Below are positions 1-64,000 of a stretch of DNA of 64,000 bases, in pieces (position 1 is the stretch's first letter; the number at the start of each line of letters is the position of its first letter). Origin of the DNA: Natronobacterium gregoryi SP2 (lineage in GTDB: Archaea > Halobacteriota > Halobacteria > Halobacteriales > Natrialbaceae); the NCBI RefSeq assembly GCF_000230715.2, contig NC_019792.1:3410001-3474000 (forward strand), given 5' to 3'. The translations under genes and the position numbers were made by a program. The notes beneath the pieces were generated by a model, which did not search any database, was not told the origin of the DNA, and was given only the letters and a program-made list of their open reading frames with translations.

Positions 1-2
1 TC

Positions 3-278
3 AACACCATACCGCTCGGTGACGCAGTACAACAGTACGTTGGAGTGTTCACGGGCGACTCATCTTCAACGGAACATATTTGCAATGACACAACCGCATC
101 TTTTGATGGTGGCTCAACCGACGCAGATACATTATTTGTAGGCGGTGAAGAAGGAAGGACGGATAGAAGTTGGGAAGGGTTTATTTCAGAGATCATAATC
201 TATGACGAAAAATTGGACTCGGATACACGGCAATCAGAACACGATAGGCTTGCGGATAAGTGGGGTATATCCTTTTGA
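3..278 (+). CDS. C-terminal end of a LamG/concanavalin-like tail protein (5' partial)
   Basis: The reading frame is open from the first bases of the window, so this is the 3' end of a longer gene. The visible ~91 residues look like the last strands of a concanavalin A-like/LamG jelly roll: a DTLFVGG strand, then SWEGFISEIIIYDEKL, and an ending of the type DRLADKWGI. This ending is typical of LamG domains on phage tail or surface proteins. It lies 68 bp upstream of a large structural-type gene on the same strand, so both probably belong to a provirus tail module continuing off the left edge. Family assignment rests on pattern only. Confidence 0.6.
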   Translation, partial: NTIPLGDAVQQYVGVFTGDSSSTEHICNDTTASFDGGSTDADTLFVGGEEGRTDRSWEGFISEIIIYDEKLDSDTRQSEHDRLADKWGISF

Positions 279-346
279 TTGACTCTGTGTCGCGGTCACT
301 CATCCGGCGCTTCGAAAACACTATCTTGAACATCTGACACAATGCG

Positions 347-2749
347 ATGAACTTGGAAGCCACAGCAATCAGTGAGACGAGCGTATCGCTTGAATGGACG
401 CCCCACGAGGACGCTACCAGCCAGGACGTTGTCCGCCAGCGCCAGTGGGGGAGCGAGTGGAGTAGCCAGGAGACGATCGCGACACTCGACAGCGACGTAG
501 ACGCCTTCGAGGACGACACCGTCCAGCCCGACCGAACCTATCGCTACCAAGTCGTTGCAGTCCTCGAGAGCGGATCGACCGACGAGTCGGACTGGCTGTC
601 AGTCGAGACCGACGATGCCGGCCTAAACCAGCATCCCGCCCCGCCCAGAGGCCCGCACGTGGAGGTCGACCACCCAGCGCGGTCGACGCCGATCACTCCC
701 CAGGCGCTCGACGTTAGCCGTAATCCGACGATCAACGGCTACCCGCGGGCGGAGATCACGGTACCCTACGGCGACTCGTGGCATTCTGACGCGCTGAACG
801 ATGCCGAGATGCGGGTCTGGCACTCCGGCGACCAGCAGCCGATCGAGCGACTTGAGCATCGCCGACTCGAGGAAGGCAGCGGACAGAAGCAGACCGAACT
901 CGAAGGCAAGGGCGGCATCCAGCTCGAGCAGCGGATCGTCGAGGATGTCGACGTCGAGCCGACCCACGAAGTCGTCGAGCGCATCCTCAAGACCTATACT
1001 GACTACGAGATCGAGGTGGACGAGCCGCGGGTCGACGCGGAAGAGACCGTCCTGCAGGCTGCGGACAGCGACGTGGAACTCGAGCAAGCCCTCGAGGATG
1101 CCGTCCAAAAGGCGGTTGAGGACGACACGTATCCGATAGCCATCGACGAGGACGGCCGAATCGTGCCATTACAGACGGCGTACTGGGTTAATCTCACTGG
1201 AGACCACCCCGACGACGCGTATGTCACTGGCTCGGCCGCTGAAGTCAATGCAGGAGAATCGACATCTCTCGAGTACACAATCCCGAGTGAACACGTTGGG
1301 TGGGCGGCCCGCACCGGGATTCACGATGAGACTACAAACGTTCGATTTGAGTTAAACGGGGTCAATCTCATCTCCGAGTTGTCAACAGGCAGCAGTAACT
1401 CTCCGACATGGTTTGATGTGACCGGGTCTGCCGTAGAAGACCCGCCGGACCTGGACGGCGGCGCATCCCCATTTTACTATCGGACCGAGCCGGACGGGGA
1501 CTATCGGATTGACGGGACCGTGATTTACGATCGGCGGTTCCACGACGTTGACGACTTCAGCGGCGAGGTTCACGAGCCCGGCGGGCATCTCGACCGGCCA
1601 CACGAGATCGGGACAATCCCGATCGACCTCGAGCCGATCACGACGCCGCTGTCGCTGACCGAGGTCTCGCTCGAGGTCTCGATGGACGACGACCAGCCCG
1701 CGCCGCTGCTCGGCCTCGGCATCGACGGCACCGACGACTTCGACGAAGTCGAAGACATGTCCGAGCACAGTCTCGAGTACGGAGAGTTGTCGACGAGTGC
1801 TCGCGGCCGCGTCTCAGTGGGCGCACGGTCGGACTCCGAGCCGCGGGATGAGACGCCACGGTACGGCTACGAGCCACTCGCGCTCGACACGCTCGAACTC
1901 CGCGGCGTGCTCGACAGTACTCCAGTTCTGACGAATCGGTCGTTCGACAACCGGCTGATGGACGTCCTCCAGGAGGTCGCGGACATCGGCAACTTCGCGT
2001 TCGAGATCCGCGCCGACGACAGCGGTGACCTCGTCGTGCACTGGACGCAACTCGAGCAGCGGTCGAGCGACGCCGACCCCGACCTCGCCAGCTACGAGAT
2101 CGACAAGCAGACCGAAGACGTCGTCGAGCGCGCGATCGTCTACGGCGGCGCTGCTCGAGTGACCCGCCAGTCGGTCGAGGTCGAACTCGAGGAGTGGGTT
2201 GACCTGCCGTTCCCCGACTCCAGGTTGGTCGAGCGCAAGGAGACAGTCTACGACCCCAGTGAGGACGACGAGTACTCGCGGGGCGAGGACTACGCGATCC
2301 GGTACTCGACCGAGAACGGCCAGCCACGCATCAAGGCGCTCGAGGACGGCGGTCTTGACGACGGGCAGACGGTTCGGATCGACGCGGACGTCAAGCCCCG
2401 CGGCGAGTTCGTCCAGGGTGATGTCCGGGACGGTGATGCGCGGACGGTGATCGAGGACATCCCCGGGCTTGCGAGTCGGCAGATGTGCGATCAGGTCGCG
2501 CTCTACCTCGTTGAGGAGACTGGCGAGTCGATTGTCGACGCCGAGATCACGGTGCCGCACGACGAGATCGGGTGGTCGGTGATCGACGCGATCGACATCC
2601 CGCAGCTGCCTGGCGACGGCCCATGGCAGGTCCGTGACGTCGACACCGACTCCTCGCAGACGCGGATCACGCTCGGTCCGGGCCAGACCCCGGACGAGGC
2701 CGTCAGCGAGATCCGCGACCGGATCTCCCGGAGCGAAGAACGCGTCTAA
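347..2749 (+). CDS. Large tail/minor structural protein with N-terminal fibronectin type III domain
   Basis: 800 residues from the ATG at 347. Residues ~1-90 form a fibronectin type III-like unit (VSLEWTPHED, then TYRYQVVAV and SDWLSVET). The rest is acidic, without signal peptide or membrane segment. The C-terminal third (ERAIVYGG, GWSVIDAIDIPQLPGDGPW and RITLGPG patterns) resembles phage tail proteins that build a baseplate or tail-fibre hub. With the LamG-like end upstream this suggests a tailed-provirus module. It is the last gene before the CRISPR leader. GC content and codon use look like the host, so any transfer is old or from a well-adapted virus. Exact function is unknown. Confidence 0.6.
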   Translation: MNLEATAISETSVSLEWTPHEDATSQDVVRQRQWGSEWSSQETIATLDSDVDAFEDDTVQPDRTYRYQVVAVLESGSTDESDWLSVETDDAGLNQHPAPPRGPHVEVDHPARSTPITPQALDVSRNPTINGYPRAEITVPYGDSWHSDALNDAEMRVWHSGDQQPIERLEHRRLEEGSGQKQTELEGKGGIQLEQRIVEDVDVEPTHEVVERILKTYTDYEIEVDEPRVDAEETVLQAADSDVELEQALEDAVQKAVEDDTYPIAIDEDGRIVPLQTAYWVNLTGDHPDDAYVTGSAAEVNAGESTSLEYTIPSEHVGWAARTGIHDETTNVRFELNGVNLISELSTGSSNSPTWFDVTGSAVEDPPDLDGGASPFYYRTEPDGDYRIDGTVIYDRRFHDVDDFSGEVHEPGGHLDRPHEIGTIPIDLEPITTPLSLTEVSLEVSMDDDQPAPLLGLGIDGTDDFDEVEDMSEHSLEYGELSTSARGRVSVGARSDSEPRDETPRYGYEPLALDTLELRGVLDSTPVLTNRSFDNRLMDVLQEVADIGNFAFEIRADDSGDLVVHWTQLEQRSSDADPDLASYEIDKQTEDVVERAIVYGGAARVTRQSVEVELEEWVDLPFPDSRLVERKETVYDPSEDDEYSRGEDYAIRYSTENGQPRIKALEDGGLDDGQTVRIDADVKPRGEFVQGDVRDGDARTVIEDIPGLASRQMCDQVALYLVEETGESIVDAEITVPHDEIGWSVIDAIDIPQLPGDGPWQVRDVDTDSSQTRITLGPGQTPDEAVSEIRDRISRSEERV

Positions 2750-2826
2750 CCCCTACCCCTCCTCTCTTCTCTCTTTTCGCGGTCTGTCCTCTCGAGAACA
2801 CTGTGCCGGGGAGCCGGGTAGAGGCA

Positions 2827-3110
2827 TCACTGTTCTTCGTCCAATTCCTTGATGAGTCAGTCAGTGGCTCGGACGAGGAGGTCGCTGAACGTTCCAAAAC
2901 CGAGCGTGAAGTGGTACTCCTTCTGTGGTGCCATAATGACTTCGATCTGGCCGTTCGAGCAGTCGATATTCGATACGACGTCGTCAGCCGGTAATTCGGA
3001 CAGACTCCCTGCTGTGTCGTGGGCCGTACTTGTACTACATCGACGTTCAGTGGCAGCTTGTTTCCATCGACCTCTAGGGGAAGACAGACTATTGGAGGTC
3101 GACGGAAATC
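2827..3110 (-). pseudogene. Decayed haloarchaeal ORF under the CRISPR leader
   Basis: On the minus strand the segment 3000 to 2857 reads as plausible protein (SELPADDVVSNIDC, then QIEVIMAPQKEYHFTLGFG). It hits a TGA at 2854-2856 and continues in frame as LIKELDEEQ to a second TGA at 2827-2829. Upstream (about 3110-3010) protein-like sequence (LPLEVDGNKLPLNVDVVQV) sits in a different frame. I read this as one small gene broken by a frameshift and a nonsense codon near a TGAC tandem. No family is recognised. It could be chance coding-like sequence. Confidence 0.3.
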
Positions 3111-3160
3111 AATTTGTGTCAGCGGCGTATACGTAGACTCAACGCCGGATTTCCGGCATG
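2960..3160 (+). promoter_or_regulatory. CRISPR leader
   Basis: Non-repetitive DNA directly 5' of the first repeat. Orientation is inferred from two facts: haloarchaeal I-B repeats run from GTTTCAGACG to GTTGAAGC away from the leader, and the degenerate repeat sits at the opposite end (11226). The leader should hold the array promoter and the adaptation signals next to repeat 1. Its upstream limit is not visible and it overlaps decayed coding sequence. Confidence 0.6.
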
Positions 3161-6100
3161 GTTTCAGACGAACCCTCGTGGGGTTGAAGCTTGTCGTGTA
3201 CGCGTGTGTTCGACGAGTTCGAGTGTTTCAGACGAACCCTCGTGGGGTTGAAGCTTCGACAGGAGCGACGACGTCGATGAACAGGTATCGTTTCAGACGA
3301 ACCCTCGTGGGGTTGAAGCTCGGGTGGCGTCGGGATCGGGCCGCGAGGCATGCCGGTTTCAGACGAACCCTCGTGGGGTTGAAGCACCCTCGAAAGCGTC
3401 GAAGTTCGGCTCGAGGTCGTGTTTCAGACGAACCCTCGTGGGGTTGAAGCGTGGGTCTCACTGCCAGATATGGAACACGCAAGTTTCAGACGAACCCTCG
3501 TGGGGTTGAAGCGAGCGTTGGGAGATGGTGATATGGGTGATGGTGAGAGTTTCAGACGAACCCTCGTGGGGTTGAAGCTCGTATTCAACCTCGAGCTCGT
3601 CCCCGGCCTCAACGTCGTTTCAGACGAACCCTCGTGGGGTTGAAGCCAAGAGCCGGTCGAACACATCAAGTGGGTCAAACAGGGTTTCAGACGAACCCTC
3701 GTGGGGTTGAAGCACACCGTCTGGTGGAGGTCAGGCGCAGGACGAGTTTCAGACGAACCCTCGTGGGGTTGAAGCCTTACATGACGACCGCCCGCAGTAG
3801 CGCGTCCCCTGTTTCAGACGAACCCTCGTGGGGTTGAAGCGCCCGGCGGATGCTGGTCGCCGTCAAGGACGGCGTTTCAGACGAACCCTCGTGGGGTTGA
3901 AGCGACCACCGTCCTCCCCGGTCTCCTCGCTCGAAGGGTGTTTCAGACGAACCCTCGTGGGGTTGAAGCCACTGCCCGAGCTGTGGAAACGAGATCGAGG
4001 GCCCGTTTCAGACGAACCCTCGTGGGGTTGAAGCCATGCCACGGTTTAAAATCAGATGGGCGTAGTAGGGCGTTTCAGACGAACCCTCGTGGGGTTGAAG
4101 CGATGTATTCGATGCCAGTCCGCGTTGAGTAGCTCGTTTCAGACGAACCCTCGTGGGGTTGAAGCGACCGTCCAGTCGTAGATCGGGTAGACGTTGTAAG
4201 CGTGTTTCAGACGAACCCTCGTGGGGTTGAAGCCCAGTCACTGATTCGGACTGTTTGTCGGTCATACGCGTTTCAGACGAACCCTCGTGGGGTTGAAGCC
4301 TCCTTAAGCCGCCGAGTCACAACCCGAACAGACTGGTTTCAGACGAACCCTCGTGGGGTTGAAGCTCACACGCGGGACACTCTGGAATGCCGAGCCCCTG
4401 TTTCAGACGAACCCTCGTGGGGTTGAAGCTTCATCTCGGACATACTCAGCCCTCGTCAGTTTTGAGAGTTTCAGACGAACCCTCGTGGGGTTGAAGCCGA
4501 AAGCACCCCAAGCACCCCGGAAAGCACCCCAGTTTCAGACGAACCCTCGTGGGGTTGAAGCCCGGTGCCCGACTGGGTTGACGAAAGCGACGTGCTTGTT
4601 TCAGACGAACCCTCGTGGGGTTGAAGCACCGACTCGTTGATCCACCAGTTCGCGAGGACGGTGTTTCAGACGAACCCTCGTGGGGTTGAAGCGACGAAGA
4701 GTCGCGGACGTGGGACGAGGGCGCTCTGTTTCAGACGAACCCTCGTGGGGTTGAAGCCCCGGTGGCGACGTCGTCAAGAGCGTGCACGAGCAAGTTTCAG
4801 ACGAACCCTCGTGGGGTTGAAGCTCGCGAAGGTCGTCCTCGTCGAGCGTGTCCAGCTGGGTTTCAGACGAACCCTCGTGGGGTTGAAGCGAACTCAACCT
4901 GACCACCGACGCCTTTGAGCCGAAGTTTCAGACGAACCCTCGTGGGGTTGAAGCAATCTCCGATACTCCGACTGTCTGATTCCGTATCCGGTTTCAGACG
5001 AACCCTCGTGGGGTTGAAGCGACCGTCGTGCAACAGCGGAGTACTACGACGGGGTTTCAGACGAACCCTCGTGGGGTTGAAGCGCCGGTCGATCACGCCG
5101 ACCGTGTGGCCCGTACGGTTTCAGACGAACCCTCGTGGGGTTGAAGCTTCCAGAACGTCGCGCACGAGCTGCATCTGTACCGTTTCAGACGAACCCTCGT
5201 GGGGTTGAAGCGGACTGTTTGTCGGTCATACGCCACCGTGAGTGGGTTTCAGACGAACCCTCGTGGGGTTGAAGCACTGCAGACCCTGTTGACAACAGAG
5301 ACGTGCTCGAGTTTCAGACGAACCCTCGTGGGGTTGAAGCACTGCAGACCCTGTTGACAACAGAGACGTGCTCGTTTCAGACGAACCCTCGTGGGGTTGA
5401 AGCCGACAGAAGCGAGTCAAAGAAGACTGGCTCGAAGTGCGTTTCAGACGAACCCTCGTGGGGTTGAAGCCCCTGGTGTTGGACCAAACCGGATCAGCCG
5501 AGAGCCGTTTCAGACGAACCCTCGTGGGGTTGAAGCTTCTACTGCACGCGTTGTGAGAAACTGACTTCGCCAGGTTTCAGACGAACCCTCGTGGGGTTGA
5601 AGCAGCTCCTCGACGAAGCGACCGATACCTTCCTCGTTTCAGACGAACCCTCGTGGGGTTGAAGCTTCCCCGGGTCGTTACTCATCGTCCTCACCCCAGA
5701 CGTTTCAGACGAACCCTCGTGGGGTTGAAGCCGGCTGTTATCACGTCGGCACTGTCGAACCTTGTGGGTGTTTCAGACGAACCCTCGTGGGGTTGAAGCC
5801 CACCACTTGTTCGCCTTTCGCGTGCGTGTGCCCGTGTTTCAGACGAACCCTCGTGGGGTTGAAGCAAACAAGGCCACTGGATCGCCCACGACGATGGCGT
5901 CGAGTTTCAGACGAACCCTCGTGGGGTTGAAGCTCTCTACCGGCAACGCATATCTCGAATTGTGGGATTGTTTCAGACGAACCCTCGTGGGGTTGAAGCC
6001 CTGGCTGTTGATCTCCTTGTTCGTGAGGAACGCGTTTCAGACGAACCCTCGTGGGGTTGAAGCCTTGTTGCGAAGCGCTCTCCGGTACGTCTCCGGGTCG

Positions 6101-9100
6101 AGTTTCAGACGAACCCTCGTGGGGTTGAAGCATCACTGTCCGACAGTTGATGCGCCGCGACCACGACGTTTCAGACGAACCCTCGTGGGGTTGAAGCATG
6201 GTTACTGGGTCTCTGGACTTTTGATAAACCGTTTCAGACGAACCCTCGTGGGGTTGAAGCCCCACCCCGTCGCGTACGCCAGCGGCCGCTGGACCGTTTC
6301 AGACGAACCCTCGTGGGGTTGAAGCACCGATCACCCAGACTACGCAGAAGCCGACGAACACGTTTCAGACGAACCCTCGTGGGGTTGAAGCCCAACCACA
6401 CGTCACTCATACAGACCCACCTCGGAATGTTTCAGACGAACCCTCGTGGGGTTGAAGCTCCCCGTCGTCGGGCAACAGCGGGGCCGCTTCGTCACGTTTC
6501 AGACGAACCCTCGTGGGGTTGAAGCCCGCCGTCGTGAGACCACGAGAACGACCCATACCCGTTTCAGACGAACCCTCGTGGGGTTGAAGCCGTCGGGACC
6601 GTCACGTCTTTCTGGGCGTGAACGACCGTTTCAGACGAACCCTCGTGGGGTTGAAGCATCGGTCGCTCACCTCATCGAGAGTGGCCGTTAGGACGTTTCA
6701 GACGAACCCTCGTGGGGTTGAAGCTACGTCATGGGGGTGATCTGGGACTGATGAGCCTCGTTTCAGACGAACCCTCGTGGGGTTGAAGCCCTCCGGTCCT
6801 TTCGCGGCCGCTCGCACCGACGCCGTTTCAGACGAACCCTCGTGGGGTTGAAGCTTTCGTCGTCATCTGCATTTGCTACTGATTGGTGGCAGTTTCAGAC
6901 GAACCCTCGTGGGGTTGAAGCCAAGAACAGGCCGAGAAGTGGTTTGAAAAGCATCGTTTCAGACGAACCCTCGTGGGGTTGAAGCGTCCGTCACGGCCGT
7001 ATCATCGGTTTCGAGGTGCGTCGTTTCAGACGAACCCTCGTGGGGTTGAAGCAGCACCCCGAGCACCCCCGAAAGCACCCCGGACTGTTTCAGACGAACC
7101 CTCGTGGGGTTGAAGCGTTGACTCATGGCGTCGACGAAAACCTCCTTACACCGGTTTCAGACGAACCCTCGTGGGGTTGAAGCGCATTGACGTAGCCAAT
7201 GCCGGCCTGTGGGATTGTTTCAGACGAACCCTCGTGGGGTTGAAGCGCCTACCACCCGCAGGGCGACCTCGAGGACGAGCAGTTTCAGACGAACCCTCGT
7301 GGGGTTGAAGCGTGCGATATACGCTAATTATAGTCTGTCCGGATGGTGTTTCAGACGAACCCTCGTGGGGTTGAAGCCTCGAGGATGTGTGTTAGTCGGT
7401 AATCGGTCGGGTCTGGTTTCAGACGAACCCTCGTGGGGTTGAAGCTCGACGCGGTCGCGAACGATCTCGAGAACGTCACCCTTGTTTCAGACGAACCCTC
7501 GTGGGGTTGAAGCCTCAACCTGATCGAGACGTTCATCCACAGCGAGAACGTTTCAGACGAACCCTCGTGGGGTTGAAGCCGAGGTGACGGTCAACGGCGT
7601 CCCCGGCTACGGGTCGTTTCAGACGAACCCTCGTGGGGTTGAAGCGTGTTGCCATATTTCGTCGCCGTTGTCGGCGTCGGGTTTCAGACGAACCCTCGTG
7701 GGGTTGAAGCGCGGTATTCGAGTTCTCGACCGTCGTCTGATCGTCGTGTTTCAGACGAACCCTCGTGGGGTTGAAGCTTCGCGCACGAAAAGCAGAAGTG
7801 GAAGTACAGGCGTTTCAGACGAACCCTCGTGGGGTTGAAGCTCGAGTAGTGTAGCCCAACGGCCAGCCAAAACTAGTTTCAGACGAACCCTCGTGGGGTT
7901 GAAGCTCCCGTCTGTTCGACGAGATACAACGCAACCTGCTCGCGTTTCAGACGAACCCTCGTGGGGTTGAAGCCGAGATACGCCCCGAATTTCGACACCG
8001 TAGTACGCCCGTTTCAGACGAACCCTCGTGGGGTTGAAGCCTCTCGGAGTGTGCGGGTTGCCGTGGGGTCCTCGGATGTTTCAGACGAACCCTCGTGGGG
8101 TTGAAGCTCGATACGATACGGCGAAAAGAAGGAACGACTTCGAGTTTCAGACGAACCCTCGTGGGGTTGAAGCCAACAGTTAAGGGGGATCACCCAGGCG
8201 GTCGATCAAGTTTCAGACGAACCCTCGTGGGGTTGAAGCACCACGTTTGTGTCGCGCCGCCTTATAGATAACGGCGGTTTCAGACGAACCCTCGTGGGGT
8301 TGAAGCATCCGACTCACCGTCTCATCGTCAAGCGACATAACCGGGTTTCAGACGAACCCTCGTGGGGTTGAAGCTCCGAACGCATCGAAGCCAAACAGAC
8401 ATCCCGCTCGTTTCAGACGAACCCTCGTGGGGTTGAAGCTCGCGTTGTGGACGAAAGTCAAACTCCGCTATCGCGAGTTTCAGACGAACCCTCGTGGGGT
8501 TGAAGCTGGCTGAGATAGACCGTGTTACGGTCGAACCCACCACGTTTCAGACGAACCCTCGTGGGGTTGAAGCAACTACGTCTTCGGTCTGTCGAGTAAC
8601 ACTGTAGTGTTTCAGACGAACCCTCGTGGGGTTGAAGCATGCGGTACTACGACTTCATCCACCCCGAGGACGAGTTTCAGACGAACCCTCGTGGGGTTGA
8701 AGCGAACAGTCGGGACCAACCAGCGCGACGTCGTCGAGAGTTTCAGACGAACCCTCGTGGGGTTGAAGCAACCGGACTCGTGGCGTACTCCCACGGCCGG
8801 TCAAGAGTTTCAGACGAACCCTCGTGGGGTTGAAGCGTGCGGTGCCGAGTCGCTGGACGTGCGCATCTCCGGTTTCAGACGAACCCTCGTGGGGTTGAAG
8901 CGATGTTGTCCGTTATCTCAGACCAACACTCTTCGGGTTTCAGACGAACCCTCGTGGGGTTGAAGCGTCTTCGCAGCCGCCACAGTAGCGCTGGACTGCC
9001 CCGGTTTCAGACGAACCCTCGTGGGGTTGAAGCCTGACCGACGACGTCCGCGTCTGGACGGTCGACCCGTTTCAGACGAACCCTCGTGGGGTTGAAGCCC

Positions 9101-11255
9101 GGACAGGTTTCCGGAGGTGGTACTGCGTCAGCTGTTTCAGACGAACCCTCGTGGGGTTGAAGCCAGCGGTGACCATGGCGTCTTCGGGGTCGGATAAGTG
9201 TTTCAGACGAACCCTCGTGGGGTTGAAGCGCGATCGGGGACTCGAGTGCGGTGTTCGTCGACGAGTTTCAGACGAACCCTCGTGGGGTTGAAGCTGGGTC
9301 TGGGTCGAGATGACGTCCAGGACCGGGGTTTCAGACGAACCCTCGTGGGGTTGAAGCATCTTGTCGCGCACCTGCTCGGGATCGAGGACGTCGGGTTTCA
9401 GACGAACCCTCGTGGGGTTGAAGCTCGGTGAGGTCGCGCGTCCAGATCGACGAGCCGAGGTTTCAGACGAACCCTCGTGGGGTTGAAGCCCCGCAGTCGG
9501 TACACTCGCCGTAGGTCCCGATCCGGTTTCAGACGAACCCTCGTGGGGTTGAAGCGTCTCGTCGAACATCCATTCGGGCCTCTACGAGTTTCAGACGAAC
9601 CCTCGTGGGGTTGAAGCCTGACCGACGACGTCCGCGTCTGGACGGTCGACCCGGGTTTCAGACGAACCCTCGTGGGGTTGAAGCTCGTCCTGCTGGCGGT
9701 GCTCTTGCTGACGGTCTACGGTTTCAGACGAACCCTCGTGGGGTTGAAGCCTCGAGCCGGGCGAGTCGCTGCTGGACGTAGCCGCGGTTTCAGACGAACC
9801 CTCGTGGGGTTGAAGCCCGTATACCTTCGACGGCAGTGGCGACGCGCCGGTTTCAGACGAACCCTCGTGGGGTTGAAGCGAGGTTGACGTGGCCGGGGAT
9901 TGCACGGCGGCCGGTTTCAGACGAACCCTCGTGGGGTTGAAGCCTGGCGAGGGTCCGAGTGTCGGATTCGCAGGTCGAAGTTTCAGACGAACCCTCGTGG
10001 GGTTGAAGCTTCAATCTCGCCCTGGATACGTTCGACGGCGTCCTCGTTTCAGACGAACCCTCGTGGGGTTGAAGCCTCGTCGCTCACAGCGACGACTACG
10101 GCGGCGGCGGTTTCAGACGAACCCTCGTGGGGTTGAAGCTAAGGAAAGGGATGGGACGCCTCGGAATTGAACCGAGTTTCAGACGAACCCTCGTGGGGTT
10201 GAAGCCTCGAGGCCGCCGGCTTCGGTGCGCAGGTCGATTGAGTTTCAGACGAACCCTCGTGGGGTTGAAGCCTCGTCGGCTCGGACAAGGCGAGCGTCCG
10301 GCGGCTGTTTCAGACGAACCCTCGTGGGGTTGAAGCGTTCGTTACCTGCAGGTCGGTTAACGGCAGGTACGGGTTTCAGACGAACCCTCGTGGGGTTGAA
10401 GCTCGCTCTCGCCGATGGAAGTCGAGCCGCCGACCGTTTCAGACGAACCCTCGTGGGGTTGAAGCATGCAAGATAAACTCGAAATGGCAAAGAACGCCGG
10501 CATGTTTCAGACGAACCCTCGTGGGGTTGAAGCCTGTGTTTCGCAAACGACACGGCCACCTTCGGTCCGCGTTTCAGACGAACCCTCGTGGGGTTGAAGC
10601 CTCATCGTCGGCCGGTTCGGGGGTGAGTGATCGTGGTTTCAGACGAACCCTCGTGGGGTTGAAGCACTTTATAGACCTCTTTTCGCTCCTGTTCGTCGAC
10701 TTGTTTCAGACGAACCCTCGTGGGGTTGAAGCGAACTCGACTTCCGCGAGCGGTCCGACGACGCCGGTTTCAGACGAACCCTCGTGGGGTTGAAGCTACT
10801 GAAACTGGAATAGACTAAGCCAGTAGCAGCACGTTTCAGACGAACCCTCGTGGGGTTGAAGCGTGACCTCGTCCTCGTCGACCTCGGTAATTTGCTGTGT
10901 TTCAGACGAACCCTCGTGGGGTTGAAGCCTCCCGAATATCGGTCTTCGTTTCGCTCGTTTCACTCGTTTCAGACGAACCCTCGTGGGGTTGAAGCGACCA
11001 TTTCTGGCCGGCCGACTTCGGCTCGGCCTGTTTCAGACGAACCCTCGTGGGGTTGAAGCGGGTTCGGAGTGCTGGTCGTAGAGGACGTGATGGTCGTTTC
11101 AGACGAACCCTCGTGGGGTTGAAGCGAAGATGAGGACGGCGAGTTTGACGCTGAAGCACGTTTCAGACGAACCCTCGTGGGGTTGAAGCGACATCGAGCG
11201 GGAGACAGATGCCGGATGCGGAGATGTTTCAGACGAACCCTTGGGGGTATATCTT
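3161..11255 (+). CRISPR. Type I-B CRISPR array, 123 spacers
   Basis: The 30-bp repeat starts GTTTCAGACGAACCC and ends TCGTGGGGTTGAAGC. I located 123 copies by eye from 3161-3190 to 11160-11189, all apparently identical, plus a degenerate terminal copy from 11226. Spacers are mostly 32-38 bp. Notable spacers: 17 (4234-4269) and 32 (5212-5245) overlap in sequence; 33 (5276-5310) and 34 (5341-5373) are near-duplicates; 90 (9034-9068) and 99 (9618-9654) are near-duplicates; 21 (4498-4531) and 60 (7053-7086) are diverged versions of one target; 107 (10140-10175) is a tRNA 3' end. Transcription is expected left to right with processing by Cas6. Confidence 0.98.
11226..11255 (+). repeat. Degenerate terminal CRISPR repeat
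   Basis: The first 16 bases match the repeat (GTTTCAGACGAACCCT); the second half diverges (TGGGGGTATATCTT). Loss of the 3' half marks the old, leader-distal end of the array and fixes its polarity. Confidence 0.9.
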
Positions 11256-11394
11256 ACAGGAAGTAACCACATGTGAGTGTTCATTGGAGGAACTGCAATC
11301 ACGTGTATACCGAATACGGCGAACAGTTCCCCATCCAATATAGTGTTCGATCGACATATCTGTGTTGCCGCCAATCCTTTGTACAATCAGTCCA

Positions 11395-11441
11395 TTTGTT
11401 ATTTTATTGATGGTGATTGTCAGCAGAGGTGAGGAGAAGTA
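11395..11441 (+). promoter_or_regulatory. Putative cas operon promoter and cas6 ribosome binding site
   Basis: An AT-rich TATA-like stretch (TTATTTTATT, about 11399-11408) stands in the gap between the array and cas6. A purine-rich GGTGAGGAGAAG at about 11429-11440 directly precedes the GTG start at 11442 and is a good Shine-Dalgarno candidate. The following seven cas genes have no gap large enough for another promoter. Confidence 0.5.
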
Positions 11442-12257
11442 GTGCGTATCATGGCCCATCTATCCGCTCGAGCGGACACAGCTTACGACAACGCGTACCA
11501 CGACAAACTTCGTGGGCGCATGTGGCGGGCACTCGAGGGGACTGCGTACGACGACCGGCATGATTCCGGGGAGCCGCCGGGCTTCGTCATGTCGAACCCC
11601 TTCCCTCCGCGTGATATGGACGAAGGTGACGAGCGGAAACTGCTCGTGGCGTCACCGGACGAAGAACTACTCGCGAACGTCGCAGCAGATCTGCTCGAGG
11701 ACCCGGAACTAAACATCGGTGAGATGCCGTTTCACGTCGAGGACGTTACTTCACTTGCGCCCGACGTAGGAGAACCCGGGTCCCGAGGAACGATCGAGAC
11801 GGGGACCGGCCTCCTGGTTCGGATTCCACCGTGGCGGTGCGAAGAGTATGATATCGATCATCCGGGTGGTGACACCGCCGTCTTTTGGCAACCCGAACAT
11901 ACGACCGAGCCACTTGTCGAGCAACTCGAGTCGAACCTCGATCAGAAACACGACCTGTTTGCGCACGACCATTTGCCGGGTCCGAGCGATGTGGAGGGGG
12001 ACCTCTTTGACGGGTTCGAATTGCTCAAGACGTTTGCGGTGCCGGTGACGGTGACCGAAGGTCAGGAGATGACCTACGTCCTGAGCAAGTGGAAGTTCGA
12101 CTACACCGTTCGAGACGATCACCACCGCCGGCATCTGAATCTCGCACTCGATTGCGGGCTCGGTGAGCGCAACTCACTCGGGCTCGGGTTCCTAAACGTA
12201 ACCGATCGGACCCGGCCGAGTGAGAGCGAGCTGGAGGGAAGAGATGCTCTCGCCTGA
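11442..12257 (+). CDS. cas6: CRISPR-associated endoribonuclease Cas6 (type I-B)
   Basis: Cas6 cuts the long array transcript inside each repeat to give crRNAs and usually stays bound to the 3' handle. The 271-residue product starts MRIMAHLSARADTAYDNAYH, like other haloarchaeal Cas6 proteins, and ends with the glycine-rich RAMP loop (LDCGLGERNSLGLGFLNV). A GTG start at 11442 is chosen because an RBS sits just upstream and the MRI N-terminus fits the family; ATG at 11451 is the alternative. It is the first gene of the cas operon and overlaps cas8b by 14 bp. Confidence 0.93.
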   Translation: MRIMAHLSARADTAYDNAYHDKLRGRMWRALEGTAYDDRHDSGEPPGFVMSNPFPPRDMDEGDERKLLVASPDEELLANVAADLLEDPELNIGEMPFHVEDVTSLAPDVGEPGSRGTIETGTGLLVRIPPWRCEEYDIDHPGGDTAVFWQPEHTTEPLVEQLESNLDQKHDLFAHDHLPGPSDVEGDLFDGFELLKTFAVPVTVTEGQEMTYVLSKWKFDYTVRDDHHRRHLNLALDCGLGERNSLGLGFLNVTDRTRPSESELEGRDALA

Positions 12258-14397
12258 CGCGTTCGAAACCGCGTATCCCGCCGAGGAGTTAGCCGACGAA
12301 CTTCCCGATTCACCAATCGGATCGCTGCGGGACCTGCAGTATCTCTATGGCAAACTCTACACGCTCGCGACCACGGGTGGCGGAGAGTACGCGCCCTACC
12401 TCACGCCGGACGCTGCCGGCGACCTCGTCGACACCGAATCCAGTCTGATCGTCGTTCGAGTCGACGTCTCCGGCGGCGAGCCGAAACTGGCGGACGAACC
12501 CGTCCGAGTGACCCGCTACACGGAGAACCTAGTCCAGAAAGTCAGCCACTGTAAGTACTCGGCCGCCCGCGGGATCGACCACAGCGTTACCCACCAAGCC
12601 GGCCGCAACAGCGACGCCGAGAAACTCGCCCGATACGCCAAAAAGCGACTGACCAAATGGGCGACCGACGACATCGTTACGGACGCCGCAGACACCCATC
12701 CCGACGGCTGGATCGTCGATCAACTAGCCGTACTCGCCGAAGATGAGGACGCACTCGAGACGATCGAAGACGCCGTCGTCCAAGAACTGGGCGGCGATTC
12801 CGCGACCGCCTTGCTCACCGTCCAGGTCAAAACCGATGGCGGTGGCGACTATCGTTGGCCTGGTGATATCGACGTCTTTCTCGAGGCGATGCGCCAGCGC
12901 AAGCTCTCGAAGCTCGTCACCAAGAACAAGGCCGACGACTCGTCGGGCGACGCGACGGATATCGTGACGGGACAGCCGGCGCGGACAGTCGGTACGTCCG
13001 AGGACCCACAGAACTACTTCCTGGGCAAGCAACGGGAGACGTTCCCCGGGTTGGACATCGAGGAGGCCTGGCGTGCCCATCCAATTTCCGAGGATGCCGC
13101 AGTCACGGTGATGAACGCGGAGACGTTCGTCGAGGCCTGCACATACCGGACGTTCGGAACAAAGGTGTACTACCTCCCGTACTTCTTCGGCCGACCGACG
13201 GCGGAAAGGGCCTACGAGCTGTACGGACTGCTCTATCAGGCCGCGACGGACGGGGGCATGGAAACGCCGATCGAGGACGCCTACGCGACTCGGCGCGGCA
13301 AGGACCTCGGGGAGAACGACCTTCGGTTCTACGTCTCGGCGGTGATGCCCCACCAGATGTCCCGATACGACGTCTTTGGGGAGACGCTGAACGGCCAGCT
13401 CCACTACCCGACGGAACTCGCGTTCGCGCACAACGAGGTGGTCGGCCAGGCCAGCGCGTTCAACAGCGACGCCGACTGGACGCCGCCGCTGCCGACGACC
13501 GAGTCGTGGGATCTGCTCACGGACAGTACCACGCGGCTCAACTCCGTCTCGACGGGCTGGTACTTCTACCAGACCTTCGCCGAGCGGGACGACGCCGATG
13601 CGGACGCCGACGACCCCCGGATCGAAGCGCTGGTCAACGTCCTCAGCGGCGAGCCGATCGCCGTCGAGATGCTCCTCGAGGAGTACGTCCAGCGGATCAT
13701 CGACGAGCAAACCGACGACAGCGAGCACGAGGGATTCCCATCCCTGCTCGTCGCCAGCCAGTTCGCACAGCTTTGTGCACTGGCTGACGAGAAAACCCAA
13801 TTACTGACGACGACCGATCCGGCGAAAGACCCGATCACGCAAGCACCGACCTACGAGAAACACACGAGCCAAACGATGGAAGAGATAGACATAGTCCCGG
13901 ACGGGGGCCACCCCGGCGACGCGAAACTCGAATCGTTCATCGAAAATACGCCCGCACTGACGCCCGATCCCGACGACGAGGATTCCGTCGCGAACGAGCG
14001 ACGCGGGGCCTTCCTGCTTGGTGCACTCGTCGGCGATATCGGTAGTTACCAGGAGTACAGCGAGGATCGATCGACGACGCTGGTCGACCAGTATCCCGTC
14101 AAATCGATCACCCAGTCCCGGATCAAGAAGGTCGCCCAGGAGACGATCGCGAAGACGCTGACGTACACGCGTCAGGAGAAGAAAAAGCAAGGCGACTATC
14201 CGGGGACGAAAGCCGACCACATCGTCGACCGACTCCGCGAGACGATCGTCGATCCCGATCCCGACGAGTGGGAGATCGACACCGACGATCTGCGCTTCTA
14301 CTACGCACTCGGCGTGACCTACGGCATGAACGACCACCCATGGAACAACGGCAACGCACAGACCGACGACCAGTCCGACCTCGAGGAGGAACACTAA
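12244..14397 (+). CDS. cas8b: Cascade large subunit Cas8b
   Basis: 717 residues, the usual size of haloarchaeal Cas8b (Csh1). In type I-B this subunit recognises the PAM and positions target DNA in Cascade. The N-terminus MLSPDAFETAYPAEEL and the segment LRDLQYLYGKLYTLAT fit the family. Start at ATG 12244 is preferred over GTG 12220 because GGAGGG lies 6-7 bp upstream. It overlaps the end of cas6 and is followed by cas7 after one base. It is a fast-evolving family, so the call rests on size, context and haloarchaeal similarity. Confidence 0.9.
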   Translation: MLSPDAFETAYPAEELADELPDSPIGSLRDLQYLYGKLYTLATTGGGEYAPYLTPDAAGDLVDTESSLIVVRVDVSGGEPKLADEPVRVTRYTENLVQKVSHCKYSAARGIDHSVTHQAGRNSDAEKLARYAKKRLTKWATDDIVTDAADTHPDGWIVDQLAVLAEDEDALETIEDAVVQELGGDSATALLTVQVKTDGGGDYRWPGDIDVFLEAMRQRKLSKLVTKNKADDSSGDATDIVTGQPARTVGTSEDPQNYFLGKQRETFPGLDIEEAWRAHPISEDAAVTVMNAETFVEACTYRTFGTKVYYLPYFFGRPTAERAYELYGLLYQAATDGGMETPIEDAYATRRGKDLGENDLRFYVSAVMPHQMSRYDVFGETLNGQLHYPTELAFAHNEVVGQASAFNSDADWTPPLPTTESWDLLTDSTTRLNSVSTGWYFYQTFAERDDADADADDPRIEALVNVLSGEPIAVEMLLEEYVQRIIDEQTDDSEHEGFPSLLVASQFAQLCALADEKTQLLTTTDPAKDPITQAPTYEKHTSQTMEEIDIVPDGGHPGDAKLESFIENTPALTPDPDDEDSVANERRGAFLLGALVGDIGSYQEYSEDRSTTLVDQYPVKSITQSRIKKVAQETIAKTLTYTRQEKKKQGDYPGTKADHIVDRLRETIVDPDPDEWEIDTDDLRFYYALGVTYGMNDHPWNNGNAQTDDQSDLEEEH

Positions 14398-14398
14398 G

Positions 14399-15478
14399 AT
14401 GTCAGCTACGACCGATGACGACACTGTCCAGAACCGCTCGGAAATCGTCTTCCTGTACGACGCCGTCGACGCGAACCCCAACGGGAACCCACTCAGCGGC
14501 GCAAACCGGCCCCGAATCGACCCACAGACCCAGCAGGCGATCGTCACCGACGTTCGCCTGAAGCGGTACCTCCGCGACCAACTCGAGGACGACGGCCACG
14601 GAGTCTACATCCGAAACGTCCAGGAAGAAGGCAACCAGTATACCCGCGGCGAACTGCTCGAGGATCGGCTCAAGGCGGTCGATATCGATGACTATGATCT
14701 CGACGATGAGGACGAGGCGGAACAGCTCCGCGAAGACATCTTCGGCGAGTTCCTCGCGGAAAGTGTGGACGTTCGATACTTCGGAGCGACGATGTCCGTC
14801 GATACTGACGACGAATACGCAGCCCACCTGCCGGACCACTTCACTGGCCCCGTCCAGTTCTCGCCCGGAAAGACGATGCACGCAGTCAACGAGAACGAGG
14901 AGTACGACAGCCTGACGAGCGTCATCGCGACGCAGGAAGGGAAAGAACAGGGCGGCTTCGACCTTGACGACCACCGCATCCAGTACGGCCTGATCCGCTT
15001 CCACGGACTCGTCGACGAACACGGGGCGGCCGACACAAACCTCACGGCCGAGGACGTCGAACGGCTTGATACCCTCTGCTGGCGAGCGCTGAAAAACCAG
15101 ACGATCAGCCGGAGCAAAGTTGGCCAGGAGCCGCGACTCTACTGTCGCGTCGAGTACGCCGACGAGAGCTTCCACCTCGGCGGGCTCGATAAGGACCTCA
15201 CGCTCGACGAGGAGCGATCGGCGGCCGACGAAGAACTCCGAAACGTCCGAGACCTCACCGTTGACGTCGATACCTTCGTCCAGCGACTCGAGAACGCGAG
15301 CGATCGGATCGAACGCGTCCGCGTCGTCGCGAGTGATGTCTTAGAATGCTCGCACGACGGCGAAGTCGGCGGCCCCGACGTGCTCTATGAGGCACTCGAG
15401 GACGCGGTCGGAGCGGACGCACTTGAGATCGTCGACGTCTACGAGGAACACGCCGCGACGATGCCGGACGAGACCTGA
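14399..15478 (+). CDS. cas7: Cascade backbone protein Cas7 (Csh2)
   Basis: Cas7 multimerises along the crRNA spacer to form the Cascade backbone. The 359-residue protein shows the family's N-terminal RAMP signature (RSEIVFLYDAVDANPNGNPL) and the RYFGATMSVD and FTGPVQFSPGKTMH motifs typical of Csh2. It begins one base after the cas8b stop and ends 4 bp before cas5, so it is clearly co-transcribed. Confidence 0.95.
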   Translation: MSATTDDDTVQNRSEIVFLYDAVDANPNGNPLSGANRPRIDPQTQQAIVTDVRLKRYLRDQLEDDGHGVYIRNVQEEGNQYTRGELLEDRLKAVDIDDYDLDDEDEAEQLREDIFGEFLAESVDVRYFGATMSVDTDDEYAAHLPDHFTGPVQFSPGKTMHAVNENEEYDSLTSVIATQEGKEQGGFDLDDHRIQYGLIRFHGLVDEHGAADTNLTAEDVERLDTLCWRALKNQTISRSKVGQEPRLYCRVEYADESFHLGGLDKDLTLDEERSAADEELRNVRDLTVDVDTFVQRLENASDRIERVRVVASDVLECSHDGEVGGPDVLYEALEDAVGADALEIVDVYEEHAATMPDET

Positions 15479-15482
15479 GACG

Positions 15483-16295
15483 ATGGGGCAGCAATCACTC
15501 GACGCATGGGAGCACGACGAGGGTGACTCTGCGTTCCCGGAGCGGTGTCTCTCGGTTACCGTTCGCGGCCCGTGGGGCCACTTCCGGCGAATCGAGGGCA
15601 ACGTCGTCAAGCAGACCTACCGAATCATTCCTCGAACGACGGTCGCAGGGCTGTTCGCCGCGGTGCTTGGCATTGAGCGCGACGGCTACTACGAGCTGTT
15701 CGGACCCAACCGCTCGGCGATCGCGATCGAACCGGTACGCGAGATCCGGACGATAAACATGCCGATGAACACGCTCTCGACAGCCGACGGCGACCTCCAA
15801 TCATTGAACGGTCGCGGAAAACTCAGCGTCAAGCTCCCGGACCCAACGACGCTCCGACAGCAGCACAACTACGAGGTGCTCGTCGAGCCGGCCTACCGGA
15901 TCGACGTGGCGCTTGCAGACGAGGAGCGCTACCGCGAACTCCGCTCGATGCTCGAGGACGGCCGCTCCCACTACGTCCCGAGTCTCGGTCTTTCGGAACA
16001 CCTCGCGGAGCTCGAGTATCACGGCGAGTTCGACATCGGGCCCGGTCCGAAAGCTACGGCAGACGACCAACCGGTCGCCGTCGATTCCGCTGTTCCCGAT
16101 GCCGTCGAGAATGTCGTCTTCGAGGCGGGAACCCGCTGTCAGGTCGAGGAGTCGCCTGCGTTCATGACGACCGATCCAGGCGGGCGGACCACGACCGAAT
16201 TTACCGCGTACACGTACAACCCGGACGCCGAGCCGCTTCGTATTCGAGACGTTGACGCCGCGACGGTCGACGGGAGGACTGTCGTCTTCGTGTAG
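15483..16295 (+). CDS. cas5: Cascade subunit Cas5 (type I-B)
   Basis: Cas5 caps the 5' handle of the crRNA in Cascade. The 270-residue product has the Cas5 opening strand and turn (CLSVTVRGPWGHFRRIEGNVVK), where the GPWGHFR box is characteristic, and the IIPRTTVAGLFAAVLGI segment. ATG 15483 is chosen; an in-frame GTG-type extension inside cas7 lacks family resemblance. The stop codon abuts the cas3 start with no gap, suggesting translational coupling. Confidence 0.95.
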   Translation: MGQQSLDAWEHDEGDSAFPERCLSVTVRGPWGHFRRIEGNVVKQTYRIIPRTTVAGLFAAVLGIERDGYYELFGPNRSAIAIEPVREIRTINMPMNTLSTADGDLQSLNGRGKLSVKLPDPTTLRQQHNYEVLVEPAYRIDVALADEERYRELRSMLEDGRSHYVPSLGLSEHLAELEYHGEFDIGPGPKATADDQPVAVDSAVPDAVENVVFEAGTRCQVEESPAFMTTDPGGRTTTEFTAYTYNPDAEPLRIRDVDAATVDGRTVVFV

Positions 16296-18923
16296 ATGCC
16301 TACCCGCTACTCACACCCACCAGAGGGAGGACACGATGGCGTGTTGCTTCGTGATCACCTCGAGGACGTAGCGCAGCGCGTCGGATACGTCGTTCCTGAC
16401 GATGCCCGGACGCCCAACGACGACCCGCTCCGAGACATAGTCGAGACGCTCGCGTACGTCCACGACTTCGGGAAGGCAACGACATACTTCCAAGAGTACC
16501 TTCTCAAAGGGGTCGACCCCGACGATAGCTACTGCCGATACCACGCTCCGATCGGTTCGTTCGCCGCGTACTACGCGCTCGAGGCGAAGGGATACGACGA
16601 CGAAACGTGTCTTGCGGGATTCGTCGCCGTCGCAAAACACCACGGCCGACTTCCGGACATCGCGGAGTACGTGTACGAGCGAACCCACCGTCGCGAGAAG
16701 ATCGCAACGGAACAGGACGCGGAAAAACAGCAAACCGCGGTCGCGAAGCAAATCAGCGACATCAACGACCACGTGCTCGAGTTCGCGGGGAACGTCTTCG
16801 ACGCTGCGACTGATGGGGACGGCTCGTGGGAAGAATTCTGTCACCGATTCGCCGGCAACCTACTCGAGGACATCAAGGCCACCGTTGCGACGGAGGGTTA
16901 CAGCGAGGGAATCGATCGTGAGTCCCTGTCCAATTCGTGTTACGCGCTCGTTCTCGAGTGCTGGGGCTCGCTCGTCTTCGCGGACAAGACCAGCGCGGCC
17001 GCAGCAGCTACCGACACCGAACCGTCGGCGGCAACCTACGAGGCGGTTCGGCCAACCGCCGACAGTCTGGACGACCACGTCCGGTCGCTCGAAGAACAGG
17101 CCAGCGCCGATCCGGACGGGACGCGCGCCGAGCGGTTGAACCACTACCGCTCCGAAGCGCGAACCGATGTCCTCGAGAGCGCTGCCTCGTTCGCCGACGA
17201 CGGCGGTGGCGTCGCGACCCTGACCCTGCCCACAGGGATGGGAAAGACCCTCTCTGGGCTCTCGGCGGCGATGGAGATCCGCGACCGACGTGACGGCGAC
17301 CGGGTCGTCTACGCACTGCCCTTTACGAGCATCATTGACCAGGTGGTCGACGAACTCGAGGACATCTACGAGGTCGACACCACAGGGCGACTGCTTACGG
17401 CACATCACCATTTATCGGAGACGACGATACGAGACGAGGACGCCGAAGATAACGACGACGCCCAAGCCGACGATGCGGATCGAAACGACGACGTCGCCGG
17501 TATGCTCGGCGAAAGCTGGCGCGCCGGGCTCACGGTGACGACGTTCGTCCAGTTGTTCGAGAGCCTCGCCGGCCCGTCGAACAAGCAATCGATGAAACTC
17601 CCGGCGCTTCGAAACAGCGTCGTCGTCCTCGACGAGCCCCAGAGCCTACCGCTGGACTGGTGGAAGCTCGTTCCGCGTCTCGTGGAGCTGCTGACCGAGC
17701 AATACGACGCGACGGTGATCGCGATGACTGCAACGCAGCCACAGCTGTTCGAGGACGCGACCGAACTGGTCGACGACCCGGAGACGTACTTCGACGCGAC
17801 CGAACGGGTCACCTACGAACTGGATCCGTCGGCCGAACGGTATCTGGACGACCAGACCGAGCCGAAAGGATACGACGACGCGGCAGCGACTCTGCTCGAG
17901 TCAACAGCCGACGACGAGTCCGCGCTCGCAGTCTGTAACACGATCGACAGCGCGCGCACACTCACTGAGCGCGTTACTGACCGCCTTCCAGAGAGTACGG
18001 ACGTCGCTGAAGTATATGCCGAGAAACTCGAGCACGCGGGCGATGTCGAGGACGTCGATCCGAAGTGTGTCGCCGAGCGTGTCGCAGACGCTGGTGGCCG
18101 GTCAGTACTCCACCTGTCGACCCGACTCCGTCCATGCGACCGGTTACGACTGATCGAGACAGCGAAAGCGCTCACCCAGCGAGACCAGCAGTTGCTAACG
18201 ATTTCGACCCAGCTCGTCGAGGCTGGCGTCGACATCAGTTTCGATCGGGTCTATCGTGATCTCGCCCCGATCGACAGCATCGTGCAGGCAGCGGGTCGGT
18301 GCAACCGTTCGTTCGAACGCGATCGCGGCCGCGTCGTCGTCTGGTGGCTCGAGACACCGGCAGAGCAAGAGAAGACCCCGGCGGAGGCGGTGTACAACCG
18401 GGGGACGAAACTGCTCCCGACCACCGCGAAAACGCTGGATGCCGTTCGTTCCGGAGCTACGATTTCCGAAACGACCGTCGCTCGAAACGCGGTCACCAGA
18501 TACTACGACCGGCTCCACGACGAGAAGGATGTCGGTGCGGACGCGTATCCAACCTACGTCGACGAGGCGAACGGACGCAAACTCGCGGAGCTGTCGCTCA
18601 TCGACAAACGGCTGGCAATCGACGTGATCGTCTGTCGAACTGCTGCGGACCGTCGGAAAGTGAACGAAATCCGTGATGCACTGAATCGGTACGACTTCGA
18701 CGCCGTCGACTCGCTGATGCGGGAGCTTCGACCGAAACAAATCTCGGTTCCGGTCTATCGCTCCGATTCGAAGGAAGCACAAAAGCTCGCTGAGCTCGAC
18801 ACCGTTCACGGCGAAAGTGACATCCGATGGGTCGACACAACAAAGCCACACTACAACGGCTTTTTCGACGAAATGACGGGGTTCGTCGTCCCCGACAACA
18901 CGGCGGAGCGACGCCTCCTATGA
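16296..18923 (+). CDS. cas3: Cas3 HD nuclease-helicase
   Basis: Cas3 is recruited by Cascade to unwind and degrade target DNA. The 875-residue protein is the fused form. The N-terminal HD nuclease has H21 (DHLEDVA), H56-D57 (YVHDFGK) and H115-H116 (KHHGRLP). The superfamily 2 helicase follows: Walker A at about 309-321 (LPTGMGKT), DEPQ box near 446, TAT motif near 477 and motif VI near 662 (QAAGRCNR). All catalytic positions I could check are intact, so interference should be functional. Start is the ATG immediately after the cas5 stop; its end overlaps cas4 by ATGA. Confidence 0.97.
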   Translation: MPTRYSHPPEGGHDGVLLRDHLEDVAQRVGYVVPDDARTPNDDPLRDIVETLAYVHDFGKATTYFQEYLLKGVDPDDSYCRYHAPIGSFAAYYALEAKGYDDETCLAGFVAVAKHHGRLPDIAEYVYERTHRREKIATEQDAEKQQTAVAKQISDINDHVLEFAGNVFDAATDGDGSWEEFCHRFAGNLLEDIKATVATEGYSEGIDRESLSNSCYALVLECWGSLVFADKTSAAAAATDTEPSAATYEAVRPTADSLDDHVRSLEEQASADPDGTRAERLNHYRSEARTDVLESAASFADDGGGVATLTLPTGMGKTLSGLSAAMEIRDRRDGDRVVYALPFTSIIDQVVDELEDIYEVDTTGRLLTAHHHLSETTIRDEDAEDNDDAQADDADRNDDVAGMLGESWRAGLTVTTFVQLFESLAGPSNKQSMKLPALRNSVVVLDEPQSLPLDWWKLVPRLVELLTEQYDATVIAMTATQPQLFEDATELVDDPETYFDATERVTYELDPSAERYLDDQTEPKGYDDAAATLLESTADDESALAVCNTIDSARTLTERVTDRLPESTDVAEVYAEKLEHAGDVEDVDPKCVAERVADAGGRSVLHLSTRLRPCDRLRLIETAKALTQRDQQLLTISTQLVEAGVDISFDRVYRDLAPIDSIVQAAGRCNRSFERDRGRVVVWWLETPAEQEKTPAEAVYNRGTKLLPTTAKTLDAVRSGATISETTVARNAVTRYYDRLHDEKDVGADAYPTYVDEANGRKLAELSLIDKRLAIDVIVCRTAADRRKVNEIRDALNRYDFDAVDSLMRELRPKQISVPVYRSDSKEAQKLAELDTVHGESDIRWVDTTKPHYNGFFDEMTGFVVPDNTAERRLL

Positions 18924-19516
18924 CCGACTCTGGCTCTGAGTCCGGCTCGAACCCCGGTACTAATGCAGATCACGACCGCGACCCGGTCACTCGCCTCCTC
19001 GAAACCGCTCGTGGCAACCCGGTCGACGATCCGTTCCGCGTGACCGGCGTGATGATGCAGTACTACCACGTCTGCAAGCGCGAACTCTGGTTCGAGTCCC
19101 GAAACCTCGAAATCGATCGGGAAAACCCGACGATCGTCCGCGGAACACGCGTCGATGACACCGCCTACAGCAAGAAGCGGCGCAACATTTCGCTCGGTAT
19201 GATCGCACTCGACCTGCTGGAGGACGGACGCGTCGTCGAAGTCAAACCCTCCTCAGCATTGACCGAACCCGCGACGATGCAACTGTCGTACTACCTGTGG
19301 TATCTCGAGCGCGTCGCTGGAATCGAGAAGGACGGCGTCCTCGCTCATCCACGTGAGCGAAACCGTGAACCGATCGAGTTGACGGACGAACGCACCGACA
19401 AGGTCGAGGGCGCGATCCGAGGTATCTCCGACGTCGTCAGTCGGGAGACGCCACCACCTGCCGAAAAAAAGCCTTTCTGCGAGTCCTGTGCCTACCACGA
19501 CTTCTGCTGGTGCTGA
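18920..19516 (+). CDS. cas4: Cas4 adaptation nuclease
   Basis: Cas4 is an iron-sulfur exonuclease that works with Cas1-Cas2 to trim prespacers and enforce PAM choice. The 198-residue protein has the cluster cysteines C52 (HVCKRELWF) and C187, C190, C196 (FCESCAYHDFC), plus a RecB-type core with GRVVEVKPS and the QLSYYLWYL helix. ATG 18920 overlaps the cas3 stop. Intact Cas4 agrees with the PAM-anchored 5' ends of duplicate spacers in the array. Confidence 0.95.
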   Translation: MTDSGSESGSNPGTNADHDRDPVTRLLETARGNPVDDPFRVTGVMMQYYHVCKRELWFESRNLEIDRENPTIVRGTRVDDTAYSKKRRNISLGMIALDLLEDGRVVEVKPSSALTEPATMQLSYYLWYLERVAGIEKDGVLAHPRERNREPIELTDERTDKVEGAIRGISDVVSRETPPPAEKKPFCESCAYHDFCWC

Positions 19517-19519
19517 CCC

Positions 19520-20512
19520 ATGGACAAAAACTACCACGTGTTTTCGGACGGCCGCATCGAACGCACTGATGACACAGTCAGAGTCGTCACCGACGACGGC
19601 GAGAAGAAATACGTCCCTATCGAAAACGCGAACGCGTTCTTTCTACACGGGCAGATTGATTTCAATACCAGATTGATGTCGTTTCTGAACGACCAAGGTG
19701 TCGCGTTGCATGTCTTCGGATGGGAAGACTACTACGCCGGATCGGTCATGCCCGAGCGGGGGCAGACCTCGGGCCGAACGGTCGTCTCGCAGGTCCGGGC
19801 CTACGATGACACCGCCCACAGACGGCGGTTGGCAGCAGCGATCGTTTTAGGAGGCATTCATAACATGCGGACGAATCTCGTCTACTACGACGGTCGTGGG
19901 TACGACCTCGAGAGGCACATTTCTGAACTTGAGCAGGTCGCCGATCGTGTTGCTGAGGATGTCCCAATCGACGAACTTCTCGGTATCGAAGCGACGGCAC
20001 GGAAAGAATACTACCAGGCGTTCAACAAAATTCTCCCCTCCGAATTTCAACTGACGCGACGCGAGTACAATCCGCCTCCGAACGAAGTAAATAGCCTGAT
20101 CTCATTCGGAAATTCGCTCGTCTATGCGAATTGTGTCTCTGCAATCCGAGCGACAGCCCTAGATCCAACAATCAGTTATTTACACGAACCAGGGGAGCGT
20201 CGCTACTCGCTATCCCTCGATCTCGCCGACCTGTTCAAACCCGTACTAGCTGACCGCGTTCTATTTCGGCTCGTTAATCGTAATCAGATTACGAAAGATG
20301 ATTTCGAAACGGATCTCGGCTCATGTCTGTTAAACGAGACCGGCCGGCAGATGTACACGAAGGCATTCGAAGAGACGCTAGAGCGAACTGTCGAGCATCC
20401 ATCGTTGAACCGAAAGGTTAGTTATCAGTATTTGATGCGTCTCGAGGCGTACAAACTGAAAAAACATCTGTTGACCGGCGAATCCTACGACTCGTTCAAA
20501 CGGTGGTGGTGA
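19520..20512 (+). CDS. cas1: Cas1 integrase
   Basis: Cas1 with Cas2 inserts new spacers at the leader end. The 330-residue type I-B Cas1 keeps the metal-binding residues E157 (GIEATARKEYYQ), H222 (SYLHEPGERR) and D237 (LDLADLFKP). The gene follows cas4 by 3 bp and precedes cas2 by 1 bp. No truncation is seen, so adaptation should be active. Confidence 0.97.
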   Translation: MDKNYHVFSDGRIERTDDTVRVVTDDGEKKYVPIENANAFFLHGQIDFNTRLMSFLNDQGVALHVFGWEDYYAGSVMPERGQTSGRTVVSQVRAYDDTAHRRRLAAAIVLGGIHNMRTNLVYYDGRGYDLERHISELEQVADRVAEDVPIDELLGIEATARKEYYQAFNKILPSEFQLTRREYNPPPNEVNSLISFGNSLVYANCVSAIRATALDPTISYLHEPGERRYSLSLDLADLFKPVLADRVLFRLVNRNQITKDDFETDLGSCLLNETGRQMYTKAFEETLERTVEHPSLNRKVSYQYLMRLEAYKLKKHLLTGESYDSFKRWW

Positions 20513-20513
20513 G

Positions 20514-20774
20514 ATGTACGTGATCATGGTTTACGACCTGCAAGCCGATCGAACGCACAAGGCGCTCAAACTCGGTCGCCGCTACCTGACACACGTACAG
20601 AACTCCGTATTCGAAGGTGAAATCTCAGAGGGAGACCTCGAAACACTTCGGAACGAAGTCGACGATTTGCTCGAACCTGATGAGTCGGTTATCATTTATG
20701 AGCTCTCATCCAATACATTACTTAACCGAACAGTATTCGGTGAGGACCCGACCGAAGGTAATCGGTTCTTATAA
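20514..20774 (+). CDS. cas2: Cas2 adaptation subunit
   Basis: An 86-residue ferredoxin-fold protein with the conserved N-terminal strand MYVIMVYDLQ (D8) and the family C-terminal strand (SVIIYELSSNTLLNRTVFG). It bridges Cas1 dimers in the spacer integrase. It is the last gene of the cas operon; insertion-sequence DNA begins about 30 bp after its stop. Confidence 0.96.
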   Translation: MYVIMVYDLQADRTHKALKLGRRYLTHVQNSVFEGEISEGDLETLRNEVDDLLEPDESVIIYELSSNTLLNRTVFGEDPTEGNRFL

Positions 20775-20860
20775 GAATCCCATATTGAGATAGTACGTTC
20801 GTTCTTCTGTAGGAGATTGTTGATACTGCTCAGCTGTCGCTGTAGAATCGAAGAGAGCAA

Positions 20861-20882
20861 GGACACCGCGTCAGCGGTGTCC
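20861..20882 (+). repeat. Perfect hairpin upstream of the IS transposase
   Basis: GGACACCGC and GCGGTGTCC form a 9-bp perfect stem with loop GTCA, ending 7 bp before the transposase ATG. It could shield the start codon from impinging transcription, a known way for insertion sequences to limit transposase translation; here it may block read-through from the cas operon. Confidence 0.6.
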
Positions 20883-20889
20883 GTTAGGC

Positions 20890-21774
20890 ATGATCCCGCT
20901 AGATATGTTTGGGTCGGAATCGGTCGCAGCGGACCTGTTAGAGCAGGTTCGCTGGCGTAACGGTGTTACTTGCCCTCGCTGCCGTTCTGACCTGACGGTC
21001 AAGAACGGCAGCTATGGGCACTTTCAGCGCTATCTCTGTAAGAATTGCGACCGCACGTTCAACGACAAGACCGGCACAATCTTCGCCCATTCGAAAGTCG
21101 CACTCAGAAAGTGGCTGTTCTCGATTTACGCGTTTCTCCGGTTTAACACGAGTCTTCGCCAACTTCAGCTAGAGATCGACGTCCAGTACAAAACGATCTA
21201 CCAGCGCGTCGAGCGCTTCACGAAGTCGCTCGACGCGCCATCGCTCAACCTCGTTGGTCCCGTCGAAATCGACGAAGTCTACGTTTCTGCAGGGCTGAAA
21301 GGCCGCGAGCGCGACCAAGAGTCGCGCTCGCGTGGTCTGTCCACGCGTGGGCGAGGAACGTACGACCAGGACAAACCGCCGGTGTTCACGGTCGTCGATC
21401 GTAGCACCGGCGATCGATACGTGATTCCAGCGAAATCAGCCGACGAATCGACGATTCGGCTCCTTCTCGCAAACCGCGAGAAGGAGCCACTAACCGTCTA
21501 CACTGATGGATTTCGAGCCTACGATCCGTTGACCGAGGACGACGCATTCGACCGCGAATACGTCGTCCACGGCGACGGCGAATACGCCGACGAAGACGTT
21601 CACGTCAATACCTGCGAGAGCCACGGATCGCTGCTGCGACCGTGGCTCTCGCCTCATCGAGGCATCTCAAAGGATAAACTCACACAGTATCTCCGAGCGT
21701 TCCAACTCCGACGAAAACTACTGCGAAAACCAGGGAGAGAAGCGCTCAAACACGCTGTCAAAGCAACGCTGTGA
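20890..21774 (+). CDS. IS1595 family transposase
   Basis: A 294-residue transposase with the N-terminal zinc ribbon of the family (C28, C31, C50, C53: CPRC then LCKNC) and a helix-turn-helix segment (TSLRQLQLEIDVQYKTIYQRV). The DDE-type core has VEIDEVYV, YTDGFRAY and HVNTCESHGSLLRPWL followed by RGISKDKL. It is full length with no frameshift, so potentially active. A hairpin precedes its start. Confidence 0.92.
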   Translation: MIPLDMFGSESVAADLLEQVRWRNGVTCPRCRSDLTVKNGSYGHFQRYLCKNCDRTFNDKTGTIFAHSKVALRKWLFSIYAFLRFNTSLRQLQLEIDVQYKTIYQRVERFTKSLDAPSLNLVGPVEIDEVYVSAGLKGRERDQESRSRGLSTRGRGTYDQDKPPVFTVVDRSTGDRYVIPAKSADESTIRLLLANREKEPLTVYTDGFRAYDPLTEDDAFDREYVVHGDGEYADEDVHVNTCESHGSLLRPWLSPHRGISKDKLTQYLRAFQLRRKLLRKPGREALKHAVKATL

Positions 21775-21787
21775 AATCAACAAAGTG

Positions 21788-22261
21788 CTACACAAGAGCG
21801 ATATCAGTTAATGTCGTCACTTTCAGCGTCTGTACGGTGTTTCCTGACCGCTGGCGGAAGTACGATGAAGAACGGCGGCGATCAAAGAACGTGCTGTCGA
21901 GAGCGGCGTGGCCAGACTGCGGGTGTTGCTGCGCTGAAATGCGCAGCAACGCCCGCCACACCCACATTTTCAGCCGGTCGAACGATTTGTAGATCGTGCT
22001 GTAGTCAGGGAGATTCTCTCGATCGAGACCAAGTACGTCACGAACCTCGCTCATATACTTCAGCCGATTCGGCGTTTCACGGTAGCTATGGCCCTCTTCG
22101 AGCCGAAAACAGTGGAGGACGACATGGACCCAGCGGGCGAACCCGCCGCTGGCGGGCTCGCCCGCGTGCTTCCCCAACGCTTGTTTAGCTAGGTCACGAC
22201 ACTGCTCAACGAAGTCGAGGATATCGATTTCCATAGGCAGAGTCGAATTCCTCGGCTTCAT
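21788..22261 (-). pseudogene. IS5-type transposase, C-terminally truncated
   Basis: 157 residues corresponding to the N-terminal part of haloarchaeal IS5 family transposases: FVEQCRDLAKQALGKHAGEPASGG-type opening, YRETPNRLKYMSEVRDVLGL and the first catalytic aspartate region (HAALDSTFFDRR). The frame runs into the right inverted repeat of the IS1595 element, which supplies the stop at 21788-21790. The rest of the transposase is absent, also on the far side of IS1595. Initiation may be at 22261 or at the internal ATG at 22234. It cannot be active. Confidence 0.85.
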
Positions 22262-22299
22262 CCTTCTAAGCTAGTGATATCGGCGGATTAGATCGCTAT

Positions 22300-22413
22300 T
22301 CAACAGAGCATCCTGTTCAGTTCACGAATGGCTTCTAAGAGATCTTCGTCGGGTATCCGGTTCAAAGACTCGTCACCTCCACTCTGCTCGGTGTGCTTGA
22401 ATTCGGTACTCAC
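22300..22413 (-). pseudogene. N-terminal stump of a homing-endonuclease-associated-repeat-like protein
   Basis: From a GTG at 22413 the minus strand reads MSTEFKHTEQSGG, then RIPDEDLLEAIRELNRMLC and a stop. The IPDEDLLEAIRELN helix resembles the start of haloarchaeal proteins with HNH/homing-endonuclease-associated repeats, which are far longer. The IS5 remnant begins just beyond, so this looks like a gene cut off by insertion. Too short to be certain. Confidence 0.35.
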
Positions 22414-22445
22414 TCGGAATCTGGGAACCAGCGGTAGCCTGAGCG

Positions 22446-22658
22446 CTACTCATCGGGATCTCCTTGCATCTGTTCGACTTCGTTCTGGAGTGCCCGCTCA
22501 AGCGACCGGCAGTTGTCGACCATCTCGGTGACGGTCTCGTGCTTCGCTTCGTCGAGCCCCGCAGCAGGGATCTGCTGCAGTGCAGCCAGTGCATCACGGG
22601 CCTTCGAGAGAGACTGTTCACGAACCTCGAGATCCGAGAGTGGCTGCCGCTCACTCAT
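22446..22658 (-). CDS. Small acidic hypothetical protein
   Basis: 70 residues from the ATG at 22658 (MSERQPLSDLEVREQSLSKA). It is predicted largely helical, with a likely coiled coil across DALAALQQIPAAG and SLERALQNEVEQMQGD. Its start overlaps the end of the upstream gene by 8 bp, so the two are translationally coupled. Function is unknown; a helical partner of the upstream regulator-like protein is possible. Confidence 0.65.
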   Translation of the reverse strand: MSERQPLSDLEVREQSLSKARDALAALQQIPAAGLDEAKHETVTEMVDNCRSLERALQNEVEQMQGDPDE

Positions 22659-23028
22659 CGGAATCACCGAGGTACTCTTCCATTTCATGAGTGGTTTCAT
22701 AGAACTCCATTGCGTCTCCCCACTCTGCTTCGAGGTGGTTTGCTGCCTCGTGCATCGTTTTCTTCCACTCTTCGATCGTTTCTTGATCGGGATCACTGTC
22801 CTCGCAGACTCCCTCGATCGCGAGCTCGTACGCCTCGTCGAAGTGCTCCTCGAGGAACTCGATATCCTTCCGGAGGTGCTTTCGAATTCGATTTCGGACG
22901 ATAGACTCAGTCTTGTATCGGTAGTTATCTGATACGTCAGCTTCGCCGCTGATGATCTCCTTTTCTCGGTCGGTCAGCAGTGCACGACCCTCCTCGCTCA
23001 TTACCTGTACTGTTTCGCTCGTAGTCAT
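22651..23028 (-). CDS. Small haloarchaeal element protein, putative regulator
   Basis: 125 residues. The central part (EGRALLTDREKEIISGEADVSDNYRYKTESIVRNRIRK, given here only as landmarks EGRALLTDRE and DNYRYKTESIVRNR) matches the protein encoded at 25422-25640 at many positions, ending in both with an EFLE...H...CE pattern. It is helical and basic in the centre, consistent with DNA binding. It is transcribed away from the 23221 operon, and the shared intergenic DNA is rich in palindromes. Repressor function is inference from this context. Confidence 0.65.
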   Translation of the reverse strand: MTTSETVQVMSEEGRALLTDREKEIISGEADVSDNYRYKTESIVRNRIRKHLRKDIEFLEEHFDEAYELAIEGVCEDSDPDQETIEEWKKTMHEAANHLEAEWGDAMEFYETTHEMEEYLGDSDE

Positions 23029-23220
23029 AAATTACCTCATGTCGTAATCTTACGCCCTTGCGTAAGTGTATTACGCTAAAGAGTATGTACTCCTAAGGGT
23101 GTATACGCTATAGAGTAATAATTAAGTGGCTGGCGAATAGAGTTGTAACTGAGCACGGGACGCCTCGGAAAATCTGAGGCCGGTGTTGCAGCACCGACCC
23201 CGTGCTGGTGCAACCAGCGT
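23029..23220. promoter_or_regulatory. Divergent promoter region with palindrome and direct repeats
   Basis: It contains a perfect inverted repeat CTTACGC-CCTT-GCGTAAG (23049-23066), extended outward by GTAAT and ATTAC. Two direct repeats of the form TACGCTAWAGAGTA lie at 23072-23085 and 23104-23117, 32 bp or about three helical turns apart. These are good operator candidates for the protein at 22651-23028. The stretch just before 23221 can also fold (GCCTCGG...CTGAGGC and CGGTG...CACCG). Confidence 0.6.
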
Positions 23221-23619
23221 ATGAGCGTACAACGCCCAACCGATGAAACGGTTACGACTGGCGGACAGGCACAGATCGACGACGTCGTCCTCGAGCGACG
23301 CAGCTGGAACTACGCGTACATCGGCGAAGACGCAAAGGGACGGCATCACCACCTCGACCGGAAGCGCGAGCGCGTGGTCGTCACGAAGTCGCGTGCCGAT
23401 CGCGACGACGACGGCGCGGTGCCGGTCTTTGCCCTCGAGGGGCCGATCCTCCACGTCGAGGATGTCAGCGAGCACGACCAGGCCGACGGCACGACCGACG
23501 GCGTCGTGATCTGGATCGGGTTCATCGGCGCGGAGTGTGGCGACGACGAGAGTGGCTGGGCGCACCGGCCTGTCTCGGCCGCGGACAAGATCACGGACGC
23601 ACTCGAGGAGGTGTTCTGA
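23221..23619 (+). CDS. Hypothetical protein, first gene of the left element operon
   Basis: 132 acidic residues (MSVQRPTDETVTTGG opening), probably mainly beta, with no membrane segment or catalytic motif I recognise. It heads a run of tightly packed genes to 25294 and starts without an obvious ribosome site, as expected for a leaderless haloarchaeal transcript from the operator-rich region upstream. Confidence 0.65.
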   Translation: MSVQRPTDETVTTGGQAQIDDVVLERRSWNYAYIGEDAKGRHHHLDRKRERVVVTKSRADRDDDGAVPVFALEGPILHVEDVSEHDQADGTTDGVVIWIGFIGAECGDDESGWAHRPVSAADKITDALEEVF

Positions 23620-23621
23620 CG

Positions 23622-23816
23622 ATGTCGATCCAGCCGGCCACAACCCGCGGTGATCGACCCGAAAGGTGGTCCGAGGACCGCATCCAGCGCGACCTAGAGA
23701 ACCGTGAGGAAGCCGAGGCGGTCGCCGGCCCCGAAGGCCCCGCACAGACGGCGGCGACGACACGCACGAACAGCACGTCAACCAACAACCACAGCCAGCA
23801 GACAACGAACCCATGA
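23622..23816 (+). CDS. Small hydrophilic hypothetical protein
   Basis: 64 residues beginning MSIQPATTRGDRPERWSED, two bases after the previous stop and overlapping the next start by ATGA. The second half is an Ala/Thr/Asn/Ser-rich tail, likely disordered. The call rests on operon position and coupling; no family is recognised. Confidence 0.6.
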   Translation: MSIQPATTRGDRPERWSEDRIQRDLENREEAEAVAGPEGPAQTAATTRTNSTSTNNHSQQTTNP

Positions 23817-24280
23817 CCGACGACACCGACATCCAGCCCGGCGACGTAGCGCTTGATCGAACCCAGGGACGCCCCGTCCACGTCCTCGAAGACACCGAAC
23901 AGACGGCTCTCGAATGGAGTAACGAGAACGGCTACGACCTGCTCGAGAACTACGGGAACGAACGCTGCGGGACGACCGCAAGCGACCGCGTCTTCGAGGT
24001 CGCCTACTGCTCGAGCATCCAGTCTGAACCCTCGAAGACCTACGCCATGCCGGAGAGTCGGCTTGATCGCGTCGAAACCGAGAAGGCTGACGACGGCCGC
24101 CAGGTCTACGACCGGATCGTCGTCGACGTCCTCGAGCAGCTGTTCCAGCGCGCCGGCCAGGATGACGAAGGCGCGGTGAACGTCCTCGAACAGTACGCGA
24201 CCGATGTCGGGATCGACGCTGAAGCCGTCGACGAAGCGCGCGAGCTTGCCGAGGCCGCGCAGTTCGGAGGTGACGCGTAG
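23813..24280 (+). CDS. Hypothetical protein
   Basis: 155 acidic residues. The N-terminal half looks beta-rich (DIQPGDVALDRTQGRPVHVLE) and the C-terminal half helical, ending with a VLEQYATDVGIDAEAVDEA motif. This two-part plan is common in haloarchaeal provirus and plasmid proteins. It overlaps its neighbour by ATGA upstream and abuts the next ATG directly, so it is in the same operon. Function unknown. Confidence 0.65.
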   Translation: MTDDTDIQPGDVALDRTQGRPVHVLEDTEQTALEWSNENGYDLLENYGNERCGTTASDRVFEVAYCSSIQSEPSKTYAMPESRLDRVETEKADDGRQVYDRIVVDVLEQLFQRAGQDDEGAVNVLEQYATDVGIDAEAVDEARELAEAAQFGGDA

Positions 24281-24886
24281 ATGTCCGTCGAGGCTGAGGA
24301 CTCCGACGTCGCCGGCGCACTCGAGGGGGAGACCATCGACGGGACGGTGCTGCCGCGGTCGTTCCTCGTCGAGGGATCCGGTCCGGTCACCGCCGTTCGC
24401 GATCACGGCGACGTCGTCGAGCGGACTGACGGCGAGGTTTCACTCTCGCGCCGACTCAAGACGCTCGACGGCTTCGCGACGTTCTGGTCGGTCCGCGACC
24501 TACGACACTGGAAGCGCAACGCGATCCGTGAGGTCCTCGAGGACTACGAAGGCGACGACGTCCGGTACGTAATCAGTGACGAGCAACTCGAGGAGTGGGA
24601 TGTGCAGGTCGACGGCCGGGCGGATGCGTTTGTCGGCGTCGCCGAGACGATCGTCAACAGTGAGGTCGACGACGAGTTCGATGCGCCGAATCAGCATTTC
24701 TCTGGTTACGTCGCCAATCCCTCTGGTCGGACCGTCGACGAGATGACGCTCGACCTCGCGAAGGACCTCAAGACGTCTCCCCTCTGGGGGCCCGGCGCGC
24801 GGCTCGCTGAAGTGGTCGTCCGCCACGCTGAACGTGAGGACCTTGAGGGCTACGTCGAGGGGCTGCTCGAGGAGGTGTCCGGGTGA
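24281..24886 (+). CDS. Hypothetical protein
   Basis: 201 residues, starting immediately after the preceding stop. It has no membrane segment or cysteine motif. Segments such as SVRDLRHWKRNAIREVLEDY suggest a helical DNA- or protein-binding patch between acidic beta regions. Unrecognised; supported by codon use, length and tight operon spacing. Confidence 0.65.
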   Translation: MSVEAEDSDVAGALEGETIDGTVLPRSFLVEGSGPVTAVRDHGDVVERTDGEVSLSRRLKTLDGFATFWSVRDLRHWKRNAIREVLEDYEGDDVRYVISDEQLEEWDVQVDGRADAFVGVAETIVNSEVDDEFDAPNQHFSGYVANPSGRTVDEMTLDLAKDLKTSPLWGPGARLAEVVVRHAEREDLEGYVEGLLEEVSG

Positions 24887-25113
24887 TGCACACCCACCGA
24901 TTCGAAGTGAATCTCGAGGTAGAGGGAGAGGTTCGCGATGTGCGGTTGGCAGAGGACTCCGATCAGGCCGCCGACTGGTCGAAACGGGATGTGGAGAGGG
25001 GGATCGCCCGAGGACTCACGGAAGAACTGTCTGCTGGTGAATCAGACTTCGACGTGACCGTGGTCACAACTCGGAAGGCGAACCGGGACGGGGAGGTCGG
25101 TGAGGATGGCTGA
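24886..25113 (+). CDS. Small hypothetical protein
   Basis: 75 residues from ATG 24886; a GTG at 24883 is equally placed. The HRFEVNLEVEGEVRDVRLAED strand pattern followed by one helix suggests a small alpha/beta fold. Start and stop overlap both neighbours, typical of this operon. Confidence 0.6.
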   Translation: MHTHRFEVNLEVEGEVRDVRLAEDSDQAADWSKRDVERGIARGLTEELSAGESDFDVTVVTTRKANRDGEVGEDG

Positions 25114-25294
25114 CGAAGTCACGCTCGAGTGAACCGGGGTCGACAACCGTCGGCTTCGATGGACGTTCACCCCGGACACCTTTGGCGAGGAGGGCTGGCG
25201 GATCGAAGAAGAACGGACGCCGACTGGGTGGCACGAGGTCGGCCGGGAGCCGATCGGTGACGTCGAGATCGCTGGTCGACTGCTCGAGGCGTAG
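25106..25294 (+). pseudogene. Small protein gene interrupted by TGA at codon 9
   Basis: ATG 25106 overlaps the preceding gene by 8 bp. The frame reads MADEVTLE, then TGA at 25130-25132, then TGVDNRRLRWTFTPDTFG and on to a TAG at 25292-25294. Coding character resumes without shift and ends in a typical acidic tail. The TGA most simply replaces a TGG (Trp), giving LEWTGVDN. It is a recent nonsense mutation, a sequencing error, or an undetected internal start. Confidence 0.55.
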
Positions 25295-25369
25295 TACGGT
25301 AGATTGAGAAACAGACCTATTGCTCTCGGTTTCTTCGGTAGGATCCTTACAGTAGGGTGGTTCCCTACT

Positions 25370-25386
25370 GGAAGGCCTCACAAGGC
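25370..25386 (+). repeat. 17-bp direct repeat, copy 1
   Basis: GGAAGGCCTCACAAGGC here is repeated exactly at 25744-25760. The pair brackets the minus-strand regulator-like gene at 25422-25640. Confidence 0.8.
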
Positions 25387-25421
25387 GTTAGACTGTACGT
25401 GATGGGTGGCAAAAAGGTTTG

Positions 25422-25640
25422 CTACGGCTCACAGAAGATTTCACGGAGTTCCTGAAGCAGCTCTGGGTGGTGTGTTTCGAGGAATTCGACATCTTCGCGG
25501 AGCGCATCCTTTCGCTGGCGAATCAGTGATGCGGCTTGGTATCGATCCTGTTCGCTGTAATCGTCGGCTTCAGCGAGTTTTTTGCGATCGGTGGTTGTCG
25601 TCAGTGCGCGGCTGCCTGTGACTTCTGGAATATCGCTCAT
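25422..25640 (-). CDS. Small regulator-like protein, paralog of the 22651-23028 product
   Basis: 72 residues from ATG 25640 (MSDIPEVTGSRALTTTTDR). Residues DRYQAASLIRQRKDALREDVEFLE align with the 22651-23028 protein, including the final CE. A 10-bp imperfect inverted repeat lies just upstream at 25671-25706, and the gene is flanked by exact 17-bp direct repeats. The layout, a small basic protein transcribed opposite to its neighbours next to a palindrome, suggests a self-regulating repressor, but no DNA-binding fold is proven. Confidence 0.65.
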   Translation of the reverse strand: MSDIPEVTGSRALTTTTDRKKLAEADDYSEQDRYQAASLIRQRKDALREDVEFLETHHPELLQELREIFCEP

Positions 25641-25670
25641 ACCGAGCCGTATGTTCTCCAGACGGATCAA

Positions 25671-25706
25671 GTTATTCCATGCGATAACGTTAATCTATGG
25701 CATAAC
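25671..25706. promoter_or_regulatory. Putative operator, imperfect 10-bp inverted repeat
   Basis: GTTATTCCAT (25671-25680) and ATGGCATAAC (25697-25706) pair at 9 of 10 positions around a 16-bp centre. They sit between the start of the regulator-like gene (25640) and the plus-strand gene at 25762. Confidence 0.5.
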
Positions 25707-25743
25707 CTTTATGGGGATAGGGCGTATAGGTATAGTTGAGGCC

Positions 25744-25760
25744 GGAAGGCCTCACAAGGC
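25744..25760 (+). repeat. 17-bp direct repeat, copy 2
   Basis: Exact copy of 25370-25386, ending 1 bp before the ATG at 25762, where its AAGGC may also act as a weak ribosome site. Confidence 0.8.
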
Positions 25761-25761
25761 A

Positions 25762-25860
25762 ATGTCCGACGAAAAGCTCGACCGGGCGTTGAAGATCACA
25801 AAACTGGTCTTCTTCGCCCTTTCGACGGTCGCAGTGTTGAAGAACATCCTCGGGTTGTGA
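25762..25860 (+). CDS. 32-residue single-TM peptide
   Basis: MSDEKLDRALKIT followed by a hydrophobic stretch LVFFALSTVAVLKNILGL. The size and acidic N-terminus followed by one membrane helix suggest a small inner-membrane peptide, for example a regulatory or holin-like one. No family is recognised. A strong hairpin follows the stop. Confidence 0.5.
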   Translation: MSDEKLDRALKITKLVFFALSTVAVLKNILGL

Positions 25861-25861
25861 C

Positions 25862-25893
25862 GACCCGGGGACCCCCGAGAGGGGGTTCGGGCG
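25862..25893 (+). terminator. GC-rich hairpin after the small TM gene
   Basis: CCGGGGACCCCC pairs with GGGGGTTCGGG around a short GAGA loop. It follows the stop at 25860 directly. Archaeal termination mostly needs U-runs, absent here, so a processing or boundary role is equally possible. Confidence 0.35.
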
Positions 25894-25939
25894 TCGGACA
25901 AAAGCGATACCTGGACGGTCAACGTCCGGGTAACCAGCC

Positions 25940-26149
25940 ATGCAATCGCAATACGAACGCGTCTTACGACGCACGGGCGAGCTCGCACTAATCGCCCTGG
26001 TAGTGTTAGTGCTTGGCGGCCTCGAGTGGCTCCAGGCCCAACATGAGGCCGGTGCGACGATCACAGTTGCAGTAGTCGTCGTAGTCGCAGCAATTGGCGC
26101 GTACTACAACGCCTCGGACCTCTGGGAACACTACCGGGGAGCGAACTAA
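25940..26149 (+). CDS. Small membrane protein, two TM segments
   Basis: 69 residues: a short charged N-terminus (MQSQYERVLRRTGE), TM1 ALIALVVLVLGGLEWL, a short polar loop, TM2 TITVAVVVVVAAIGAYY and a charged tail. It lies 80 bp upstream of the Orc/Cdc6-like gene on the same strand. Function is unknown; membrane anchoring is the only safe statement. Confidence 0.65.
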   Translation: MQSQYERVLRRTGELALIALVVLVLGGLEWLQAQHEAGATITVAVVVVVAAIGAYYNASDLWEHYRGAN

Positions 26150-26229
26150 CCCCGTTCTGAAGACCTTCCATTGCTATTTCGAAACGACCCGCGGTACCTC
26201 TTTTATGACACCCATCGTAACAGTCACGT

Positions 26230-27315
26230 ATGATTCAAGATCGGTGGGTCTTCGACGACGAGTACCACGCCGACATTGTCCACCGAGACAGTGAACTCGA
26301 GTCGCTGTCACGGCTGCTCGAGCCCGCAACACGAGGGCAGCGCGCGGAAGACGCGTTGATCTACGGGCCCAGCGGTGTCGGGAAGACCGCGACCACGCGC
26401 TGGCTGCTGCGTGACCTCCACCATCGGGCGTACATCCAGTCGGTCGCGATCGAGTGCTCGAACCAGACCTCCCACAGCATCATCCACGAAGTCGTCGCAA
26501 AACATCCGAACAGCGGTATCGTCCACAAAAACCAGTCTCGGGACGACCTCCTTGAGACGTTCGACGAGGTCGTCGACGCGCCGTGTATCGTGATCCTCGA
26601 CGAGGCCGACATCATCCCCGACCTGGATGTCCTCGACGACCTGTTGTCGATCGAGTTGGCGTCGGTGATCGCGATCACGCACCAGCAAGTTGAGTGGCTC
26701 GCTCGCCTGGACGACGATGTCGAACCCCACTTTCCAGCGAACAACCAGATCGAGTTCCGGAAGTACAACGAAGCGGAGCTCGTCGACATCCTCGACCCCC
26801 GCGTCGAGCGTGGTCTGGTCGGCAACCCAATTCAGGACAACCAGTTGGAATGGATCGCCGACGATTGTGACGGGGAGGCCCGCTGGGCGATCAAGACTGT
26901 GCTCGCCGCTGCGGAACTCGCCGTTGATCGCGGGCACGACTACTTCCACGATCGGGATGTTCAGGACGGGTTCGAGCGCGCGAAGCACAAGATCCGGAAG
27001 GCGAACCTGCAGTCGCTGCCGGTGACCTACCTGCGGCTATACGAACTGGTCCGAGCGATCGGCCCCGTCTCGGGCGAGGAGATGAAAGCCGCCTACGAGG
27101 CGCACAAGAAGGAGATATTCGACGGCCGCGGGCGCGGCCCCGTCAGCTGGCGTCGCGCGTGGGACTACCTGAGCAAGATGGCCGACTACGACCTGCTCGA
27201 GATGCCTGGTGAAACGAACTCGAAGGTGTATCAGGTCGTCGATAAAGAGTTAGAAGCGCCTGTCGAGTTCGATCCTGCAGCGTCAGTAACGAAAGAGAAG
27301 GATCTGCAGCATTAG
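26230..27315 (+). CDS. Orc1/Cdc6-like AAA+ ATPase
   Basis: 361 residues with Walker A at 46-53 (GPSGVGKT), Walker B near 120-128 (VILDEAD), a sensor-like SVIAITHQQ strand and a C-terminal winged-helix region (PVTYLRLYELVRAIGPVSGEEMKAAY and on). This is the architecture of archaeal Orc1/Cdc6 proteins encoded by plasmids and integrated elements. It probably initiates replication of the excised element. A TATA-like CTTTTATG about 28 bp upstream supports a leaderless transcript from ATG 26230. I could not identify classic origin-recognition boxes nearby. Confidence 0.85.
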   Translation: MIQDRWVFDDEYHADIVHRDSELESLSRLLEPATRGQRAEDALIYGPSGVGKTATTRWLLRDLHHRAYIQSVAIECSNQTSHSIIHEVVAKHPNSGIVHKNQSRDDLLETFDEVVDAPCIVILDEADIIPDLDVLDDLLSIELASVIAITHQQVEWLARLDDDVEPHFPANNQIEFRKYNEAELVDILDPRVERGLVGNPIQDNQLEWIADDCDGEARWAIKTVLAAAELAVDRGHDYFHDRDVQDGFERAKHKIRKANLQSLPVTYLRLYELVRAIGPVSGEEMKAAYEAHKKEIFDGRGRGPVSWRRAWDYLSKMADYDLLEMPGETNSKVYQVVDKELEAPVEFDPAASVTKEKDLQH

Positions 27316-27337
27316 CGAGAGAGGTGGTGAAGGGGAG

Positions 27338-27502
27338 CTATTCGTCGTCAAATTCGTCTGGCTTGAGACCGGTGGGAGTCTTGTGGCTGCACCGCGGACA
27401 GGTGGCGCGCCACATTTGACCGGAGTACTGCCAGACGTACCCGCATTCCTCGCATTCCACTTCGGTAGTCTCGTTATCCGAGTCTGCCATTACGCTCATC
27501 AT
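27338..27502 (-). CDS. Zinc-ribbon protein of a divergent pair
   Basis: 54 residues (MMSVMADSDNETTE start; internal ATG at 27490 also possible). The zinc ribbon is CEECGYVWQYSG followed by ATCPRCSHKTPTG, i.e. CxxC-GYxW-YSG-CPxC. The plus-strand gene at 27627 encodes a relative with the same CGYDWHYSG core. The upstream DNA carries the GGTGGTAGTGG-type repeat found three times in this interval. The pair probably binds that repeat or each other; this is inference. Confidence 0.7.
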   Translation of the reverse strand: MMSVMADSDNETTEVECEECGYVWQYSGQMWRATCPRCSHKTPTGLKPDEFDDE

Positions 27503-27626
27503 AGCTACCACCACTACCACCAAGAATGTAAGCATTCTGGTTGGCGCGCATGTTAACACTCCTGCCACCACTACCACCAGTTTTATTTAGAGCGATATGG
27601 TAGTAGTGGTAGAGGTAGCAGAAAGA
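27503..27626. promoter_or_regulatory. Iterated CCACCACTACCACCA motifs between divergent zinc-ribbon genes
   Basis: Three copies: 27507-27522 (next to the minus start), 27565-27579, and an inverted, slightly diverged copy at about 27598-27618 (TGGTAGTAGTGGTAGAGG). Copy two directly abuts a TATA-like TTTATTTA for the plus gene. A perfect GAATG-TAAG-CATTC palindrome lies at 27524-27537. The layout suggests autoregulation; iteron-like origin function near the Orc gene is the alternative. Confidence 0.6.
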
Positions 27627-27773
27627 ATGACACACGCCTCGGCTGACGAGAACCCGTCGAAGAAGGTCGAATGCGACAATTGTGGGTACGATTGGCACTA
27701 CTCGGGAGACCTTCCTAACACGACTTGCCCGAGCTGCCAGCGGAAGACGTCAACAACGAGTTCGGAGGAATAG
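27627..27773 (+). CDS. 48-residue zinc-ribbon protein
   Basis: MTHASADENPSKKVE, then CDNCGYDWHYSGDLPNTTCP and SCQRKTSTTSSEE. It has the same CxxCGYxWxYSG...CPxC ribbon as the divergent neighbour. The start is set by position: the repeat motif lies just upstream and a TATA-like element about 40 bp upstream. The two genes are evidently duplicates facing away from a common control region. Confidence 0.7.
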   Translation: MTHASADENPSKKVECDNCGYDWHYSGDLPNTTCPSCQRKTSTTSSEE

Positions 27774-28097
27774 CTACTCGATCAATTTAGTGAGCCGGGT
27801 GTCACCAGCACCCGACTCCAGAAACACCAAAACGCATGTCGATCGACACCACCCAACGTTATTGTTATCCTACGGCTACAGCGCTGAATATAGGCGCTAA
27901 CCACAGGATACTCGTCGGTAGCTGTTTCGAAATAGGCGGGTCACTTTTAGTGCGTTTTGGGCCGTACCGTAGAACCAACCACTCGCATCCACGACCGGGG
28001 CGCAGACAGCTTGGAACCCTGGATGCACCCCGGCTGGTCGCGGGCCACAGACAGAGACCACGCGGGAGGGGATCGCCTCCCGCACTGAACTGTAGCC
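27774..28097. other. Intergenic region with a start-proximal hairpin
   Basis: 324 bp with no convincing gene. It contains a strong hairpin at 28062-28083 (GCGGGAGG, loop GGATCG, CCTCCCGC) 14 bp before the ATG at 28098. Promoter or 5' untranslated region of the second element operon is the likely role. Confidence 0.5.
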
Positions 28098-28397
28098 ATG
28101 ACAACAGACAGAGACCACGACGAAAACCCTGACGAATCGGCTGAAACTGAAACCGACTTCGAAGCTGCTGCCGGCGCGGTCGATCGCATCCCCGACGACA
28201 CGATCAACGGGATCGCCAAGCTCGTCGACCGACTGACCACCTCCCAGAAATTCGACGACGCCGAAGCCCGCGCAAACCACCCCGAGCCGCTCGAGGCACG
28301 CCCGACGCTCGGCGGCCACCGGTTGCGCGTCGACGGCGACCAGGACGGGGAGTGGCTCACAACGAACTACGCCGTCCCAGCGGGTGATGCGCGATGA
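28098..28397 (+). CDS. Hypothetical protein, first gene of the right element operon
   Basis: 99 acidic residues (MTTDRDHDENPDESAETE). The N-terminal third is likely disordered, followed by a helix (VDRIPDDTINGIAKLVDRL). It overlaps the next gene by ATGA. It starts a nine-gene chain to 31930 in which almost every junction overlaps. Unrecognised. Confidence 0.65.
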   Translation: MTTDRDHDENPDESAETETDFEAAAGAVDRIPDDTINGIAKLVDRLTTSQKFDDAEARANHPEPLEARPTLGGHRLRVDGDQDGEWLTTNYAVPAGDAR

Positions 28398-28756
28398 CGA
28401 CGGATCTTCTCACCCGCGAAGAGATGCATGCTCGCGTCGATGCCCTGTTCGACACCTACGAGGAATGCAATGACGACGAGCCGATCGCCCTAGTTGGTGA
28501 TGTCGTCGGCGATCTCGACGTCAGTGCACCCAACGAGAAACGAGGGTACTACACAATTGATCCGATTGTCGGGTTCGCCGACTTCTCGTTCGACGGCGGC
28601 TGCTACCCGCTCGGCGAGGCCGTCCGGACCAAGGGTCAGCGTGGCCTCACGGGCACAGTCATCGTCGGAAAAGACGACCTCAGTGAGACCGTTACCGCAG
28701 CCCTCGATGGTGACGAAGAGGCGATCGCGGAACTAACGGGAGGTGCCGACCGATGA
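28394..28756 (+). CDS. Hypothetical protein
   Basis: 120 residues, MTTDLLTREEMHARVDALFD start, with a conserved-looking GGCYPLGEAVRTKGQRG segment and a helical acidic C-terminus. Both ends overlap neighbours by ATGA. Small soluble protein of unknown function. Confidence 0.65.
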   Translation: MTTDLLTREEMHARVDALFDTYEECNDDEPIALVGDVVGDLDVSAPNEKRGYYTIDPIVGFADFSFDGGCYPLGEAVRTKGQRGLTGTVIVGKDDLSETVTAALDGDEEAIAELTGGADR

Positions 28757-29502
28757 TCGACGGCACGCTCGCGTTCCTCGACGAGCCGGCGGACGAGCCG
28801 CTCGAGAACTACCACGACACCCACCGCGCGCTGCACGTCGAGTCGGCCGTCAGCTATCTCGACGACGAGCTCACCGTCCAGCGCGGAACCGTCGCCGGAC
28901 GGGTGCCAAAAGAGGAGGAGATCGTCTCGATGAACGGTCACGAGATCGAGGTCGACCGCGAGACACGCACTCGGACCGTCCCCTCCGACTGGATCGCTGA
29001 TGTCTCTGGTGGCGGCTGGGTCGTTGCCGAACGCACGCACACGCCTCGCGAACAGGACGAATACCTCGACATCGACTGGCCGTTCACGGAGTTCGTCAAG
29101 CGGACTGGCATCGATATCGATCACGTCGGGTTTTCACCTGCGCAGTTCGTCCGCAACCAGCGTGACGCTGACCGCGACTACACGATCGAGATGGCCTCCC
29201 GCGAGTACAACGGCGACGATGTCTCGATCGAGTGGGGCCAGGGTGCGCTCAAGAAGGACGCGATCAAGTCCGACGTCGGCGTCGCACTGACGACGCTCTG
29301 GAACGGCGAGTTCGTCCGCCTCGTCGTCTACGGATCGGGCTACTTCGCGATCTGGGAACCCGAAGAAATGCAGATCGAGGAGTTCGCGCGCTTCGTCGAC
29401 GAAGAGATCGTCCCGATCGCCCACGTCCTCGAGGACGAAACCGAAGGGGGGGAAGACGAGAGTGAGCAGGATACCCTCGAGAGAGCGGAGGTCGGTGCGT
29501 GA
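28753..29502 (+). CDS. Hypothetical protein
   Basis: 249 residues, acidic. Central segments (GGGWVVAERTHTPREQDEY and LDIDWPFTEFVKRTGIDID) look like an alpha/beta fold. The C-terminal part has a strand pair (FVRLVVYGSGYFAIWEP) and a Glu-rich tail. No catalytic signature is recognised. In-operon position with ATGA overlap upstream and TGATG overlap downstream. Confidence 0.65.
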   Translation: MIDGTLAFLDEPADEPLENYHDTHRALHVESAVSYLDDELTVQRGTVAGRVPKEEEIVSMNGHEIEVDRETRTRTVPSDWIADVSGGGWVVAERTHTPREQDEYLDIDWPFTEFVKRTGIDIDHVGFSPAQFVRNQRDADRDYTIEMASREYNGDDVSIEWGQGALKKDAIKSDVGVALTTLWNGEFVRLVVYGSGYFAIWEPEEMQIEEFARFVDEEIVPIAHVLEDETEGGEDESEQDTLERAEVGA

Positions 29503-29648
29503 TGACGTCCCGGTACGACGTCGTCGGAGCGATCGAGAGATCGGTCGCCGAATCCATGGGCCGTATCGGTGGCGATGCCATCCTCGTCGACGACGGCGGT
29601 GATGAGCTGCTAATTGCACGACCCACGGAGGACAGTGACGATGAGTAG
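29502..29648 (+). CDS. 48-residue hypothetical protein
   Basis: MTSRYDVVGAIERSVAESMG, then RIGGDAILVDDGGDELLIAR and a short acidic end. The start overlaps the preceding stop (TGATG) and the end overlaps the next start by 8 bp. Coupling at both ends and codon use support a real small gene. Confidence 0.55.
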   Translation: MTSRYDVVGAIERSVAESMGRIGGDAILVDDGGDELLIARPTEDSDDE

Positions 29649-30534
29649 AGGGTGTGGCTACTGCGATCAACCAGGCCACGACGTCAACCACTGCCCGGAG
29701 CGCCTCGAGGAGTACCACGGCCGCCCCGTCGACAACTACGACGATGGGAACGGCGAAGACATCCGATGCTGGGTTCAGGACATCGACGAGGACTGGCACG
29801 CTTCGATGTACTTCGAGGACAGCAGGCACGTCGCAGCCTGCGGCGAGATCCTCGACACACCAGTCGCCGACCTTACCGAGGATGCACGACGCTACCGAGA
29901 CAACGTCACGATCTGTCCCGACTGCGAGACCGCCCTCAAGGACGACAACGAACCCCCGATCACCGAGGACGGCCGCGAGTTCGAACGCGCAAGCGAACTC
30001 GTAACCGACGGCGGATACAACCCTGAAGACCTCGTCGTCCTTGAGTGCAAGTCCTGCGACTACGAAGAGGTAGTCGCGTACGGCGCACGCACGGCAACGA
30101 GCTGTCCTGGGTGCCAAGGCAATCTCGAGATCGACTCGACGAGAACCGCACACAATTGCCCCGGGACGAGCAACATCAACCACGTCATCGTCGAGTCCGG
30201 GGAGATGTGTCCGTTCTGCGAGGACGTCCAACAACGAGCCGCTACCGACGGCGGCCTCAAAGAGGTCTTCCGCCGTGAGGAGATCGTCGCGACCGACGAC
30301 GGCGTCGCAATCGGCGAGGACGCGATCCCGGACGGCGGTGGGTCGGGGTCACGCTCCTGGACCGGTCCCGGTGAGGTCCACGACTCCGAGGGAATGCGCT
30401 GTCACGACTGCGGCTGTGTACATGACGACTGGACGAAAGACAGCCATCACACCGTCGACGACGGCCACAACGCGGAGATAATCGAGCGCCTAAAGTGTGG
30501 CTGCTGCGGCGCGATCACGGAGGTACCTCGCTGA
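29641..30534 (+). CDS. Multi-zinc-finger protein with CCHC zinc knuckle
   Basis: 297 residues from ATG 29641. The N-terminus is a retrovirus-type zinc knuckle CGYCDQPGHDVNHC (C-x2-C-x4-H-x4-C). Further cysteine pairs follow: CPDC, CKSC with CPGC, CPFC, a CHDCGC pair and a terminal CGCC. At least four metal sites are likely. Zinc knuckles usually bind single-stranded nucleic acid, so RNA or ssDNA binding is inferred. It leads three consecutive zinc-finger genes in the operon. Confidence 0.7.
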   Translation: MSRGCGYCDQPGHDVNHCPERLEEYHGRPVDNYDDGNGEDIRCWVQDIDEDWHASMYFEDSRHVAACGEILDTPVADLTEDARRYRDNVTICPDCETALKDDNEPPITEDGREFERASELVTDGGYNPEDLVVLECKSCDYEEVVAYGARTATSCPGCQGNLEIDSTRTAHNCPGTSNINHVIVESGEMCPFCEDVQQRAATDGGLKEVFRREEIVATDDGVAIGEDAIPDGGGSGSRSWTGPGEVHDSEGMRCHDCGCVHDDWTKDSHHTVDDGHNAEIIERLKCGCCGAITEVPR

Positions 30535-31214
30535 TGACTGACAGCGCCGATCTCCGCCGACTCGCCGATGTCGTCGACCACGTCGACGACGTCACACCAG
30601 TCGACGTCGACGGGGCGCAAGTGCTCTCGGGCGGTGGCGAAGACCTCCGCGCAAAGCTGACGATCGCCGTGGCAGCTGACGCCGACCTCGAGGTTTCCGA
30701 CGTCGACAGTCAGGAGACCACCGGCGAAGACACTGAGGAACTGGAGTGCGATGTCGCCGGCTGCGACTTCACGAGCAAGTCCGAGCGAGGACTCGCGATC
30801 CACAAGGGCCGCGTCCATGCCAATGACGAGGACGAAGACGAGAACGGCACCTCCACCGAGGCCGACACCGAATATAGCGAGTCTGTGTCAGAGGCACGCA
30901 CCAGCGGCCTCGAGGAGGACGCTGAGGACGGCGCGCCGGTCGACGACGCCGGCGACGACGTCCAAGATGAGTCTACCGATGCCGAGGAGATTTCCGTCGA
31001 CGCCGTGGATCGCGACGGCGACGGGGGTGACGACGTCGCCCTTCCAGCGGGGGTAACAGAGGATGACGTCAAGGCAGCCGTCGACGAACACGAAACAGTC
31101 GGCGACGTCGGCGAAGCGATCGGAGTCACGCGCGGGCGGGCCCGCACAATCACGTCTGTCCTCGGACTGTACGGCGAACTGAAAGACCTCCCGGCAGGTG
31201 GTCGCCATGCCTGA
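30534..31214 (+). CDS. C2H2 zinc-finger protein with acidic linker
   Basis: 226 residues from ATG 30534, overlapping the previous stop. One classical C2H2 finger: C72, C77, H90, H95 (CDVAGCDFTSKSERGLAIH). A long Asp/Glu-rich linker follows, then a C-terminal helix-turn-helix-like segment (EDDVKAAVDEHETVGDVGEA, then IGVTRGRARTITSVLGLYG). Likely a DNA-binding regulator of the element. Confidence 0.7.
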   Translation: MTDSADLRRLADVVDHVDDVTPVDVDGAQVLSGGGEDLRAKLTIAVAADADLEVSDVDSQETTGEDTEELECDVAGCDFTSKSERGLAIHKGRVHANDEDEDENGTSTEADTEYSESVSEARTSGLEEDAEDGAPVDDAGDDVQDESTDAEEISVDAVDRDGDGGDDVALPAGVTEDDVKAAVDEHETVGDVGEAIGVTRGRARTITSVLGLYGELKDLPAGGRHA

Positions 31215-31461
31215 AGACGGTACTGAGCGTGTCCGACTCTGCCCAACCTGTGACTCTGAGTCTGTCGACCACTGCCCGGAAGACCCCAAAGGAAAGAAGC
31301 GGTGTGGTGAATGTGGGGCCAGATTCCACGGGGCGAAGGTCCGCTATGTACACACAGGAACTGGCCGCGGTCAGGCCGACCCGCGAGTTGTCGGTTTGCT
31401 CGTCCTAGTCGTCGGGATCGTGTTGACGATCGGGATGGCTGCCGGGGTGATCATTCCATGA
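31207..31461 (+). CDS. Zinc ribbon with C-terminal TM helix
   Basis: 84 residues from ATG 31207. A zinc ribbon (CPTCDSESVDHC and CGECGARFHG) is followed by a single membrane helix (VVGLLVLVVGIVLTIGMAAGVIIP) at the C-terminus. A tail-anchored zinc-ribbon protein with the soluble domain in the cytoplasm is likely. It overlaps both neighbours. Confidence 0.65.
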   Translation: MPEDGTERVRLCPTCDSESVDHCPEDPKGKKRCGECGARFHGAKVRYVHTGTGRGQADPRVVGLLVLVVGIVLTIGMAAGVIIP

Positions 31462-31769
31462 GCGCCCTCGATCGAGACATCGAGTCTACATCGCCACCGC
31501 GGTACGAAGACCTCGAGGTCAGCGACCATGCACAGGTCCGCTGGACCGAACGATCCTCGAGGCCCCGGCTCAACCCGGCCGTCGCCTGGCTCGAGGCGGT
31601 CCCGATCGACTATCCCCGCATGTCGCCGCCGGCCCAGCACGCCCGTCTCCACGAAGTCTCGGAGATTATCCTACTGGCCGACGGCCACGCGACGCTTGTG
31701 ACCTGCATCCGCCTGGAGGACCGTCCCGAAGACGAACAGCAGTACATCCGCTCTCAACTGAATCTATGA
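31458..31769 (+). CDS. Small protein, possibly DUF4258/RelE-like
   Basis: 103 residues. The SDHAQVRWTERSSRP motif (H-x-x-x-R) and the later strand GHATLVTCIRLED recall the start and core strands of DUF4258 or RelE-fold proteins, but without a clear catalytic set. ATGA overlaps on both sides. The following small acidic gene could be its antitoxin-like partner; this is speculation. Confidence 0.5.
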   Translation: MSALDRDIESTSPPRYEDLEVSDHAQVRWTERSSRPRLNPAVAWLEAVPIDYPRMSPPAQHARLHEVSEIILLADGHATLVTCIRLEDRPEDEQQYIRSQLNL

Positions 31770-31930
31770 GTACGACAGGACACACCCCTAACGCCGACGA
31801 CGATCCCGATCCCTGGGAAGAGCTTGCCGAACACGAGGACACCCTCGAGATGCTGATCGAAGAAGACGTCGCGATGGCAGAGGACGCCGAGATCCTACTC
31901 GACGAACTCGAAGAGAGGAGGTACCGATGA
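31766..31930 (+). CDS. 54-residue acidic protein
   Basis: MSTTGHTPNADDDPDPWEEL, then helices EDTLEMLIEEDVAMAEDA and EILLDELEERRYR. Entirely helical and very acidic. It is the last gene of the operon, ending 23 bp before the convergent integrase stop. Confidence 0.55.
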   Translation: MSTTGHTPNADDDPDPWEELAEHEDTLEMLIEEDVAMAEDAEILLDELEERRYR

Positions 31931-31953
31931 CGGAAACTATCGCACCCAGTGGT

Positions 31954-33165
31954 TCATCGATCGAGCAGCGAGCTTCGGACTTCGGGGTCGTCGAGGACGT
32001 CGGCGAGCTCGAGGACCTGCTTGGCCTTCTCCGGTGGGAGGTCGGCGAGCGACTCGGCTTCCCGATCGTCGGCCTCGTCGAGTTCGACAGCGGCCTTCGG
32101 GTCCATCGCCTGGCCACACCAGACACACAGCGGTTCGCTCCGGGGCGTCTCTCGACCACAACGGGTACACTCGAGCGGGGCGATCGGATCGTGCTCGTCT
32201 TCTTCGACGTCGACGCCGTGGGCGCGGGCGATCTCGAGGTCCGAGTCCTCGCTGAAGACCGAGATGTACCGGGCGGCGACGCGGCTGCCACGGACCCAGC
32301 CGTGATGCTCTTCGATGTGGGCCTGGTTGAGGTTCCTCGAGGCGAGGTAGGCAGCGCTGGACTTGCGGAAGTTCGTCAGCGTGACGGGCTTGTCGATGTC
32401 GGCGCGATCGGCGGCTTCGTCGAAGACGTTCGAGACCATCCGGTCGCTGATGGGTTCGGCCTTCGTGATCTTGCTCCAGAGCGGTGCGTCGGGATCGTCA
32501 CGATCGGGATGGGCGTCGAGCCAGCGGTTGACGTACGGGACCGACGGGATCAGCAGGATCGTCCGTCGACCCTGTTTGCCTTCGACGGTGACCTGCAGGC
32601 CGTGGTCGTGGTCTTGGATGTCGCCGACGGTGAGGTCTTTGAACTCACCCCCACGGAGGCCGGCGTCGAACTGCATCGTGATCATGGCCGCGTCGCGCGC
32701 GTTGAAACACTCGTCGGCCATGGGTTCGACGTGTTCGTCCCACTTGAGCATCTGCCGGGGGTCGGGACTCGGGTCGTAGTTGCTCGATGTTCCGGTCGGA
32801 ACCCAGTCGACACTGTCGGGGCACTCGCCACCCTCAGTGACGCGCTTCGCGAAGACGCGGATGGCCGACCGGTAGTCCCGGTTGGTCTCCTCGTTGTCGT
32901 AGTTGCGGTTGATCCAGGCGACGATCGACTCGGCGGCGTCGCGGTTCTCGAGGGCGGCTGCGAGGGTGCCGTCCTCGAGATTTTCGGCCATGATAGTGCA
33001 GTGACGCAGCAGTTTCAGGTGTCGGTAGTCGCTGTACTCCTGGGCGAGGAGATCGAGCTTGTCGCTGAACTCGAGCAGGAAGTCGCGATCGTTGTCGCCG
33101 ACGTCCTCACCGGCCCCGATGCGCTCCCGGAGGTTCTCAATCTGGTTGCGCGGATCGTGTCCCAT
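31954..33165 (-). CDS. int: Tyrosine recombinase (integrase) with C-terminal zinc ribbon
   Basis: 403 residues. A SAM-like N-terminal domain is followed by the catalytic domain: Arg I in AGLRGGEFKDL, box II TNFRKSSAAYLASRN and the HHGWVRGSRVAARYISV region with the nucleophile Tyr. At box II the usual His of HxxR appears to be Thr (LTNFRKS). The C-terminus adds a zinc ribbon (CTRCGRETPRSEPLCVWCG). It probably integrates and excises the element to its left. No tRNA-type att site is visible to the right. Confidence 0.85.
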   Translation of the reverse strand: MGHDPRNQIENLRERIGAGEDVGDNDRDFLLEFSDKLDLLAQEYSDYRHLKLLRHCTIMAENLEDGTLAAALENRDAAESIVAWINRNYDNEETNRDYRSAIRVFAKRVTEGGECPDSVDWVPTGTSSNYDPSPDPRQMLKWDEHVEPMADECFNARDAAMITMQFDAGLRGGEFKDLTVGDIQDHDHGLQVTVEGKQGRRTILLIPSVPYVNRWLDAHPDRDDPDAPLWSKITKAEPISDRMVSNVFDEAADRADIDKPVTLTNFRKSSAAYLASRNLNQAHIEEHHGWVRGSRVAARYISVFSEDSDLEIARAHGVDVEEDEHDPIAPLECTRCGRETPRSEPLCVWCGQAMDPKAAVELDEADDREAESLADLPPEKAKQVLELADVLDDPEVRSSLLDR

Positions 33166-33495
33166 GAACCGCTAGAATTTCCTGAGTTTCATAAAGTTAT
33201 GGCTTTGAACCTTGAGTTTCCAGCCCTGCCCTGGCTTTGGTCCGTCGTTTCGTAGCCGCCGCTAGTGTTTTTCGATAGACTCGAGCCACAGTCTACCCCA
33301 CTGTCCGAACTCGATACGGTTTGCTGTCAGTCAGTTCCGGCGTGACCGCGCTCCTGCGGTCGCGCCGGGAAATCGGGACAGCAGTCCGTATGAGTGTCGA
33401 ACCCCAGTTCGGGAGTCGGTCGGCGGTGCGCCGGTAGCCTCGATCGAAGAATCGATCACCTGGACACGAGTTGCCGCACGCGTCCAGCCGATGAG
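33166..33495. other. Intergenic junction between element and chromosome
   Basis: 330 bp without a gene. Near the integrase start it carries two TGAGTTTC copies about 24 bp apart, possibly arm-type sites. From 33316 it holds one copy of the dispersed palindromic repeat. The element's right attachment site should lie here but cannot be placed. Confidence 0.45.
33316..33395. repeat. Dispersed palindromic element, copy 1
   Basis: The ends GATACGGTTTGCTGTC and GACAGCAGTCCGTATG are near-inverted repeats. The core is a 13-bp hairpin (CCGGCGTGACCGC / GCGGTCGCGCCGG, 12 of 13 paired). It is the reference copy for related sequences at 35577, 35661, 36764, 41488 and 41565. Confidence 0.8.
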
Positions 33496-35169
33496 TTACT
33501 CGTCTCGGTCGTCGTCTTGGTGCTCGGATTCGAACGCGACATCTTGCCCGGGTTCGATCGCGATGCGATCGATCTCGTCGCCGTCCTCGTCGTAGATGAC
33601 GAGGTAGTACGCGACATCCGGAGCGTCTGGAGCCGGTTCGGTATCGATCTCGTCGCCGTCCTCGTCGACAGCTTCTGCGTCGTCGAGATCCTCGAGGTCA
33701 GTCCCGGCGATGAAGTCGTATACTTCGGCGGTATCGTAGAGGATGGCCGCGTCTTCGGACTCCGAACTGGAGTGGGCGTTCACGAAGATGTTCCGGACGA
33801 CGTCTGTCTGGTCCGGCGTGACGACTTTCGTGTGCCACCACAGTTCGTCGTCGACGGTGACCGGGATCGGCTCGACGGCCATTGCGTCGCCACCTGGCCC
33901 CCAGTCAGTTCGGGTGTCGGTACCGCGAGCAATGCCCATTGCTCGCTCGGGTCCGCGTAGTGACTCGCGGCCGCTGCTGTAGTAGTTGAACTCACCCGTT
34001 TCGGCGTCAGTGAACCACACTTCGTCGAGACCGCGCGTGCTGTCTCCGTGTGGTTCCATCGCCATCACGTAACTCATTTGCTCGTCCTCGAGGTCGATAA
34101 CGAACGGCTGGTGGTTACCGACCTCGGAGGGCATCGACGCTGGTTCGACGACTCCTTCGAAGGAGCCGACGATCGAGAGTTGGTTGATAATGCCGTTCCG
34201 GTAGCGAAGCGAGTCCATCCTCGCCTCGGTGACGTCGAGCGGATAGAGCCGTTGTCCGGTGAGTACCTCGGATTCCTGGGCCTGTTCGGGACTGAGGTGA
34301 TCGATCGTGCCATCCTGATGGACCAGTGCAACGCCATCCCAGACGGGAACCGTGTGCGGAATCGGCGAGAGCTGCCACTCGTGACCGGTTTTCGGATAGG
34401 CCATATACGCCTCGCCATCGTGGACGAACTCGATCGGCTCGTCGTTGTACTGGCTCCAGTAGTCGGTTTGCTTGAGGTTCCAGTCGGCACTCCGATACAG
34501 GAGCATGTTTTGGCCGTGCTCGAACTCGTGCTCGTCGTAGGCCTGCATGTCAGGCGACTCCATGGTCGTCATATCCGTCAGGAAGACGCCGCGCTGGTGG
34601 CCGGAGAGTCGCACGCGGAACGGATCGGGCTCTACGGGATACGACCACGCTAACCGGCCGTCGTCCATCCTCGCGATATCCGACTCACCGAGTTGATGCT
34701 GGCGGTAAGAGACACTCCCGCGTGTCTGCACGTCAGAGACCGCTTGCGGCGTGATTCGAGCGTTTTCCTCGTTCACTTCGGGAAAGTCGTCGGCGATCTC
34801 GGCTTCGGCCATCGTCTCCTGTGCGAGTGTGCGCTCTTCGACGACCGCCGCCGGAACGCCGTATGCCGCACCGACGACGAGTAATACGATGGCCGCGGTC
34901 GTCAGAACCGAGAACTTCGCTGTGGAAGACGGCTGATCTGACTCGAGCGGCGGCGAAAAGAACAAGAACGCGGCGACGAGAAGCACTCCACCACCGAAAA
35001 TTAACAGAGCAGGACTGTGAACGATACGGTAGAGCAGCGGGTGAAAGAGCGGGCGGAGAAACCAGACGACGGCGACGAGAACTGCGACTGCGAGTAGTCG
35101 TACCGAGAGAGACTGAATTGTTCTGTCTGCGTTTCCTTCGTCGTTCGTTGATTCGTTGTCAGTTGTCAT
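33496..35169 (-). CDS. Haloarchaeal membrane protein with large extracytoplasmic domain
   Basis: 557 residues. An N-terminal cytoplasmic tail is followed by three membrane helices: LLAVAVLVAVVWFL, LLIFGGGVLLVAAFLFF and AAIVLLVVGAAYGVP. A ~430-residue soluble domain follows with many Trp/Tyr-rich beta segments (YWSQYNDEPIEFVHDGEAY, VGNHQPFVIDLEDEQMSYV), ending in a repeated acidic YDEDGDEIDRI/EDGDEIDTE motif. No family is recognised. Its start overlaps the small RHH gene upstream, so the two are an operon. Confidence 0.7.
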   Translation of the reverse strand: MTTDNESTNDEGNADRTIQSLSVRLLAVAVLVAVVWFLRPLFHPLLYRIVHSPALLIFGGGVLLVAAFLFFSPPLESDQPSSTAKFSVLTTAAIVLLVVGAAYGVPAAVVEERTLAQETMAEAEIADDFPEVNEENARITPQAVSDVQTRGSVSYRQHQLGESDIARMDDGRLAWSYPVEPDPFRVRLSGHQRGVFLTDMTTMESPDMQAYDEHEFEHGQNMLLYRSADWNLKQTDYWSQYNDEPIEFVHDGEAYMAYPKTGHEWQLSPIPHTVPVWDGVALVHQDGTIDHLSPEQAQESEVLTGQRLYPLDVTEARMDSLRYRNGIINQLSIVGSFEGVVEPASMPSEVGNHQPFVIDLEDEQMSYVMAMEPHGDSTRGLDEVWFTDAETGEFNYYSSGRESLRGPERAMGIARGTDTRTDWGPGGDAMAVEPIPVTVDDELWWHTKVVTPDQTDVVRNIFVNAHSSSESEDAAILYDTAEVYDFIAGTDLEDLDDAEAVDEDGDEIDTEPAPDAPDVAYYLVIYDEDGDEIDRIAIEPGQDVAFESEHQDDDRDE

Positions 35170-35296
35170 CTTCGAGCTCGTCTACTCCGGCTTCGATAAC
35201 TTCCGTGTAGGCTGCGTCGACGTCGAGATCGTTCGCGTCAGCATACTCTTTGACGCGCCCATTTAACTGGTGCGTGATGTCGACGTTCGGCCGCAT
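35159..35296 (-). CDS. 45-residue ribbon-helix-helix-like protein
   Basis: MRPNVDITHQLNGRVKEYAD, then ANDLDVDAAYTEVIEAGVDEL. A short strand followed by two helices fits the CopG/RHH plan and its hydrophobic spacing. It overlaps the membrane-protein gene by 11 bp and is probably co-transcribed; a role as local regulator is inferred. Confidence 0.6.
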   Translation of the reverse strand: MRPNVDITHQLNGRVKEYADANDLDVDAAYTEVIEAGVDELEDDN

Positions 35297-35715
35297 ATCG
35301 TCACGGCGGACGGTCTATCCCTTCGGTTTATAGCCATTGTGGCCAACGAGCCAGTGAACAGGCAGGCGGCAACGAGAAAACAGACTGTTGTGTCGTGTGG
35401 CGTCGAGTCGGCCTGCGCTCGAGGACGGTCACGCACGTCCGACCCTCGAGCGTGTCCACGGGATCACGCTCGAGACTGGTGATACCGACGCCGCAGTCGC
35501 TACCGCGTTTCGGTGTGCCAGCGTGGTGGCGGCCGTCGGCTGTCGCCGACCGGTCTCGAACGGTGTACTGTCATCCGGTTTGTTGTCCGTCAGTTCCGGC
35601 GTGACCGCTCTCCTGCGGTCGCGCCGGCAAATCGGGACAGCAGTCCGTAGCAGTCGTTTCGAGTGCGACTGCGCCCCGGGGCGGTTGCACCGGAAAATCG
35701 GGGCAACAATTCGTA
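35297..35715. other. Intergenic region carrying two dispersed repeats
   Basis: 419 bp with no convincing gene. The right part holds two back-to-back copies of the palindromic repeat (35577-35655 and 35661-35720). The left part includes the promoter region of the small RHH gene. Confidence 0.6.
35577..35655. repeat. Dispersed palindromic element, copy 2
   Basis: Almost identical to copy 1 through the core (CAGTTCCGGCGTGACCGC, TCCTGCGGTCGCGCCGG and ATCGGGACAGCAGTCCGTA), with one changed base at the loop edge. Confidence 0.8.
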
Positions 35716-35720
35716 TCAGG
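35661..35720. repeat. Dispersed palindromic element, diverged copy 3
   Basis: Shorter and diverged: ACTGCGCCCCGGGGCGGTTG core, then AAAATCGGGGCAACAATTCG and TATCA. The terminal TCA is the stop codon (TGA on the minus strand) of the universal stress protein gene. Confidence 0.6.
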
Positions 35721-36174
35721 AGTCTGTCGCGTCGTGGGGGACGGAGACGACCGGGCAGTCGGCGTTCAACAGGAGTGATTGGCTGACGCTTCCGAACAGC
35801 GCCTGACCGAGTGCTCGCCGCTTCCGGCCGCTGACGACGATGTAGTCGGCGTCGTGTTCGGATGCGTACGCTCGGATGACCTCGCTCGGTTCGCCGATCA
35901 GCCCGACGGCTTCGTACTCCTCGAGGTCGTCGACCTGGTTTGCAGTACTGGTTGCGACCTCGGATGCCGCTTGCTGGACGTTCTCGACGATTTCGGGGAC
36001 GGCTTCTTCGTGTTGTGATCGTAATGCGTCTGCGGAGACGTCGGTGAAATCGATGGTTGGGTCGCCGACGTGAACGACGTGTAACTTGACGTCGTATCGG
36101 TCGGCTAGTTCGGCGGCCTGCGTGACGACCGTCACTGCCCGGTCCGATTGGTCGACTGCTGCGACGACTGGCAT
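35716..36174 (-). CDS. Universal stress protein UspA family
   Basis: 152 residues from ATG 36174. The N-terminal MPVVAAVDQSDRAVTVVTQAAELA and the C-terminal ATP-loop pattern GRKRRALGQALFGSVSQSLL followed by CPVVSVP are diagnostic of ATP-binding Usp proteins (G-x2-G-x9-G-S). It acts in the cytoplasm in stress adaptation. An upstream frame extension to 36285 lacks family match. The stop codon is formed by the edge of a dispersed repeat. Confidence 0.92.
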   Translation of the reverse strand: MPVVAAVDQSDRAVTVVTQAAELADRYDVKLHVVHVGDPTIDFTDVSADALRSQHEEAVPEIVENVQQAASEVATSTANQVDDLEEYEAVGLIGEPSEVIRAYASEHDADYIVVSGRKRRALGQALFGSVSQSLLLNADCPVVSVPHDATDS

Positions 36175-36450
36175 ACGCCTTGTATCTGACCGGTCGGTAT
36201 TATACTGACGGCTGTCACAATCTATGCTGATCGGCTGTGTCGTTTCGTCGCCGGCCAGTGGCCACACGCTGCTGTCGGCAGTCACCTTTACAAGTGGTGC
36301 CTGAAGCTCGAAAGTTTCCGCCTGAAACGCTCTGATCGGAATAACTATCGTATAATTGTATGTTATTCGACCAGAATTAAATTCACTAGTGTCTGTTTTT
36401 GGCCACTATTCTACATATATGGTCATCAATACTGGGTTAGGGCCAGTGAT

Positions 36451-36457
36451 TTTATAT
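36451..36457 (+). promoter_or_regulatory. TATA box of the HalOD1 gene
   Basis: TTTATAT centred 28 bp before ATG 36482, the spacing of a leaderless haloarchaeal transcript. This supports 36482, not 36356, as the start. Confidence 0.6.
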
Positions 36458-36481
36458 GTGGCCAGAAAAAGTCTCCGGTCG

Positions 36482-36766
36482 ATGTTACCCTCAGTCGATC
36501 GTTCGGACGGCGACGAACTTCAGTCACTCAGTTTCGAGGTCATCGTTGCAGTCGCCGAACGAGAAGGGGTTGACCCGACCGACATCGAGCCGCCGGAGTA
36601 CGACGCCCTCTACGAAGTCGTCAATCCAGAGGCACTCGACGCGCTGTTTGCAACACGAGAAAACGGAACGGCACGAACGAACGGACACGTCTCGTTCCCG
36701 TTCTGTGGCTATCACGTCGTCGTCACGGGCGAAGGAGAAGTCGAGGTGTCCGAACTCGACGACTGA
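36482..36766 (+). CDS. HalOD1 domain protein
   Basis: 94 residues. It shows the halobacterial output domain 1 pattern: LSFEVIVAVAEREGVDPTDI, PPEYDALYEVVNPEALDALF and the C-terminal GHVSFPFCGYHVVVTGEGEV hairpin. HalOD1 is a stand-alone or receiver-linked haloarchaeal output domain whose biochemical role is unknown. The TGA stop is the first triplet of a TGATACGGA repeat edge. Confidence 0.85.
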   Translation: MLPSVDRSDGDELQSLSFEVIVAVAEREGVDPTDIEPPEYDALYEVVNPEALDALFATRENGTARTNGHVSFPFCGYHVVVTGEGEVEVSELDD

Positions 36767-36864
36767 TACGGACCGTGTGTACGATTTGGTGTCAGTCACG
36801 TCCGACGCGACCGCAGGAGTGCTCGCGGTCGCGCCGGGACATCGGGACAGCATTCCGTACGAGT
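36764..36864. repeat. Dispersed palindromic element, copy 4
   Basis: Starts at the HalOD1 stop (TGATACGGACCG) and ends ACAGCATTCCGTACGAG. The core hairpin GCGACCGCAGGAG...GCGGTCGCGCCGG is related to copy 1, with different loop bases. Confidence 0.75.
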
Positions 36865-36894
36865 CTGTCCGCTCACTCGAGTGGCGACGACCGA

Positions 36895-37356
36895 TCAGTT
36901 CCAGTTGCGCTCGATCCGTTCTCGCCACTCGGCCGGCAACGACTGGGAAGTTCCAGCCTCTCCGTCTCGAACGACTTGGACGGTCCGGGCAGTCGCCGCT
37001 TGCTCCCCGTCGGCACGAATCTCGTACTCGAGGGGCAGACTCGACTCGCCTAGCTCCGGGGCTCTGACTGCCACGGTCACGTCGTCGTCGGCCTCGATCG
37101 GGCGGGCGTAATCGATTTCCAGGTTCACCAGTACCGTTCCGACCTCGACCAGCGAGACGTCGAGTACGTCTCGGAAATACGCTTTACGAGCCTGCTCGAG
37201 GTAGGTAGCGTATGTCGCATTGTTGACGTGGCCCATAAAATCGATGTCCCGGAGTCGGACATCGACGTCGACCTCGGCTTCGTAGCCGTCATCTGTCATG
37301 GCGGGCAAGACGGAGTCGACGGCCGTATGGCTGTCGTTCTCGCGTTCCAGCGTCAC
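36895..37356 (-). CDS. Acyl-CoA thioesterase (4HBT hotdog fold)
   Basis: Hydrolyses acyl-CoA or 4-hydroxybenzoyl-CoA-like thioesters. The motif RLRDIDFMGHVNNATYATYL, with the catalytic-type Asp and HVNN helix, and the later IDYARPIEADDDVTV strand are standard for YbgC/FadM-type thioesterases. The 153-residue form starts at GTG 37356 overlapping the upstream gene; ATG 37299 (MTDDGYEAEVDVDV) is an equally good start and fits family length better. Confidence 0.88.
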   Translation of the reverse strand: MTLERENDSHTAVDSVLPAMTDDGYEAEVDVDVRLRDIDFMGHVNNATYATYLEQARKAYFRDVLDVSLVEVGTVLVNLEIDYARPIEADDDVTVAVRAPELGESSLPLEYEIRADGEQAATARTVQVVRDGEAGTSQSLPAEWRERIERNWN

Positions 37357-38105
37357 TCTGGTTGCCGTGCGGCCTCGAAGACCGCCTCGTGGAGCCGATC
37401 CGCGACGACGTCCAGCAGCGGTTGCATGTTTTTCGTGTCCGCACGGTTGTACTCGACGAGCGTCTCCAGTGCACTCTCGTCGCCTCGTTCGTACTCGTGC
37501 CAGAGCCGAACGGCGTCACGGCCGCTGATGTCGGGGTGGTCGCGCTCGATGCCGACCTCTTGCTCGATCGCTTTCAGGCCGCCGTCCAGTCCGAGTTTCT
37601 TGCAAGGGTACAGCAGGTCGACGTGAGGGACCGAGATCTCGAGGTCGTAACAGGTTTCGAGAAACGGGACATCGAACCGCTGGCCGTTGAACGTGACCAG
37701 CAGCGCCGACTCCTCGAGTTCCCGCGAGAGGCGGTTTGCCGTGAGGTCACGCCCCTGAACGAACGTCTTGGTGTCACCGCCCCGGTGGAGGCTGACCGTC
37801 GTCACGTCGTTACAGGACGCGTCCAGCCCCGTCGTCTCGATGTCCAGAAAGCAGGTCTCCTGTCTGACGTTCTCGTAGAGCCGCCATCGACTCGAAGCCG
37901 GCAACCGTTCGGCGAACGGGGAGACATCGCCGTCGTCGAGGTGGGTCCAGCCGTCGTCGATGAAGGCGTCGATCCGGTCGGCGAGCGTGTCGCCGACAAC
38001 GCTCCCGTCGAACTCCTCCCAGTGGGTGATCCCGTTCTCCCACAGGCGGCGTTCGGTCGTCTCGCCGACGCCGTGGACGGGGATGAAACTGTTTTCGATG
38101 CGCAC
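37353..38105 (-). CDS. RNase H-fold exonuclease, YprB/RNase_H_2 type
   Basis: About 250 residues. After an N-terminal helix-hairpin-helix-like FIPVHGVGETTERRLWENGI, the DEDD-type exonuclease motifs are CFLDIETTGLD, LVTFNGQRFDVPFLE and LVEYNRADTKNM. Cleavage of single-stranded nucleic acid is expected from the fold. GTG 38105 (MRIENSFIPV) is chosen over 38138 because it matches the usual start of haloarchaeal homologs. It is coupled to the thioesterase gene by a GTGA overlap. Confidence 0.85.
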   Translation of the reverse strand: MRIENSFIPVHGVGETTERRLWENGITHWEEFDGSVVGDTLADRIDAFIDDGWTHLDDGDVSPFAERLPASSRWRLYENVRQETCFLDIETTGLDASCNDVTTVSLHRGGDTKTFVQGRDLTANRLSRELEESALLVTFNGQRFDVPFLETCYDLEISVPHVDLLYPCKKLGLDGGLKAIEQEVGIERDHPDISGRDAVRLWHEYERGDESALETLVEYNRADTKNMQPLLDVVADRLHEAVFEAARQPE

Positions 38106-38153
38106 AGCAGTGTGGGCGGGCGGAAACGACAAAAACACTTGGATCGACCGCGA

Positions 38154-38798
38154 CTACAGTCGGAGCCAGTCGGTCTTTGTCTTCGCTCCTGGCGACCCGT
38201 CCCGGAGGTGCCATTGCTGTTCGTAGCTCCCGTCGCGCACTCGGAGCACGACGACGGCATCGAACAGCGGTTCGAGAAGAGAAAGCGTATCGTGGCCGTG
38301 CTCGCGGGGCAGGTGGTAGTGTCCCATGCCGCGTGCATCGTCGATCCGGGACGTAACTGTCTGCAGGAAGCGAAACACCTCTTGGGCGTCGTACACGTCG
38401 AGCAGTCGACCCAGGGGGTCCACACAGACGCGAAGCTCCGAGGGAGCAAACCCCCCGGCGACACCCTCGAACTCGTCGATTGCCGAGACGAGCTCGAGCG
38501 ACAGTGGCTCCAGCGACGATCGATCTCCGGTCCCCGTCGAGAGGGTAAGCGTCATCGATCCGTCTTCGAGTCGCCGCGAGACCACACGGGTAGTCAGGTG
38601 CCGTTCGTCGTGGTCGGTGACGAACAACTGGTACCGTGGCTCCGATCCTCGAAGCCCACAGAGTCGGTGACAGACCGCGTCGTGACACTCTTCGTCGCCG
38701 CCGACGAGCAGAATGTTGCTCCCGTGTCGCTTGAGCGTCTCGAGAGTGCGTGCAAATGCCGCTCCTTCGATCCCCCGCATCCCGTGTTCACTCTCCAT
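38154..38798 (-). CDS. Haloarchaeal RecA/KaiC-fold-like protein (DUF7504 type)
   Basis: 214 residues. The strand GSNILLVGGDEECHDAVCHRL sits where a Walker A would be, but no GKT is present. The core (SLELVSAIDEFEGVAGGFAP, ELRVCVDPLGRLLDVYDAQ) and the C-terminal VLRVRDGSYEQQWHLRD fit a large haloarchaeal family with degenerate RecA/KaiC fold. It often pairs with regulatory genes; function unknown. A palindrome covers its TATA box. Confidence 0.65.
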   Translation of the reverse strand: MESEHGMRGIEGAAFARTLETLKRHGSNILLVGGDEECHDAVCHRLCGLRGSEPRYQLFVTDHDERHLTTRVVSRRLEDGSMTLTLSTGTGDRSSLEPLSLELVSAIDEFEGVAGGFAPSELRVCVDPLGRLLDVYDAQEVFRFLQTVTSRIDDARGMGHYHLPREHGHDTLSLLEPLFDAVVVLRVRDGSYEQQWHLRDGSPGAKTKTDWLRL

Positions 38799-38820
38799 TC
38801 GAGATAGTACACAGTCGTTT

Positions 38821-38838
38821 CCGAAATAAATATTTCGG
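38821..38838. promoter_or_regulatory. Palindrome over the DUF7504-type gene TATA box
   Basis: CCGAAAT-AAAT-ATTTCGG, a perfect 7-bp inverted repeat. Its centre is about 31 bp upstream of ATG 38798, exactly where the TATA box of a leaderless transcript belongs, so a bound dimer would block TBP. Likely an operator. Confidence 0.55.
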
Positions 38839-38986
38839 CCACCGCTCGTTTAAAAATTCGTGAGAGGCAATAGCACGGCCAGAAGTCGGTATACTCGAGT
38901 TCAGACCGGCTGCAGCTACCGTCGTCGCCGTGATGGGGCAACTGCCCGACCGTCCGGCTTTTCATACCGGCTCCCGTAGAGCCGGC

Positions 38987-39733
38987 ATGGCCGACACCGA
39001 CGAGGAGCTCGCCGAGGCCGTCCGCGAACTCAGACAGACCATCGACGAGCTTCGCCAGGAACTCGAGCCTGAGCGTTCGCGCAGGCGACCGCGACTTCGT
39101 CCGCCAACCCCACGAGAGGTGCTCGCGTTCACCGACGAAATCGCGCTTCCCGCAGCCCTCTCGGTCCTCGAAGCGAGCGTTCGCGCTCTCGAGACCTTCC
39201 AGCGAGGACTCCGACTCGTCAGAACCGAGCGAGAGGCCAGCGACCGGACGACCGAGGCGACGACTGCAGCGAGCGACCGTGCCGAACAGTTCCGAGAGAC
39301 GACACTCTCGCGGCTCGACACCGTCCTCGAGGACCTCCAGCGGGCCGCTTCCGAGGGGGCACTCCCGGCCGACGAGGAAGCGCGGGACCTACTCACCGAG
39401 GCGCGTCGTCTTCGTGACGAGGTCGACGACCGACTCCAGGGTGATCGGGCCGGGTCCGGAGACGAGGCGAGCAACTGGCAGGGAACCGGGCCGGTCAGTA
39501 TCGACGTCGAAGAGGGTGCGCCGCCAGAACCCGACTCGAGCGAAGACGAGGACGAGCCAGACCCCTCGATCGACGTGGAGGCCGAACTCGAGACGCTCAA
39601 AGATCAGTACGGGCCGGAAGAAAAGAGGGCCGACGACTCGCTGGCCGACCGAGCGGACGACGATTCCGAAGCGAACGACTCGTCAGAAGCGGATTCGAAC
39701 GGTGAAGGCGGGGAGTCAGACGACGAAAATTAG
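38987..39733 (+). CDS. Haloarchaeal acidic helical protein
   Basis: 248 residues from ATG 38987. Residues 5-30 form a helix (ELAEAVRELRQTIDELRQEL), then a basic Pro/Arg patch (RRRPRLRPPTPREVLAFTDE), a hydrophobic helix (LPAALSVLEASVRALETF) and long helices likely to form a coiled coil. The last ~80 residues are Asp/Glu/Ser-rich and disordered. It resembles a conserved haloarchaeal family of unknown function. Its stop overlaps the convergent gene by three bases. Confidence 0.65.
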   Translation: MADTDEELAEAVRELRQTIDELRQELEPERSRRRPRLRPPTPREVLAFTDEIALPAALSVLEASVRALETFQRGLRLVRTEREASDRTTEATTAASDRAEQFRETTLSRLDTVLEDLQRAASEGALPADEEARDLLTEARRLRDEVDDRLQGDRAGSGDEASNWQGTGPVSIDVEEGAPPEPDSSEDEDEPDPSIDVEAELETLKDQYGPEEKRADDSLADRADDDSEANDSSEADSNGEGGESDDEN

Positions 39734-40107
39734 ACCGGTTCGAACCGGTAGCCGTCCCAGGACTGGCTGTCGGGCTCCCGAATGCCCGCGCCCGGTTCGC
39801 GAAGTTCTTCCTCGGAGACCGCCCGGACTCCGTCGCCAGTTTCGACATCGTCGGTCGTCAACTGGACGATTGCGCGGACGGTGTCGTCACCGTCGGCGAA
39901 CGCATCGCTTACGTCGAACTCGACGATCGCAAGGTGGTTCGGCTCGCGCACGCCCGGTGGCGTCGCCGTCGACGTCGTCCACGTGACGACCTCGGCGGTG
40001 TACTCGCTGAGATCGATCGTCGCCACCGGCTCCGCGCCGCCGGGACCGCGCGGATGACCGGGGTAGCTGATCGTGCCATCCTCGTATCTGGTCGCTTCCA
40101 TCGTCAT
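39730..40107 (-). CDS. DUF35 OB-fold protein, thiolase partner
   Basis: 125 residues. The visible part is the DUF35 OB fold (EPVATIDLSEYTAEVVTWTT and PNHLAIVEFDVSD). The usual CxxC rubredoxin-like ribbon is absent, so it may be the OB domain alone. In archaea DUF35 proteins bridge thiolase and HMG-CoA synthase to channel acetoacetyl-CoA. The ATGA overlap with the thiolase supports such a partnership. Confidence 0.8.
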   Translation of the reverse strand: MTMEATRYEDGTISYPGHPRGPGGAEPVATIDLSEYTAEVVTWTTSTATPPGVREPNHLAIVEFDVSDAFADGDDTVRAIVQLTTDDVETGDGVRAVSEEELREPGAGIREPDSQSWDGYRFEPV

Positions 40108-41264
40108 TGTGTTGCCTCCATGATGGTGGTGATAACGCAGTTCCCGAACCCGCCGACGTTACAGCAGAGGCCGACCTCGGCCTCGACCTGTCGTGGACCA
40201 GCCTCGCCGACCAGTTGCTCGTAGATCTCGACTCCCTGTGCGACGCCGCTCGCGCCCAGTGGGTGGCCCTTCGATTTGAGCCCGCCGGAGGTGTTGATCG
40301 GCAGTTCGCCGGTGTCTCGCTCGGTGTACCCCTCCTCGACCAGTTTCCACGCCTCGCCCTGTTCGGCGAAGCCGAGTCCCTCCATCTGGAGAAACTCGAG
40401 GATGGTGAACATGTCGTGGAGTTCCGCGACGTCGACGTCGTCGGGGTCGCGGCCGCTCATCTCGTATGCGCCCTTTCCACTCTCGACGACACCCCCCATC
40501 ACGGTCGGGTCCTCGCGTTCGTGGACGACGTGGGTGTCAGTCGCGCCGTCGATACCCGATATAATGGCGTAGTCGTCCGTATACTCCTGTGCCACCTCTT
40601 CGGGACAGAGCATCAGCGCGGCCGACCCGTCCGTGATCGGACAGAAGTCGTACAGTCGCAGCGGGTCCGCGACGATCGGTGACTCCAGCGCCGTCTCCTC
40701 GTCGATCTCCTTCTGGAACTGCGCGTTCGGGTTGTCGACGCCGTTTGCGTGGTTCTTGACTGCGACCTTTGCGAGACTCTCGCGGGGCGCGTCGAACTTC
40801 TCGAGGTAGTGCCGGGCGGTCAGGCCGGCGAACGACGGCAGCGTCACACCGGTCTTGTACTCCGCGGGATGAGTCAGTGACGCGATGACGTCCGTCGCCT
40901 CGCCCGTCGTGCGGTGAGTCATCTTCTCACCGCCGACCAGCAGCGTCATGTCGCTTGCCCCGCTGGCGACCGACTGCCAGGCGGCGTAGATCCCCGCACC
41001 GCCGCTGGAACTGGTCTGGTCGACCCGCTGGGTGTAGGCCGGGATCGCGTCCAGATCGTGAGCCAGCGCGTTCGGGATACCAGTCTGTCCTTCGAACTCA
41101 CCGCTTGCCATGTTCGAGACGTACAGGTGCTCGACATCCGCTGCGTCGACATCTGCGTCCTCGAGACATTCGAGTCCGGCCTCCGCGAGGAGGTCGAGAA
41201 CCCACTCTCCCTCGCGTTGCCCGAACTGGGTCATCGAGGCTCCGATAATTGCAACGCGTTCCAT
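40104..41264 (-). CDS. Thiolase-like acyltransferase (SCP2-thiolase type), nucleophile Cys replaced
   Basis: 386 residues with the thiolase fold. The second half has the C-terminal catalytic motifs NTSGGLKSKGHPLGASG (His) and GLCCNVGGFGNCVITTI (Cys). The N-terminal nucleophile loop, normally NxxCxSG, reads VDQTSSSGGAGIYAAWQS, so the acylated Cys is Ser here. Classical thiolysis is therefore doubtful; a condensing role with an external acyl donor, or a purely structural role with the DUF35 protein, is possible. Start MERVAIIGASMTQFG is typical. Confidence 0.85.
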   Translation of the reverse strand: MERVAIIGASMTQFGQREGEWVLDLLAEAGLECLEDADVDAADVEHLYVSNMASGEFEGQTGIPNALAHDLDAIPAYTQRVDQTSSSGGAGIYAAWQSVASGASDMTLLVGGEKMTHRTTGEATDVIASLTHPAEYKTGVTLPSFAGLTARHYLEKFDAPRESLAKVAVKNHANGVDNPNAQFQKEIDEETALESPIVADPLRLYDFCPITDGSAALMLCPEEVAQEYTDDYAIISGIDGATDTHVVHEREDPTVMGGVVESGKGAYEMSGRDPDDVDVAELHDMFTILEFLQMEGLGFAEQGEAWKLVEEGYTERDTGELPINTSGGLKSKGHPLGASGVAQGVEIYEQLVGEAGPRQVEAEVGLCCNVGGFGNCVITTIMEATQ

Positions 41265-41640
41265 ATCCTACGTGACTCGAGTCAGTGATTTATATGATGG
41301 GGTCGCGGATTCCCGTGGCCGATCGGTTCACGTGAGATGATTCCACACTTCATCAGACAGGAGGTACAGGTCCGCGATCGGCGCGCTACGGTCGACTGTC
41401 TCGCTCGAGCCGTTTCACAGGTGGTGAGGGATCAGTGCAGCCGAGTTGCAACGTGACCGTCAGGCGTCGCCACAGACCGTCTCGTAGTGTACTGTCCGTC
41501 AGTTCCGGAACAACCGCGACCCGAAGCCACACTGGGACGTCGGGATAGCAATCCGCTTCAGACGGTTTGTTGTAACGGTTTACTGGTACAACCGCAAGAC
41601 GGGGCGCGGTTACACCGCCTCTGACTGACAGCAATCCGTA
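41265..41640. other. Intergenic region with two diverged dispersed repeats
   Basis: 376 bp without a supported gene between the thiolase promoter side and the rfcL stop. Roughly the right half is made of two diverged palindromic repeats (41488-41562, 41565-41643). Confidence 0.6.
41488..41562. repeat. Dispersed palindromic element, diverged copy 5
   Basis: Shares ACTGTCCGTCAGTTCCGG and GTCGGGATAGCAATCCG with copy 1; the central hairpin has decayed. Confidence 0.6.
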
Positions 41641-41643
41641 TCA
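41565..41643. repeat. Dispersed palindromic element, diverged copy 6
   Basis: Runs from TGTAACGGTTTACTGG to ACAGCAATCCGTATCA; core CAACCGCAAGACGGGGCGCG then GTTACACCG. The final TCA is the TGA stop of rfcL on the minus strand. Confidence 0.6.
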
Positions 41644-43122
41644 AAGGAAGTCGTTCAGTCCCGACTGGTCGTCGTCGGATTCGCGTTCGTCGGCTTCGGG
41701 CGGCGCGTTCGACGTCGCCTCCGTCTCGGCCGTCGATTCACTGTCGCCGCTCGAGGCGGCGACCGTCGGCTGGTCCTCGTCGTCGGTCGGTTCTTCCGCC
41801 TCGCTCTCGCTGTTGTCGAAGAAGGCAGAACCCGAGTGTTCGACCGCCGTCTCTTCCCGGCGGTCTTCGGCGTCTTCGACGATAGACTGGACCTTGTTGG
41901 TGTCTTTGCCGCTGCCGGTAACGAACGAAACCCCTGCTTCGTCGAGTTCGTAAGCGGCAGCCATCTGTACGGTGAGTTCGCGGTTCTTGCAGTGGTGGCT
42001 CATCGCCGAGAGAAACGGGAGGATCTCGCGGCGGGCGGTCGCGACGCTGGTTCCCTCACGCTCGGCGATCCGTTCGGCGATGGCGTCGCGGGTGTTTCGT
42101 TTCCCCTTGCTGCTGCCGAGTTTTCGCCAGTAACTGGGCGGCCCGTACCGCGTCCAGCCACCTTTCGGCTCCTGTCTGGCTGCGGCGACGCCAGCGGTCA
42201 TGTTGTCGGTCGCGTACCGCCAGAACGAGTAGTCTTGGGTCGACCGCACGCGCCCGAGCCAGCGGTCGGCGTTCGAGAGGAACTCGTAGGCGTCTGCGAG
42301 CTCGTCACCCTCGTAGTCTTTCGGGACGTTGTCCTCGATCCAGTTCAGCAGGTCGTCGGGCGTCTCGTCGACGTCGTAGGAAGCCCGCAGCGCCCCCTCG
42401 GCGTCTTCCTCCTTGATGAGGGCATCGAGGTAGTCGAAGATCCCCTCGGTCGTGTCGCGCTCGCCGGTGACGGCGTCTGCGACCGTCAGGCGCTCGGCCT
42501 CTTCGGCGACCGCCTGAAGGTCGTTGACCGCCGAGCGCAGGTCACCGCTCGTCTCCTCGGCGATCTGTTTCAGGGCTTCCTCCTCGAACTCGATCCCCTC
42601 CCGGCGGCAGATGTCCCGCAGGACGGGAACGATCGACCGCTTCGAGACGTCGCGAAACTCGATCGCCTCGCAGGCGTTGCGAAGTGACTGGCTCATCTCG
42701 TAGAACTCGTTTGCCACGAGAACGACCGGCTGGTCGGCCTCCTTGACGACGCGAGTGACCTCCCTCGAGCCGCCGTAGTCGGCGTTGCCGTGGAAGTTAT
42801 CCGCCTCGTCCAGGATGACGAGTCGCCGTCCGGCACCGCCGCCGGTGAGCGTGCCACTCTTGGCGGCTTCGCCGGCGACGCGCTCGATCACGTCCGCCCC
42901 GCGGCTGTCGCTGGCGTTGAGTTCCATCACGGGCCAGCCCATGTCGTTGGCCAGCGCGTGGGCGGCGGAGGTCTTCCCGATGCCGGGGCTGCCGTGGACG
43001 ATCACCGCGTCTCGGTGCTCGTCCCAAGTGTCGGCCCACTCTTGCAGTTTATCTCGGGCCTTGTTGTTCCCGCGTACCTCCGACAGCGTCGTCGGCCGGT
43101 ACTTCTCGGTCCAGTCACTCAT
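41641..43122 (-). CDS. rfcL: Replication factor C large subunit
   Basis: The archaeal clamp loader large subunit opens and loads PCNA at primer-template junctions. 493 residues from ATG 43122 (MSDWTEKYRPTTLSEVRGNN, standard for the family). Walker A at 44-51 (GSPGIGKT), Walker B LVILDEADNF, an arginine-finger-type SQSLRNACE region, then the collar domain and an acidic tail ending SGLNDFL, a PIP-box-like C-terminus. The frame can extend to 43248 but the extension has no family match. The AT-rich element begins just upstream. Confidence 0.95.
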   Translation of the reverse strand: MSDWTEKYRPTTLSEVRGNNKARDKLQEWADTWDEHRDAVIVHGSPGIGKTSAAHALANDMGWPVMELNASDSRGADVIERVAGEAAKSGTLTGGGAGRRLVILDEADNFHGNADYGGSREVTRVVKEADQPVVLVANEFYEMSQSLRNACEAIEFRDVSKRSIVPVLRDICRREGIEFEEEALKQIAEETSGDLRSAVNDLQAVAEEAERLTVADAVTGERDTTEGIFDYLDALIKEEDAEGALRASYDVDETPDDLLNWIEDNVPKDYEGDELADAYEFLSNADRWLGRVRSTQDYSFWRYATDNMTAGVAAARQEPKGGWTRYGPPSYWRKLGSSKGKRNTRDAIAERIAEREGTSVATARREILPFLSAMSHHCKNRELTVQMAAAYELDEAGVSFVTGSGKDTNKVQSIVEDAEDRREETAVEHSGSAFFDNSESEAEEPTDDEDQPTVAASSGDSESTAETEATSNAPPEADERESDDDQSGLNDFL

Positions 43123-43191
43123 TTTTGACCCCAGATTGATGTAAGCATTGAAGTGTCTATAGGTGATATGTGGAATACACCGACCGTCAAA

Positions 43192-43662
43192 ATGCCCCGG
43201 ATTAATGTCACAGTCGATGACGAGCAAAAGGATAGATGGGACTCCCATGTGGAGGAAGACCCAACTGTATCGAGCCTTTCGGAAATGGTTCGAACGGCGG
43301 TTGAGCGATACATAACTAGTGACGATTCATCGCCAGAGGGCCTTAACAATGCTGTTGATGAGGATATGATGGAGTTGTTGGAGTCTATCGATTCCCGAAC
43401 CGCAAATTTGGAAAATAGTTTGGACAAGCTCCATCGTCGGACTGTACATGACGACGAGATTGAAGATATAGTCCGTCTTCACACGGAACAACTTCCCGAT
43501 ATTGTTACTATGCAGTTGCTGTTGAAAAATCTCCATTCGGGTTCAGAGCCGATTGAAGCTGAGGATATAGATACGTATTATGACGAGCCCTCGGATGAAT
43601 TGGTTGACATAGCCAAATTGCAAGAAGAGCGCCGTAAACGGTTGAACGAGAGGTTAGAATGA
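43192..43662 (+). CDS. Ribbon-helix-helix protein next to the integrase
   Basis: 156 residues from ATG 43192. The N-terminal MPRINVTVDDEQKDRWDSHV strand and helix and SSLSEMVRTAVERYI helix form a CopG/MetJ-type RHH domain. A long helical C-terminal region (LLESIDSRTANLENSLDKLH) likely makes a coiled coil. It is coupled to the integrase by an ATGA overlap and probably regulates it or acts as excision factor. A GTG at 43153 is a less likely start. Confidence 0.75.
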   Translation: MPRINVTVDDEQKDRWDSHVEEDPTVSSLSEMVRTAVERYITSDDSSPEGLNNAVDEDMMELLESIDSRTANLENSLDKLHRRTVHDDEIEDIVRLHTEQLPDIVTMQLLLKNLHSGSEPIEAEDIDTYYDEPSDELVDIAKLQEERRKRLNERLE

Positions 43663-44738
43663 GTCAGATACAAGAGTTAGAAGATGATGAATGGTTCGAA
43701 GAGTGGTTAGAAACATTTGGAGATGATGGGCATTATGATGACTTGATGTTTGGAGCGGAATTGAAGAAAGCCAGTAAACGTGTCCTCCGTCATAACAAGA
43801 CGAATAAAGCTCAGAACACTTTCCGCAACCGGAAGGTAGTACTACGTCAGTTCCTTGAATTTTGTGATTATTATGGTGTTGACCCATTAAACCTCGAAGA
43901 AACATCTGCTGATGATGACCTCGTGGTGGAGGACTGGAAAAATATAATGCTCGACCAAGATTATGCGCCCCGGTCTGTTAGAAATAAGTTATACGCATTA
44001 TCAAGCATTTACCAGCGTTGGGAGTCGAGGGGCTATGTTGATTCAAATCCTGTCGAGGACGTGGATGATATAGATGACTTGGAGCGAACACGATTAGAAG
44101 AACACAGCACGAAGGAGTATCTCAGTGTTGATGAATATGAACAAATTCTTGATGCTTGTGATATCCTCCGTGACCGAATTCTGATTCAACTCTTATGGGA
44201 GTGTGGTCTCCGAGCGCAGGAAGCAATCGAAGTAACCAAGCATGATATCGACAGAGAGAATCGGTCAATAACTATTGAGAATGTTAAAGATGGGAAGTAT
44301 AAGTCAAAGGACGAACGAACTGTCTACTACTCTTGGTCGTTCGAACGTTTACTGGTGCGGTGGTTTGATGATGGGGAACGTCTCAAATACCTCGGAACTG
44401 AGGAAGACAAAGATAAGGACGAAAAACATTTGTTGGTAACAAAACAGGCACCACAGATGGCGATTGGTCGAGTGAACGAGATTGTTAATGAGAGAGCCGA
44501 AGCTGCTGGGATTCAAGAGACGATTTACACTGATAAGTCTGGCCGGGAACGTAATCAGATTCATTCGCATATTTTCCGGAAGTCGTACGGTGTACACCGT
44601 ACGAAAAAAGGGATGCCAATTGCGTATTTGACGGAGCTTTTGGGCCATAGTGATATTGAAACTACAAAAGAACACTATCTGAAATTCCGTGATGATGATA
44701 TTGAAGAAGCTGAACGAGAATATAGTTCCATGATTTAG
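43659..44738 (+). CDS. int: Tyrosine recombinase (XerC/D-like integrase)
   Basis: 359 residues with complete catalytic signature. Arg I is in WECGLRAQEAIEV, the His-x-x-Arg box in HSHIFRKSYGVHR and His III plus Tyr in ELLGHSDIETTKEHYLKF. The N-terminal SAM-like core-binding domain contains FRNRKVVLRQFLEFCDYYG. It sits at the left boundary of the AT-rich element and should catalyse its integration beside rfcL. Confidence 0.93.
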   Translation: MSQIQELEDDEWFEEWLETFGDDGHYDDLMFGAELKKASKRVLRHNKTNKAQNTFRNRKVVLRQFLEFCDYYGVDPLNLEETSADDDLVVEDWKNIMLDQDYAPRSVRNKLYALSSIYQRWESRGYVDSNPVEDVDDIDDLERTRLEEHSTKEYLSVDEYEQILDACDILRDRILIQLLWECGLRAQEAIEVTKHDIDRENRSITIENVKDGKYKSKDERTVYYSWSFERLLVRWFDDGERLKYLGTEEDKDKDEKHLLVTKQAPQMAIGRVNEIVNERAEAAGIQETIYTDKSGRERNQIHSHIFRKSYGVHRTKKGMPIAYLTELLGHSDIETTKEHYLKFRDDDIEEAEREYSSMI

Positions 44739-44793
44739 AAACCGAATTAAAATCAGCCGTATAAGTTCTCTCGCCTTCTCATTTTCTCACGTC

Positions 44794-45036
44794 ATGTTCG
44801 GATTGTTCAGTAGCTCCGGTTCGAGTGAACAGCGCCCTGAAGTCACTATCAATCAAGACCCTCGTGAGCTAACGATTTCAGTCAAGGGCAAGCCGGGGGA
44901 CGACACGCAGGATGTCGTTGATATGGTTGCGACAGCGTTCCGAGACCGAGCCCGCAACGGGATTGATGTGTCTCCGGAGGATGGGGGAGAACTAGTCCTG
45001 AAGCAGGATGATGATGGGGTTCACAGACTACCTTAA
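44794..45036 (+). CDS. Small acidic hypothetical protein
   Basis: 80 residues (MFGLFSSSGSSEQRPEVTIN). It looks alpha/beta with a strand RELTISVKGK and helix DVVDMVATAFRDRA. It is directly followed by another small gene with no gap. Unrecognised. Confidence 0.6.
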   Translation: MFGLFSSSGSSEQRPEVTINQDPRELTISVKGKPGDDTQDVVDMVATAFRDRARNGIDVSPEDGGELVLKQDDDGVHRLP

Positions 45037-45225
45037 ATGACTCCTGAGGTAGTCGAGTGGGAGGATTTCGAACTGAATTGTTTGACAAGGAACTGTGACG
45101 GCCAGATGAAGCCAGTCAAGAACGAACGTGATACGATAGGGATGGTCTATTGTCCCATGTGCGAGGTTGTTGTCCGATTGCATTATGAACCATCGTATCC
45201 ATCAGACGAGCATTACCCGTTATGA
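45037..45225 (+). CDS. Small zinc-ribbon protein
   Basis: 62 residues with four cysteines arranged CLTRNC and CPMC (LNCLTRNCDGQMKPV, MVYCPMCEVVVRLHY), a compact zinc ribbon. Starts right after the preceding stop and overlaps the next start by ATGA. Confidence 0.65.
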   Translation: MTPEVVEWEDFELNCLTRNCDGQMKPVKNERDTIGMVYCPMCEVVVRLHYEPSYPSDEHYPL

Positions 45226-45596
45226 ACCCTGATGACGACGATTTTTCACTCGCTGAGGCAATGGGGAACGAGTTAGCGATTCTCGGAAACGATTTTGTTG
45301 AAAACGAATACACACCGGGTCTGAAGACGGATGACTACGATGTTGGAGTGTACGTTCAGACAGTGAAGGATGTGGATGTTGGTAATGTTCATGTCGATAA
45401 TGGCCTACTGATGATGGTCCCGGATGATTCAAAGCCTCGGAAACTGTTGAGGGAGTACGTCTACACGAGGGGAGCCACAGTAGTCAGTGACAATATAGAA
45501 GATATTGCGACTGCTGTTCCGGAGGAAGAAGTGTTCACGGGGAGTGTATCAGCGTCAGGAGGGTGGGAGAATTATTACGTGATGTTGGTCGCTTAG
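45222..45596 (+). CDS. Hypothetical protein
   Basis: 124 residues. Strand-rich with DVGVYVQTVKDVDVGNVHVD and KLLREYVYTRGATVVSDN. No signal peptide or known motif. Last gene of the left plus-strand operon; convergent overlap of 4 bp with the next minus-strand gene. Confidence 0.6.
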   Translation: MNPDDDDFSLAEAMGNELAILGNDFVENEYTPGLKTDDYDVGVYVQTVKDVDVGNVHVDNGLLMMVPDDSKPRKLLREYVYTRGATVVSDNIEDIATAVPEEEVFTGSVSASGGWENYYVMLVA

Positions 45597-45781
45597 ACTT
45601 GTACGTCGAACGGGTTTTCGTCTTCTTCGATGGGGTCAAGCCGCTTCTCGTCGTTGTACGGTTCAAACTCCAATGGTTGGAACGGGTCTGGGATTTCTTC
45701 GTCTTCGTATGCTTCGAAGTCCTCTTCAGTATTTTCTTGCTCGGTGTCGAACCCAAGAACGGATTTGATTGTTTCAATCAT
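45593..45781 (-). CDS. Small acidic protein
   Basis: 62 residues, MIETIKSVLGFDTEQENTEE then FEAYEDEEIPDPFQPLEFEP. The N-terminus could form an amphipathic helix; the rest is acidic and proline-containing. An AT-rich start-proximal motif (TTATATTATATATG on the minus strand) precedes the ATG, as at other genes of this element. Confidence 0.5.
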   Translation of the reverse strand: MIETIKSVLGFDTEQENTEEDFEAYEDEEIPDPFQPLEFEPYNDEKRLDPIEEDENPFDVQV

Positions 45782-45829
45782 ATATAATATAATTAAAAGG
45801 CAGGAGTAAAGGGGTTGGGGTGGTTCGAT

Positions 45830-46582
45830 TCAACAACTTATCTCAGAGAGGGCTTCTTGAATACGGTCGTCTTCTGCTTCTTGTTCAGTATACCACGCAC
45901 GTTTCTCTTCGTCTTGGTCGATGTTGGAAAGCGTTTGTCGTGTGACGTGTGGGGTGTTTTCAGCAGCTTGGCGGTAGCTCATCCCGTTCTCTATCAATTC
46001 TAATGCTTCAACGATATCCAGATATCCAGTTTCACCTTCGTCGTAGTCTGGGTTGAGATTTGGTTTGAGATATCCATCTTGCCGTGTGAATCCCTTCGGA
46101 ACGTTCCCAAGCCACTTTCCCTCTTCTCTGGCCCGTCGTTGCCCCGACCGTGTTCGCCGTATCAACGTTCGACGTTCCTCAGCAGCTACAGAAGCAATGA
46201 TATCTGCCACAAGCCTTCCAGTTCCGTCTGGACGGATTTCACGTACGCTCCCGTTTGAGACGTGAATAACAACTTCGTTGTCTTCACAGGCGTCGAAGAA
46301 TCGTTGTGCAAGTAGTCCTTTCCGGGCGATTCGGGATATTTCCCACACAACCACGTTGTCTATCTTGCCTTCTTTGATGTCTTCAATGAGGTTCAAGAAT
46401 TTGTCTCGGTCTTCACTCGCTCCCGATGCTTGTTCAGGATAAACTTCTACATCTTTGATGGCGAGGTTATGTCGGTCAAGCCAGTCTTTGATATCAGCGA
46501 GTTGGTGTTCATCATCTTGTTCGGCTGTACTTCTTCGGATATATGTTGCTACGTTTTCCAGAGTTTCAGACATATTTTCCAT
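45830..46582 (-). CDS. Serine recombinase (resolvase/invertase family)
   Basis: 250 residues. The catalytic domain shows the nucleophile S18 in YIRRSTAEQ, VYPEQASGASEDRDKF, VVVWEISRIARKGL and the long helix DIIASVAAEERRTLIRRTRSG. The C-terminal part has a helix-turn-helix with MSYRQAAENTPHVTRQTLSN. The size fits simple resolvases, not large integrases, so multimer resolution or an inversion function in the element is likely. The internal ATG at 46573 could also be the start. Confidence 0.9.
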   Translation of the reverse strand: MENMSETLENVATYIRRSTAEQDDEHQLADIKDWLDRHNLAIKDVEVYPEQASGASEDRDKFLNLIEDIKEGKIDNVVVWEISRIARKGLLAQRFFDACEDNEVVIHVSNGSVREIRPDGTGRLVADIIASVAAEERRTLIRRTRSGQRRAREEGKWLGNVPKGFTRQDGYLKPNLNPDYDEGETGYLDIVEALELIENGMSYRQAAENTPHVTRQTLSNIDQDEEKRAWYTEQEAEDDRIQEALSEISC

Positions 46583-46679
46583 TTCTAGTTTACATCTACT
46601 ACCCTATATAAGTGACCCCGTTCTGTTTACAGGGTGTAAACAGATGACCATCAAATTACAACCTTCAAGAGAATAGGAA

Positions 46680-46880
46680 TCACTCTGCTGGCCACGCTTC
46701 TTCGGACCAATACTTCTTCTCGTCTATCTCATACCGTTCAATGGAATCAATTCGTATCTGTATCTGGTCTTCGACCCCTCTTTCTTCGAAACAAGACTGA
46801 CAGATGTAACCGAATTCTGGATACAACATCTTGCGGTTATTACACTCCGGGCAGTCGTTCCAACGACCTTCAGAAGACAT
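46680..46880 (-). CDS. Small zinc-ribbon protein
   Basis: 66 residues from ATG 46880 (MSSEGRWNDCPECNNRKMLY). The pairs CPEC and CQSC form a zinc ribbon, followed by an acidic helix. It is the last gene of a five-gene minus-strand cluster from 47609. Confidence 0.6.
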   Translation of the reverse strand: MSSEGRWNDCPECNNRKMLYPEFGYICQSCFEERGVEDQIQIRIDSIERYEIDEKKYWSEEAWPAE

Positions 46881-46881
46881 G

Positions 46882-47196
46882 TTACACCACCTCGTTTTTG
46901 AAACGCACAATTAGATTTCGAAGCTTGAGCAGTACGAGAAGTCCAATTATTCCGACTACAAATCCAGTTACGAGACCTATTGTGAGTTCATCTGTTGGGA
47001 TGGTTATCGTCAGTTCATCAGTTGTCTGGAGTAGGTATACAGCGTAGCTGTAGGCATACTCCAGTTCGTTCCAAAGGAATACTAGACCAGCGTCAATTAT
47101 ATTTATTGCAGTTAATAATCCGAGCAAGAATATTCCCACAAATCCGAATACGAGGATACCTTCTAACCAGCTAAATTCGCTCTCAGCACTCATCAT
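46882..47196 (-). CDS. Small membrane protein, 2 TM segments
   Basis: About 104 residues. TM1 is GILVFGFVGIFLLGLLTAINII, and TM2 near the C-terminus is LTIGLVTGFVVGIIGLLVLLKL, with an extracytoplasmic Tyr-rich loop between. The start could be ATG 47196 or 47193. It overlaps the upstream membrane-protein gene. Could be a structural membrane protein of the element. Confidence 0.65.
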   Translation of the reverse strand: MMSAESEFSWLEGILVFGFVGIFLLGLLTAINIIDAGLVFLWNELEYAYSYAVYLLQTTDELTITIPTDELTIGLVTGFVVGIIGLLVLLKLRNLIVRFKNEVV

Positions 47197-47401
47197 CACT
47201 CACCTCGTTTACTACGTCCTCGAAAATGTAGTGTGTGAACCACAGGCCTGCTACGAGGATGAGTGGGTATCCAAGTACAATTGGGAGTAGTCCAACGTCG
47301 GAACTAGCCGCAGCTTGGTAACTTCCGAGTACCGCAAATCCACCAGTAGCGTATGTGAAAGTGACCTTGTTTCCGATATCATCAGCATCGACACTACTCA
47401 T
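47183..47401 (-). CDS. Small membrane protein
   Basis: 72 residues with hydrophobic stretches TYATGGFAVLGSYQAAA and GLLPIVLGYPLILVAGLWFTHYIF, probably one or two membrane helices. Overlaps both neighbours. Function unknown. Confidence 0.6.
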   Translation of the reverse strand: MSSVDADDIGNKVTFTYATGGFAVLGSYQAAASSDVGLLPIVLGYPLILVAGLWFTHYIFEDVVNEVSDDEC

Positions 47402-47609
47402 TATCGCTCACCTCCTTCAGAATCATCCGGAGGTCATCACGACGATTTTTCATCTTCTCAAGCTCGTGTAGTTGTATAACGAACTGCTTCCTCTCAATTT
47501 GGTCCAGCCGTTCAAAGTTCGTACTTTCGACGGTTTCCTCAAGGTCATCTGTCTCTTCATCAAGCTCTTCGATTTGATTTCTAAGGAATATTTTCCCCCA
47601 TTTAAACAT
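47394..47609 (-). CDS. Small coiled-coil protein
   Basis: 71 residues from ATG 47609 (MFKWGKIFLRNQIEELDEET); ATG 47615 is the alternative. Strong heptad-like helix through ERLDQIERKQFVIQLHELEK. A short amphipathic N-terminus may touch the membrane. The AT-rich start-proximal motif precedes it. Confidence 0.6.
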   Translation of the reverse strand: MFKWGKIFLRNQIEELDEETDDLEETVESTNFERLDQIERKQFVIQLHELEKMKNRRDDLRMILKEVSDNE

Positions 47610-47725
47610 ATACATTATAATATAGTATGTCGGTGGGCTAAGGCTTTGGGTCATCCGGAAAGTCAGTTGTTGGTTTTGCAGAAAATGAGAATTGGAGGTG
47701 AAATCAGGGGGTCAAGGAGTCAGTA

Positions 47726-48175
47726 TTACTGTTCGGTTTTATAGTCTTGATTCGGGTCATAGGAGAACGGGGTGTCACCGCTGTCAATATCTGCATCTGA
47801 GAACGGACCTGTTTTGATGGCGAATTCAATGTTAGAGTCTACTCCTTGTAGAGTCTCTTTCAAGAACTCAGTACTACCAGAAATGATAATGAGTGTCGAA
47901 TACAGAGTGCAACTTTCATCTGGTTTGATTATTTCCACCCCTCCGAAATTTATGAAGGCATCTACAGGGTAGCTGTGTTGTTGAACATTGTGTAGTGACT
48001 TGGGTTCCCCGTTTCTTTCTCGTATCTTTTGTTTCAAATGGTTAGTATTCATCTCTTTGAACGATTTCGGACCAGAATAACCTAATCCACGTTTTTCAAC
48101 TTCGGATTTTATGGCTTTGATAGAACTATCCACATCTTGTTCAGAAGTACCATAAATTAGGATGCCGGTTTTCAT
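47726..48175 (-). CDS. uS10-fold-like protein
   Basis: 149 residues. The N-terminal third follows ribosomal protein S10: strand ILIYGTSEQDVDSSIKAIK, helix EVEKRGLGYSGP. In haloarchaeal S10 the same places read GTSPDDLDD and GxxxSGP. The final strand NIEFAIKTG matches the S10 end. The central loop differs and the C-terminus is acidic. Viral or plasmid-borne S10-like proteins are not standard; a regulator borrowing the fold is as likely as a ribosomal function. Similarity judged by eye. Confidence 0.45.
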   Translation of the reverse strand: MKTGILIYGTSEQDVDSSIKAIKSEVEKRGLGYSGPKSFKEMNTNHLKQKIRERNGEPKSLHNVQQHSYPVDAFINFGGVEIIKPDESCTLYSTLIIISGSTEFLKETLQGVDSNIEFAIKTGPFSDADIDSGDTPFSYDPNQDYKTEQ

Positions 48176-48346
48176 TTTGGTCGTATTGGTTGACCATACA
48201 CATATATTTGTATCTCGTATCGATTACTACTAGATACAATCTACCACTGGGTGGATTAAAATTGAAATCAGAGAGCTACAGATTCAAATTTCACCTCAGT
48301 TGGTGCTTCTGTTAGGAGACTCAATAACTGAGTATCGATAGTTGAG

Positions 48347-51286
48347 TTAGCTGAAATCGTTTAGAGTCGTACTCTCACGGGCTGCTTCAACACCCGGTAG
48401 TTCGATAGCTCCAGTATCTTCGTCAACACGTTCACTTCTCTCGACCAGAACTGTCGTCTTGTGTCCAGCACCTTCATCTCGCATACTGATTAGTGCCTCA
48501 AGAGACTGCTTTACTTCACTCAGAAGCTCCTCATTATCGCCTTCGAGATTGAGTGCTTCGAGAACGGCTCGGTCAAGTGCATCCCGTTCTTCCTCAGTAT
48601 TCTCGAACGTAGCGTCTTCAACCTCTTCTTCACGGTTTCGAAGGTCTTGGAACGCTTCTTTGATATCCTGTTTCGTATCTCCGTCGATATTGTTCGGGTC
48701 TGGAACAGGCCATTGTTCAGTCTCGTATACTTTTGTTTGGAGACGAGTCATCCCTTGGCCACCTGCTCGACGCCCAAGTAATTCATTCGCTATCCCGACA
48801 ATCCGGGAATTCAGTATTCCTCCGAGGACTTCTTCATCAATATCTTCGGGTGGTTCGATGTAGTAGAATTGGTCACTGGTCGCAGCTTCAACATCGTTCC
48901 AGAAGACACGGTGGACTCTCCATGTGAACATGGTAGAGAGAAGTTTTGGACGAGGTAACGTCCCTAAATCAAACCAGATATCCCGAGCTTGTTGTGTTCT
49001 ACGTTCATGGTATTCGTCATCTTCTCCACTCTCGATATACTCAAGGAGAGGGTGATGGTCGTTCTCCTCCAACCACTCTTTTACTTGTTCAGTTTCAGTT
49101 GTTCCGAAATCTGCATCTCCAGCAAGAGCTTCTCTCACGTAATCATGAACATCTAGGATAACCCACTCAGAAGCTTCTTCTTCGGTGACTGGAATTGTTT
49201 CTACTTGCCCAGTCGCCTTGAGCAATGGACTCGTATATGGCTCTAGTCCGAGGTCATGCATATCTTCCGTATGGCCTGTAAAGAAAGCGTTAGCTCCGGT
49301 CGTAATACCACGGCTCACTTTAGCTATTTCAGAGAGTTCAACCACATTGGGGCAAGCTTGGAGGTCAAAGTAGATTGGAGGTCCGAAGAAGAATGTATTC
49401 CATTTGCTCTCATGATAGAGAGAAGATTGTTTCCGAGTAACAAGTCGGTAGTTATCCTCTGAAATCATCTGATTTGTATCTGTTTCAGATTTGACTAGGG
49501 TGACAATATCATCAATATCCATTTCGTTAGTCACCCGGAGGAATTTTGTTATATTGTCGTCTCGCTCCTCTTCATTATCTTCTTTTTCAAGGATGATAAC
49601 GCTGGAGTCTACAAGTGCGTCGTCAAACACTTGTCGGTCAAATTTGATAATAGCATTTATTCTGTAATTGTTTAGCAAGAACTTCTGAACGTCTTCTCCA
49701 TATTTTGTATCTAACCAGCGGTCACTGATGATATATCCTAACTTCCCACCGTCTGCTAGGAACTCCGTCGCATGTGTGATGAAGTATGAATAGATGTCAG
49801 AGCGTTTTGAGATATACTCACCATCTATCTCTCGGTTGCTAAGGTGGTCTCTGACTTTCTCTTTGTCATCGATGTTTTCCTGCCGGATGTATGGTGGGTT
49901 CCCAACAACAGCATCAAAACCTCCAACTTGTTCCTGAAGGTCTTCCTCAGTCTCAGCTCCTTCAGTTTCTTCACCTTCAGCACTCGCCCGGGTTCTCTCA
50001 AACCGCTGGTAGCGTTTTACGTCGAAGAAGTCAGTAATCTCGATATCAACGTCTTCTGTATACGAAGTCAAGTCTTGGATGGCGAGATTAATTGCTGAGA
50101 GGTGGGCTGGGAACCGATTGATTTCAACTCCAGATATCTGGGTGAGGATTCGTTCATGGCTCCCTTGTGGTTCAGATAATAATTGTTGGAGGCGGTGGTA
50201 AGAACTAACAAGAAAACCACCACTACCACACGAGGGGTCGAGGACGTTAGCACTCTCATCTTCGATAGTTAGCCTCGTAATTAAGTCACAGATTTGTGGT
50301 GGGGTGTAGTACTCCCCCATATCTTGGCGTCGTTCGGCAGGTATAACGCCTTCATATATTTGCCCGATAACGTCGCTGTCGAATTGACTGAGGTCCTGTT
50401 CGTCAAGTTCTATTATGAAGTCTCGAATCTTTGATGAAACAGGGTCAAGCGGAATTTCGTCATATACATCGTCATGCTCGAATACCGCTTCAAAGTCTAC
50501 TTCATCAACAATTTGGTCGAAGTAGTCACGAAGGTCTTCTTGAACACGATGAGGGCTCACCGCCAATGGCTCTACATCTTGGGAGTATGTAGGAGCACTC
50601 TCTAGAATCTTGTAGAAAATTATCTTGTTGATTAGGAGATATGCGGCTTGTTCAGCGAATTCTCTCCGAACTTCGCTTGGGTTATCTCCGGGATAATCTA
50701 TTCCTTGTTTAGAAGTCCACTTTTTAAAATCCTCATTGAATTCGTCATCTTGTTCTAAATGCTCCTCCATTGAATCCTCAAGTCGAGGAGTGACGTACTC
50801 ATGAAGGGTATTAACACGGTCAATGAAAATGTTGTCAAGGGCGTCCCAACGCTGGTCGCCCGCAGCTAATCGACCAATTTCATCGAGAAGTGTACTTGCA
50901 AACTCCTCTGGGTCCGAAATTTCGTATGATTTCTGTGACCTCTCAAGTAACGGCACACCTTCTTCGAAGGCGTCAAAGACAACTAATCGCTCTTCATTGT
51001 ATGTACAGAAATACGGGGCTCCGAGGTCTCCCGCGTATCCAAACGCTTGGCGGATAACGTCGGCTGCATAAGGGTCAATATCTCGGCCACCGTCTGGACG
51101 TTTAGCCTCAATAACAAATACTGGACTCCCATTTTCATCAAATACCACAAGGTCTGCACGACCAGAAATCCCTTCATTGTATTCTGGACGGGCATGTCCG
51201 AATGTGATGTCACCACGAGTTGGTTGTTCTTCAATTGCGTTTTCGAGGTATCTGTAGAAATCGAAATGAATATCAGCTTCACTCAT
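48347..51286 (-). CDS. Type IIG-like restriction-modification enzyme
   Basis: 979 residues combining three parts. The N-terminal PD-(D/E)xK nuclease domain has D45, E60, K62 (GRADLVVFD and VFVIEAKRP). The N6-adenine methyltransferase has motif I near 349 (VLDPSCGSGGFLV) and NPPY near 464. A C-terminal target-recognition region (ELSEIAKVSRGITTGANAFF, RAGGQGMTRLQTKVYETEQW) ends with a coiled-coil tail. Such single-chain enzymes methylate and cut. It would defend the host and its resident element against incoming DNA. All motifs look intact. Confidence 0.9.
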   Translation of the reverse strand: MSEADIHFDFYRYLENAIEEQPTRGDITFGHARPEYNEGISGRADLVVFDENGSPVFVIEAKRPDGGRDIDPYAADVIRQAFGYAGDLGAPYFCTYNEERLVVFDAFEEGVPLLERSQKSYEISDPEEFASTLLDEIGRLAAGDQRWDALDNIFIDRVNTLHEYVTPRLEDSMEEHLEQDDEFNEDFKKWTSKQGIDYPGDNPSEVRREFAEQAAYLLINKIIFYKILESAPTYSQDVEPLAVSPHRVQEDLRDYFDQIVDEVDFEAVFEHDDVYDEIPLDPVSSKIRDFIIELDEQDLSQFDSDVIGQIYEGVIPAERRQDMGEYYTPPQICDLITRLTIEDESANVLDPSCGSGGFLVSSYHRLQQLLSEPQGSHERILTQISGVEINRFPAHLSAINLAIQDLTSYTEDVDIEITDFFDVKRYQRFERTRASAEGEETEGAETEEDLQEQVGGFDAVVGNPPYIRQENIDDKEKVRDHLSNREIDGEYISKRSDIYSYFITHATEFLADGGKLGYIISDRWLDTKYGEDVQKFLLNNYRINAIIKFDRQVFDDALVDSSVIILEKEDNEEERDDNITKFLRVTNEMDIDDIVTLVKSETDTNQMISEDNYRLVTRKQSSLYHESKWNTFFFGPPIYFDLQACPNVVELSEIAKVSRGITTGANAFFTGHTEDMHDLGLEPYTSPLLKATGQVETIPVTEEEASEWVILDVHDYVREALAGDADFGTTETEQVKEWLEENDHHPLLEYIESGEDDEYHERRTQQARDIWFDLGTLPRPKLLSTMFTWRVHRVFWNDVEAATSDQFYYIEPPEDIDEEVLGGILNSRIVGIANELLGRRAGGQGMTRLQTKVYETEQWPVPDPNNIDGDTKQDIKEAFQDLRNREEEVEDATFENTEEERDALDRAVLEALNLEGDNEELLSEVKQSLEALISMRDEGAGHKTTVLVERSERVDEDTGAIELPGVEAARESTTLNDFS

Positions 51287-51383
51287 GGTATTTGGTCACC
51301 ATGTTTAGACTTGTTGAGATACTAGAGGCTTGTATCTTACTGTATCATAACTCTATTTGGTGAAGTGACGAAGCCAATAGAGT

Positions 51384-51617
51384 ATGGTGAAGGGATTTCA
51401 TAAAGGAGACCGAGTTCGAATTGATATCCCCGATGAAACTGACCCAGACCACGACAGATTCCACGGAGAGCAAGGGGTAGTCCAAGATATCATCGAAGAT
51501 GATGCAGGGTCAGAAACTGGAGACCCACGTGACAATATACTCTACCAAATACAACTAAATAACGGCAAGGAAATGGGTTTCAGATGGCGAGACCTCCGTC
51601 CAGCCGACACTGTATAG
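51384..51617 (+). CDS. Small SH3/KOW-like protein
   Basis: 77 residues. GDRVRIDIPDETDPDHDRFH then GEQGVVQDIIED and LYQIQLNNGKEMGFRWRDLRP look like a small barrel of the kind found in haloarchaeal HAH_0734-type proteins. It is divergent from the restriction-modification gene and convergent with the HhH gene (1 bp apart). Confidence 0.65.
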   Translation: MVKGFHKGDRVRIDIPDETDPDHDRFHGEQGVVQDIIEDDAGSETGDPRDNILYQIQLNNGKEMGFRWRDLRPADTV

Positions 51618-51866
51618 TCAATTTCGAAAATGCTTGTGAACTGCTTTAGCTTGGTCCTCGCTAATCCCATCGACACGAGCTAATTCCTCAACAGAAGAGG
51701 TTGCCACAGCATCAAGAGAACGGTACTCCTGAAGCAGACGTGCTGCGTCCGTCTCATCAACACCCGGGATATCTTCCTCCACAAGCTCATCATGGCTGTT
51801 GGAGATTTCTCGGAACTCGTCCATTCCGTCCGTCTGGATGTGGACCCCTTCGAGGTTCAGTTCCAT
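51618..51866 (-). CDS. Helix-hairpin-helix protein
   Basis: 82 residues. The C-terminal half is a tandem HhH like the end of XPF/ERCC4 and UvrC: EDIPGVDETDAARLLQEYRS then LARVDGISEDQAKAVHKHF. Non-specific DNA binding is expected. No nuclease domain is attached. Confidence 0.75.
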   Translation of the reverse strand: MELNLEGVHIQTDGMDEFREISNSHDELVEEDIPGVDETDAARLLQEYRSLDAVATSSVEELARVDGISEDQAKAVHKHFRN

Positions 51867-51985
51867 TTTCTGGTCTATTGAACCGGGGTAGTGTTATAGT
51901 TATCGGGGGTAAAAGAAAAATAGACTCTCCGCTGTGGAGACCTCCCCCATCTCCTGTTGCGTCCACGTCGCCCGGGCGAAGAAAA

Positions 51986-52207
51986 TCAGTCAAGGATTCC
52001 GAATTTAATCAGAATCATTAGGAACACAACTATCACAGTCCCAATCAGCGTCCAAATACCCCACGCTTCAGGGGTACACAGCGGGTCATATTCCATGGGG
52101 AGATGTCCTGTAGCAGCAATAATCCCTGAAATAACGCCTCCGACGATTGAACCGAGTAGCGGAATCAGCCATAGTATCACTAAGTATTTTAGTAATTTTA
52201 GTATCAT
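51986..52207 (-). CDS. Small membrane protein, two TM segments
   Basis: 73 residues from ATG 52207. TM1 LKYLVILWLIPLLGSIVGGV and TM2 IWTLIGTVIVVFLMILIKFG are separated by a loop containing one Cys. Function unknown. Confidence 0.6.
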   Translation of the reverse strand: MILKLLKYLVILWLIPLLGSIVGGVISGIIAATGHLPMEYDPLCTPEAWGIWTLIGTVIVVFLMILIKFGILD

Positions 52208-52268
52208 GTATTCATAACTACACAATCTGCTAGTAAAGGGTTTTCCCGGATAAGATAGAGAATCTATC

Positions 52269-52484
52269 TTAGACTTGCTCGGTCAAGTCAAATCGTAGTA
52301 AAACGCTATCTCCTGTGGTGTCCACGTAGATTATCGGCGGATGGTCGTCTCCTGAAACTCGAAATCCGATATCTCCTGAGAATCGCAGTGTGACTTTGCC
52401 CCCTTCTTCATCAATGTTTTTCAATTCAGAAGAAGGGGATGTAGAGAGTACCGAGGTGATGTAGTCTACTGATTTTTCTGTCAC
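52269..52484 (-). pseudogene. Truncated paralog of the 52976 and 53503 family
   Basis: The readable part (VTEKSVDYITSVLSTSPSSE to LLRFDLTEQV) matches the N-terminal domain of the 52976-53413 protein but lacks the C-terminal zinc ribbon. Upstream, NDRDDLRDLIDPPR continues in frame, but the expected ATG is out of frame because of extra bases near 52530, leaving only an internal GTG at 52484. It has its own copy of the family promoter. Likely decaying. Confidence 0.6.
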
Positions 52485-52664
52485 TCGGGGCGGGTCGATA
52501 AGGTCTCGGAGGTCGTCACGGTCGTTAATCCATACGCACTCGTATATGATGCTGCGATAACTTATACGATTGATTATCTTTCACCCTTCCTTGTGTTGGT
52601 AAAATCAGGCGTGGTTTTCGGATTCTATCACGCAATAGATAGGGGTTTTGTACCTCAAAAACAG

Positions 52665-52982
52665 TTATTCGAGCCGAAATATCTCATCCCAGACCACGCA
52701 ACTCCGTTCTGAAGCTAGCTCCACGGCGTGTTGGGCAGCTTCGGCTTCGGAGTTGAAGAACCCGTGTGATTCGATTATTTTTCTATTTCCATCATCGTCT
52801 TCAGCTTCCCGAATCACTACGTCGTGAGCCTTGGCATCGGGGTCTCGATGGCGTACGTGAGTGTCGTCTCCGGGTAGGCGGTAGACTTGGATGTGTTGGT
52901 AATCAACTACCCGTTCGTCAGTGATGTAGTCGGATTCGGCGTGGTCGGAGACCTGCCCTGATACACCATTCCGTTCTAGCAT
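52665..52982 (-). CDS. Hypothetical protein
   Basis: 105 residues, alpha/beta: VVDYQHIQVYRLPGDDTHVR, DVVIREAEDDDGNRKIIES and a helix with AEAAQHAVELASE. The pattern resembles small DUF2188-like proteins that interpret as a strand-helix unit, but this is not certain. Overlaps the upstream paralog gene by 7 bp, so they are co-transcribed. Confidence 0.6.
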   Translation of the reverse strand: MLERNGVSGQVSDHAESDYITDERVVDYQHIQVYRLPGDDTHVRHRDPDAKAHDVVIREAEDDDGNRKIIESHGFFNSEAEAAQHAVELASERSCVVWDEIFRLE

Positions 52983-53413
52983 TCTCCGACTCTTTCAAGG
53001 AACGTCACTGAATCAATAACGTATCGTTCTCCACACCCCGGGCACTCTAGTTGCTCGTTCATGTTTCCTGCTGCCCACATCTCTAGTTCGGTATCGCAAT
53101 CAGGGTACGTATCGGTATCTAGCCCGGCTGATTTTTGTTTGATTTGGTCGATAGTGTTTGATAAGTCAAAGGTCATCAGAACTCCATCCACAGTCGTATC
53201 TAATCGTACAATGGGTGGGTGAGAATCCGATGAAATGCGAAGACCGAGGTCTTCCGAGAATCGAAGTGTAACCTTGCCCTCTTCCTCTTTTACGTTTTCT
53301 ATAGTGCATGTTGGATTAGTGGATATTATCGAGGAGATGTAGTCTACTGATTTTTCAGTCACTCGTGGCGGGTCAACTAGCTCACGGAGGTCGTCACGGT
53401 CAGGCATACACAC
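52976..53413 (-). CDS. Tandem paralog with C-terminal zinc ribbon (copy 2)
   Basis: 145 residues (ATG 53413 or 53407). The N-terminal domain has VTEKSVDYISSIISTNPTC, GKVTLRFSEDLGLRISSDSH and VRLDTTVDGVLMTFDLS strands. A C-terminal zinc ribbon follows (YPDCDTELEM and LECPGCGERYVIDSVTFLER). The same two-domain plan recurs at 53503-53931. The conserved upstream segment has a TATA-like GTATAAGTT about 30 bp from the start, indicating a leaderless transcript. Function unknown. Confidence 0.65.
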   Translation of the reverse strand: MCMPDRDDLRELVDPPRVTEKSVDYISSIISTNPTCTIENVKEEEGKVTLRFSEDLGLRISSDSHPPIVRLDTTVDGVLMTFDLSNTIDQIKQKSAGLDTDTYPDCDTELEMWAAGNMNEQLECPGCGERYVIDSVTFLERVGEC

Positions 53414-53502
53414 GTATATGATTCTACGAGAACTTATACGACCGAGTATATTTCACTCGACTGTGTACAAGTAAAAAATCAGGAATCGCCCGGGAGAAGA
53501 AA

Positions 53503-53931
53503 TTACTCTCGTGCGAACGCTAATCGTTTGATGAACGACACTGTGTTAACCACATACCTATCCCCGCACCCTGTACACACACGTTCATGTTTATTTTCTA
53601 CGGGGTCTTCCAAATCCCACTCACACTGTGGACACGTATTGATATCTAGCCCTTCTGCGATTTGTTCGATGGGGGTAGTCAGGTCGAAAGTCAGGTACAT
53701 CCCGTCCCCGTACGTGTCTACCTCCCGAATCTCTGGATGGTCTTCTCGGACACTTAGGACAGCTAAGTGAGGAAAATGTATGGTGACACGCCCGGCATCG
53801 GCCCACATATCATCGATGTACGCAGACGATTCTGGACCAATATGGGCTTTAATGTAATTTACCGAGTGCTGGTGGATAACAGGCTGATTAGCTAACTCTT
53901 CTAAATCCTCCATGTCGTATGACATACACAC
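53503..53931 (-). CDS. Tandem paralog with C-terminal zinc ribbon (copy 3)
   Basis: 142 residues. VIHQHSVNYIKAHIGPESSA, GRVTIHFPHLAVLSVREDHP and VDTYGDGMYLTFDLTTPIEQ align with copy 2, as does the zinc ribbon (CPQCEWDLED and VCTGCGDRYVVNTVSFIKRL). Sequence identity is moderate, so the duplication is not recent, yet promoter DNA upstream is nearly the same in all copies. Confidence 0.65.
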   Translation of the reverse strand: MCMSYDMEDLEELANQPVIHQHSVNYIKAHIGPESSAYIDDMWADAGRVTIHFPHLAVLSVREDHPEIREVDTYGDGMYLTFDLTTPIEQIAEGLDINTCPQCEWDLEDPVENKHERVCTGCGDRYVVNTVSFIKRLAFARE

Positions 53932-54068
53932 GTATATGGGCCTACGCTAACTTATACGACCGATTATATTACACTCCACTGTGTATAAGTAAAAAATCAG
54001 GCGTGGTTTTCGGATTCTACACTGTAACAGATGGGGGTTTTCCGTCTCAGAATCGGACTTAGACTACG

Positions 54069-54569
54069 TTATGGTTCACTCAACTCCATTCGCACCGTTA
54101 TTTCTACATCTTCGTCCATCGGTGCTTCGTGTCGTTCTGCATTTAACTGGAGTTGGTGCTGTCCCTCTGTTTCAATTTCATACTCATTGGTGTCTCCGTC
54201 GTCTTCTGGATAGAAGTGATGACTGTGTACAAATGCTGTACCGTCTCCGACCTGAAAATGCAACCTTTCACCTTCGGCAATATCTGTTGCTTGGACAGTC
54301 ACAGTTTGCCCATCGACTACATCCACGTGCCAGTCACGTAGGTCAGTTAATGTGTCATCGAACACAACGCCGGTTTCGTAGTCGTCATCATCCCCAGTAG
54401 TATCATCATCATCAGATTCATCTTGGCCATTGTTTCCGTTCTCCTCATCATCACCATCAGTATCTTCTGGACCTTCTGGGTCTTCTTGGTCAGTATCGTC
54501 AGCAGTACACCCAGCCACTCCAATGACTCCAACTCCCCCAATCGTGGAAAGCACCTTTCGCCTGTTCAT
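54069..54569 (-). CDS. Tat-type lipoprotein
   Basis: 166 residues from ATG 54569. MNRRKVLSTIGGVGVIGVAGC is a haloarchaeal Tat lipoprotein signal with lipobox VAGC, followed by a long Asp/Glu/Gly/Asn-rich linker. The globular domain (QVGDGTAFVHSHHFYPEDDG, YEIETEGQHQLQLNAERHE) may be a small beta sandwich with a His pair. Exported and membrane anchored; ligand unknown. Confidence 0.75.
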   Translation of the reverse strand: MNRRKVLSTIGGVGVIGVAGCTADDTDQEDPEGPEDTDGDDEENGNNGQDESDDDDTTGDDDDYETGVVFDDTLTDLRDWHVDVVDGQTVTVQATDIAEGERLHFQVGDGTAFVHSHHFYPEDDGDTNEYEIETEGQHQLQLNAERHEAPMDEDVEITVRMELSEP

Positions 54570-54612
54570 ATAGAATTGATTATACCCGGGCAAAATAATA
54601 CTTCTCGTCTAA

Positions 54613-54795
54613 CTATTCTCCATCGTAGACTCTGGTATACTTCAAAATCAAGCGTCCTTCATCGTCCTCAGTTTCCTCGATGGCGAATACGTCTCCTCGC
54701 TCCACATCATGTTTTCGAGTTATAGATGCTGGGATAGAGATATCCATCGTCGCAGTTCCCTTCCGACCACGCACCTTCACTGTCTTCTTCGTCAT
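54613..54795 (-). CDS. SpoVT/AbrB-type DNA-binding protein
   Basis: 60 residues from ATG 54795 (MTKKTVKVRGRKGTATMDIS). The swapped-hairpin AbrB pattern is clear: ATMDISIPASITRKHDVERG followed by DVFAIEE and LILKYTRVY. It is a likely transition-state-type regulator or antitoxin-like DNA-binding dimer. Confidence 0.8.
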   Translation of the reverse strand: MTKKTVKVRGRKGTATMDISIPASITRKHDVERGDVFAIEETEDDEGRLILKYTRVYDGE

Positions 54796-54958
54796 CGTGG
54801 AGTGGCAACGCAAGATTGTCAAAAACACTTTTTTAACCATATTACGCAGTATGTACATAACTGATAAGTTAGTTGATTAATCCGCCAGCGTTATACGTGT
54901 CAGGAATCAACCTTCGCCCGGGGGATGGGGGATTCCTCCATTTCGCCCACATACCACC

Positions 54959-55207
54959 ATGGTATATCAAATTGACAGCGACGAATCCACAACCACTGCT
55001 GTTGTCCAAGCTGTTGCTGACCACAAAGGAGTCCATCACGAGGAGTTAGAGCCGATATACGGAACTGTCGAGCCAGATGCCTTAGAGTCGATTGTAGACA
55101 GAGGCTATGATGTTGTGGTTCAGTTTGAGTACGAAGGAGAGGTCGTCACAGTAGGTCCTAATCAGATTAAGCTTGGCGACAGGGAATCCAGCATGGAGCA
55201 GGCTTAA
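54959..55207 (+). CDS. HalOD1-like small protein
   Basis: 82 residues. TAVVQAVADHKGVHHEELEP, YGTVEPDALESIVDRG and VVVQFEYEGEVVTVGPNQIK match the HalOD1 plan seen also in the chromosomal protein at 36482-36766. It is one of few plus-strand genes in this part of the element. Confidence 0.75.
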   Translation: MVYQIDSDESTTTAVVQAVADHKGVHHEELEPIYGTVEPDALESIVDRGYDVVVQFEYEGEVVTVGPNQIKLGDRESSMEQA

Positions 55208-55216
55208 CGAAGACTG

Positions 55217-55351
55217 TCAGTCGTCCAAATCCGCATCCGACGCTACGTGAGCTTGTAGAACATTCCGGATGTGGTAATCTTTTTCGCTAGCTTCATTCGC
55301 TTGGAGAGCCTGTTCTAAGTGCGTTTTCGCATCTTCGCTAAGGCCTGTCAT
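55217..55351 (-). CDS. 44-residue helical protein
   Basis: MTGLSEDAKTHLEQALQANE, then ASEKDYHIRNVLQAHVASDA and DLDD. Two amphipathic helices with a clean start and stop. The closing acidic tail and codon pattern fit a genuine small haloarchaeal gene, of the kind often found in plasmids. It ends 10 bp after the convergent HalOD1-like gene. Confidence 0.5.
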   Translation of the reverse strand: MTGLSEDAKTHLEQALQANEASEKDYHIRNVLQAHVASDADLDD

Positions 55352-55470
55352 CCCCAACTAAGGGCAGAGACTAATTATAGAAAAATCTTCCTTTTCGACT
55401 GTCATACCACACAGAGGCAAAAATTCCGAACAGGTTCGGTAACTATTGAACGAACGTCATTTCCGTGTCG

Positions 55471-56574
55471 CTATCCGTCGTAATCGTGGTACACGTCTAT
55501 TTCCGAATCCGTGCTAATCATCCACGTTCGACCATCTCCAGAGATTTTCACACTGACATCCCGGGACTCAAACTCATCTTGCCAAACCACATCTCCGCTA
55601 CCATCGTAGACGTTTGCGGTATGTACGCCTTCCGTGGCGTCTTCATACCGGGCAATACTCCGTCCACTACTGCTGATATCCACGGCATCGTACCACCAGA
55701 GCCCGACTTCGTTGTGAGTCCACTGTTCGTTCCCATCCGGGTCAAATGCGATTGTATTTTCAACATCATGGGTGAGTAGGGTTTCTCCATTCTGTGAAAG
55801 TTCAAAGAAACCGCCGAGGTCTTGGTCTGTCCACCGAATATCCCCATCAAGGTCGTACACAAGGAGCCTTCCATCGTCTAACCCAACAACAGCTATTTCA
55901 TTGCTGATAGCGGCTCTAATAGGTGGTTCATCAAACTCATCGGACCAGATGTGTTCTCCATCATGGGCCACATGAATTGCATCTTCGTTTTCAGGTTCAT
56001 CCTCACGGTCTTCCGTACGAGCGATAGCATATTCGCCGGAGGGAGAAGTATCAGCTTCCCACACACGCCCTGATGGAAGTCCAGTTTCCCATAGAACAGC
56101 GTCATCCATTGACAGAGCCACTAATGATGTAACAGATGCTGTTGTGACCGATTCGAACCCATCAGTTACTCCAGACCCAGCGATTTCAGTTTCGTTCCCT
56201 TCTGCGGTTTCCATCGTCCGCTGCCATTGTGACTCTCCGTCTCGGTCGTAGAGTGTGATAGTGCCGTGGACGATTGAGATAAGCTGGTCTCCATCCGGGG
56301 AAAGATGCACATCGGCGTTGTCTTCAGTAATCGTCCTCGAAGCTCCATCCGGGTCGTGTAGTATTGTTTCTCCAGTAGCCGCAGTAACCATCGTGTGGCC
56401 GTTTTCGGAGATATCCATGTCATAGTACGTTCCGTCTTCGAGTTGGAGTACACGCTCTATGCCGTCTCCATCACCGAATCCTGTATCCGCCGATAACTCT
56501 TCTTCTGAACAACCAGCTAGTCCAATCGCTCCTGCTGCTGCTGCAATCCCACCCAGATACGCCCTCCTGTGCAT
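55471..56574 (-). CDS. Beta-propeller Tat lipoprotein
   Basis: 367 residues. MHRRAYLGGIAAAAGAIGLAGC is a Tat lipoprotein signal with lipobox LAGC. The rest is a PQQ/WD40-like propeller with repeated DxDGxxxW blades (YDRDGESQWQRTM, YDLDGDIRWTDQDLGG, FDPDGNEQWTHNEVGLWW, YDGSGDVVWQDEF). It is anchored outside the membrane, where it may bind partners or act as a receptor-like surface protein of the element. Confidence 0.8.
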   Translation of the reverse strand: MHRRAYLGGIAAAAGAIGLAGCSEEELSADTGFGDGDGIERVLQLEDGTYYDMDISENGHTMVTAATGETILHDPDGASRTITEDNADVHLSPDGDQLISIVHGTITLYDRDGESQWQRTMETAEGNETEIAGSGVTDGFESVTTASVTSLVALSMDDAVLWETGLPSGRVWEADTSPSGEYAIARTEDREDEPENEDAIHVAHDGEHIWSDEFDEPPIRAAISNEIAVVGLDDGRLLVYDLDGDIRWTDQDLGGFFELSQNGETLLTHDVENTIAFDPDGNEQWTHNEVGLWWYDAVDISSSGRSIARYEDATEGVHTANVYDGSGDVVWQDEFESRDVSVKISGDGRTWMISTDSEIDVYHDYDG

Positions 56575-56642
56575 ACCTCACCCTATTCACGAGTGTCATA
56601 TCAAACTACTCCTATGTTCTTCGCTCAAACGGGTCCAGTCGG

Positions 56643-57398
56643 CTAATCCTTCAAGTCTTGGAGGAACACATCAAACCCCTTGTAAACATCTAGACTTTCA
56701 CTCATTTCAATATTCTCAGTTACAGCGTCTACTAGTTCCAAATTCGCCCATTTCGCTTCTATGAGAAGCATATTGCAATCAGAAAGAATGGCCTGTGTGC
56801 AAACAAGCATATCGGCAAAATCGTTCTCTTTGACGGTCTCGTTCGGGTCCATCATAGAAACTCGATGTAGAAATATTTGCTTTTTCACATACTCAATAAT
56901 ATCCACTTCATGCTCGTGAAGAATGTACTTTTCACCCTCTTCCTTCAAGTAATCCTCAAATGCAAGCCCCTTTAGATTGTCATGGCCCCACTCTTGGTAG
57001 AGTTCTCGTATTTGTTCCATCCCATCGAAGTAGTCTTCTGTAGCACTCCATGTAGAATCTCGAAATACACGCTGGAGCGTTTCTACCTGACCTAAGCCCT
57101 GAGTTTTTCTTCTAACATACCGCCGATATTGATGGTTTGGAATTATATCTAACACAGAATCACTGACATAGAATTCATTTCCGTCTACGGGAGTCGGTGG
57201 GAGGGCTTTGTCCGCAATAGCTACGATTATTTTAGACATCAAGTCTTGTTCGTCTGCCTTCACTAAGTCGATGAAATTCCCTGAGCCAAAGTAAACTTGA
57301 ACATCCTCTCTTGACGTAATATCAAAAAGTTGTTTAAACCGTTGAGGATTATGTTTTAGAAAAATCCAGTAGTTTGTGTCCATCATAATCCGTTTCAT
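56643..57398 (-). CDS. PIN-like domain protein
   Basis: 251 residues. The N-terminal strand MKRIMMDTNYWIFLKHN supplies the first PIN Asp. A C-terminal ENDFADMLVCTQAILSDCN then MLLIEAKWANLELVDA has the second acidic cluster and closing strand. Between lies a long helical insert. PIN proteins are metal-dependent RNases, often toxins; no antitoxin-like gene sits immediately beside it. Confidence 0.6.
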   Translation of the reverse strand: MKRIMMDTNYWIFLKHNPQRFKQLFDITSREDVQVYFGSGNFIDLVKADEQDLMSKIIVAIADKALPPTPVDGNEFYVSDSVLDIIPNHQYRRYVRRKTQGLGQVETLQRVFRDSTWSATEDYFDGMEQIRELYQEWGHDNLKGLAFEDYLKEEGEKYILHEHEVDIIEYVKKQIFLHRVSMMDPNETVKENDFADMLVCTQAILSDCNMLLIEAKWANLELVDAVTENIEMSESLDVYKGFDVFLQDLKD

Positions 57399-57661
57399 AA
57401 CCGACTCTCATTACTCGCCCAATATAAACTTCCGGACCAATCTTCGACCAACCTCGTAAACCGATTCAGTCGCTCGATTCCGATAACTACCGAACGTTCA
57501 AAATCTCTTCTCGAACGCTCTTCGAACACGGATTGACAGAAACCACTGGACGGCATCGAGTCGTTCGGCGTTCGGTGTTCGAGAGCCCCCCTCTCCAATT
57601 GCGGGTGTATACGGGCGCTCGCACGGGCGAGAGAAAGGAAAATGGAAAAATTTCGGCTATT
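57399..57661. other. GC-richer intergenic segment
   Basis: 263 bp without a gene between the ATPase stop and the PIN-like start. It is noticeably richer in GC than the surrounding element and carries repeated TTCTCGAACG/CTTCGAAC words and a GGGCG-CTCGCACGGGCGAG stem. It may be a promoter plus terminator or a small RNA. Confidence 0.35.
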
Positions 57662-58828
57662 TCACTCCATATTCTGGAGTGTCTGGAGCTTCTTATCGTC
57701 AATCAAGTCGGCATCTTCTTCCAGCAATTCGTCTTTGTGTTGCTTGATTTTCTCTCGAACAGTAGATTTGCTATCGTAATCCGAGAACGCTACTATATCA
57801 GACATGGACCTGTCGGTGAAAGCGTAGACCGCAGCAAGTTTCTCGTCTTCTTTCTCCTGCTTGAAGTCCTCAAATTCCTCCTTCGTAGCGAAGTCATCTT
57901 CTTCTTTGTCCTCGTCATCGAAAATGAATTTCCCTTCGTCGTAGGTCTCAAAGTGGATATCCGTCGGAGGAACACCGTCAAGTCGTTCCATGAGGTCTCC
58001 ACCTTCTCTGTCCTTCAGCGTCTTGAATATCTTAGCCTGTGTGAGAGCCGATTTATGGACGAACACGGTACACAGTGCCCGTAGAGCCTTGTCTATATCC
58101 TTTCCATCCTGCCCTATAAGGAACATATGAGCGTTAGATTTCCGGGCCAGCTTCAGCACTTTCGCTAACTGTTTCGCTCGATGTTGGTCAGCTCCGACTC
58201 CCGTAAAAATTTGCGCCGCTTCGTCGATTATCATCACAAACGGCGGGAGGTCTTCGCCTGCCTGCATCCTGTCACGGCGGTCTTCAAGTAGTTCGACTAG
58301 CCGAGAATAACGTTTAATCTCCATATCAATATCATCAGACTTCATGTTCGCCGCTGTGATGATGTCTTGGTCCCGGTAGATGAACTGGAAAACCTCCAAC
58401 ATCAGGGCTGAGAAGTCTGTTTTCCCGTGACCCATCGCTCCGAACACATAGGCGAGGAACACGGGTTGGGATTCGACTGCCTTCACTAACTTCATCAACG
58501 CTTTGAATCCGCTTGCATCAGTCTCGTAGCCCACAATCCCACTCTGGTAGGATAAGTGGGTCATGTTCCCCCGGAGGATACTTTCAGTTGAACTCTTCGT
58601 GGCGTGTTTTTGCACTACCCAGTGACAGTATGGCGTCTCTCCGAAGCTGTCGTAATCACCGTACGGCTCGAAGTGGAGAGCGCACTGGTGGAGATGGTTC
58701 AACGTTCGTTCGTCGGTTACAAGCCCCGTCCACCAGTAGTGTGGAGACTCGTCTTGTTTGGGAAGATTTCCATCTACGAATTCTTTGAATTCGGCTTCTA
58801 TCGGGCGTTCACGGGCGTTTGCGCTCAT
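57662..58828 (-). CDS. P-loop ATPase of the HerA/FtsK-like type
   Basis: 388 residues. Walker A at 130-137 (GAMGHGKT) and Walker B at about 198-205 (FVMIIDEAAQ), followed by a sensor-like HMFLIGQDGKD strand. The C-terminal ~80 residues are charged helices. No membrane helix. In pleomorphic haloarchaeal viruses a VP8-type ATPase closes the structural block, and HerA/FtsK proteins pump DNA, so a packaging or DNA-transfer motor is inferred. Coupled by ATGA to the upstream membrane protein gene. Confidence 0.75.
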   Translation of the reverse strand: MSANARERPIEAEFKEFVDGNLPKQDESPHYWWTGLVTDERTLNHLHQCALHFEPYGDYDSFGETPYCHWVVQKHATKSSTESILRGNMTHLSYQSGIVGYETDASGFKALMKLVKAVESQPVFLAYVFGAMGHGKTDFSALMLEVFQFIYRDQDIITAANMKSDDIDMEIKRYSRLVELLEDRRDRMQAGEDLPPFVMIIDEAAQIFTGVGADQHRAKQLAKVLKLARKSNAHMFLIGQDGKDIDKALRALCTVFVHKSALTQAKIFKTLKDREGGDLMERLDGVPPTDIHFETYDEGKFIFDDEDKEEDDFATKEEFEDFKQEKEDEKLAAVYAFTDRSMSDIVAFSDYDSKSTVREKIKQHKDELLEEDADLIDDKKLQTLQNME

Positions 58829-59670
58829 TCGTCATCACCTCCTTCAGAGTCGTCCTTGTCACGGTCGGGAAGCTGGTATTGCCCTTCTCGCAGGTCGTGG
58901 TCCTCTTCTTCCCGCTTACGTTCAGTCTCTTCAATGTGTTCTCGAACAGGAGAGTTCGGAAGTTCACCTTCCGCAAGTGTCTCTCGCTCGAAGTCCCGAA
59001 TCATCCGGTTAGTCTCACGAGCGGCGTCCTCTGTGGCGTAATCTTTCCGCCGTGAGTCTGTTTCAACGGCAGCTTGGTACTTGCCGTCTCGGTCTTCTAT
59101 AACCTTCTCTAGCTTGTCCTCGTGGACTCGAAGTTCATACATAGACATATTGCCGATATCGGGCGCAACAGCAATGTTATCGTCTTTATAGTACGCTACT
59201 GCTTCGTAGAAATTGCCGTTGAAGTTGAGTGCAGATGTGTTCGTTTTCTCACCCATAAATCGTGGAGCGTCTGAATCGTACAGATACACATCTAGGTCGC
59301 TCCAGTCTCGTTCTGAAAGTTCGAAGCCTCCACCAACACCGCCGTTAGCGACGTTAGTAGCGAATAGTTCCCGGTCGTCCGTACGGTACAGCATGTAGGC
59401 AACAACCGTCCCCGGTATCAAACTCAGTATGATGAACCAGAAGGCAATGTTGAGAAACCCACCGTAAGGGTCTCCAAAGAGTCCAAATCCAAGCACATCG
59501 AGCAATCCGAAGAACGCTATCACCAGCAAAGTGAAAAATGGTGCTATACCTATAACAGCTATTTTCACCCAGTAGAGTACCGTTCTGATTCCTTCTCCAA
59601 TGTACTGGATATTCGTTTTTTGATTTTCTTTCTCTTCCTCAGATTCATGTTGGTAAGTATTCCCCGTCAT
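58825..59670 (-). CDS. Membrane protein with two N-terminal TM segments
   Basis: 281 residues. A short charged N-terminus is followed by TM1 KIAVIGIAPFFTLLVIAFFG and TM2 IAFWFIILSLIPGTVVAYML. A soluble cytoplasmic-type domain follows (YDSDAPRFMGEKTNTSALNF), ending in charged helices. ATGA overlaps join it to the ATPase gene and to the upstream gene, so it may anchor the ATPase at the membrane. Confidence 0.7.
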   Translation of the reverse strand: MTGNTYQHESEEEKENQKTNIQYIGEGIRTVLYWVKIAVIGIAPFFTLLVIAFFGLLDVLGFGLFGDPYGGFLNIAFWFIILSLIPGTVVAYMLYRTDDRELFATNVANGGVGGGFELSERDWSDLDVYLYDSDAPRFMGEKTNTSALNFNGNFYEAVAYYKDDNIAVAPDIGNMSMYELRVHEDKLEKVIEDRDGKYQAAVETDSRRKDYATEDAARETNRMIRDFERETLAEGELPNSPVREHIEETERKREEEDHDLREGQYQLPDRDKDDSEGGDDE

Positions 59671-60221
59671 TTGCCAAACACCTTTTTACCACCTGTTATT
59701 TTATCGATGAAACTGAACAAGAGAAGCCCTGAAGCCACGATACTCCCGAAGGAGAAGACAATCCCAGATACGATGTAAACTGGACTCCACTCATCACCAG
59801 ACGGTGGCCCACGTATAGGCGGGTCAGAGAGGTCGTCGGTCATGTACCGTGACGAATCGATTGTAAATGTCACAACGGGGTCCTCCTCAACATCGACAGT
59901 AACGACGTTCTCACCTTGCTCTAAGCGCATATCTTCCACTGGGGGAAGGGCACCACCACCAGATGTACCATCATCAGCATAGGAACCCGAAACACCTGCC
60001 CTATCAGACTCGATGACAGCTTCTACTTCACCATCATCCGTTTCCCGGTATTCAACAAGCCTCACACTGTCTGAAAACTCGAATTCGTAATTCTGTACCT
60101 CGTTAACTTCTTCGTCCTCTTGTTCTTGCGCCGAGACCTCGACGGAGACCAACCCCATGAGGAGACCGGCGACAAGCAAGAGAACTACAACTCCAACAAG
60201 TATTTTCAATATTCTAAACAT
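59667..60221 (-). CDS. Secreted-type membrane protein with C-terminal TM
   Basis: 184 residues. An N-terminal signal sequence (LKILVGVVVLLLVAGLLMGL, cleavage near VSAQEQ) precedes a beta-rich extracytoplasmic domain (ENVVTVDVEEDPVVTFTIDS) and a C-terminal membrane helix (IVSGIVFSFGSIVASGLLLF). Type I topology, like virus envelope or pilus-type accessory proteins. Confidence 0.7.
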   Translation of the reverse strand: MFRILKILVGVVVLLLVAGLLMGLVSVEVSAQEQEDEEVNEVQNYEFEFSDSVRLVEYRETDDGEVEAVIESDRAGVSGSYADDGTSGGGALPPVEDMRLEQGENVVTVDVEEDPVVTFTIDSSRYMTDDLSDPPIRGPPSGDEWSPVYIVSGIVFSFGSIVASGLLLFSFIDKITGGKKVFGK

Positions 60222-60285
60222 ACATTATTATATATGTTTTAGAAGAATAAAGAATCACCGACGAGAAGAGTGTAATCTAGCGATT

Positions 60286-60999
60286 TTACTGCCGTATAGC
60301 TATTCCTAGGATAGCTACTACACCGAAAAGAACCACAATTACAATTCCAGTGAGAGCGATGGCTTCCATGCTAAGTTCGTCCCCGGATTCTCCACCGCCA
60401 CCACCAGCGTCTTCGTCGTCCTCGAACTCAACTGTTTCTTCGCTCGTATCAACGGTCACAGTGCCATCTCCAGTGATTTCCAAGGTCTCCTCGATGGTTT
60501 CAGTTTCTATCTCCACGGTGTGTTCTCCGTCTGTGATTTCTGAGAACGTAGCAAGCCCGTCACTGTCAGTCTCAATGGTTTCCTCGCCAATCGTGACCTC
60601 TGCTTCTTCTACAGCTTCATCATCGTCAGAAACGTCCACATCGACCTCGTGTGTAGTCTCTTCTTCGTCTTCGTCGTCAGAGTCATCCTCTTCAGCAGTG
60701 AGAGTGAGCGTCACGGTCTCGTCCTCTCCATCGATGGAAACGCTTTCTTCGCCCTCTTCGAAGCCATCAGCGTCGGCTGTGGCCGTGTAATCACCATCCT
60801 CTAACTCAGTTTTATCCACTTCTTCCCCGTCTTCGTCTTCGACCGTCACATCGGGGTCCTCGATTGCTACCCCATCTTCGTCTTCAACTTCCACTGTTAA
60901 TTCATAAGTCGATTCTTCTGCTGCTACTGCACCAGTCATAACAGACATGATAACAGCGATTGCTACAATTGCTGCACCTATTTTTGATTTATCAAGCAT
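60286..60999 (-). CDS. Surface protein with tandem carboxypeptidase-regulatory-like domains
   Basis: 237 residues. A signal peptide (SKIGAAIVAIAVIMSVMTGAVAA) is followed by two beta-sandwich repeats, each with a DGDYTATADADGFEEG or DGEHTVEIETETIEET closing strand. They are separated by a Asp/Glu-rich linker; then come Gly-rich DAGGGGGESGDELS and a C-terminal TM (IALTGIVIVVLFGVVAILGI). An extremely acidic extracellular stalk anchored at its C-terminus. Confidence 0.75.
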   Translation of the reverse strand: MLDKSKIGAAIVAIAVIMSVMTGAVAAEESTYELTVEVEDEDGVAIEDPDVTVEDEDGEEVDKTELEDGDYTATADADGFEEGEESVSIDGEDETVTLTLTAEEDDSDDEDEEETTHEVDVDVSDDDEAVEEAEVTIGEETIETDSDGLATFSEITDGEHTVEIETETIEETLEITGDGTVTVDTSEETVEFEDDEDAGGGGGESGDELSMEAIALTGIVIVVLFGVVAILGIAIRQ

Positions 61000-61056
61000 A
61001 CAATAATTAATATGTTATAAAAGAACTAAGGTGTGTGGCCGAAAGGAAGGTTGATT

Positions 61057-63180
61057 TCACGTAGTGGGGTGGGCTCGGAACACCACGTATCCGATAGTAA
61101 GTAGGACTCCGCCGATGAAGACAAATACAATCACTACACCAGCACCAAGACCGAGACCTTCCCAGAGTCCCCAGCCATCATCGTCTCCGCCCGCCGAGAT
61201 GTGGTCATTATGCTCTACTGCGTCACGGATGTCCTGCGTGTCATCGATACGGTCTACGATAGTCACACCATCGTACGATGTGTCCACTCCTTCGTCCACT
61301 GGAACAACATCCACTTCGTCTCCAGAATCACCGTATGCTTCTTCCAGAGTCCAACCGTCATCAAGGGTTACACGGTCGGTTTCTTCTGCGTCGTCTTGAT
61401 AAATCATATCAGCCCCAACGTCGTATTCTTCGCCCGTCTGGAACCCGTACACGTCTGTTAGGCGGTCATCAGCAACCAGCATGTACGTGTCAGACGACTC
61501 GGTAACTGTTTCACCATCATCATCGAATTCAACAAACGATTCAAACAGGGCGAATTCATCGTCCTGAAGCCCGTCTTCGTCTACTTCAACAGTGATTATG
61601 TCTCCATCTGTATCTATAGATACAGCATCCTCATCAGCGTTAATCACATCAACACCGATTTCTTCGGTATCATACCCTGAACTGTCTTCAAACTCAATTT
61701 CGAGAACACCGTCCTCAAACTCCATTTCGTCACGGTGTTGGTAATCGGTAAGACTGACTTCACCTTCCGAATCGGCAAGGTCTTGTGGTTCATCTGCATT
61801 AAGGCGTGGTGCGTCATCCGGGTTAGTCATGACCAGACCTCCAGTGTATTCATCACCGTCTTCTTCCACGACCATCTGTTGGTCAGGGTCAGTTACACTA
61901 GCTCCTGTCATCCTCTCGAAATACAGGTCCACAGCGGCCTGTGTGCCCATAGCAGAACCGTACTCTGTCACAAACTCTCTTGGTCCGAAATATTCATCAG
62001 GAGCTTTCTCTCCCGCATCTACATTATCGTAGTACTCTTCTGGGCGGTCAGACATCATCTCAACCGCCTCAATTCGCTCTTCTTGGACGTACTCAAGATG
62101 GGTTCGAAGGTTATTGTCGAGCGTTGAAACTGTTGTTTCGCTACTTTCAGACGAGTTAGGGTCTTCAGCTACTATCGAAACTGAGTAACTATCATCACTA
62201 CCTGTTTCCGCTATACTCGTTGTATCCGGTTCTGAAAGAGCGTCAGCGTCAGCATCTTCGTAGTGGTAGAGTGTTGCGTATACACCGTTCTCATGTTGTT
62301 TATCAGGGTCTATTTGAAACACGAGGTCAGTACGCTCAGTGGCGTCAGTATCGCCTGTATTATCCCACGGGTCAGCGAATCCCGGGTCGTCGTCAGTCAT
62401 TTCAACATCCTCGATAGCGGTGATGTATTCTAATTCTTCGCCAGCTTCCGTCGTCATCGTGTCTGTGACTAGTTCAGAATCACCAGTCACATCCACTGTA
62501 ACATCCATCTGTCCACGGTAAAGGGTAGCAGTCCCTCTGTGGTATGTCGTTTGTGAGATTTGGATATCGTAGATATTATCTGCGTTATCGGCTTCTGAGG
62601 TTGCTTGGTCCCAGTTATGATACTCAGACCAGAATTCATTGTGAGCCCCCACATCTTCGTGTTCTAAGTCACCGACGAAATTCCGATACGTGCTGTTGAA
62701 ATAGTCCAGTATAGCGTTATTAGCTGCCACTTCTGCCTCAGATAACGGTTCGTCCTCGTAGCGGTGTTCAACAACCTCTTGTTCACCATCGGCAAAGGCG
62801 AAATACGCGAGGTCTTCGTGGCGGTCGTCAGCCATGTCTCCACGGAGTTCGGCCCACATCTGGTCCAGCGAGGCGTGGTGATTGTATGCAGCTTGTTCTA
62901 ACTCGAAGGCGTCACTAGCTTCATCGGGGTCATCTAAGTACGATGATGCCACACAATAAGCCCCCATCATAGCGCCCCCGCCAACTATCCAAGCGTAGGA
63001 ATTATCACATACTCCATCATCATCGTCCGCTACTGCTGTACCAGAGTGTGCATTAATTGACTCAGAAGAGTCTCCAATACCACTAAAACCGCCCATGAGA
63101 GGCATAGTGAACATGCTCAATGCCATCACGAGGGCAAATGTCACAGCCACTAGCCGTCGTCTTGTTTTTGTATATCTCAT
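61057..63180 (-). CDS. Large spike/envelope-like surface protein
   Basis: 707 residues. A basic signal peptide (MRYTKTRRRLVAVTFALVMA) is followed by an N-terminal helical region (DLAYFAFADGEQEVVEHRYE and others), a long acidic beta-rich ectodomain, and a C-terminal TM (LGLGAGVVIVFVFIGGVLLT) with a short cytoplasmic tail ending AHPTT. Only two cysteines follow the signal. This plan matches single-pass spike proteins of pleomorphic haloarchaeal viruses, although it is larger than typical ones. Spike function is inference from architecture and gene order. Confidence 0.7.
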   Translation of the reverse strand: MRYTKTRRRLVAVTFALVMALSMFTMPLMGGFSGIGDSSESINAHSGTAVADDDDGVCDNSYAWIVGGGAMMGAYCVASSYLDDPDEASDAFELEQAAYNHHASLDQMWAELRGDMADDRHEDLAYFAFADGEQEVVEHRYEDEPLSEAEVAANNAILDYFNSTYRNFVGDLEHEDVGAHNEFWSEYHNWDQATSEADNADNIYDIQISQTTYHRGTATLYRGQMDVTVDVTGDSELVTDTMTTEAGEELEYITAIEDVEMTDDDPGFADPWDNTGDTDATERTDLVFQIDPDKQHENGVYATLYHYEDADADALSEPDTTSIAETGSDDSYSVSIVAEDPNSSESSETTVSTLDNNLRTHLEYVQEERIEAVEMMSDRPEEYYDNVDAGEKAPDEYFGPREFVTEYGSAMGTQAAVDLYFERMTGASVTDPDQQMVVEEDGDEYTGGLVMTNPDDAPRLNADEPQDLADSEGEVSLTDYQHRDEMEFEDGVLEIEFEDSSGYDTEEIGVDVINADEDAVSIDTDGDIITVEVDEDGLQDDEFALFESFVEFDDDGETVTESSDTYMLVADDRLTDVYGFQTGEEYDVGADMIYQDDAEETDRVTLDDGWTLEEAYGDSGDEVDVVPVDEGVDTSYDGVTIVDRIDDTQDIRDAVEHNDHISAGGDDDGWGLWEGLGLGAGVVIVFVFIGGVLLTIGYVVFRAHPTT

Positions 63181-63200
63181 AAATTGAAAGTCACCCGTGT

Positions 63201-63401
63201 TTAAAGGTCGTCTACGAACCCTTTACCAGCCATCACAGCCGCTACAATACCAATCAGCACAAAGAACAACCCAATCACTTCACCGCCTGTATCAAGCCGT
63301 GACAGGAGTTCTACGCCGATATTCAGTTCTAAACCGTACAGTGCAACTACAATGCTATTGATTATAGCAAACACCTTTGTCGTTATGTCATCTAAACTCA
63401 T
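63201..63401 (-). CDS. Small membrane protein with two hydrophobic segments
   Basis: 66 residues (MSLDDITTKVFAIINSIVVA). Hydrophobic segments FAIINSIVVALYGLELNIGV and IGLFFVLIGIVAAVMAGKGF enclose a short charged loop. It lies 20 bp upstream of the spike-like gene, where pleomorphic viruses carry their small matrix-type membrane protein. First gene of the block. Confidence 0.65.
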   Translation of the reverse strand: MSLDDITTKVFAIINSIVVALYGLELNIGVELLSRLDTGGEVIGLFFVLIGIVAAVMAGKGFVDDL

Positions 63402-64000
63402 AATGCATTTAATACATATGAGAGCTAAGAATAAATGTCTATGGTCGGATGGATAGTAGTGTGAATTAAACTGGTTAGCTACTACAGTTGAAAAGCGGGG
63501 AGAGAACGGGCGTGAACGGGATATTCACCCGCGAAATCAACAAGGCAGGGCTTTTGAGTTTGACACAGATTCCAGACGTATGACGAACGAGGAGCCCTGA
63601 AACAGACGTACACAGTTCGAATCAGTATTTAACACATCACCTCCAACATAAACTTGGATGGCAAACCCTAAAGGACTTGTCACGATTTGAAATGCATCTC
63701 TCCGACAGGGCCGCACCGCAATTTCGATTCAAGAAGGAAAGTCGGTCTCTGCCTAGAAGGAGTGGAACCCCACCTGTAGGAGACCGGGGGAAGTCCACCT
63801 CGTGGAAGGTCGTGGAGACCTCCAGAAAACTGTAGGTAAGAGAGCTAGGACACAGTGAGGAATCTCCTGTTGGAAACTCGTGGACACCAAAAATAGCTAA
63901 TTCCAAGTCTCTTCCCACGAGCTAGGGAAATCTGGGTGGTCTTCGAGAAGACCTCGATGCTGTGCCAGACTCAGATACTCTACCCGGTATCTGTGAACGC
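63402..64000. other. Non-coding region at the window end
   Basis: About 600 bp without a convincing gene. It contains a hairpin around 63509-63532 (CGGGCGTGAA...TATTCACCCG), a perfect palindrome GGTCTTCGAGAAGACC at 63938-63953, and several related CTCGTGGA words between 63790 and 63890 that suggest a structured RNA or a replication/attachment region of the element. Confidence 0.4.

Follow-up and report, generated by a model that had tools for sequence, protein, structure and literature searches.

Among viruses that resemble DNA-filled membrane vesicles in their behaviour, pleolipoviruses serve as the model. Exchange of replication modules is a known habit of the group, whose genera have RCRE, an HRPV-3 ORF9-type Rep and PolB as their replication hallmarks. 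Isolates and induced proviruses reach up to 20.6 kb (PMC7911831), and complete genomes average 13.5 kb (PMC10599561). Two sets of uncultivated genomes have also been described, the proposed Epsilonpleolipovirus and 12 unassigned genomes near Gammapleolipovirus; the former has spikes that are abnormally large, encodes HNH nucleases as well as invertases and primases, has an enlarged ORF6 and is placed as sister to the delta group (PMC10599561). In plasmid-vesicle elements of the pR1SE type (apHPVs), genes for MCM and integrase are common; ORF6-9 and ORF17-25 make up their two core clusters, and the ORF25 product is similar to a packaging ATPase (PMC10818511).

Here we describe a locus in a 64,000-nucleotide stretch of the Natronobacterium gregoryi SP2 genome (NC_019792.1, positions 3,410,001 to 3,474,000; hereafter the window). 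Six genes at 57662-63401 very probably form an operon for virion assembly that belongs to an integrated, temperate virus of the pleolipovirus type, in a lineage of about genus depth that is unrepresented by the isolates compared. The features of the element are collected in Table 1.

Table 1. Features of the provirus (window positions unless a contig or locus prefix is given; hhalign values are from profile-profile comparison with known pleolipoviruses)
Feature	Position	Strand	Evidence
attL, TCTCGGTCCAGTCACTCATT = 5' end of rfcL	43104..43123	.	20-bp repeat; empty sites
Tyrosine recombinase (integrase), 359 aa, just inside attL	43659..44738	+	Pfam Phage_integrase 5.4e-25
Serine recombinase (resolvase/invertase type), 250 aa	45830..46582	-	Pfam Resolvase 1.3e-28
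Type IIG-like restriction-modification protein, 979 aa, cargo	48347..51286	-	Pfam N6_Mtase, Eco57I, HSDR_N
Small two-TM protein, 79 aa, downstream of block	51986..52225	-	common to G061 and G345 proviruses (6.3e-32 and 3.3e-10)
ATPase, 388 aa, VP8/ORF8-type	57662..58828	-	phrog_1979 1.1e-54; hhalign 100%, 6.4e-54
ORF7-like two-TM protein, 281 aa	58825..59670	-	hhalign 98.1%, 6.7e-13 vs known ORF7; ATGA overlap on either side
ORF6-like protein, signal + C-terminal TM, 184 aa	59667..60221	-	phrog_1938 3.9e-12; hhalign 98.3%, 1.1e-13
Accessory surface protein, 237 aa	60286..60999	-	Pfam PF13620 3.4e-8; same position in G212, G216, G345, G061
Spike, 707 aa, VP4/VP5 homologue (predicted fusion/receptor protein)	61057..63180	-	hhalign 99.8%, 2.7e-27; PDB 6qgi/6j7v/6qgl by profile and fold
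Small two-TM protein, 66 aa, candidate internal membrane protein	63201..63401	-	position and profile kept in G212, G216, G345, G061
MCM helicase	L002:12749-14944	-	Pfam MCM 8.4e-52, MCM_lid, MCM_OB
Acidic GLUG-repeat surface protein, 637 aa, signal + C-terminal TM, right end	L002:15913-17826 (window-scale 69913-71826)		
attR, 19/20 identical to attL	G000:C1:3482381-3482400 (window-scale 72381-72400)	.	repeat of rfcL 5' end

The structural block and its homologues

The six reading frames are all open, lie on the minus strand and agree with a preliminary description of the block in gene number, order, topology and the coupled starts of the last three genes. Topology was assigned by a simple hydropathy scan, which places two TM segments in the 66-aa protein, an N-terminal signal and one C-terminal TM segment in the 707-aa protein, a signal and a C-terminal TM segment in each of the 237-aa and 184-aa proteins, and two TM segments in the 281-aa protein. 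ATGA overlaps couple the starts of the 184/281 and 281/388 gene pairs, and the 388-aa ATPase has both a Walker A (GAMGHGKTDF) and a Walker B (VMIIDEAAQ) motif.

When profiles built from three members of the lineage were compared with those of known pleolipoviruses, spike, ORF6, ORF7 and ATPase gave full-length matches, and the four genes are adjacent and in the same order as the four-gene Pleolipoviridae core. The family matched by the ATPase, phrog_1979, is that of HRPV-1 VP8 and the SNJ2 NTPase, and phrog_1938, matched by the 184-aa protein, is that of HRPV-1 ORF6 and its SNJ2 counterpart; the spikes of relatives G212, G216, G061 and G108 match phrog_2231 (6.5e-19 to 4.7e-63), the family of HRPV-1 VP4, SNJ2 VP13 and the His2 spike. 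Judged by these profiles, the four proteins are homologues of the products of pleolipovirus core genes. Profile comparison of the 66-aa protein gave no match to VP3 or His2 VP27, and no VP3-type internal membrane protein of ~130 aa was recognised in the element.

Known spikes are reached from the 707-aa protein by profiles only, a direct tblastn search of phage and plasmid records having returned nothing. A five-member spike profile matches the crystallised HRPV VP5 spikes, which belong to the V-shaped VP4/VP5 fusion proteins (6qgi, 1.9e-12; 6j7v, 5.7e-10; 6qgl, 9.5e-7), with 6qgi aligned in three ordered stretches. An AlphaFold2 model of moderate confidence (pLDDT 65.8), in which the arrangement of the domains relative to each other is uncertain, was also used for a fold search; the HRPV VP5 spikes are its sole PDB matches below 1e-3 (best 2.6e-10), and HRPV-11 VP4 is its best viral match. 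With TM-scores as low as 0.23-0.35, the fold evidence applies to local regions and does not imply the same overall arrangement. The preliminary description had named S-layer and adhesin folds as what the protein might resemble instead; the matches are to pleolipovirus spikes and not to those folds, and its proposal of a pleolipovirus-like structural block is borne out by the profile-profile, solved-structure, fold and synteny comparisons together. The tandem Ig-like stalk that it had also envisaged fared differently. The clear Ig-like domains are those of the separate 237-aa protein, encoded between the spike and ORF6 genes and composed of a signal, two CarboxypepD_reg/Ig-like stretches, a Gly-rich linker and a C-terminal TM segment; no such stalk was demonstrated in the spike itself, although its C-terminal half is rich in beta strands in the model.

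Related proviruses and the position of the lineage

Of 392 Halobacteria genomes searched with a profile of the lineage ATPases, 8 contain matches at E ~1e-99 or stronger, at nine loci in all (weakest 2.9e-99); the next match was at 5e-56. The order small membrane protein - spike - Ig-like/PKD protein - ORF6 - ORF7 - ATPase is found in the window and in G212, G216, G345 and G061, and since these six genes keep their order in four other genomes, the arrangement is not due to chance. The Ig-like protein of these five members is of the CarboxypepD_reg or PKD type and lies between spike and ORF6; in G374 it precedes the spike, and in G240 (C2 locus) and G108 other surface proteins take its place. 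Spike and ATPase homologues travel together and are not scattered independently. Two other spike matches were rejected, one (G279) being partial and without an ATPase within the 20 kb examined, and the other (G302) belonging to an ordinary SNJ2-like betapleolipovirus.

The G061 provirus is collinear with the window provirus in its flanking genes too. Four relatives end in exact tRNA repeats of 22-27 bp: G061 (tRNA-Val, 27 bp; ~23.7 kb), G240 (tRNA-Gly, 22 bp; ~25.5 kb), G345 (tRNA-Arg, 25 bp; ~18.3 kb) and G108 (tRNA-Lys, 27 bp; ~24.7 kb), the sizes being obtained by subtraction. Complete lineage proviruses whose ends are defined occur across several haloarchaeal families. Among GTDB contigs the ATPase block matches Natronoglomus mannanivorans, of the same family as the window's host (Natrialbaceae), and Halostagnicola sp. 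A56, whose contigs are fragmentary, with ATPase pieces ~93% identical in protein and 84-86% in DNA; a first scan of GTDB contigs with the spike gave no match. In N. mannanivorans an HNH endonuclease gene (L078:10680-11246) lies directly downstream of the ATPase. The G394 genome (83% complete) has one lineage spike in five pieces over contigs C18 and C19 (L056, L070, L073, L075, L076), which looks like a scrambled or concatenated assembly.

In a tree of ORF7 and ATPase, the marker pair of PMC10599561, the lineage forms a clade (support 99.1/100), with every alpha, beta, gamma and delta isolate in the tree falling outside it and delta at a distance; most branches deeper than this clade are weakly supported. 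The preliminary description had raised the possibility of a new lineage, and the separate clade agrees: the lineage stands at about genus depth and none of the isolates compared represents it, with the rank of new genus provisional, since Epsilonpleolipovirus entered the comparison by its description only.

The Betapleolipovirus isolates (SNJ2, HRPV-3, HHPV-3/4, Harhisp1) share with the provirus the core order spike - ORF6 - ORF7 - ATPase and a temperate habit with a tyrosine integrase, resemble its relatives in their tRNA att sites, and are the group matched best by the spike, ORF6 and ORF7 profiles. In contrast, the provirus ATPase is only ~25% identical to theirs, the provirus has an MCM and no beta replication protein among the proteins compared, its Ig-like protein lies between spike and ORF6, it is integrated at rfcL, and at 29.3 kb it is longer than the beta isolates compared (8.8-19.5 kb) and exceeds the pleolipovirus sizes of PMC7911831 and PMC10599561. 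Gammapleolipovirus (His2, Hardyhisp2) is similar in its ATPase (27%, 1e-17) and likewise encodes, close to the spike, a small protein with two TM segments and an accessory surface protein of the virion, but no PolB homologue was found in the provirus, whose accessory protein follows rather than precedes the spike and which is chromosomally integrated.

It is possible, though we think it unlikely, that the element is the provirus form of an uncultivated group already on record, either Epsilonpleolipovirus or the set of 12 unassigned genomes close to Gammapleolipovirus (PMC10599561). The gene content described for Epsilonpleolipovirus (PMC10599561) has parallels in the lineage, whose members have large spikes, a serine recombinase, HNH beside the ATPase and, in G345, a gene resembling a primase-polymerase. 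HNH, invertase and primase genes occur in parts of both groups, and both lack a classic pleolipovirus replicase. By its description, however, Epsilonpleolipovirus is sister to delta and has an enlarged ORF6, whereas here the size of ORF6 is normal and the tree places delta far from the clade, and IMG/VR scans aimed at the lineage or its neighbours recovered the isolates His2, HHPV3 and HHPV4 but nothing from the lineage itself. A scan of IMG/VR for the delta type found delta relatives only. One 24.6-kb viral contig (IMGVR_UViG_3300028323_000002) has three delta-type ATPase loci (L159, L160, L166) and is a repeated or chimeric contig.

Provirus ends and the putative replication module

The block lies within an element of 29,297 bp (G000:C1:3453104-3482400) in the single-contig, 3.79-Mb host genome, of which 43104..64000 falls in the window and ~8.4 kb beyond it. 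The GC content of the element is 0.461, against 0.622 in the left flank; it drops from 0.62 to 0.46 at ~43.1 kb of the window and climbs again ~8.4 kb past the window end. The border repeat, TCTCGGTCCAGTC(A/G)CTCATT, differs by one base between attL and attR and encodes MSDWTE of rfcL on the minus strand. In four congeneric genomes (G084, G166, G320 and G363) the two flanks of the element meet, and because their matches overlap there by exactly 20 bp, the att repeat, the provirus ends given above are exact. A second att-like copy with flank, 87% identical, is found at G000:C1:3484261-3484351, 1.9 kb to the right of attR with IS-like sequence between, and was probably left behind by a further insertion at rfcL. 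The integrase has weak relatives in Humcor2 and Harhisp1, and the serine recombinase has a close homologue in the G240 provirus (9.7e-112).

Sequencing beyond the 64 kb had been proposed as a way to find replication genes, and an MCM helicase gene is indeed present in the part of the provirus past the window. In the genomes tested, no MCM matches it better than that of the G240 provirus (221 bits), and both remaining MCM loci of the host score lower (164 and 85 bits); it is not the housekeeping copy. The G240 gene shares the orientation of the surface genes, upstream of which it lies, and a third MCM sits ~15 kb away from G240's other ATPase locus. Instead of MCM, G345 has an NrS-1-polymerase-like (primase-polymerase-like) protein and G108 a D5/DUF5906-type protein, so MCM is not universal in the lineage, being present in the window provirus and at least one relative. 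The window provirus's MCM matches 18 phage records, with no pleolipovirus among the 15 matches listed. When 22 provirus proteins were compared with the ORFs of the isolates, only the integrase and a MarR-type regulator matched, and no counterpart of RCRE, HRPV-3 ORF9-type Rep or PolB was found. About 24 kb to the left of the window, at G000:C1:3385962-3387620, is a second MCM gene that does not look like a housekeeping one, perhaps in another mobile element.

On balance we favour a specific form of the viral reading, in which these are members of an undescribed genus-level lineage of temperate pleolipoviruses of ~18-29 kb that would have exchanged the usual replicases for a dedicated virus-type MCM (or a primase-polymerase-like protein in sister members) and would carry a second, Ig/PKD-containing surface protein beside the spike, here integrated at the start of the replication gene rfcL and not in a tRNA gene. 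Such a lineage would add an MCM-based module and a two-protein surface to the pleolipoviruses. The provirus might also be decayed and inactive, retained for its surface or restriction-modification cargo; the one-base difference between attL and attR, the IS elements and second att-like copy just right of attR, and the fact that the integrated state alone is seen all fit this reading, but the core ORFs, integrase and MCM are open with intact motifs, and we regard decay as improbable.

Vesicle elements, host surface genes and the predicted virus cycle

The preliminary description had also entertained a vesicle-forming transfer element, and an origin as a plasmid-vesicle element (pR1SE-like, apHPV) and not a virus must be considered. 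Like the provirus, apHPVs frequently combine MCM and integrase, their DNA is borne in vesicles, and ORF25 is packaging-ATPase-like (PMC10818511). However, the four pleolipovirus core genes are present here and in order, the spike and ATPase found no match in 72,556 plasmid records, and the structural gene set of pR1SE, taken from its description, is a different one; we consider such an origin highly improbable. A host cell-surface operon of S-layer, adhesin or pilus type next to an unrelated ATPase, to which the Ig-like and PKD domains and the nearby acidic GLUG-repeat protein might point, is less credible still, given that the block sits within a mobile element absent from four congeners and that the only PDB matches below 1e-3 are pleolipovirus VP5, and an S-layer or adhesin operon is ruled out by the spike profile and fold matches together with the empty sites.

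For the integrated pleolipovirus-type virus, a cycle can be proposed by analogy with the biology of the family, from which excision, virion formation and the roles of individual proteins are all inferred. The integrase would recombine the 20-bp att sites and excise a circle, on which the MCM helicase may initiate or unwind replication with host polymerases. The cell membrane would receive the spike, the small membrane protein and the Ig-like protein, the last of these acting as a second surface component, and ORF6, ORF7 and the ATPase may aid DNA loading or assembly. DNA-carrying, vesicle-like virions would then bud without lysis, and the spike would bind the S-layer and fuse membranes in the next host. 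In hosts of the lineage it is possible to test directly whether the provirus excises, whether it replicates through MCM and what the extra surface protein does.

Two further predicted proteins of the provirus deserve mention. The GLUG-repeat protein at the right end is possibly another virion or cell-surface component; its C-terminal region resembles the 237-aa protein (BLAST 3e-19, without composition correction), a value to be discounted because both proteins are compositionally biased. At 55471-56574 the provirus encodes a repeat-rich, 367-aa predicted lipoprotein, which has a Tat-like signal with a lipobox and a weak match to DUF5711 only.
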